A stretch of DNA of 33,312 nucleotides, from the NCBI GenBank assembly GCA_020630525.1, contig JAHDBF010000004.1, positions 1 to 33,312 of the forward strand, given 5' to 3'. The notes under the pieces were generated by a model. It was not told where the DNA came from. It did not search any database and saw nothing but the letters and a program-made list of their open reading frames with translations. Position 1 is the first letter of the stretch. Each line of letters begins with the position of its first letter. Of this stretch, positions 1 through 33,312 are shown in pieces. Source of the stretch: Saprospiraceae bacterium. GTDB taxonomy: Bacteria > Bacteroidota > Bacteroidia > Chitinophagales > Saprospiraceae. Made by a program: the position numbers and the translations under genes.

Positions 1-3000
1 TCGTACTTAGCTGTACTGATGACATCCCTGATCCTGTTGACCTAACAGCTACTGACGATTGCGATCAGAACTTCCCGCAAACGGTTACCCCTATCGTAAA
101 TCAAAATGGTGATGGTTGCTCTGCCGACATTATTATTACTAGAACTTATGAAGCTATGGACGATTGTGGAAATGTTTCTTCTCCACCTCTCGTCCAAACC
201 ATCATTATTGCTGCTGATATGGATGCGCCAATATTAGATATGTCTAATCTTATGGATGTAACTTTAAGTTGTACTGATCCTATTCCTCCTGCTGAAGATA
301 TTATGGCAACTGACGACTGTGATCCTAACTTTCCGCAAAATATCACCCCTGTCGAAGATCAAAGCGGCGATGGTTGCTCGGCCGATATTATCATTACTAG
401 GACTTATGAAGCTATTGATGCTTGTGGAAATTCTACCGGACCTATCGTACAAACCATTACCATAACGGCAGATACCGAAAACCCTGTTATTGATACTCCT
501 AATACAATAGATGATGTTTTATGTACTGAACCATTGCCTAATCAAGAAGAATTGTCTGCAACAGATGATTGTACATCTGACATTACTGTTACCGCTTCTG
601 TTGATAATTTTGTAGAAAATCCTTGCAATGGTTATCAAGTAACATATAGATGGATTGCAATGGATGATTGTGGAAACACTGATGAAGTTAGCCAAACATT
701 TAATGTGAATGGTGACTTAGAAGATCCTGTGTTTGATAATCTTCCTGCTCCTATTGCTGATATCAACTGTACTGATCCGCTGCCTAATCAAGAAGAATTA
801 ACGGCTTCTGACGACTGTACTGCTGACATTACCGTAGAGGCAACTGTGGATGATTTTATCGTAGATTTGTGTGGCGGATATAGTATTACCTATAGATGGA
901 CGGCAACGGATGACTGTGGTAAAATGGCTGAAACAACCATCACTTTTAATGTCTTACCAGATACCGAAGGGCCAACTTTTGACAATGAACCTTCAACCAT
1001 CGGTGACTTAAATTGTGGAGATCCTGAACCTACTCCTGAAACATTGAATGCTTCTGATGACTGCGATGACGATATTGAAATTACTACAGAAGTAACTTCT
1101 GATCCTGAAGACATCTGTAATGGATACGCTGTTACTTTCACTTGGACAGCAACAGATGATTGTAACAATGAAGCAATTACTTCTACTAGCTTTATGTATC
1201 TCCCAGATACTGAAGCACCAGAATTGACCATTCCTGATGATGAAACTGTAGATTGTAATAGTGTCCCTCCTTTAGGTACTGCTACTGCCATCGACAATTG
1301 TGACCTCAATCCAATAGTAAACTTCATTGAAGAAATTAATAATTCTGCAGATGGATGTCCATATACTATTGAAAGATCATGGCAAGCTGAAGATGTTTGT
1401 GGAAACTTAAGCGAAATTCTAACACAAACCATTACTGTTACCGATGATGAAGAACCAGAAATACTCAATGTACCAAGCAATATTATTGTAGAATGTTATC
1501 TAGACATTCCTGCTACTATTCCAGAATTAAATTGGATAGACAATTGCTCTGCTGGTGGAACAGTTTCTGGAACAGAAGACCCTTCTTCTTTTGACATAGA
1601 TTGTAATGGTGGTTCTATAACCAGAACCTGGGAAATAACTGACGATTGTGGTAATACGACTACTGAATCTCAATTAATTGAAATAAGACCTAAATCACAA
1701 GTTGATTGGACTGACATTTTACCCGTTGACATTACTATAAATTGTGACGAAAATGCCCCTACCTTAATTGACTTAAATTACGCTAACACTAATACAGGTA
1801 GCTGTGCTGAATCAGGATTTGTTTTAGGTTTTGATGAAGGTGGGGATTTAATCACTTGCGGTGATGAAAAAATATATTCCTGGACTTTAGATGAAGACCC
1901 TAGCATATGTTTAAATGGTCTTTTCCATGCTATAACCATTTCTGTTCAAGATTTAGAAGATCCTGTTTTTGTAAATATGCCTACTGATGTAATCTTTGAT
2001 TGCTTTACTGATGTACCAGCTCCTATGGATTTAGAATGGACGGATAATTGTGCACCTGGAGGGTTCGTAAGTCCACTTGATGATGGAATTATTGATGATT
2101 GCGATGGAGGTACCATCATTAGAACTTGGGAAGCTATGGACGATTGCGGAAATGCCATCTCCCACTCACAAGAAATTACGGTTTCTGCCATTCCTAGACC
2201 TCAATGGACTTCTTCTTTACCTGTGGATATTACCATAGATTGTGGTGAAGATCCTCCCGCATTTTTAGACCTCTCTTATTCTAATCTAGTAACTAATCCT
2301 GGTTGTCTGGAAGAAGGGTTAATAAGCCCTGAAGAGAATGGCGCACTAGATCAACCTGGTGATCAACTAACATTAACTTGGGAATATGAATCAAATTGCG
2401 GAAACATTCTTGACCACATTCAAGTAATTACTGTTGGAGATATACCGCCAACAACCATCACTGGATCTACTTCGTTCTGCCCAAATTCTAGTACTACACT
2501 TGGCGTCGCAGATGATTATGAAGAATACAATTGGTCAGTAGGTTCAACGCTTTCAGAAATTGAAGTCTCAACTCCTGATTTTTACTCAGTTACCGTAACT
2601 GATGAAAACGGCTGTACCACTTCTACTGAAATTGAAGTAACCATCGAAAATGAATTATTTCCTATCATAACTGGAGAAGAAATTCTTTGTGTTGGAAATT
2701 CTACAATATTAGATGTAGGATCTGGTTTTGATGAATATGAATGGAATGAAGGATCTACTTCTTCTAGCATTGAAGTTTTTGGCGGAGACGAATATATCGT
2801 TACCGTAACTGATGATTCTGGTTGTCAAGGTACTTCTGCTTTTATTGTAACTGAAGTATTTCCTACCGAAGCTCCTGATCTAGGCAGTGGCCTATTCTGT
2901 GAAAACGAAACTGCCATTCTTGATGCAGGTCCTGATTTTGACAGTTATGAATGGAGTAATGGCGCTAATACGCAAGACAATATTATTACTTTCAATGGCG

Positions 3001-6000
3001 AATATAGCGTTACCCTTACTGATGAAAATGGGTGTATTTCTTATGCAAGTATTGATGTTGAATTTCTACTATTACCTGAACCAGAAATTATCATCGATGG
3101 AGAGTTTTGTAATGGCTCTGATGTGGATTTAGAAACCACTGAATCTTATGACCTTTATGAATGGTCTTCAGGCGGTCAAGCAACTAGTATAACTGTAAAT
3201 GAAGCTGGACAATATTTTGTCACCGTAACTGATTTTGATGGTTGTACTGGAGTTACCTCAATCGAAATTTCAGAATTGGCCGCCGTGGATGTTAACATAG
3301 AAGGCTCTAGCAGTTTCTGTCCTGGAGGATTTACTACTTTAAGCGCTGGAGATTGGGAAAGCTATGCGTGGTCAAATGCTGAAAATACACAGTCAATTAA
3401 CGCAGATGCTGAAGGTACTTATACCGTCACAGTTACCAATGAAAATGGATGTGAAGGTACTGCTTCTATCGAAGTAAGTTTACAAAGTTCTTTAAACCCT
3501 AGTATTTCAGGACCTACTGTTATCTGTCCTAATCAGTCTATCATCCTAGATGCAGGAACAGGTTTCAGTGAATACGAGTGGAGCGATAATTCAACTGGTC
3601 AAACACTTGAAGTAAATACAGCCGGAACATACTCTGTAAATGTTACCGATATTTCTGGTTGCTCGGGATCTACTGAAATAACCATTACTGATGCAACACC
3701 AGAACTTGTCGAAATTTCTGGAATGTTGGAATTTTGCGAAGGTACTTTTACTACGCTTGAAGCAACTGGAAATTGGCAAAGCTATGAATGGTCTAATGAG
3801 GCAAATGGATCTTCTATTCAAGTATTAGATAATGACAATTACTCAGTTACTGTTACTGATAATAATGGTTGTACTGCTAGCTCAACTGTTACAACCAATG
3901 CTCAATCTGCACCATCTCCTATAATTACTGGTGTTATGGATTTTTGTCAAGGAGAATCGATTACAATCTCTACCATGAATGCGTATGATGCTTACGAATG
4001 GAGTAACAATATTAATACTCAAGAAAATACCATTAACGCTGCAGGAACATATACCATCACAGTTACTGACAACTTAGGATGTACTGGCACTGCCACTACA
4101 ACAATAAATGTTTTCAATCCTGAACAAGTAGAAATTCTTGGATCTATCACTTTTTGTGTGGGATCTTCTACAACGCTAGATGCAGGATCAGATTTTTCAA
4201 ATTGGAGTTGGTCTACTAGTGAATCTACTCAGATTATAGAAGTAAATACTGAAGGAATGATTTCTGTTAGTGTCACTGATGCCAATGGTTGCAGTTCTTC
4301 AACAGCAGTAAATGTAACAGAGGAAACAACTTTATCTATCAATGTATTAGGCCAACCAAATATTTGCCCCGGAGGAAGCTCAACACTTTCTGTTGGAAAT
4401 TTTGGAATGTACAATTGGGAAGATCCTGATGGAAATACTTTTGACACACCCACCATTGATGCCAGTACTCCTGGAACATATATGGTTACCGTTACTGATG
4501 ATGATGGATGTATCGGTAACGGGTCTTTTGATCTAGGATTAAATGCAGTGCCTATGCCTACAATTAGTGGAGACAATGACATTTGTCAAGATGCTTTTAC
4601 TACGCTTACTTTAGATCAAGACTATAGTAGTTACGAGTGGAGCACGCAAGACCTAACGCCTAGTTTGATCGTTACCGAAACTGGAACATATGAAGTTACC
4701 GTTACTGATGCCAATGGTTGTACTGGTGTTACTGACTTCTCTGTTACACTGCATCAAAACCCAACAATTACTATTGATGGTGGTAATCAGTTCTGTCCAG
4801 AAGGTAATATTGATTTATCTGTCGAAGATATTTATAACGATTATGCTTGGAGCAATGGCGAAAGTACTGCTTCTATTACTACTGACATCATTGGTTTATA
4901 TGAACTTACTGTTACGGACCAATTTGGTTGTACCGGAAGTTCTGCGATCAATATCACAAACTATGTCGTAAATCCTAATCTCATCGGGGGATCTACTTCT
5001 TTTTGTACTAATTCTTCCACTACCCTTGATGGTGGAGACGAGTATATTGCTTGGAGTTGGTCTACAGGAGATATGACACAAACTATTTTAGTCGACACAG
5101 AAGGTGAATACACCGTTACGGTAACTGATCAAAACAATTGTACCAGTAGCAGTACTGTAACAGTTACTGAAGAAAGTTCCTTATCTCCTTCGATTACTGG
5201 AGATTTAAGTTTCTGTATCGGCGAAACAGGAACACTTAATGGTGGTGAATTTTCATCTTGGAGTTGGACTAGCCCTAATGGAACTTTTGACACTCAAGAA
5301 ATAGAAATTACTGAAGGTGGAACATACACTTTACTTGTCACTGACGCTAGTGGTTGTTCTGGTTCTGGGTCTGTAGAAGTTATGGTTTTCGATTTACCTT
5401 CTCCTCAAATAGTTGGTGACTTTGGTATTTGTCCTGGTCAAGAAACTACGCTTTCTCTTGATGGATCATTCTTAAGCTATGAATGGAGCAATGGTGAACA
5501 GACTCCAACGATTATAACTGATACACCTGATTTATATGCAGTCACTGTTACTGACATTAATGGCTGTATTGGTTCTACTGAAATGCAAGTAACGCAAGAC
5601 CCTATTCCTGACGTACAAGTGATTAATACAAATTGTGCTGATGATGGACTTACTTATGATATAACATTTAGTTCTGACGGAGATGTTTTCGAAGCAAACA
5701 ATAACGAACTTGATGTAGTCGACAATAACGATGGCACTTTCTCAATATTACAAATTGACACTTCAATAACTGTATCTATATTTGTATCAAACAGCATTAC
5801 AACTTGTGAAGGCAATTATGAAATTAATCCTCCTAATTGTGGTTGTGGTGCAATAGCTGATATCGGCTCAGGAATCCTAACTTGTGAAACTTTAACCGTT
5901 GTTTTAGGTGGCGGAAATACTTCAGTAGGTCCTGACTTTACGATTGAATGGTTTGATGAAAATGGAAATCCTATTGGCAATACTCCTGAGCTTATGGTTA

Positions 6001-7628
6001 TGGATCCAGGAATGTACACAATGGTAGTTACAGACTTGGTATTAGATTGTGAGGATACTGCTAATTATTTTGTAGAAGCAAATCAAGATCCTCCTCTTGC
6101 GCTAATTTCTGTAGATCCTAGTAACATTATTGACTGTAGTGTAGAGAGCGTTTTCTTATCTGTGGATGATCCTCAACCGGGAATAGTCTATAGTTGGGAA
6201 ATTGACGATTATATTTTACCTAATGAATTAACTATTGAGATTTCTAATACGGCGGACGTTACGCTTATTGCGTTAGACACATTCACACTTTGTAGTTCTA
6301 TGGCTGTTGAAAATATAACTAGTGGCGAAGACTTCCCTGCGGTCACATTTGAACAACCATTACAATTAAATTGTAATAATCAATCAGTTATCATTGATGC
6401 ATCACAAGAAACTGTTGTAGGAGATAGTATTGTACAACAATGGTTTGACGAAAATATGAACCCTATTGTCAATGCAAATACTACTATCCTAGAGGTGGAA
6501 GAACCAGGTGTCTATTTCCTTCAAAATACAGATATTGTAAGTGGTTGTGAAGTGATAGAATCTATTACCGTAACAGAAAATACTACAGAACCAGAAGTAG
6601 ATGCTGGACAAGATGGTTTATTACCTTGTGATGGCAGTGGAACACAATTAAGTGCTTCGATAATAAGTGCATCTAGTAATGATGTTTCGGTAAGTTGGAC
6701 ATTAGATGGCAGCTCAATAAACAATGCAAGCGATGACCTAAATCCAACTTTCAATCAACCAGGCATGTATTTCATAACTGCAATTGATAATGCAAATGGA
6801 TGTATAGCAACAGATAGTGTAAATGTAGAACTATTGGGAGACCAACCATTTGGTTTTGATTTTGAATTGGCTATCCCGCCATGTGGTTCTTATGAAGATG
6901 GAGAAATTGTAATTAATGAAACTTTTGGAGGAGTTGGTCCATACGAATATACCATTAATGGCATCAATAGCAATGCTAGTACTTTCAATAATTTATCAGC
7001 AGGAACATATGATATTCAAGTAACGGATAGTAACGGATGTGTATATGCTGAGTCATTTGAATTACCAGAAGGGAATGAAGTTTCTGTACAAGCTGACCCT
7101 AATAGTTTTATTTTTGCCAATGACGAAGAAGATGTAGTAAATCTTATTACCAATATTTCTGAAGAAAGTAATTATACTATCATATGGGATAACGAAGAAG
7201 GTGTATCATGTACAGATTGTTTAACAGGAATAGTATTGAGTCCAGAAACATCTCAAGATTACATGGTTACCATAATAGATGAAAATGGATGTAGTGCTGT
7301 TACAACGATAAGGGTAACAATCCAAAATATTATCGACATATACATTCCTACGGTATTTACTCCAGACATTCAAGGAGAGAACCAATACTTCACGATGTTT
7401 TCTGATGATAATATCGTTACCATAACCAGTTTTAGAATTTACGATCGTTGGGGAGAATTGGTATTTAATACTATAGGGAACATTGTTCCTAATGATCCAG
7501 TTTTGGGTTGGGATGGAACTTTTAGAGGACAAGATGCATTACCTGGAGTATACGTTTATGTGATAGAGCATGTTGATTTAAATGGAAATGTTGGCATTGA
7601 AAGTGGAGATATTTCATTGTTGAGATAG
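1..7628 (+). CDS. Giant multidomain surface protein (5'-truncated by window edge): HYR-like modules, 15 x ~70-aa Ig-like repeats, SprB-like repeat, T9SS type B (gliding-motility-associated) C-terminal domain
   Basis: The frame is open from position 3 (VLSCTDDIPDPVDLTATDDCDQNFPQ...), so the ATG at 156 is internal. Repeated 'DxxDP...ATDDCD...TRTYEAxDxCGN..xQTITV' modules. Repeats of the form 'I.G...FCxG.sttL......YeWSnG..tqsI.V...GtYsVTVTDxnGCtg'. C-terminus 'YIPTVFTPDIQGENQYFTMF...FRIYDRWGELVFNT...GWDGTFRGQDALPGVYVYVIEH...GDISLLR'. Confidence 0.93.
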   Translation, partial: VLSCTDDIPDPVDLTATDDCDQNFPQTVTPIVNQNGDGCSADIIITRTYEAMDDCGNVSSPPLVQTIIIAADMDAPILDMSNLMDVTLSCTDPIPPAEDIMATDDCDPNFPQNITPVEDQSGDGCSADIIITRTYEAIDACGNSTGPIVQTITITADTENPVIDTPNTIDDVLCTEPLPNQEELSATDDCTSDITVTASVDNFVENPCNGYQVTYRWIAMDDCGNTDEVSQTFNVNGDLEDPVFDNLPAPIADINCTDPLPNQEELTASDDCTADITVEATVDDFIVDLCGGYSITYRWTATDDCGKMAETTITFNVLPDTEGPTFDNEPSTIGDLNCGDPEPTPETLNASDDCDDDIEITTEVTSDPEDICNGYAVTFTWTATDDCNNEAITSTSFMYLPDTEAPELTIPDDETVDCNSVPPLGTATAIDNCDLNPIVNFIEEINNSADGCPYTIERSWQAEDVCGNLSEILTQTITVTDDEEPEILNVPSNIIVECYLDIPATIPELNWIDNCSAGGTVSGTEDPSSFDIDCNGGSITRTWEITDDCGNTTTESQLIEIRPKSQVDWTDILPVDITINCDENAPTLIDLNYANTNTGSCAESGFVLGFDEGGDLITCGDEKIYSWTLDEDPSICLNGLFHAITISVQDLEDPVFVNMPTDVIFDCFTDVPAPMDLEWTDNCAPGGFVSPLDDGIIDDCDGGTIIRTWEAMDDCGNAISHSQEITVSAIPRPQWTSSLPVDITIDCGEDPPAFLDLSYSNLVTNPGCLEEGLISPEENGALDQPGDQLTLTWEYESNCGNILDHIQVITVGDIPPTTITGSTSFCPNSSTTLGVADDYEEYNWSVGSTLSEIEVSTPDFYSVTVTDENGCTTSTEIEVTIENELFPIITGEEILCVGNSTILDVGSGFDEYEWNEGSTSSSIEVFGGDEYIVTVTDDSGCQGTSAFIVTEVFPTEAPDLGSGLFCENETAILDAGPDFDSYEWSNGANTQDNIITFNGEYSVTLTDENGCISYASIDVEFLLLPEPEIIIDGEFCNGSDVDLETTESYDLYEWSSGGQATSITVNEAGQYFVTVTDFDGCTGVTSIEISELAAVDVNIEGSSSFCPGGFTTLSAGDWESYAWSNAENTQSINADAEGTYTVTVTNENGCEGTASIEVSLQSSLNPSISGPTVICPNQSIILDAGTGFSEYEWSDNSTGQTLEVNTAGTYSVNVTDISGCSGSTEITITDATPELVEISGMLEFCEGTFTTLEATGNWQSYEWSNEANGSSIQVLDNDNYSVTVTDNNGCTASSTVTTNAQSAPSPIITGVMDFCQGESITISTMNAYDAYEWSNNINTQENTINAAGTYTITVTDNLGCTGTATTTINVFNPEQVEILGSITFCVGSSTTLDAGSDFSNWSWSTSESTQIIEVNTEGMISVSVTDANGCSSSTAVNVTEETTLSINVLGQPNICPGGSSTLSVGNFGMYNWEDPDGNTFDTPTIDASTPGTYMVTVTDDDGCIGNGSFDLGLNAVPMPTISGDNDICQDAFTTLTLDQDYSSYEWSTQDLTPSLIVTETGTYEVTVTDANGCTGVTDFSVTLHQNPTITIDGGNQFCPEGNIDLSVEDIYNDYAWSNGESTASITTDIIGLYELTVTDQFGCTGSSAINITNYVVNPNLIGGSTSFCTNSSTTLDGGDEYIAWSWSTGDMTQTILVDTEGEYTVTVTDQNNCTSSSTVTVTEESSLSPSITGDLSFCIGETGTLNGGEFSSWSWTSPNGTFDTQEIEITEGGTYTLLVTDASGCSGSGSVEVMVFDLPSPQIVGDFGICPGQETTLSLDGSFLSYEWSNGEQTPTIITDTPDLYAVTVTDINGCIGSTEMQVTQDPIPDVQVINTNCADDGLTYDITFSSDGDVFEANNNELDVVDNNDGTFSILQIDTSITVSIFVSNSITTCEGNYEINPPNCGCGAIADIGSGILTCETLTVVLGGGNTSVGPDFTIEWFDENGNPIGNTPELMVMDPGMYTMVVTDLVLDCEDTANYFVEANQDPPLALISVDPSNIIDCSVESVFLSVDDPQPGIVYSWEIDDYILPNELTIEISNTADVTLIALDTFTLCSSMAVENITSGEDFPAVTFEQPLQLNCNNQSVIIDASQETVVGDSIVQQWFDENMNPIVNANTTILEVEEPGVYFLQNTDIVSGCEVIESITVTENTTEPEVDAGQDGLLPCDGSGTQLSASIISASSNDVSVSWTLDGSSINNASDDLNPTFNQPGMYFITAIDNANGCIATDSVNVELLGDQPFGFDFELAIPPCGSYEDGEIVINETFGGVGPYEYTINGINSNASTFNNLSAGTYDIQVTDSNGCVYAESFELPEGNEVSVQADPNSFIFANDEEDVVNLITNISEESNYTIIWDNEEGVSCTDCLTGIVLSPETSQDYMVTIIDENGCSAVTTIRVTIQNIIDIYIPTVFTPDIQGENQYFTMFSDDNIVTITSFRIYDRWGELVFNTIGNIVPNDPVLGWDGTFRGQDALPGVYVYVIEHVDLNGNVGIESGDISLLR
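2445..5600 (+). repeat. 15 tandem ~70-aa Ig-like protein repeats in giant paralog 1
   Basis: Hand alignment: fifteen units from PPTTITGSTSFCPNSS... to ...GCIGSTEMQVTQD. The span is 3156 nt, or 1052 aa, about 70 aa per unit. Confidence 0.85.
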
Positions 7629-7645
7629 TCCAATATTCATCACAA

Positions 7646-7690
7646 GAAAAATAGCGTATCAATGTGTATTTGATACGCTATTTCTTTTTA
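7646..7690 (+). terminator. Rho-independent terminator after giant gene 1
   Basis: Perfect inverted repeat aaatagcgtatcaa - tgtgtat - ttgatacgctattt (7650-7663 / 7671-7684), followed by cttttt. Confidence 0.85.
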
Positions 7691-7729
7691 AAAGTGTACT
7701 TTTTCAGGACTCTGTTTTACGATCAAAAC

Positions 7730-8725
7730 TTATGGCGTACATCCACCTATTTTCGCTTCAAAATTTTCTGTACATTCAAATCCTTGATTTAACACAACAC
7801 ATTCGCCAGCATCATAAATAGCTCCTCCAGCATTTACTGTTGTAGTTCCGCTGGATTCAATAATTTGGCTTGCAGTATAATTATTGTTAGGCATATTAGG
7901 ACCTATATTAGACACTACGGTTTCGTATGGACACGGTAAATCTATCGCATTACTAAAAAGACAAAATTCCATATCTTGACCATTCAATCCTTGGTTGTAC
8001 AGTATCTGTAGGTGATATTCTTCATTTGTTGTAAGTCCAGTAAAAATCGCATTTGTAGGTGCAGTAATATTTACAATCTGACCACATTGCAACTCATTCC
8101 CGCCATTGTCAGGGCAGCCTTCATAAATTGCATAATAAGCTAGAACTCCGGGTCCACTATTCAATTCTATTTCTATAGAAGTGTCGGTTGCATAGAATGA
8201 GTACCATAAATCTCCCCAAGTAGCTATTGTTCCAGAAGTACAACTCGGTGGATTGCCAGAGGAGGTTCCATTTAATGTATTAAAATTCAAGGTTGTACAC
8301 GACATTGATGTAACTTCTACAGGCAATGCACTATTGCATTCATTGTTTTCTGGATATATACAGTTATAATTAATGACAGCAGTGGCAACCTCATTTATAG
8401 CTGCACATGATAAATTTGAACTAATAACAAAAAAGTCAATATCAAAACTACCTGCTGATCCTATCAAATTTATATCAATATCAAAGCTGACTGTTCCAGA
8501 AGTTATATCAATAAATGGAGGTGAAGAGTAAGGCACATTACTCAATGTTACACCTGTTGGGAGACTATTGGCAATAAATACTGAACCAGTAAATCCACAA
8601 TCAAAAGTAAAGGTAACAGATGTATTTCCACATCCGAAAAGTGAAACATCTGGAACTACACTCAGAGCGATAGCAGTATTCTGAATGAAAAATGACAACA
8701 ACAATGGCAATATAATTCTATACAT
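7730..8725 (-). CDS. Secreted protein with putative C-terminal '3-coathanger'/GC-type sorting domain
   Basis: Signal peptide MYRIILPLLLSFFIQNTAIA. C-terminus 'NYTASQIIESSGTTTVNAGGAIYDAGECVVLNQGFECTENFEAKIGGCTP' has the 'I...V..G..I.L..GFe...F.A.I.GC' pattern. Confidence 0.75.
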   Translation of the reverse strand: MYRIILPLLLSFFIQNTAIALSVVPDVSLFGCGNTSVTFTFDCGFTGSVFIANSLPTGVTLSNVPYSSPPFIDITSGTVSFDIDINLIGSAGSFDIDFFVISSNLSCAAINEVATAVINYNCIYPENNECNSALPVEVTSMSCTTLNFNTLNGTSSGNPPSCTSGTIATWGDLWYSFYATDTSIEIELNSGPGVLAYYAIYEGCPDNGGNELQCGQIVNITAPTNAIFTGLTTNEEYHLQILYNQGLNGQDMEFCLFSNAIDLPCPYETVVSNIGPNMPNNNYTASQIIESSGTTTVNAGGAIYDAGECVVLNQGFECTENFEAKIGGCTP

Positions 8726-8828
8726 AATTGATTTATTAATGCTAAATATAAACTATTGGATATTGTAAAAGTGACACAAATTTTTTAATCCGTCATAATT
8801 ATATACGTTAATCTAAAAAATATCTTAA

Positions 8829-9248
8829 ATGTTAGAACAGTTAAAAAACCTTGCAATGCAAAAATTGCAAGAAAAAATGAGTGGCAATAGTCTAAATGCA
8901 GATGCTACAAATGAAGCAGCTTCAGAAGGTGCTGGTGCATTGTTAGAAAGCTTAAAAGGTGGCGACTTAAGCCAGATTACTGCATTGCTAGGTGGTGCAG
9001 CAGGTGGCGAAGGAATAATGGAAAACATTCAAGGTAAATTAAGCCAAATCCTACAAAATAAAGGAATGGGCGCAGAAGAAGCAGCAGCAGAATCTGCATC
9101 TACTGCATCAGATCTTGTTAATGGATTAAAAGAAAAATTCTCTTCTAATGCAGAAGAAGATAGTGCTTTTGACATCAGCCAGATCACAAACCTTATTGGA
9201 GGAAACGCTGGAGATTTGTTAAATAAAGCGAAGAACTTATTTGGATAA
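8829..9248 (+). CDS. Small Gly/Ala/Glu-rich hypothetical protein (possibly DUF937-like)
   Basis: Complete 139-aa ORF with ATG start, no signal peptide, followed by a strong terminator. Repeated 'DLSQITALLGG' / 'DISQITNLIGG' motif. Confidence 0.8.
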   Translation: MLEQLKNLAMQKLQEKMSGNSLNADATNEAASEGAGALLESLKGGDLSQITALLGGAAGGEGIMENIQGKLSQILQNKGMGAEEAAAESASTASDLVNGLKEKFSSNAEEDSAFDISQITNLIGGNAGDLLNKAKNLFG

Positions 9249-9270
9249 TTATTATCCTATTGGAATACAA

Positions 9271-9304
9271 TAAAGCCCGTCAAATTTATTTTGACGGGCT
9301 TTTG
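9271..9304. terminator. Bidirectional Rho-independent terminator between convergent genes
   Basis: aaagcccgtcaaa-tttatt-ttgacgggcttt, a perfect stem with A- and T-rich flanks, between the plus-strand gene ending 9248 and the minus-strand gene ending 9307. Confidence 0.9.
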
Positions 9305-9306
9305 TG

Positions 9307-10176
9307 TTAGTATTTTCTATAGTTTTCTCTGTACCATATACGCCAGTCTTCCTGAGTCATTGTATTCCTAATTACAATTCTGTCATTCATTTTTGTGGCT
9401 TTGGTTTTTCCTAATTCTAAAGCATTTTTATTTACTAATTCGGCAATTCGAATTGCCTCTTTAGCACAAGATGCGTTTGGTGGAATCAGCAACAATTTAT
9501 TGATTGCCTTATCCATTTTATATTCATTACCACTATTGGCCAATATTTCTGCTTCTTGAATAATTGACGCACAAGCATATTCGGTATGGCTATTTACAAT
9601 GGCTTCTTCCATTTTTTCTTTCTCGCTTTCACAAGTTTGGATCATGTCATAATAAGACAAAAGGGAATACGCTTTTATATAATCGTTTTTATCTAATTGC
9701 TTTTGTACAATGGTGGAAACTGTAGAACAATTAGTTAGTGATTTTTCCATAAAAGAATTTATAAACATTTCTAATTTTTCATAATGTTTACTATCTCTAA
9801 TTATAGAAGTTCCTAATTTAGATTTTAAATCTTTTTCAGATTTTCCTTTACACTTAATCACTAAATCAATGTCTTCGCTTTGGACACCCTCTGCATCAAT
9901 CTTATATGTCATTACTACTTCGGAAGTTGTGTAACTATCCATTCCATTGATAACATGCATTTTACCGAAAGTAGCATTTGTAGTCAATACAAAAAATGCA
10001 CCTTCTGTTATTGAAAAATCTTTTTTTAGTCTGCTGGTTAATTTGCTTTTAACAGACTTAGCTGCATATCTATCATCTTCTATATTTATATTCCCTAGTG
10101 AAAGTGCAGGACCTGAGTCTTGACAAAAAATGAATGAACTACAAAATAAAAAACCAAGCGTCAATATATATTTCAT
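9307..10176 (-). CDS. Secreted hypothetical protein, last gene of a five-gene minus-strand operon
   Basis: 289 aa; signal peptide MKYILTLGFLFCSSFIFCQ. 10-nt gap to the upstream gene. Confidence 0.8.
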   Translation of the reverse strand: MKYILTLGFLFCSSFIFCQDSGPALSLGNINIEDDRYAAKSVKSKLTSRLKKDFSITEGAFFVLTTNATFGKMHVINGMDSYTTSEVVMTYKIDAEGVQSEDIDLVIKCKGKSEKDLKSKLGTSIIRDSKHYEKLEMFINSFMEKSLTNCSTVSTIVQKQLDKNDYIKAYSLLSYYDMIQTCESEKEKMEEAIVNSHTEYACASIIQEAEILANSGNEYKMDKAINKLLLIPPNASCAKEAIRIAELVNKNALELGKTKATKMNDRIVIRNTMTQEDWRIWYRENYRKY

Positions 10177-10186
10177 ATGGATAATT

Positions 10187-11062
10187 TTATAAACTAGAAA
10201 GTGTGATAGTAATTGCAGATCCAGTAATAGTACGGTCTACTTTTACTCCCTTTTCTTTTAAGAAATTTCTTAGTTGGATAACGAATTTAGAGATTCGGTA
10301 ATTCTTTCCTGATTCATCTTTTAGTGGCACTTTTATTTGATCAAAAACTATTTTAGTTGCACTAGAACCTTGCATATGGTAGTAATTGTTGTAGGCATTT
10401 TCTTCTACCCACTCTTCAATAATCTCTGATAAATAATATCCACTATCATCTACTTCACTATCCAGATCTAAATCTGATCCTATTTCAATTCCTACTTCCA
10501 TAGTTACTGTTTTACCATTTTCAATGATAAGATTAAACTTCTCTTGGATAGTATTTAATAAATTGTCTATTTCTGCTTCGATTGCTTTCTGCGCTAATTT
10601 CTCATAATTATCAGTCTTAAATCTTGGGCTAGTAGAAACTTTATTGGCTAGTGATTCTCCAGAAAATGCATCATAAGCAGTAAGAATACAAGTAACACTA
10701 TTACCTGAAGGACTGTAATCTCTATTGGCTTCTACCTCTATATAAATATCTGCTCCCGACATTTTGATAACTTCATCCTTTAAAGATAATTCTTGGTCTT
10801 CGGTTAATGCTTCCGAATTTTGCAATTGCTTTAACTTTGCTCTAAAATCAATGGTATTTACTCCACGCTGATCAAAAGCTTCTTTTACTTTAGTAATGGC
10901 AATTCTATTCAACTCACTATATTCATACATTTGGCGTGTACTCTGACCTTCCTTAGCAAAAGGTATTGCCATTATCGTTGGTTGAATCGTTGGTTTTTCA
11001 TCTTGAGCAATTGCGCTGAAACAAAAGAAAATACTTAAAAAAGTAAATAGTATATTTTTCAT
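10187..11062 (-). CDS. Secreted protein, tentatively DUF6175-like
   Basis: 291 aa; signal peptide MKNILFTFLSIFFCFSAIAQ followed by 'KPTIQPTIMAIPFAKEG...'. The family name is tentative. Confidence 0.75.
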   Translation of the reverse strand: MKNILFTFLSIFFCFSAIAQDEKPTIQPTIMAIPFAKEGQSTRQMYEYSELNRIAITKVKEAFDQRGVNTIDFRAKLKQLQNSEALTEDQELSLKDEVIKMSGADIYIEVEANRDYSPSGNSVTCILTAYDAFSGESLANKVSTSPRFKTDNYEKLAQKAIEAEIDNLLNTIQEKFNLIIENGKTVTMEVGIEIGSDLDLDSEVDDSGYYLSEIIEEWVEENAYNNYYHMQGSSATKIVFDQIKVPLKDESGKNYRISKFVIQLRNFLKEKGVKVDRTITGSAITITLSSL

Positions 11063-11115
11063 AATAAGGTTTATCAGTTTATAAATATTAATTTGATCTT
11101 AAAATCTATCCAAAG

Positions 11116-11568
11116 CTATAATCCAAACTTTTTTGCAGCTCCTTCTGCTTGTAGATAATTCCGCAAACTTTTTAAGTCTATTTTTATAATTTGCTCAATC
11201 ATATGTACTCCTCCAGAATTACTTGATCCGTTGGTGTAAGAATCCATAACAAACTTTGTGTATCCTTGATTCTCTAGCAGTTGTTTAAAAAGAGAAGGAT
11301 TCGCGTTTATAGCTTTAGTTTCATTTGGGATCATCGGAGATTCTTGGTTTGTGTTTGGTATTCCTTTAAAAATTAAATTTTCAAAAGCATTTCGTTCTGC
11401 GTGATAAGCAGCTTTACCTAATGACTCACCGCGTGCTTGACTACTCAAAACTACAATGGAATTTTCGTGACTTACTGCATTTACTTCTCCTGTTCTTTGA
11501 TAAGGAATTATAGTTTTACTACATCCTATCGCTATTAAAAGAGTAAACATAACTATTAGTATTCTCAT
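11116..11568 (-). CDS. Small lipoprotein, LPP20/FlgP-like
   Basis: 150 aa; lipobox 'LLIAIGCSK'. 'SQARGESLGKAAYHAERNAFENLIFKGIPN' resembles the Ala-rich amphipathic helix plus 'LLFxGIP' of Bacteroidota LPP20-like proteins. Confidence 0.75.
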   Translation of the reverse strand: MRILIVMFTLLIAIGCSKTIIPYQRTGEVNAVSHENSIVVLSSQARGESLGKAAYHAERNAFENLIFKGIPNTNQESPMIPNETKAINANPSLFKQLLENQGYTKFVMDSYTNGSSNSGGVHMIEQIIKIDLKSLRNYLQAEGAAKKFGL

Positions 11569-11577
11569 TTTGGTATA

Positions 11578-13206
11578 TTAAATTTTAACTATAAATTTTA
11601 TTTTTTCATTTGCTTGAATAGCCTGATACAGTTCTTTTTCGCCTTTGGATATTTTTATGTTAGCTATGGATTCGGTCAATTTTTTTCCGACAAAAGCCTT
11701 ACCTATTTCTTCTTCTCTAGTGATTGATCTTCCGCCTACTTGTTCTTCTTTTAATATAACAATTCTAAAAGTTGCAATATTATCAAAGCTAAAAGGACTA
11801 TAGGCAAGAATCTTTTGCACTTTACCTTTTTTCTCTTTTAATATTTCTAAAATCTTGATGTTCTCATCCATAATATCCATACATAGATTTATGGTTTCTG
11901 GACCACCTGTAGACCCTAGTAAGTTTGCGATTCCCTTACTTTCTTTTTTATTCATTTGAGAAACTCTGCCAGTGGTAACATCTGTCGCTTTCATTCCAGC
12001 TTTAGTTTTTTCAAATAAATAATTAACTCCTTCTTGTTTATCTTGAATTGCAGACATATCGAAATCGATAAACTTTTCATCAGTGTATTGACTTGTAAAA
12101 TATCTAGTTGGACCATCAAAATTTCTTTCAATAACCTTGATGCTTGAAAGTCCCAGTAATATTTTTTCTAAATATTTATTACACATAAAACAATCACCTT
12201 TGATCTGTGCTCTTTTTATTTCTCTTTCTCCTTGATTTGCCCGTTTTATTAAGTTTGTGTTTCTAACAAAAACAACATCATCATTAGCTTCTAATGCCTC
12301 AGCTATTTTATTTTTAGAAAACAAGATTGGCTTTACCATAGTCTGATCTGCCGTAACTTCTTTGGCAATGATATATCCTATTCTGTCATAATGTTGAAAT
12401 TCTCCAAATTTGACTTTTCGAAAAACTTCTAGTAATTCATTTTTAACCAAATTTTCACTGGCGTTAGCATCTATATAAAATTCCTTTAACTTGCCTTTAC
12501 TATTCAAATCATAGTTAACCATTTTCCATAATCGCTCATCATCTTTCGATTTTAGAAAACTTGCGATGGAGCTCATATCTGCTCCCACATTTTCTGCAAC
12601 TTCAGTATAATGATTTACAATTTTTGCATTATATTCTTTATTGATTTTCTTCATTATTGCTTTGAAAGAATCGGAATTGTTTTTCTGTAGCTTTTTTGGA
12701 TTCTTACTACCGAAATAATCTTTGAAATTTTTAATTTCTAATTTTGAACCCAATTCGTAAGTTTTTGTATCTAGTGATTTTGATGCTAGGACTTCAGAAG
12801 TTGCCAAATCCACAACTTTATACATAGGTCTTGCTCCTATGTTATAATCTAAATACATATTGGTCACCTTACCAGTTGTATCTACTTTAAAGCTAGGAGT
12901 ACATATTTCATTCCACTGCAAATTAGTTACAAAGTTAATCGCTGTTGTAATCGGTTGTTCCGCTCGCGAACTATCATTGTATTCTTCCAATGGAATTGGA
13001 GCACTTTCAGGATCTCCATTCCAGCTATAGAAATCTGTATAAATTGGTTTCTGTTTATTATACTTTTCATGAAATTTCTTCAACAGAATTTTGTCATACT
13101 TTTCTCCTACTTCTTCTGAGTTTAAGAGAATAGCAGATCCAAAATTTTGGGCGCTGATAGATTGGCTACTAAATAATATTAGAATAGCAAAAAGGAATTG
13201 TTTCAT
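11578..13206 (-). CDS. Secreted protein; C-terminal ~200 aa related to the neighbouring CsgG-like protein
   Basis: 542 aa; signal peptide MKQFLFAILILFSSQSISAQ. C-terminal 'FRIVILKEEQVGGRSITREEEIGKAFV' aligns with the 255-aa neighbour's 'YDIYILSEEKVGNRIIERKDIIGTAKI'. Confidence 0.82.
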   Translation of the reverse strand: MKQFLFAILILFSSQSISAQNFGSAILLNSEEVGEKYDKILLKKFHEKYNKQKPIYTDFYSWNGDPESAPIPLEEYNDSSRAEQPITTAINFVTNLQWNEICTPSFKVDTTGKVTNMYLDYNIGARPMYKVVDLATSEVLASKSLDTKTYELGSKLEIKNFKDYFGSKNPKKLQKNNSDSFKAIMKKINKEYNAKIVNHYTEVAENVGADMSSIASFLKSKDDERLWKMVNYDLNSKGKLKEFYIDANASENLVKNELLEVFRKVKFGEFQHYDRIGYIIAKEVTADQTMVKPILFSKNKIAEALEANDDVVFVRNTNLIKRANQGEREIKRAQIKGDCFMCNKYLEKILLGLSSIKVIERNFDGPTRYFTSQYTDEKFIDFDMSAIQDKQEGVNYLFEKTKAGMKATDVTTGRVSQMNKKESKGIANLLGSTGGPETINLCMDIMDENIKILEILKEKKGKVQKILAYSPFSFDNIATFRIVILKEEQVGGRSITREEEIGKAFVGKKLTESIANIKISKGEKELYQAIQANEKIKFIVKI

Positions 13207-13221
13207 ATTTAATTTTATTGG

Positions 13222-13989
13222 TTATTTACTTAATGATCCATAAAGCTGCTTTCCGCTATTTAATGCAGCATTTATTTCTTCTCCCCCATTATTTACTTTT
13301 AATGTTGAGAAGTTACCATCTTGAACTTCGGAAATTTTTGCGGTTCCTATTATGTCTTTTCTTTCGATAATTCTATTTCCTACTTTTTCCTCCGAAAGAA
13401 TATAGATGTCATATTTATCATCCTTTTTTGCTCTTTGGTTATACCCTATGGCAAACAACAACTCTTTAGCCGCAGCTTTCTTCTTTTTATCAATACATCT
13501 TAGGACTTCATACCTAATTTCAAAACAATTAATATTAATCTTATCGACAATTTTATTTATTGAAGCCTTCATGTCCTTTGGTGTACCAAGAATGCTTTTC
13601 TTAAGTTCAACTGACTCTTCTGAAATTACTGTTCCTTTTGCTACATCATAAACTTTTACAGACAACAACTTGTCTTTCTTATAATACTTTGGATAGTAAC
13701 AATAATCAAAGCCTTCTTGCGCTCCTTGTGCTACAATATATCCATCAATAAATTCTTCAGACTTTTGACGATCTTGTTCATCTGCAATTAATTGACTATT
13801 TACTTTATCAATTACAATAAATCTATCATCACTAGCATAAAAACTTACAATATAACTACTAACATCATCCAATAAACTAGAAGAAGAAGGGTCTCGCTCA
13901 ACATCATAAATAGCGATTCTATGCTGACCTAATAAAGACGTTGTACAAAATAAAAATATCAAGAAAGTAAAGATTCTCATAGCTTTCAT
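13222..13989 (-). CDS. Secreted CsgG/curli-assembly-like protein, first gene of the operon
   Basis: 255 aa; signal peptide ...FCTTSLLGQ then 'HRIAIYDVERD...SYIVSFYASDDRFIVIDKVNSQLIADEQDRQKSEEFIDGYIVAQGAQEGFDYCYYPKYYKKDKLLSVKVYDVAKGTVI'. This resembles the CsgG-fold order: R-x-V-V-D-R, then E-x-x-x-Q, then G-x-x-x-G-A-d-y, then a duct strand. Confidence 0.72.
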   Translation of the reverse strand: MKAMRIFTFLIFLFCTTSLLGQHRIAIYDVERDPSSSSLLDDVSSYIVSFYASDDRFIVIDKVNSQLIADEQDRQKSEEFIDGYIVAQGAQEGFDYCYYPKYYKKDKLLSVKVYDVAKGTVISEESVELKKSILGTPKDMKASINKIVDKININCFEIRYEVLRCIDKKKKAAAKELLFAIGYNQRAKKDDKYDIYILSEEKVGNRIIERKDIIGTAKISEVQDGNFSTLKVNNGGEEINAALNSGKQLYGSLSK

Positions 13990-14256
13990 TTAATTAATTA
14001 AAAATCAAAAATAACTAAAAATTCAAAAAATTCTGTGCTGCTAACTTAAATGCAATGATAATGAAATTAATTTTGGGACATTCTAGAGTTTGTTTAATGA
14101 TTTTGTGTGAAAAATATTCATTAATAAGAATCAATAAATAGTGTTTTATGACCTGTTTTATTTAGATAAAAGGCTATAAAATATTGAGTCATCATTCACA
14201 ACATTAGTACATGCTCCATTAAGATTATTAATTTTTTATTGTCAAATCAATAAGAA

Positions 14257-14292
14257 TAAAAGCCCGCCAAATTTATTTTGACGGGCTTTTTT
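14257..14292 (-). terminator. Rho-independent terminator for the minus-strand haloperoxidase-like gene
   Basis: aaaagcccgccaaatttattttgacgggctttttt. In the minus-strand transcript the variant position pairs as G-U; in the plus-strand transcript it would be a C-A mismatch. Confidence 0.85.
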
Positions 14293-14314
14293 ACTTCTAT
14301 TACTAAGAAAAATA

Positions 14315-15784
14315 TTAATTTCCTTCAGATAAATTCAATTGATTAACAGCAGCAGCAATTTCATACCCCAATCGTAATCCTTCAGTACAATCCATTTTAA
14401 TATGTACACCCAATGGTATTCTAGAGTATCCATTTTCATCTGCCATCTCCCTGAAGTTTGTAAAACTTCTTGGACTTCCCAAAAATTCAGTTCTACCTTC
14501 ATGAGTTCTGTCTACAAAATCTACTTGCTCACCAAAGTAATCTATAAATATCCCTGCAGCTGCAGAAGCAAAGCAAGAATGTCCCGAAGGGTAACCTGGA
14601 AAACTTGGATTTGGCCAATAGATTAGTCTATACAAATTGGTCTGGAAATCTGGATCTATAAATTCATGAATATAATTACTCGGTCTCATTACCATATAAT
14701 CATACTTATACTTCCAAGTTGCCACGGCCGCATCATTTAATGAAAACCCAAGTTTTAAAAATGTGACTATAGCATCTTGGAGATTTATTTCATATTGATT
14801 TCCCAATTGACTCAATATTGAAACTTGCCTCATCGGTGGACTCATCATCAAGCCTTCTACGTCATCGCTCCAAAATTCTGCAATATGTAATTGCTCTCCC
14901 TGTGTCACCTTCGCTTCATTATTTACTTCCAAAACTTCAAGCATCTGTTGATAGTAAGGACTATTTGGGTTTTCACTATATGGGATGGGTGCTACTGTTG
15001 TAGTTTGTTCTGGTGCAATAGCAAACGTTCTTACGGATTTCCAATATGGAAATAAAGCTCTTTCAGGATCTGCCGAGTAAGTCCAATATCCATCTCCAGT
15101 AGGCGGCTCATAAGACAATGGTTGTGGTTCCTGTATTTGCACTTCTGCTGCTGCATCCGTCTTACTGAATGCAATTATACTTTTAGCAACTTGTTCTCCC
15201 CAATCCTTAGATTCGCGTCTCTCTCTACTTGATAAATTTTGACTTAATACAGATTCATTCTGACTTTTTAATAGGTTGATCTTTTTCCGTAAATCGCTAG
15301 GAATATTTAGTATGAAATGATCAATGGATCGAGCCATTGATGTGTTGATTGCTAATTCCCATTGAACATCTCTGAAATCTCGATTTCGAGGAATATTTAA
15401 ATCTTCAAATCTATTTTCATTTGAATTAAAGTCATCCATTCCTGGAACTCCAGTTTCATAAGCTGTCAAATAAATATATGCAATTGCTCGTGCAGTAGCA
15501 TTAGGCCTCATTCCAGTAGAATATCTATCTAACTCCATCAACAATTCAGTCCAACTTTCTAAAATATCATTATTAAGTTCTGCCACTGGAGTTCCTGCTC
15601 TATCATTTCCATTTTCAGGTCGATTTCCATGTCCTCCTCTCAATGTCAATAAGCTAAAATCTAATTGCTCCTCAACTAAATCTGTATTGGAATGATCTAC
15701 AAGAGAATTATCTTCTGAACAAGATTGAAAAAATAATCCTAAACTTAATACTATAATTAATATCCAATAATTTGTTTTACGCAT
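14315..15784 (-). CDS. Vanadium-dependent haloperoxidase / PAP2-superfamily lipoprotein
   Basis: 489 aa; lipobox 'LGLFFQSCSED'. 'KYDYMVMRPSNYI', 'GYPSGHSCFASAAAGIF' and 'SRIPLGVHIKMDCTEGLRLG' match the K..R, PSGH and SRxxxGxHxxxD active-site motifs. Confidence 0.88.
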   Translation of the reverse strand: MRKTNYWILIIVLSLGLFFQSCSEDNSLVDHSNTDLVEEQLDFSLLTLRGGHGNRPENGNDRAGTPVAELNNDILESWTELLMELDRYSTGMRPNATARAIAYIYLTAYETGVPGMDDFNSNENRFEDLNIPRNRDFRDVQWELAINTSMARSIDHFILNIPSDLRKKINLLKSQNESVLSQNLSSRERRESKDWGEQVAKSIIAFSKTDAAAEVQIQEPQPLSYEPPTGDGYWTYSADPERALFPYWKSVRTFAIAPEQTTTVAPIPYSENPNSPYYQQMLEVLEVNNEAKVTQGEQLHIAEFWSDDVEGLMMSPPMRQVSILSQLGNQYEINLQDAIVTFLKLGFSLNDAAVATWKYKYDYMVMRPSNYIHEFIDPDFQTNLYRLIYWPNPSFPGYPSGHSCFASAAAGIFIDYFGEQVDFVDRTHEGRTEFLGSPRSFTNFREMADENGYSRIPLGVHIKMDCTEGLRLGYEIAAAVNQLNLSEGN

Positions 15785-15950
15785 CTGAATGGTTTTAAAT
15801 ATTATGAAATGTTAAGAATTTATATTGCATAAATAAATCATAGAATTGTACGGCCGATATTTTCTAAATTGATTTATATTATTTCCGCAATTATGATAAA
15901 GACCGATGAACTAAAAAAAGACCTACCCATTCATAATAAAAAAATATTTT

Positions 15951-15981
15951 TCTTCTGTCCTTAATGAAAATGCTACCTTCG
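15951..15981 (+). promoter_or_regulatory. Candidate Bacteroidota-type promoter upstream of the ECF sigma gene
   Basis: TACCTTCG (15974-15981) is close to the TAnnTTTG -7 element. A weak CTG (15955-15957) stands in for the -33 TTG. Confidence 0.25.
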
Positions 15982-16004
15982 TAATTCTATAAAAAACAAA
16001 AGGA

Positions 16005-16514
16005 ATGTCTACACATCCGCTTTGTCAAGAACAAACATTTTCTACCATTTTTCGTACGTACGCTGATACGGTTTTCAATTTTGTATATTATAAATCTGGA
16101 GATAAAGAACAAGCCAAAGACATCACACAAGAAGCATTTATGAAACTTTGGCAAAACTGTGCCTCAGTAACACTTGAATCTGCAAAGGGCTATGTATTTA
16201 TGACTGCAAGAAATAAAATGTTCAACAATTTTGAACATAAAAAAGTACAATTAAAATTTGCCAATCTCAACCATTCTGAACGAACAAACGAAAACCCAGA
16301 ATTTATTCTAGAAGTTAAAGAGTTACATCAAAAGATTGAAGAAGCAATTTCTAATTTACCAGAAAAGCAAAGAATCGTATTTTTACTAAGTAGAATAGAT
16401 AAACTGACATATAAAGAGATTGCAAAAATCTTAGACATAAGTAAGCAAGCGGTCGAGAAAAGAATTTATAATGCACTAGATACTATGAGAAAAATAAATA
16501 AAAACATTCGATAA
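16005..16514 (+). CDS. ECF-family RNA polymerase sigma-70 factor
   Basis: 169 aa; region 2 'FRTYADTVFNFVYYKSGDKEQAKDITQEAFMKLWQN', region 4 'ISNLPEKQRIVFLLSRIDKLTYKEIAKILDISKQAVEKRIYNALDTMRK'. Confidence 0.95.
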   Translation: MSTHPLCQEQTFSTIFRTYADTVFNFVYYKSGDKEQAKDITQEAFMKLWQNCASVTLESAKGYVFMTARNKMFNNFEHKKVQLKFANLNHSERTNENPEFILEVKELHQKIEEAISNLPEKQRIVFLLSRIDKLTYKEIAKILDISKQAVEKRIYNALDTMRKINKNIR

Positions 16515-16581
16515 AGTAGGTTATTTCTACACATAACTGTCTTTAAAATGTATTCCAAATAATGTCAAATATTCTAAAATA

Positions 16582-17454
16582 ATGATACATGATAAGATGC
16601 TACACAAGTGGTATAATAATACATTAACCGAAGATGAATTGAAAGAATTTAAATTAAGAGATGAATATGATGATCTAGTTAAAATAAAAGAAAATACTGA
16701 TCACCTTGAAACTCCTACATTTGATAAAGAAAAAATGTTGACTGCAATATTAAATGATTCTACTAAAAATAAACCGTCTAATGTCATCAAATTACATTGG
16801 TTTAAATATGCTGCTGCAATTACAATCTTAATTGCCTCAACTATTTTCTTTTGGCCAAATGATAAAATTACAAAGTTCAATACAAGTCACGGTGATTATG
16901 TCTCAGCAGAGTTTCCAGACAACTCTATTTTTGAACTACAAGGAAACAGTTCCTTGAAATTTGATAAAGAAACCTGGAGTCAAAAAAGAATAGTATTCCT
17001 TGAAGGAAATGCAATATTTGAAGTGGTAAAAGGACCTGAGTTTTTAGTAAAAACTCAAAATGGTGATGTACGTGTTCTAGGAACAAAATTCGAAGTAAAT
17101 GAAAGCATGGATACATTAGAAGTGAGCTGTTACGAAGGTAATGTAGAGGTGAATATATTCACAAAAAAAATAACAGAACAACTTTTGGCAAATGAAAAAC
17201 TATTATCAGTAGGCGAATCCACTATAATCCAAAAATCAGAATTGGTAAAACTAAAAAGTGTTACTTTAAATCAATTAATACAAGAATTACAACAGACTTT
17301 TGATGTTATTATTAACAAATCAAATATTAATATAAACGAAAAGCTAAGTTGCAATTTCCAAAAACAAAACTTAGCCAATGCCTTAGAGACAAGTATAAAA
17401 ACATTAGGAATAAATTATTCAATAGAAAATAACACAGTCACTCTAACCAAATAA
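16582..17454 (+). CDS. FecR-family anti-sigma / signal transducer with C-terminal DUF4974/STN-like domain
   Basis: 290 aa; single TM 'FKYAAAITILIASTIFFWP'. FecR core 'DYVSAEFPDNSIFELQGNSSLKFDKETWSQKRIVFLEGNAIFEV...FLVKTQNGDVRVLGTKFEV'. C-terminal 'VTLNQLIQELQQTFDVIINKSNININEKLSCNFQKQNLANALE'. Confidence 0.95.
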   Translation: MIHDKMLHKWYNNTLTEDELKEFKLRDEYDDLVKIKENTDHLETPTFDKEKMLTAILNDSTKNKPSNVIKLHWFKYAAAITILIASTIFFWPNDKITKFNTSHGDYVSAEFPDNSIFELQGNSSLKFDKETWSQKRIVFLEGNAIFEVVKGPEFLVKTQNGDVRVLGTKFEVNESMDTLEVSCYEGNVEVNIFTKKITEQLLANEKLLSVGESTIIQKSELVKLKSVTLNQLIQELQQTFDVIINKSNININEKLSCNFQKQNLANALETSIKTLGINYSIENNTVTLTK

Positions 17455-17459
17455 AAATA

Positions 17460-20060
17460 TTGATTTCGGATTACAATAAAATATACTTTAGCTTTTTAAT
17501 AATATGCTCAATTGCCACAAAGTGCATTGCGCAATCAGCATATTTTGAGATTTTATACTCCAATATCTCACTAGCAGAAGTTATCGAAGATTTAGAAAAA
17601 AATCATCAATTATTATTTAGCTACAAAGATCAAGACATTGACAACATCAACATAGCATGTGAAGTAAAAACTGACAACCTTAATATACTTATCCAAGAAA
17701 TTCTTGAAGATAGTAATCTAGATTTCGAAATTGTAGATAACAATTTTATAATACTTAAAAACAATATTAAAGACTATAAAATCTGTGGCAATGTTTTTGA
17801 TGAATTAAGTCAAGTTCCTTTACCATATGCTTCCATTATTATTAATAAAACGACAAAGGGAACAAGTACTGACTCATTGGGCAATTTTGGTTTTATGCAT
17901 ACGTCGAAAGAAAATCAAAGTGTAATAGTAAGCTATGTAGGTTATGAAAAAAAAGAATTTCCTATTACCTCATTTAATAATAACTGCATAGATATCCCAC
18001 TTTCGATTTCAGAACAAAATGTCCCTTACCTAGTGATAAAAGATTACATAACAGACGGAATCACTCTTGACAATAACGGAAGTAGTACAAGTATTAGATT
18101 ACAAAGGGTTGGGCTGTTGGCTGGTCAGACAGATACCGATGTATTAAAAACCTTACAATTCTTGCCCGGAATAAATGCACCAAGTTCTAAGGCATCGGAT
18201 ACATATATCAGAGGTGGAACTCCAGACCAAAATTTAATAATCTGGGAAGATATTCCTCTTTATCATACCGCCCATTACTTTGGGATGATCTCAGCTATTA
18301 ATCCAAATATTGTAAAAAATATCGAAGTATACAGAGGTGGGTTTGGCGCAGAATATGGTGGAAAAATTGCAGGCGTAATTGATATTAAAGCTGATGATGA
18401 AAAAGATAAAAAACCTTATATAGGCATATCTTCAAATTTTATAAATAATGCCATATATGGAAAACAGTATGTAGATAAAAAGAAAAAAACCGCTTTTATA
18501 TTTTCAATCCGCCGATCATATGATGAATTATTTACCACTCCTACAATATTAAATATTAGTAGATTCAATCAACAAGGATTTATCGTAGGAGATAGAGACT
18601 TATTAGAATTGCCTGACAACATTAAAGTCAATAGTGATTTTAGTTTTCTTGATGGAAATATAAAATTGAGCAGTAGGATAAATAAAAAAAACAGAATAGA
18701 TTTTTCAGGTCTCTTCGTTCAAAATAATTTTGATGATCTCATTTTAGACAATAATAGAATGGAATCACAAAGAGATACATTCGAGTTATCAAATATTGGC
18801 GCTAGTGTAAATTGGGAATACAATTGGAGTAATAGAATTAAAAGTAAACTCAAATTAATTAACACAACTTATAATTACGATTATAATTATGTCATTCAAT
18901 CGGAACCACAACATACTGTCAGCTTATCAGGAGTTAAAAAGAATGAAATAACCGATCAACAAGTCTCTTATATTACAGATTATAAAACCAAGAAAAACAT
19001 GAACTTTTCTTTGGGATATCATTTTACCAATTATGATATAAAATATAAAATAAGCCAAACAAATAAAAATCAAAATGAACTTGACGACGACGCTGAATCT
19101 GAAGCAAATCTTCATGCGCTTTTTATAAAATATGACAACCCAATAAATAATATTTTAGGTATAAATCTAGGTTTGAGAAGTAGTTATTATAATTCAGACA
19201 AAAAATTCTACCTAGAACCACGAGTCCGTCTTGCAAAAGCAATTAATGATAATTTTTCATTAAGTTTTAACTACGGCAGACATTTTCAGTTTGCATCTCA
19301 AGTAATAGAATTTAAAGGAAGTGAAACTGGTTTGAGTTTGCCATTATGGGCATTGACCAGTAGATCTATCCCAGTCCAAAAAGCTGACCTTTTTCAACTA
19401 GGAACAATATTCGAAAAAAACAATTGGCTTATCGACCTGCAAATGTATCATCGCAAAACAAATGGAATTAGCAGTAGAGTTTATGATTTTGATTTTATTG
19501 AAGGTGGCGAGTCAGAAATAGGAAATGCGATTACAAATGGAATAGATGTTTTAGTTAAAAAAAGATTTTGGAAAGTAAGATCTTGGATCGCATACTCATA
19601 CAGTTATTCTAAACTTTCATTCAAAAGAATTAGATTTAAAGAATTTCCTGTTGATCACGACCAAAGACATGTTTTACAATGGTCAAACCAAATAAAAATC
19701 AATAGATTCCAGCTTGCAATCTCCTATAAGTTTAGTACTGGTCTTCCATACTCATTTGCAAACAACTTTGAGCAGGAGATGAATCAAAATGACTTTGAAT
19801 TAATATATGAAGGCATAAATAATTATAGACTTAAAAACATCCACGAAGTAAATTTTTCAGCACAATATCAACTGAATAAATCAGATAAAAAATGGAAAGC
19901 TTATTTGCTGTTTTCAATAACAAATTTATTAAACAGAAATAATATTTTCAATAGAGTTTATTATGTTGATAGCACTGCAAATCAAACACCACATATAGAA
20001 TTCAGACAAAAAGCAAATATGGTTTTTACACCTAATGTTTCTTTGAATTTTGAGTTTTAA
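17460..20060 (+). CDS. TonB-dependent outer-membrane receptor with STN and carboxypeptidase-regulatory-like domains
   Basis: 866 aa; TTG start and signal peptide. STN 'ISLAEVIEDLEKNHQLLFSYKDQDIDNINIACEVKTDNLNILIQEILEDSNLDFEIVDNNFIIL', 'ICGNVFDELSQVPLPYASIIINKTTKGTSTDSLGNFGF', plug 'DTDVLKTLQFLPGINAPSSKASDTYIRGGTPDQNLIIWEDIPLYHTAHYFGMISAINPNIVKNIEVYRGGFGAEYGG', beta-barrel end 'NMVFTPNVSLNFEF'. Confidence 0.95.
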   Translation: MISDYNKIYFSFLIICSIATKCIAQSAYFEILYSNISLAEVIEDLEKNHQLLFSYKDQDIDNINIACEVKTDNLNILIQEILEDSNLDFEIVDNNFIILKNNIKDYKICGNVFDELSQVPLPYASIIINKTTKGTSTDSLGNFGFMHTSKENQSVIVSYVGYEKKEFPITSFNNNCIDIPLSISEQNVPYLVIKDYITDGITLDNNGSSTSIRLQRVGLLAGQTDTDVLKTLQFLPGINAPSSKASDTYIRGGTPDQNLIIWEDIPLYHTAHYFGMISAINPNIVKNIEVYRGGFGAEYGGKIAGVIDIKADDEKDKKPYIGISSNFINNAIYGKQYVDKKKKTAFIFSIRRSYDELFTTPTILNISRFNQQGFIVGDRDLLELPDNIKVNSDFSFLDGNIKLSSRINKKNRIDFSGLFVQNNFDDLILDNNRMESQRDTFELSNIGASVNWEYNWSNRIKSKLKLINTTYNYDYNYVIQSEPQHTVSLSGVKKNEITDQQVSYITDYKTKKNMNFSLGYHFTNYDIKYKISQTNKNQNELDDDAESEANLHALFIKYDNPINNILGINLGLRSSYYNSDKKFYLEPRVRLAKAINDNFSLSFNYGRHFQFASQVIEFKGSETGLSLPLWALTSRSIPVQKADLFQLGTIFEKNNWLIDLQMYHRKTNGISSRVYDFDFIEGGESEIGNAITNGIDVLVKKRFWKVRSWIAYSYSYSKLSFKRIRFKEFPVDHDQRHVLQWSNQIKINRFQLAISYKFSTGLPYSFANNFEQEMNQNDFELIYEGINNYRLKNIHEVNFSAQYQLNKSDKKWKAYLLFSITNLLNRNNIFNRVYYVDSTANQTPHIEFRQKANMVFTPNVSLNFEF

Positions 20061-20154
20061 TATTAGCTATAGCCTATTTTTAACTATTATAAGCACCTTC
20101 ATTATTCTATTATGTATTATATTGGTTTCAATTAATCATACTACCCATTTTTTT

Positions 20155-21621
20155 ATGTTCAGAATATCCATATTTGTTCTACTCACAGTTATATTTTCTT
20201 TACCAATATTTGCTCAAACAACAGATTGTATTTCAAATAGGTATCAAGAAAGTGTATTTAATAATATCCAAATAGATTCTGACATTACTTATGGTTCAGC
20301 ACCAAATATCTATGGCTTTAATCAAAGCCTAGAACTAGATTTATATCAACCGGATCCTAGCGAAGAATACTTGGGCAAACGACCATTGATCGTCATGTTT
20401 TTTGGAGGTGCATACATAACAGGCAGTAAGAATGATGCTGATATGGAAGCATGGTGTGACAGCTTAGCGCATTATGGTTATGTATGTGCTGCTGCAGAAT
20501 ATAGACTTGACAATGCTGCACATTTTGCTTTACCAAATCAAGGTGTAAGAGCAGCATATAGAGCAATCCAAGATGGTAGAGCAGCCATCAGATATTTATT
20601 AGAAGATCCAGACAATTTAAATTTAAACATTGATCCAGAACACATTTATGTGGGTGGTGAAAGTGCAGGTGCTATTACTGCGCTACATATCGCTTATATG
20701 GAAGAAGCCGAACGTCCTGCAGAAACTTATGACATTGGTTTTTTAGATCCTGACATGGGTTGCATAGATTGCACAGGAAACAACTATAATCAACCATTTA
20801 CCATAAAAGGAATAATTGATCTTTGGGGTGCAACTCTAGATACTGATTTTATAGATGCTTCAGAAAATGTGCCTACTGTTATCATTCATGGCGATCAAGA
20901 TGATATAGTACCCTACGATTCTGGACCACCATTTAACGTTCCATTATTTCCAACAATGTATGGTGCACTTCCATTAGATGCAACAATGACTGCAAAAAAT
21001 ATCACGCATGAATTTCATCCTTACCCTGGAGAAGGTCATGTCATATACGGAATACCGTCAGGGATAGTAACTTTTCCAAATGATTATTGGGAACCGATAT
21101 TTACTCAAGGTCATGAGTTTTTATATAACAAAACTATGGCTTATGATTCTCCAACACCGATTGGTGCTTTAACAGTTTGTCCTGGAGATACAGAAACGTA
21201 CTCTGTCCCTGCAAATCCGAATTCCACTTTTTGTTGGGACATCACTAATGGGACTATAATCTCTTCGAATACAAATCAAGTAACTGTACAATGGAATAGT
21301 CTACCAGCAACATTGAGTGTCACAGAAGAAAATTGCATAGATGTAATTGGAACTAAAAAAACTATTAACATCAATCCATTAAATCCATCTTCTTATACCA
21401 ACGCAAATGGGAATATGCTTACAGGAATCCAAAACCCAATTGCAGATTACGAAACTGATGGTGCAATAGAATCAAATCAAATCATACAACTCGATCCCAT
21501 CAATCCAAGTAATTTAAATGTGGATTACGATAGTAAAACAATGATAGAATTACAGAGTGGTTTTGAAACTAGGATTGGTCCTGTATTTCATGCTTTTATT
21601 GATGGATGTGGTGGGCAATAA
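20155..21621 (+). CDS. Secreted alpha/beta-hydrolase (carboxylesterase-like) with PKD-like and putative 3-coathanger/GC C-terminal domains
   Basis: The ATG at 20155 gives signal peptide MFRISIFVLLTVIFSLPIFAQ; the ORF-track TTG start at 20050 overlaps the receptor gene. Oxyanion region 'VMFFGGAYITGSK', nucleophile elbow 'GGESAGA', 'HGDQDDIVP' and 'GEGHVIYG'. Tail 'NVDYDSKTMIELQSGFETRIGPVFHAFIDGCGGQ'. Confidence 0.87.
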   Translation: MFRISIFVLLTVIFSLPIFAQTTDCISNRYQESVFNNIQIDSDITYGSAPNIYGFNQSLELDLYQPDPSEEYLGKRPLIVMFFGGAYITGSKNDADMEAWCDSLAHYGYVCAAAEYRLDNAAHFALPNQGVRAAYRAIQDGRAAIRYLLEDPDNLNLNIDPEHIYVGGESAGAITALHIAYMEEAERPAETYDIGFLDPDMGCIDCTGNNYNQPFTIKGIIDLWGATLDTDFIDASENVPTVIIHGDQDDIVPYDSGPPFNVPLFPTMYGALPLDATMTAKNITHEFHPYPGEGHVIYGIPSGIVTFPNDYWEPIFTQGHEFLYNKTMAYDSPTPIGALTVCPGDTETYSVPANPNSTFCWDITNGTIISSNTNQVTVQWNSLPATLSVTEENCIDVIGTKKTININPLNPSSYTNANGNMLTGIQNPIADYETDGAIESNQIIQLDPINPSNLNVDYDSKTMIELQSGFETRIGPVFHAFIDGCGGQ

Positions 21622-21882
21622 TTGTTTAATCATAAAAGAATTCTCCATTCATAAATTGTAATTTATTTATGTAAATTTTAGCGCTTTATTAAAGATAATG
21701 AAGGCTTAATTCTATCGCCTCTCCGTTGTCTCAAGCATGACAAAAAAACACTTATCTTTAATTCTTCTATTAAACTAATTTTTAAAGCGTAACTTAAAGT
21801 TTAGAAAACACTCTCTCACTCCTGCAATTCTGCATGGAGTAAACCTTTTTATATTAACATCTATAATCTAAAGCAAAACTTC

Positions 21883-24800
21883 ATGCTTAAACATTTAATT
21901 TTCACCTTGTTTTTTTGGTCAGTGATATACAGTATTGCCTTTACACAGAATGTCCCAATTCAAAATTATACAATAAATAATTTAGGTCAAGTAGAACTAG
22001 AAATCGAGGCGCAAGCTGACAAATATTATATCCTTACAACAAATCATGAACCTAGTTCGAATTATGAATCAAACACATCAATAACAATGGGTGTTGATGG
22101 CAATTTGATTATTACAGAACCGCTAGGTGCATACTCCGAACAAAACTATAAAGTCACTGCTTATGATATAGATGAACCAGGAGATATTGATAATGATGGT
22201 ATAGATGATATCACCGAATTTAATAATACACCAAATGTTTCTCCTTTAAACTTTGCAGACGAAATCTCAATTCAAGATGGGAGTGTATATATCGATTCTA
22301 AAGAAATGTTTTCTGAATTAGCTGTAGTAAATGATGACATACCTTGGGCACCATTCTTAAATAACCAAGAATTTGCAAAATTTGTAATTGTAAATCAGGA
22401 CTCTGATGAAGCTAGAGTATATTTTGTTAACAGCAAAACACACTACATACATGCTGACTTTATATATACCATCGACACAAATGACGATGAAGTAACAACT
22501 GGGGAAATTGTATATAATCCAAACGAAATTATGCCTAATGGTGTCATTGGTAGTTATTCCTTTAACTATTCATTTGGTGATGCTTATTCCTTTGAATACA
22601 CACAGAAAACATTTGAATTACTTGCAGCAAATATGCCTTTTTTACAAAATAACTTTCAACATTTTATTGGGAGCCAAGGAGAAAACACATATGAAAATAA
22701 TTATAAAAATGATTATGAAGGTTCAAGAATTAATGTTGTTTTAGAATCAGAATTTGTAGAAGATGTTGATTACATTCCATTTAATCAAGCAGAAGGATTT
22801 GGTTTTTTTAGACAGATGACTTTGGATGAAAATCCAGGATCAAGAGATGTAGTATTGTATGATGCCTTACCCAATTCGCTACCAAGAGTGGGAGGCATTA
22901 TAACCTCCGTAATTCAAACTCCGTTATCCCACGTAAACCTAAGAGCAATCCAAGACAACTTACCTAATGCATATATTAAAAATCCTCTGGAAATAGATTC
23001 AATTTCAAACTTGTTAGAAAAATATATTTATTACAAAGTAGAACAAGATAAATATATCATACGAGAAGCCACCATCGAAGAAGTTAATGCATGGTACGAA
23101 AAACTGAGACCAACAGAAGATCAAATTCCAGAAAGAGACTTAAGCAAAACTGAAATTCTACCACTTGATGAAATAGAATTTGAAATGGCGACATCCTTCG
23201 GTGCAAAATGTGCTAATGTGGCGACGATGAGAAAATTTGGTTTCCCAGAAGGAACAATTCCTAATGGTTTTGGAGTACCTTTTTACTACTATGATGAATT
23301 TATGAAATTCAATGGATTTTATGAAAAGGTAGAAAATATGATTTCTGATCCAACATTTATTTCAGACTTAGAAAGTCGTATTGAAATACTGAGCGATTTT
23401 AGAAAAGAAATCAAAGATGCAGACATGCCTCAGTGGATGTTGGATGATTTACAAGAAATGCATGATTCTTTTCCAGAAGGTACTTCAATCAGATGTCGCT
23501 CTAGTACCAATAATGAAGATTTACCAGGATTTAGTGGCGCTGGATTATATACTTCTAAAACCCAGCATCCAGAAGAAGGACATATTTCTAAATCTATAAA
23601 ACAAGTCTATGCCAGCATGTGGAATTTTAGAGCATATGACGAACGAGATTTTTACAGAATAGACCATTATATTGCAGCAATGGGAGTACTTTGTCACCCA
23701 AATTATCAAGACGAAAAATCCAATGGCGTAGGTGTCAGTATCGATCCAATTTACGAAACAGAAAACACTTTTTACCTAAATACTCAAGTGGGTGAATTTC
23801 TTATCACAAACCCAGATGCAAACTCTATTCCTGAAGAAATATTATTAAATACCGATCCAGAAGAAGGATATACTGTATTAAGAAGATCAAACCTTGTAGG
23901 TAATAACGAACTTGTCATGGGAGAAGATTACCTTAATCTAATGAGGGAATATCTTAGTGTAATTCATGATGAATTTGAAATATTGTATAATGTAGTTGGT
24001 GCAGAAGGTTTTGGGATGGATATAGAATATAAGGTTACGAAAGACGACCAATTAATCATAAAACAAGCAAGACCTTGGGTTTCATTTTGGTCAAATATTA
24101 AATCAAATTTCGATCTTGGTGTTGTAGAAATTACAAAACCACAAAGTGCATCTACGCTTGGTGATTCAGAACTCGTAACCGCAAAAATTGCAAACCAAGG
24201 ATTGCGGGAAATAAGAGATTTTGAGTTATCATTAATATTGAATAATGAAATAGTAGAAACCTTAAGTATATCAGATACCTTAGCTCCTCAAAGTTCAAAA
24301 GAATATCAATTTACAACACCTATAGACCTTTCTGAAATTGGTTTTTATAATGTAGGTGCTATTGTTTATCACGCTGAAGATGGTTACAGCACAAATGACA
24401 CATTGATATCTACGATAAGTAAACTGCATTTATTAGAAGGAGGAATCATGGCTTCGTTAAAGAAAGTAGATTGCAGTAATGCCATTGAAGCAACAGCAAC
24501 CATTACTAATTATGGTGAATCATCATTCAGTAATACTCAAATAGAAGTTATTGTAAACGGAATCACTGTAGACACTTTTGATTATGGTTTTAGCATTCCC
24601 TATTTAGCAGAAGTAAATATAACAATTCCAATTTCAGAAAATCTTCAGGAAGAAAATAATGAAATCACTTTAAATCTATTGAGTATAAATGGTGAACAAG
24701 ATGCAATATCTACTAATAATTCCTCTTCGTTCACAACTAGTTTAGATACTGAATACGACAATGTTACTTTGACAATAAATACTGATGATTTTTCTGAAGA

Positions 24801-25593
24801 AACTTCGTGGGAATTAAGGGATGATCAATCAAATGAAATTGTAGGTTCAGGTGTTTTAGGTGCAAATTTAGAATTTTACACAGCAGATGTATGTGTCAAT
24901 TATAACTCTTGTTTTACACTCTATGTTTATGACACTTATAGTGATGGAATTTGTTGCAGTTTTGGAGAAGGAAATTTTTCTTTAGAAAATAACATTGGCG
25001 AGACACTTATATCAAACAACGGAGATTTTGGAAGTAAAGCAGTGGAATTCTTTTGTTTAGATGGTGAAGGCTGCGGACTTACTGCTGATGTCCAGACAAT
25101 AAATGCAAGCAACGCGAATGCTTCAGATGGAACAATTATTATTTCCACAGATTCAGAAAGTGAAGCTTTTGAATATAGTATCGATGGTGGAGAAAATTAC
25201 ACTACTGATAATATTTTTGAAAACTTATCATCCGGGGAGTACACCATCATAGTTGCAAATCAAGCGGCAAATTGTTATTATGAAGAAAATATTTTCTTAG
25301 GGATTAATAATATTTCATCAACTGAAGAGTATGCTTCAAACGACTTAATACTATTTCCAAATCCGACTACAGGAATTTTCTACTTTGATACAAATAATAA
25401 ATATGGATTCTCAAGTGGATTACATCTTGAAATTTACAACCATCTTGGAGAATTGATAAATAAAGATTCATTTTCAGAAAAAGAAAGTGATGGTAAAGCC
25501 AAATTCTCATTAGAGCCATACGCCAATGGCATTTATGTCATAAAATGCTTTAATCAAGATTTTGAAAAATACTTTCGGGTAGTTAAGATATAA
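21883..25593 (+). CDS. Secreted PEP/pyruvate-binding (ATP-grasp) protein with upstream phosphohistidine-swivel-like motif, CARDB-like and SprB-like regions, and T9SS type A C-terminus
   Basis: Signal peptide MLKHLIFTLFFWSVIYSIAFTQ. 'VGGIITSVIQTPLSHVNLRA' is swivel-like. 'ATSFGAKCANVATMRKFGFPEGTIPNGFGVP...GTSIRCRSSTNNEDLPGFSGAGLYTSKT...LIIKQARPWVSFW' is PPDK_N-like. Ca-loop-like 'DIDNDGIDDITEF'. C-terminus 'LILFPNPTTGIFYFDT...LEIYNHLGELINK...LEPYANGIYVIKCFNQDFEKYFRVVKI'. Confidence 0.92.
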   Translation: MLKHLIFTLFFWSVIYSIAFTQNVPIQNYTINNLGQVELEIEAQADKYYILTTNHEPSSNYESNTSITMGVDGNLIITEPLGAYSEQNYKVTAYDIDEPGDIDNDGIDDITEFNNTPNVSPLNFADEISIQDGSVYIDSKEMFSELAVVNDDIPWAPFLNNQEFAKFVIVNQDSDEARVYFVNSKTHYIHADFIYTIDTNDDEVTTGEIVYNPNEIMPNGVIGSYSFNYSFGDAYSFEYTQKTFELLAANMPFLQNNFQHFIGSQGENTYENNYKNDYEGSRINVVLESEFVEDVDYIPFNQAEGFGFFRQMTLDENPGSRDVVLYDALPNSLPRVGGIITSVIQTPLSHVNLRAIQDNLPNAYIKNPLEIDSISNLLEKYIYYKVEQDKYIIREATIEEVNAWYEKLRPTEDQIPERDLSKTEILPLDEIEFEMATSFGAKCANVATMRKFGFPEGTIPNGFGVPFYYYDEFMKFNGFYEKVENMISDPTFISDLESRIEILSDFRKEIKDADMPQWMLDDLQEMHDSFPEGTSIRCRSSTNNEDLPGFSGAGLYTSKTQHPEEGHISKSIKQVYASMWNFRAYDERDFYRIDHYIAAMGVLCHPNYQDEKSNGVGVSIDPIYETENTFYLNTQVGEFLITNPDANSIPEEILLNTDPEEGYTVLRRSNLVGNNELVMGEDYLNLMREYLSVIHDEFEILYNVVGAEGFGMDIEYKVTKDDQLIIKQARPWVSFWSNIKSNFDLGVVEITKPQSASTLGDSELVTAKIANQGLREIRDFELSLILNNEIVETLSISDTLAPQSSKEYQFTTPIDLSEIGFYNVGAIVYHAEDGYSTNDTLISTISKLHLLEGGIMASLKKVDCSNAIEATATITNYGESSFSNTQIEVIVNGITVDTFDYGFSIPYLAEVNITIPISENLQEENNEITLNLLSINGEQDAISTNNSSSFTTSLDTEYDNVTLTINTDDFSEETSWELRDDQSNEIVGSGVLGANLEFYTADVCVNYNSCFTLYVYDTYSDGICCSFGEGNFSLENNIGETLISNNGDFGSKAVEFFCLDGEGCGLTADVQTINASNANASDGTIIISTDSESEAFEYSIDGGENYTTDNIFENLSSGEYTIIVANQAANCYYEENIFLGINNISSTEEYASNDLILFPNPTTGIFYFDTNNKYGFSSGLHLEIYNHLGELINKDSFSEKESDGKAKFSLEPYANGIYVIKCFNQDFEKYFRVVKI

Positions 25594-25647
25594 TGAATTA
25601 ATACAACAAGTTATTTAATTGACTTGTATATGAAAATTCTAATAAAA

Positions 25648-25672
25648 GGAACAGAAAAAAGATTTCTGTTCC
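25648..25672 (+). terminator. Possible weak terminator hairpin downstream of the PEP-binding protein gene
   Basis: ggaacagaaa-aaaga-tttctgttcc is a perfect 10-bp stem, but no good T-tract follows. Confidence 0.4.
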
Positions 25673-25788
25673 GCTCATTTATAAGATAACCGACAAAAAT
25701 CACATTAATGTCATAGATCAGCACAATTATTGTATTTGTTAAATATTGAGGATACACTTTTCATTTTTAGTATCAATAAATACAACTC

Positions 25789-25819
25789 TTGATCCTTTAA
25801 GTGTTAAGTGCTATATTAT
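25789..25819 (+). promoter_or_regulatory. Candidate Bacteroidota-type promoter upstream of giant gene 2
   Basis: TTG (25789-25791), 20-nt spacer, TATATTAT (25812-25819; 6/8 to TAnnTTTG), ending 21 nt before the TTG start codon. Confidence 0.3.
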
Positions 25820-25840
25820 AACAAAACAATAATTTAAAAC

Positions 25841-28800
25841 TTGCTGAGAAAATTCATATCATATATTCTGCTAAACCTACTTGTTTTTCAGTTAGGAAAT
25901 AATTTATTATTTGCAAATGGTATTGAAGTAAGTGTGACTACTTCTACACCTGTTTGTGGAGAAGAATGTATTACCCTATTACCAACTATTGAGATGGGAA
26001 CAGCAACCTGTTTTCTTTGGACTTCAAACTTAGGATATTATAATGATTCTGATTTTGAACCAGTTGTTTGCCCAGAGGACGAAGAAACTTTTACCATTAC
26101 CGTATGGAATGATGATTCTGGACCTAACTTGATTACAAACGGGGATTTTGAACTAGGCAATACAGGTTTTAGTTCTGATTACGATTTTGACTCTTGTCCT
26201 CCAGGAAATCAGTGGGGTTCTTTGGGATGTGAGGGTGTATATGTACTAACCACAAATTCAGGAGATACCCATACCAACTTTCCAGATTGTAATGCATTGG
26301 ACGGAGGCATATTTATGGCACTAAATGGAGCTCAAGGACTTCAGAATGTTTGGTGTCAAACGTTAAGTGTAAATCAAAATTCAAAATATGAATTTTCAGC
26401 TTTAGGTGCTTCAATACATCCAGATTCGCCAGCAGAATTACAATTTGCTATAAATGGTAGTCCATTAAGCAACACACTAAGTTTAGCTGGTACTTGTAGC
26501 TGGTTGGAACTACTTGATGTATGGATCTCAGACGCTAATACATCTGCAGAAATCTGTATTACAAACCTAAATACGGCATTGAGTGGAAATGACTTTGCTA
26601 TTGATAATATTTTCTTAGGAGAATATTGCAAAGCTAGTGCAGAGATAACCGTGGCACCTATTTCAGATACTGAACCACCAGTAATTGTAGGAAACGTTGC
26701 AGATATTATGCTAGATTGCGGCGCAGATATTCCGAATATTATTGCCTTAATGACGACAGATAATTGTGACCCTAATTTCCCTCAAGCACTTGTCCCAACT
26801 GTTACAGAGTCAGGCGATCAATGTGAGGAACCTTTAACAATAATACGTACGTACATTGCCACTGATGCCTCTGGCAATACTTCTGAGCCATTTATTCAAA
26901 CAATAATAGTGCGTGCTGATGAAGAAGCTCCAATTATTGAAAGTGGAAACTTAGTAGACGTTACACTTTCTTGTGGTGAGGATATTCCTTTTGCCATAAC
27001 TTTAGTAGCCACTGATGATTGCGATCCAAATTTTCCGCAAAATGTATCACCAATAGAATCAGAATCAGGAGATGGTTGTAGCTCAGATAGAACAATAATA
27101 AGATCATACGAAATAGCTGATCAATGCGGCAACAATGCTATTCCAGTCATACAAACAATAACGATAAAAGCAGATTTAGAAAATCCAATAATCGAAAGTC
27201 CTTCACAAATCGCAGATATAAATTGCCAAGATCCATTGCCGACACAACAAACATTACAGGCCTCCGATGATTGTACACAACAAGTTGATGTCATTGCCTC
27301 TATAGATGATTATGATATAGATAACTGTAGTGGATATACGATTACCTACCGATGGACAGCAATTGATGAATGCGACAATACAGCAGAAGAAACCATTACT
27401 TTTAATGTACTGCCAGACAATAGCATTCCAATTTTTGATTCAAGTCCTGCCAACATTCCAAACGTAAATTGTGGTGACATTCTTCCAACACCAGAAACAT
27501 TAACTGCGACAGATGACTGTGATACAGATTTAGAAATTACGACTGAAGTCATTTCAGAAACAGAAAATATGTGTGATGGATATTCAATAACACACATTTG
27601 GACTGTAGTAGATGATTGCAATAATGAAAATAGCACTTCTACAAGTTTTATGGTTTTACCAGATACAGAAGCCCCAGATTTAGTATTGCCAGATGATATA
27701 ACTGTTGAATGTAACAATATTCCACCTATAGGAATAGCTACTGCAACTGACAACTGTGACAGCAACCCAACTGTAATATTCGTAGAAGAGATAATCAACG
27801 ATGGATCATGTCCATATACTATAGAACGCTCTTGGTATGCAGAAGATATTTGTGGTAATGCCTCAGATATTCAAACACAAACAATAACTGTAGGTGATAC
27901 AGAAAATCCAGAAATATTAAATATTCCTTCCGATATAACTTTAGATTGCTTCAGTGATTTTGAGGCAATTATTCCAGATTTAAATTGGATTGACAATTGT
28001 ACTACTGGGGGAATAGTTATAGGATCGGAAGAACCTAATTCTAGTCAATTAGATTGTAATGGTGGAGAATTTATACGGACTTGGGAAGTCATTGACGCAT
28101 GCAATAACGTAACTACAGAAACACAATCAATTGTAATATTACCAAAATCCGAAGTAGAATGGATCGGAGATTTACCTGTAGACATAACCATCAATTGCGG
28201 TGAAGAAATTCCTGAATTGCCAAATTTAAATTATGCCAATACTGACAATGGGTTTTGCGCAGAATCAGGAACGGTTCCTGTATTTGACGATGGTGCAGAT
28301 TTAATTAATTGTGGTGATAAAAAAATATATTCTTGGTTATTAGAAGAAGATGAAAACAACTGCATAAATGAGCTTCTACACACTATAACAATCAGTGTCC
28401 AAGATACTGAAAATCCAACCTTTATTAATCCACCATTAGATCTCACTATAGATTGCTACACAGACATTCCAATAGCTGAGGAACTTCAATGGGAAGATAA
28501 TTGTTCTGTAGGAGGGTTTTCTATTGCCGCGGAATCAGACATATTCTCAGAATGCTCTGGTGGAGAAATTATAAGAACATGGACAGCTATTGATGATTGT
28601 GGAAATGAAGAAATTTACGAACAAACAATTGAAGTTGAAGCTATAAATCTAGCTAATTGGGTGGTAACATTACCAATAGATATTACGATTCAATGTGGAG
28701 AAGATCCACCCCCATTTATAAGTTTAGATTATTCTAACAATGAATCTAATGAAGGCTGCATTGAAGAAGGAACAATCTCTCCTATCGAAAATGGATCACT

Positions 28801-31800
28801 TAATCAACCGGGAGATCAACTGACGTTAACTTGGGAATACGAATCTTTTTGTGGAAACATACTTTCTCATACTCAAACTATAACCGTTGGAGAAATTCCA
28901 GATGCATTAATTTCTGGGTCGACATCTTTTTGTCCAGGCTCTTCTACAATACTAGGATTAACAGAAAGTTACAATGAATACAACTGGTCTAATGGCTCAA
29001 ATGAACCTGAAATAGAAGTTAGTGAAGAAAACACATATATTGTTACCGTTACTGACATTAACGGATGTACCACTTCAACAGAAATAGAAATTACTATAGA
29101 CAATGAATTATTTCCTTCTATAGATGGGTCAGAAACTATTTGTCCAGATGAGTCAATAACACTGGATGTTGGCAATGGATTCATAAACTACTTATGGAAT
29201 GATGGCAGCGAGGAAGCATCAATAACTATTTATAACGGTGGTTGGTATTCCATAACTGTTTCAGACGATAATGGATGTGAAGGTACTGCAGAAATTTATG
29301 TTGAAGAAGTAGAAGCAGAACAAGTAGAAATCTTAGGTGATCTATCAGTGTGTTTATCTGACCTTGCAATATTAAATGCCAGTGAAGGATTTAGTATCTA
29401 CGAATGGGAAAATGGTGCCATAGGATCAGAAATAGTTGCAGAAATTAATGGAGATTACACGGTAACTGCAACGGATAATAATGGATGTATCTCCTCAACT
29501 TCGGTCGAATTGGAATATGTTGATAATCCAGAACCGATAATCATTGTTGAAGAAGAATTTTGCCAAGGAGAATCTATCACCTTAGAATTAAATGAAAGTT
29601 ATGACTTGTATCTATGGTCAACAGATTCTGAAAATACTAGTATAGAAATTAATGAACCAGGCACATACTCTGTTACTATCACAGATGAAAATGAATGCAC
29701 TGGAGTAGCAACAACTACCATCACTCCTCAGTCAGCACTAAATGTAACCATACAAGGATCACCAAGTTTTTGCGAAGGAGGATATACAACTCTAAGTGCG
29801 GAAGGATGGTCAAGTTACTTTTGGTCGAATAATGAAATTTCATCATCTATCCAAGTAGAATCCGAAGGACTTTATTCATTAACCGTAACTGATGAAAATG
29901 GATGTGAAGCTACTGCTGATATAAATATAACAGTACAAAATTCATTAAACCCAAGCATTTCTGGACCGACAACAATATGTCCCAATTCTAGTATTACACT
30001 AAATACTGAAAACGGTTATACTAGCTATTTATGGAGCAATAATGAAAACACACAAGAAATAAGTATTACTGAAGCAGGATTATACGCTATTACAGTTACA
30101 GATAATTCTAACTGTTCCGGTATTGCAGAAATTAATATCGTAGAATCAATTCCATCAGAAATTTCAATCCTAGGAAATTTAAGTTTCTGTCAAGGTAGTA
30201 CAACTACGTTAACGGTAGATGGCGATTGGCAAAATTATGTTTGGTCTAATAATGCAACAGCTAATACAATACAAGTGGTAGAAGCTGAAAATTATAGTGT
30301 TACCGTAACAGATGCAAATGGATGCACAAATAGTAGTGAAGTTACTGTAAGTGAACAAATAAATCCTACTCCAATAATTGATGGACCTACAGAGTTATGC
30401 AGCGGATCTACAATAAGTCTCCAAACTACAAATACATACAATTCTTATTACTGGAATAATGGAGAGACTACAGAAACAATTTCTGTATCAAATGCTGGCA
30501 TATATAGCCTAACCGTCACTGACGATCTAGGTTGTACTGGTACTAGCAATACAAATATTATTTCTTTAATTGCCGACCAAGTAATTATCGGAGGTTCTAC
30601 ATCTTTCTGTTCTAATTCTTCAACTACACTGGATGGTGGAGATAATTATACTTCTTGGAATTGGTCGACAGGAGAATCTTCTCAAATAATATCAATTAAT
30701 ACAGAAGGAAGTTATAGTGTTACTGTTACTGATCAAAACAATTGTACTTCTAGTAGTCAAGTATTGGTAACTGAAGAAAGTTCTTTATCACCTGTAATCA
30801 CGGGAGATTTAGATTTTTGTTTTGGAGAATCTGGGTTTCTTTCCAGTGGTGAATTCTCTTCTTGGAATTGGAACGGTCCATCAGGAACATACAATACTCA
30901 ACAAATAGAAATTTCTGAAGAAGGAACATATACACTCGAGGTTACAGATGCAAGTGGATGTTCTGGATCCAGTACTGTAGAGGTGAAAATACTAGAAACT
31001 CCAACTCCACAAATAATTGGGAATTTAAACATTTGTCCAGATACAGAGACCATACTTTCTCTCAATGAGTCTTTCTCTACTTATGAATGGAATAATGGAA
31101 ATCAAAGTCAAAATTTCACTATTAATGAGCCAAATACATATAGTGTAACCGTTACAGATTTCAATGGTTGTAAAGCTTCTAGTTCGGTTGAAGTTGTTCA
31201 AGAGAATATTCCTAATTTTGATATTATAAATACTGAATGTGCAGAAGATGGTATGACTTATAGTATCACGTTTAGTACTGATGGAGATACTTTTGAAATC
31301 AATAACAATGAATTAAATACAATAGAAAATACTGACGGGACATTTTCTATCTTCCAAATAGATACTTCAGAAAATGTATCTATTATAATTACAAATAGTG
31401 TTACAACATGTCTTGCAAATTATGATATTGAGGCACCTAATTGTGGGTGCGGTGCCAAAGCCGATATTGGTTCGGGAGTGCTTACATGCGAAATTGAAAA
31501 TATAATATTGGGAGGAGGAAGCACTTCTATTGGACCAGAATTTTTAATAGAATGGTTTGATGAAAATGGAAATCCTCTAGGAAACACAGTAGAACTTTTA
31601 GTCTCTGAACCAGGCATGTACACTATGGTCGTAACTGACCTTATTTTAAACTGTGAGGACATCGCCACTTATTCTGTAGCAGCAAATCAAGATCCTCCAA
31701 TGGCAAACATTTTAGTTGATCCTAGTAATATTATTGATTGTAGTGTTGAAAGTGTTTTCTTATCGGTAGATGATCCGCAACCAGGAATTATGTACAACTG

Positions 31801-33229
31801 GCAAATTGATGATTATGCATTACCTAATGAAATTTCAATAGAAGTATCAAATACTGCAGAAGTATCTTTGGTCGCACTAGATACCGTAACGCTTTGTTCT
31901 TCTATGGATGTGGAAAACATTATTAATGGTGAAGAATATCCTGCCATTACTATTGGGCAACCACTAGATTTAAACTGCTTTAATCATACCATCGTTATTG
32001 ATGCAACAGAAACTGTAACTGGTGAAAATATTCAGCAACAATGGTATGATGAAAATATGATTCCTATTGCGAATGCAAATTCAACTAGCTTAGAAGTACA
32101 AGAACCAGGAACATACTACTTGCAAAACACAGATGTTTCTAATGGCTGTGAATTAATCGAATCTATAAACATTACAGAAAATACAATCAGTCCTGAGATT
32201 AATGCAGGAGAAGATTTGTCAATCCCTTGTAATGAAAATGGAGTACTCATAAATGCAACTATACTAAGTTCTTTTAGTGAAGATCTTACTTTACAATGGT
32301 CTTTCGAAGGCAATATCTTGAACAGTGTTACAAATAATTTAAATCCGATATTTAATCAAGAAGGGATATATCAACTAACAGTTATAGATAATATCAACGG
32401 ATGCAGTGCAAGTGACTCTGTTAATATCAATATGGAAAATGATATCCCAACAGGTTTAAATTTTGAAATAGAATTTTCACCTTGTGGCGACTATACTGAT
32501 GGAGAAATCATCATCCAAGAAACCATTGGAGGAACAGCTCCTTATGAATATCTAGTAAATGAAACTAGTTTAAATGGTTCTAGTATTACAAATCTATCTG
32601 CTGGCGAATACACAATTCAAGTTATTGATAGCAAAGGATGTAGCTATGAAGAGACTATTGAACTACCAACTGGTAATAATATTAATGTATTTGCTAGCCC
32701 CAACAATTTTATTTTAACGAATGGAGATGAAGGAGTCGTAAATCTAATTACTAACTTGGACGACAATATAAATTATATTATTTCCTGGGATAATGAAGAA
32801 GGAGTTTCCTGCACAAATTGCTTATCAGATATTGTATTAAATCCAACAACATCTCAGGATTACAATATTACCCTAATTGATGAAAATGGATGTATCGACA
32901 GTACAAGTATTCGGGTTACTGTGCGACATGTTATTGACATCTATATACCTACAGTTTTTACACCTGATGAAATCGGTGAAAATCAGTATTTTACTGTATT
33001 TACCGATGAAAACATTATTACATTAACAGGTTTTAAAATTTATGATCGTTGGGGCGAATTAATATTTACAACACCAGGAGACATTCTTCCTAATGTACCT
33101 CACTTAGGTTGGAATGGAATCTATAACAACAAACCTGCAAACCCAGGTGTATATGTTTATATAGTTGAATATAAAGATATTGATGGCAATAAAGGTGTGT
33201 CTGTTGGAGACATTACTTTAGTTAGGTAA
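25841..33229 (+). CDS. Giant multidomain surface protein (complete): lectin/CBM-like N-terminal domain, HYR-like modules, 11 x ~70-aa Ig-like repeats, SprB-like repeat, T9SS type B C-terminus
   Basis: 2462 aa; TTG start with signal peptide MLRKFISYILLNLLVFQLGNNLLFANG. 'NLITNGDFELGNTGF...NDFAIDNIFLGEYC' is jelly-roll/CBM-like. Co-linear with the protein ending at 7628. C-terminus 'YIPTVFTPDEIGENQYFTVF...FKIYDRWGELIFTT...GWNGIYNNKPANPGVYVYIVEY...GDITLVR'. Confidence 0.95.
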   Translation: MLRKFISYILLNLLVFQLGNNLLFANGIEVSVTTSTPVCGEECITLLPTIEMGTATCFLWTSNLGYYNDSDFEPVVCPEDEETFTITVWNDDSGPNLITNGDFELGNTGFSSDYDFDSCPPGNQWGSLGCEGVYVLTTNSGDTHTNFPDCNALDGGIFMALNGAQGLQNVWCQTLSVNQNSKYEFSALGASIHPDSPAELQFAINGSPLSNTLSLAGTCSWLELLDVWISDANTSAEICITNLNTALSGNDFAIDNIFLGEYCKASAEITVAPISDTEPPVIVGNVADIMLDCGADIPNIIALMTTDNCDPNFPQALVPTVTESGDQCEEPLTIIRTYIATDASGNTSEPFIQTIIVRADEEAPIIESGNLVDVTLSCGEDIPFAITLVATDDCDPNFPQNVSPIESESGDGCSSDRTIIRSYEIADQCGNNAIPVIQTITIKADLENPIIESPSQIADINCQDPLPTQQTLQASDDCTQQVDVIASIDDYDIDNCSGYTITYRWTAIDECDNTAEETITFNVLPDNSIPIFDSSPANIPNVNCGDILPTPETLTATDDCDTDLEITTEVISETENMCDGYSITHIWTVVDDCNNENSTSTSFMVLPDTEAPDLVLPDDITVECNNIPPIGIATATDNCDSNPTVIFVEEIINDGSCPYTIERSWYAEDICGNASDIQTQTITVGDTENPEILNIPSDITLDCFSDFEAIIPDLNWIDNCTTGGIVIGSEEPNSSQLDCNGGEFIRTWEVIDACNNVTTETQSIVILPKSEVEWIGDLPVDITINCGEEIPELPNLNYANTDNGFCAESGTVPVFDDGADLINCGDKKIYSWLLEEDENNCINELLHTITISVQDTENPTFINPPLDLTIDCYTDIPIAEELQWEDNCSVGGFSIAAESDIFSECSGGEIIRTWTAIDDCGNEEIYEQTIEVEAINLANWVVTLPIDITIQCGEDPPPFISLDYSNNESNEGCIEEGTISPIENGSLNQPGDQLTLTWEYESFCGNILSHTQTITVGEIPDALISGSTSFCPGSSTILGLTESYNEYNWSNGSNEPEIEVSEENTYIVTVTDINGCTTSTEIEITIDNELFPSIDGSETICPDESITLDVGNGFINYLWNDGSEEASITIYNGGWYSITVSDDNGCEGTAEIYVEEVEAEQVEILGDLSVCLSDLAILNASEGFSIYEWENGAIGSEIVAEINGDYTVTATDNNGCISSTSVELEYVDNPEPIIIVEEEFCQGESITLELNESYDLYLWSTDSENTSIEINEPGTYSVTITDENECTGVATTTITPQSALNVTIQGSPSFCEGGYTTLSAEGWSSYFWSNNEISSSIQVESEGLYSLTVTDENGCEATADINITVQNSLNPSISGPTTICPNSSITLNTENGYTSYLWSNNENTQEISITEAGLYAITVTDNSNCSGIAEINIVESIPSEISILGNLSFCQGSTTTLTVDGDWQNYVWSNNATANTIQVVEAENYSVTVTDANGCTNSSEVTVSEQINPTPIIDGPTELCSGSTISLQTTNTYNSYYWNNGETTETISVSNAGIYSLTVTDDLGCTGTSNTNIISLIADQVIIGGSTSFCSNSSTTLDGGDNYTSWNWSTGESSQIISINTEGSYSVTVTDQNNCTSSSQVLVTEESSLSPVITGDLDFCFGESGFLSSGEFSSWNWNGPSGTYNTQQIEISEEGTYTLEVTDASGCSGSSTVEVKILETPTPQIIGNLNICPDTETILSLNESFSTYEWNNGNQSQNFTINEPNTYSVTVTDFNGCKASSSVEVVQENIPNFDIINTECAEDGMTYSITFSTDGDTFEINNNELNTIENTDGTFSIFQIDTSENVSIIITNSVTTCLANYDIEAPNCGCGAKADIGSGVLTCEIENIILGGGSTSIGPEFLIEWFDENGNPLGNTVELLVSEPGMYTMVVTDLILNCEDIATYSVAANQDPPMANILVDPSNIIDCSVESVFLSVDDPQPGIMYNWQIDDYALPNEISIEVSNTAEVSLVALDTVTLCSSMDVENIINGEEYPAITIGQPLDLNCFNHTIVIDATETVTGENIQQQWYDENMIPIANANSTSLEVQEPGTYYLQNTDVSNGCELIESINITENTISPEINAGEDLSIPCNENGVLINATILSSFSEDLTLQWSFEGNILNSVTNNLNPIFNQEGIYQLTVIDNINGCSASDSVNINMENDIPTGLNFEIEFSPCGDYTDGEIIIQETIGGTAPYEYLVNETSLNGSSITNLSAGEYTIQVIDSKGCSYEETIELPTGNNINVFASPNNFILTNGDEGVVNLITNLDDNINYIISWDNEEGVSCTNCLSDIVLNPTTSQDYNITLIDENGCIDSTSIRVTVRHVIDIYIPTVFTPDEIGENQYFTVFTDENIITLTGFKIYDRWGELIFTTPGDILPNVPHLGWNGIYNNKPANPGVYVYIVEYKDIDGNKGVSVGDITLVR
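28898..31204 (+). repeat. 11 tandem ~70-aa Ig-like protein repeats in giant paralog 2
   Basis: Hand alignment with paralog 1: units match its units 1-8 and 13-15. The span is 2307 nt, or 769 aa, about 70 aa per unit. Confidence 0.85.
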
Positions 33230-33273
33230 GACTGGTTAATTTTACAATATAATTCAAAATATAATTCAATAAA

Positions 33274-33312
33274 TAAAGCTTGTTTCAACAAAGCACATTG
33301 AAACAAGCTTTA
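33274..33312 (+). terminator. Hairpin/terminator after giant gene 2 (runs to window edge)
   Basis: taaagcttgtttcaa - caaagcaca - ttgaaacaagcttta, a perfect 15-bp inverted repeat. Any downstream T-tract would lie outside the window. Confidence 0.75.

Follow-up and report, generated by a model that had tools for sequence, protein, structure and literature searches.

The window, by which we mean the whole stretch of 33,312 nucleotides analysed here, contains on its plus strand an open reading frame of 1236 amino acids (21883-25593), which the sequence and Pfam matches identify as an exported protein with a swivel domain, an ATP-grasp domain and a T9SS type A tail. Its modules are arranged in the order signal peptide, beta-rich domain, a domain here called N2, swivel, ATP-grasp, CARDB, surface-type stretches and T9SS type A tail, and the coordinates, motifs and histidine codon given in the original prediction were exact on re-checking. 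The putative signal peptide (MLKHLIFTLFFWSVIYSIAFTQ) covers residues about 1-22 (21883-21948), the CARDB domain residues 744-820 (24112-24342; PF07705, E 1.9e-7) and the T9SS type A sorting domain (Por_Secre_tail) residues 1157-1226 (25351-25560; PF18962, E 1.3e-7). A terminator-like hairpin with a 10-bp stem lies 3' of the stop codon (25648-25672), as judged from a consensus match only, and its T-run is clearest on the minus strand.

The upstream gene (20050-21621, plus strand) encodes an alpha/beta hydrolase (BD-FAE) that also carries PKD_6 and 3-coathanger stack domains, and it is not part of a conserved neighbourhood. Directly upstream of this gene is a cassette for an ECF sigma factor, FecR and a TonB-dependent receptor (16005-20060), and a DUF6175 family protein (10187-11062; E 1.4e-78) is encoded beside several open reading frames without a Pfam family. 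Each end of the window is occupied by a gene for a very large HYR/Ig-like protein whose CHU_C tail is T9SS type B-like (156-7628 and 25841-33229). By its nearest relatives, the genome belongs to the Saprospiraceae. The only PPDK_N match in this genome, which is called 100% complete, is the window protein itself, and thus there was no sign of an ordinary PEP synthase or PPDK.

The ATP-grasp domain (residues about 430-735; 23170-24087) was identified with the Pfam model PPDK_N (PF01326), which matches residues 438-732 with an E-value of 1.4e-20 and 74.3 bits against a curated cut-off of 27, and with Foldseek, which matched it to PEPS (2ols; E 2e-12) and also to RPH, HpeI and PPDK. His350 of the swivel and Lys442 (23206-23208), Arg539 (23497-23499), Ser558, Asp713, Glu715, Gln728 and Arg730 of the ATP-grasp are invariant across 75 aligned proteins, the last four belonging to the putative metal/phosphate-binding end of the domain (D713-I-E715 ... 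K-Q728-A-R730; 24019-24072). In the alignments, Lys442 corresponds to Lys22 of RPH-Lm and PPDK, Arg539 to Arg117 of RPH-Lm and Ser558 to its Thr136, with serine replacing threonine, and mutagenesis has shown that each of these three RPH-Lm residues is needed for rifampin phosphorylation/resistance (PMC4844700).

Furthermore, in a second sampling, a BLAST-based search of 98 genomes that reached 30% identity and lower, the histidine was kept in all 26 further proteins covering its position, and the ATP-site residues were unchanged in relatives down to 30% identity, save for a glutamate at position 713 in two divergent members. For the 970-aa family described below, the Asp/Glu positions are probably shifted by one or two residues in that alignment. 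The invariance of the histidine is not explained by the homolog scan having been seeded partly with the His peptide, since a His-independent seed peptide is present in 74 of the 75 aligned proteins and was the sole seed in 35 of them. The family is under purifying selection, with dN/dS values of 0.01-0.1 in close pairs that are mostly lowest in the swivel and the ATP-grasp. The retained residues support a phosphotransfer centre that is apparently intact; catalysis itself is inferred.

The swivel domain of the window protein (residues about 287-402; 22741-23088) on its own gave no Pfam match, GWD1_pHisD included, and its assignment is based on an AlphaFold model, Foldseek, Pfam matches in homologs and a chain of profile comparisons. 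Because a larger AlphaFold model was poor in this region, residues 280-408 were modelled separately, with moderate confidence (pLDDT 75, pTM 0.65). The model has a beta-beta-alpha pattern with H350 (QTPLSHVNLRAIQD; codon 22930-22932), the candidate phospho-acceptor, at the start of a helix, and in a Foldseek search of the PDB five rifampin phosphotransferase entries ranked first with a probability of 1.00. The profile of the family swivel was similar to those of two other families, of 630 aa (E 1.9e-15) and 970 aa (E 1.7e-6), and the 970-aa family swivel was in turn similar to the PEP synthase swivels (4.3e-7), with histidine aligned on histidine. A control comparison of swivel with ATP-grasp gave 0.12, and the direct comparison of the window family swivel with the PEP synthase swivels was not significant. 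When 73 family swivels were searched against all 24,736 Pfam models, GWD1_pHisD (PF22973) was the sole recurrent model, matching 54 of them with a best E-value of 0.0014 and every match below the Pfam cut-off; the Pfam model for the PEP-synthase swivel matched none of the 73. The GWD1_pHisD matches in 146 Bacteroidia genomes were also all below the cut-off and many were six-frame noise, and four of them were real members of exported dikinase families (L113, L117, L118 and the gene of L003). Judged by the model and these comparisons, residues about 287-402 are a swiveling phosphohistidine fold.

No TIM barrel (PEP-utilizers_C) was found in the window protein with Pfam, and the place behind the ATP-grasp is taken by CARDB and adhesin-type stretches. 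The original prediction had proposed a swivel followed by an ATP-grasp without a barrel, located between a signal peptide and a T9SS type A tail, and this layout is supported by the Pfam matches, the swivel model and the start of the sequence. Its suggestion that the swivel is related to glucan water dikinases gained tentative support, from sub-cut-off matches in homologs and not from the window protein itself. A fold other than a swivel, a poorly conserved H350 or a systematic loss of the nucleotide-contacting residues would have refuted the proposal, and none of the three was encountered.

At least 544 relatives of the window protein were found in genome contigs, and the observation is therefore not due to chance; with few exceptions, the best 80 of these belong to MAGs of the Saprospiraceae and Flavobacteriales. 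Three exported swivel-first families, which are the T9SS family of the window protein, the 630-aa family and the 970-aa family, are placed apart from PEP synthase in an unrooted tree built from the ATP-grasp. There was no relative among 79 pattern matches in viral contigs, and neither an exported dikinase nor a bacterial GWD was described in the library of literature that was searched. The window protein thus belongs to a large, strongly conserved bacterial family that is apparently undescribed.

All the features of T9SS cargo are present, namely a signal peptide, a C-terminal sorting domain and a T9SS in the genome, in which SprA was identified. The signal peptide of the window protein was called by eye and with a crude script, without a dedicated predictor. 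All 75 homologs with an intact N-terminus begin with a signal-peptide-like stretch (72 with the crude script, 3 by eye), and each of the 67 complete C-termini tested matches Por_Secre_tail. A chance joining of a cytoplasmic PEP synthase to the tail was considered and is ruled out by the recurrence of the same tail in all of these complete genes. The stretch behind the module is so variable in length, from about 93 residues in L109, with little beyond the tail, to over 800, that the module and the T9SS tail can be taken as the core of the protein. The adhesin part is dispensable, since in three members (L003, L109 and L117) the module is followed by nothing but the T9SS tail.

On the N-terminal side, the beta-rich domain contains a calcium-loop-like motif, DIDNDGIDDITE (residues 101-112; 22183-22218), the acidic positions of which (D101, D103, D105, D109 and E112) are invariant in the family alignment; calcium binding is inferred. 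The N2 domain (residues about 121-286; 22243-22740) is well modelled and is a candidate acceptor-binding domain, again with an inferred function. It is weakly similar to the corresponding part of the 630-aa proteins, with an hhalign E-value of 0.003 but a probability of only 10, and profile comparison revealed no similarity to the N-terminal region of the 970-aa family. No recognisable acceptor-binding domain was detected in the window protein. Pfam searches for a starch-binding module (CBM45 or CBM20) gave no match in the window protein at E-values up to 0.1 or in its relatives at E-values up to 10, and no translocation or cell-entry domain was found with Pfam in the window protein.

A gene for an exported histidine phosphatase (His_Phos_1) adjoins the T9SS-family gene in 36 of the 39 Flavobacteriales-type loci with room for it, mostly just upstream and on the same strand, and the next commonest neighbour is found at 5 loci; the phosphatase gene was seen at none of the 29 Saprospiraceae-type loci. 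This SixA/PspA-like protein (loci L065-L111, e.g. L079:4526-5047) has NCBIfam matches that include SixA (E 1.1e-5), and the PspA-type and ribazole-phosphatase models score better. In the window's genome, no relative of the exported phosphatase was found by a protein search that had no positive control, and no TLC/NTT match was found either, but here the control likewise gave no match anywhere. Since neither was found, both the ATP supply and the reversal are unexplained for the window protein.

The neighbours of the 970-aa family gene encode a pair of beta-lactamase-like proteins and an NTT-HEAT protein, the latter with a match to the TLC ATP/ADP transporter (E 1.1e-10), and a conserved block with NTT-HEAT and beta-lactamase2-like genes was observed at loci L132 (with the NTT-HEAT protein encoded at 3576-6332), L133, L134, L135, L137, L138 and L144. 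An NTT-HEAT-like gene is present in all 10 genomes with a 970-aa gene, as compared to 21 of the 287 without one (297 genomes; Fisher p 3.5e-11, uncorrected for kinship), and is adjacent to it in 7 of the 10. The function of NTT-HEAT proteins in free-living bacteria is uncharacterised (PMC5381601), and they are candidates for a possible route of ATP to the periplasm in the 970-aa family. In the 630-aa family, neighbourhoods were inspected for 7 relatives, and in 6 of them a gene for a DUF4956 membrane protein adjoins the dikinase gene and is convergent with it (L126-L131). Elsewhere, DUF4956 has been associated with genes for CotH kinase and polyphosphate polymerase (PMC7112168). This link is weak because the two genes are convergent and because DUF4956 is missing from the neighbourhood of L118 (L139); nor was DUF4956 seen beside members of the window (T9SS) family.

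Beyond the architecture, fold, conserved catalytic residues, purifying selection, export signals and phosphatase linkage that we observed, we find it reasonably probable that the protein acts outside the cell as a catalytically competent dikinase, which phosphorylates an envelope or extracellular acceptor, possibly a glycan. Catalysis, the acceptor, the ATP supply and the role of N2 are all inferred in this scheme. The signal peptide would direct the protein across the inner membrane and the type IX system across the outer membrane. By analogy with PEP synthase, RPH and GWD, the ATP-grasp would then bind ATP and charge H350 of the preceding swivel, converting ATP to AMP, Pi and phosphohistidine, and the charged swivel may turn to the N-terminal side and hand the phosphate to an acceptor located there. 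Our leading guess for this acceptor is a glycan hydroxyl, either in the envelope or outside the cell, an inference from the analogy with GWD for which no starch-binding module was detected. In the Flavobacteriales, the neighbouring exported histidine phosphatase may take the phosphate off again.

The main rival explanation is that the protein scavenges phosphate or nucleotides by cleaving extracellular ATP, in which case only the first half-reaction would take place and the phosphohistidine would be cleared by the exported phosphatase or by water, leaving AMP and two Pi for uptake. Such a function is compatible with the finding that ATP cleavage persists in RPH variants that cannot modify rifampin (PMC4844700), with the many family members from aquatic MAGs, as judged from the record titles, and with a neighbour from the histidine-phosphatase superfamily whose matches include SixA. 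However, SixA is outscored by the other two models, the Saprospiraceae genes lack the phosphatase as a neighbour and the conserved N-terminal domains would be left without a role, and we consider scavenging unlikely. Another explanation, raised as a repurposed binding domain in the original prediction, is that the dikinase fold has been retained without catalysis and serves to sense nucleotides or glycans or to build an adhesin. The CARDB and other surface-type C-terminal stretches are consistent with this, as is the location outside the cell, where ATP is scarce. The invariance of the catalytic residues nevertheless disfavours a mere binding function, since the His, Lys, Arg, Ser, Asp/Glu, Gln and Arg residues are kept down to 30% identity, and the tail-only members can dispense with the adhesin part; we find this explanation quite unlikely.

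It is also conceivable that the dikinase is delivered to act on or in other cells, such as algae, filaments or prey, where ATP is plentiful and storage glucans, for example, could be the target. Bacteria of the Saprospiraceae and Flavobacteriales type feed on algal material or are predatory, and such hosts, together with T9SS export and a GWD-like module, would be in line with a delivered enzyme. Yet the lack of a detectable translocation or cell-entry domain, and a neighbourhood that offers no support, make this very unlikely in our opinion. Finally, the phosphate could be derived from polyphosphate or a phosphorylated glycan rather than from ATP, by the use of another donor or a reverse reaction. 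This would accommodate the scarcity of extracellular ATP, and the DUF4956 genes beside the 630-aa relatives, with their links to CotH kinase and polyphosphate polymerase (PMC7112168), could be taken as a hint in the same direction. But these genes are convergent with the 630-aa genes and were not observed next to members of the window family. The residues that contact ATP have also been retained, and we hold another donor to be highly improbable.

ATP-dependent enzymes are unexpected outside the cell, and yet a full catalytic set is maintained under strong selection in a large exported family, which raises questions about what is phosphorylated there and where the ATP comes from. If the protein is indeed an active dikinase that phosphorylates an acceptor, phosphoryl transfer would be added to the bacterial repertoire of activities on extracellular and envelope polymers, a bacterial relative of the starch-phosphorylating module would have been identified, and the function of the NTT-HEAT transporters in free-living bacteria would become testable. 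A broader hypothesis, which we put forward only tentatively and with more doubt than belief, is that the Bacteroidota perform ATP-driven phosphotransfer outside the inner membrane: NTT-HEAT would move the nucleotide across the membrane, exported swivel-first dikinases (the 970-aa family in the periplasm, the T9SS family at the surface) would phosphorylate glycans of the envelope or outside the cell and exported histidine phosphatases would reset the system, as a counterpart of the plant GWD/SEX4 cycle.

Several known systems resemble parts of this arrangement. CotH-type kinases are unrelated to dikinases in fold and chemistry. They similarly act outside the cytoplasm and have DUF4956 neighbours, as does the 630-aa family (PMC7112168). 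The NTT-HEAT nucleotide transporter fusions are encoded beside the 970-aa exported dikinase family and are not part of the window protein. Rifampin phosphotransferase and the HpeHI-type small-molecule dikinases rank at or near the top in the structural comparisons of both domains and share the ATP residues, but in these the ATP-grasp comes first or is a separate subunit, no export signals have been described and the acceptor domain is a different one. PEP synthase and PPDK share the ATP-grasp family PF01326 and the arrangement of a histidine on a swivel; their swivel motif, T/SxxGGxxxH (PMC12167813), is lacking in the window protein, which reads TSVIQTPLSH. Likewise, the histidine motif is QTPLSHVNLRA in the window protein and GGxTS/CHAAI/VI/VA/SR in PEP synthase and PPDK, in which the domain order is also reversed, whereas the window protein is exported, has no barrel and falls in a separate clade. 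In GWD, the His domain precedes the ATP-grasp. Plant GWD1 and PWD share with the window family the ATP-grasp behind the swivel, the conserved histidine and the absence of a TIM barrel. The swivel model PF22973 matches 54 of 73 family swivels, below the cut-off and not in the window protein, and the tentative kinship of the swivels rests on this Pfam model without a plant GWD sequence in direct alignment. They differ in that the window family has no detected starch-binding module, is bacterial and carries a calcium-loop N-terminal domain and a T9SS tail, and whereas GWD acts inside the plastid, the members of the window family are exported.
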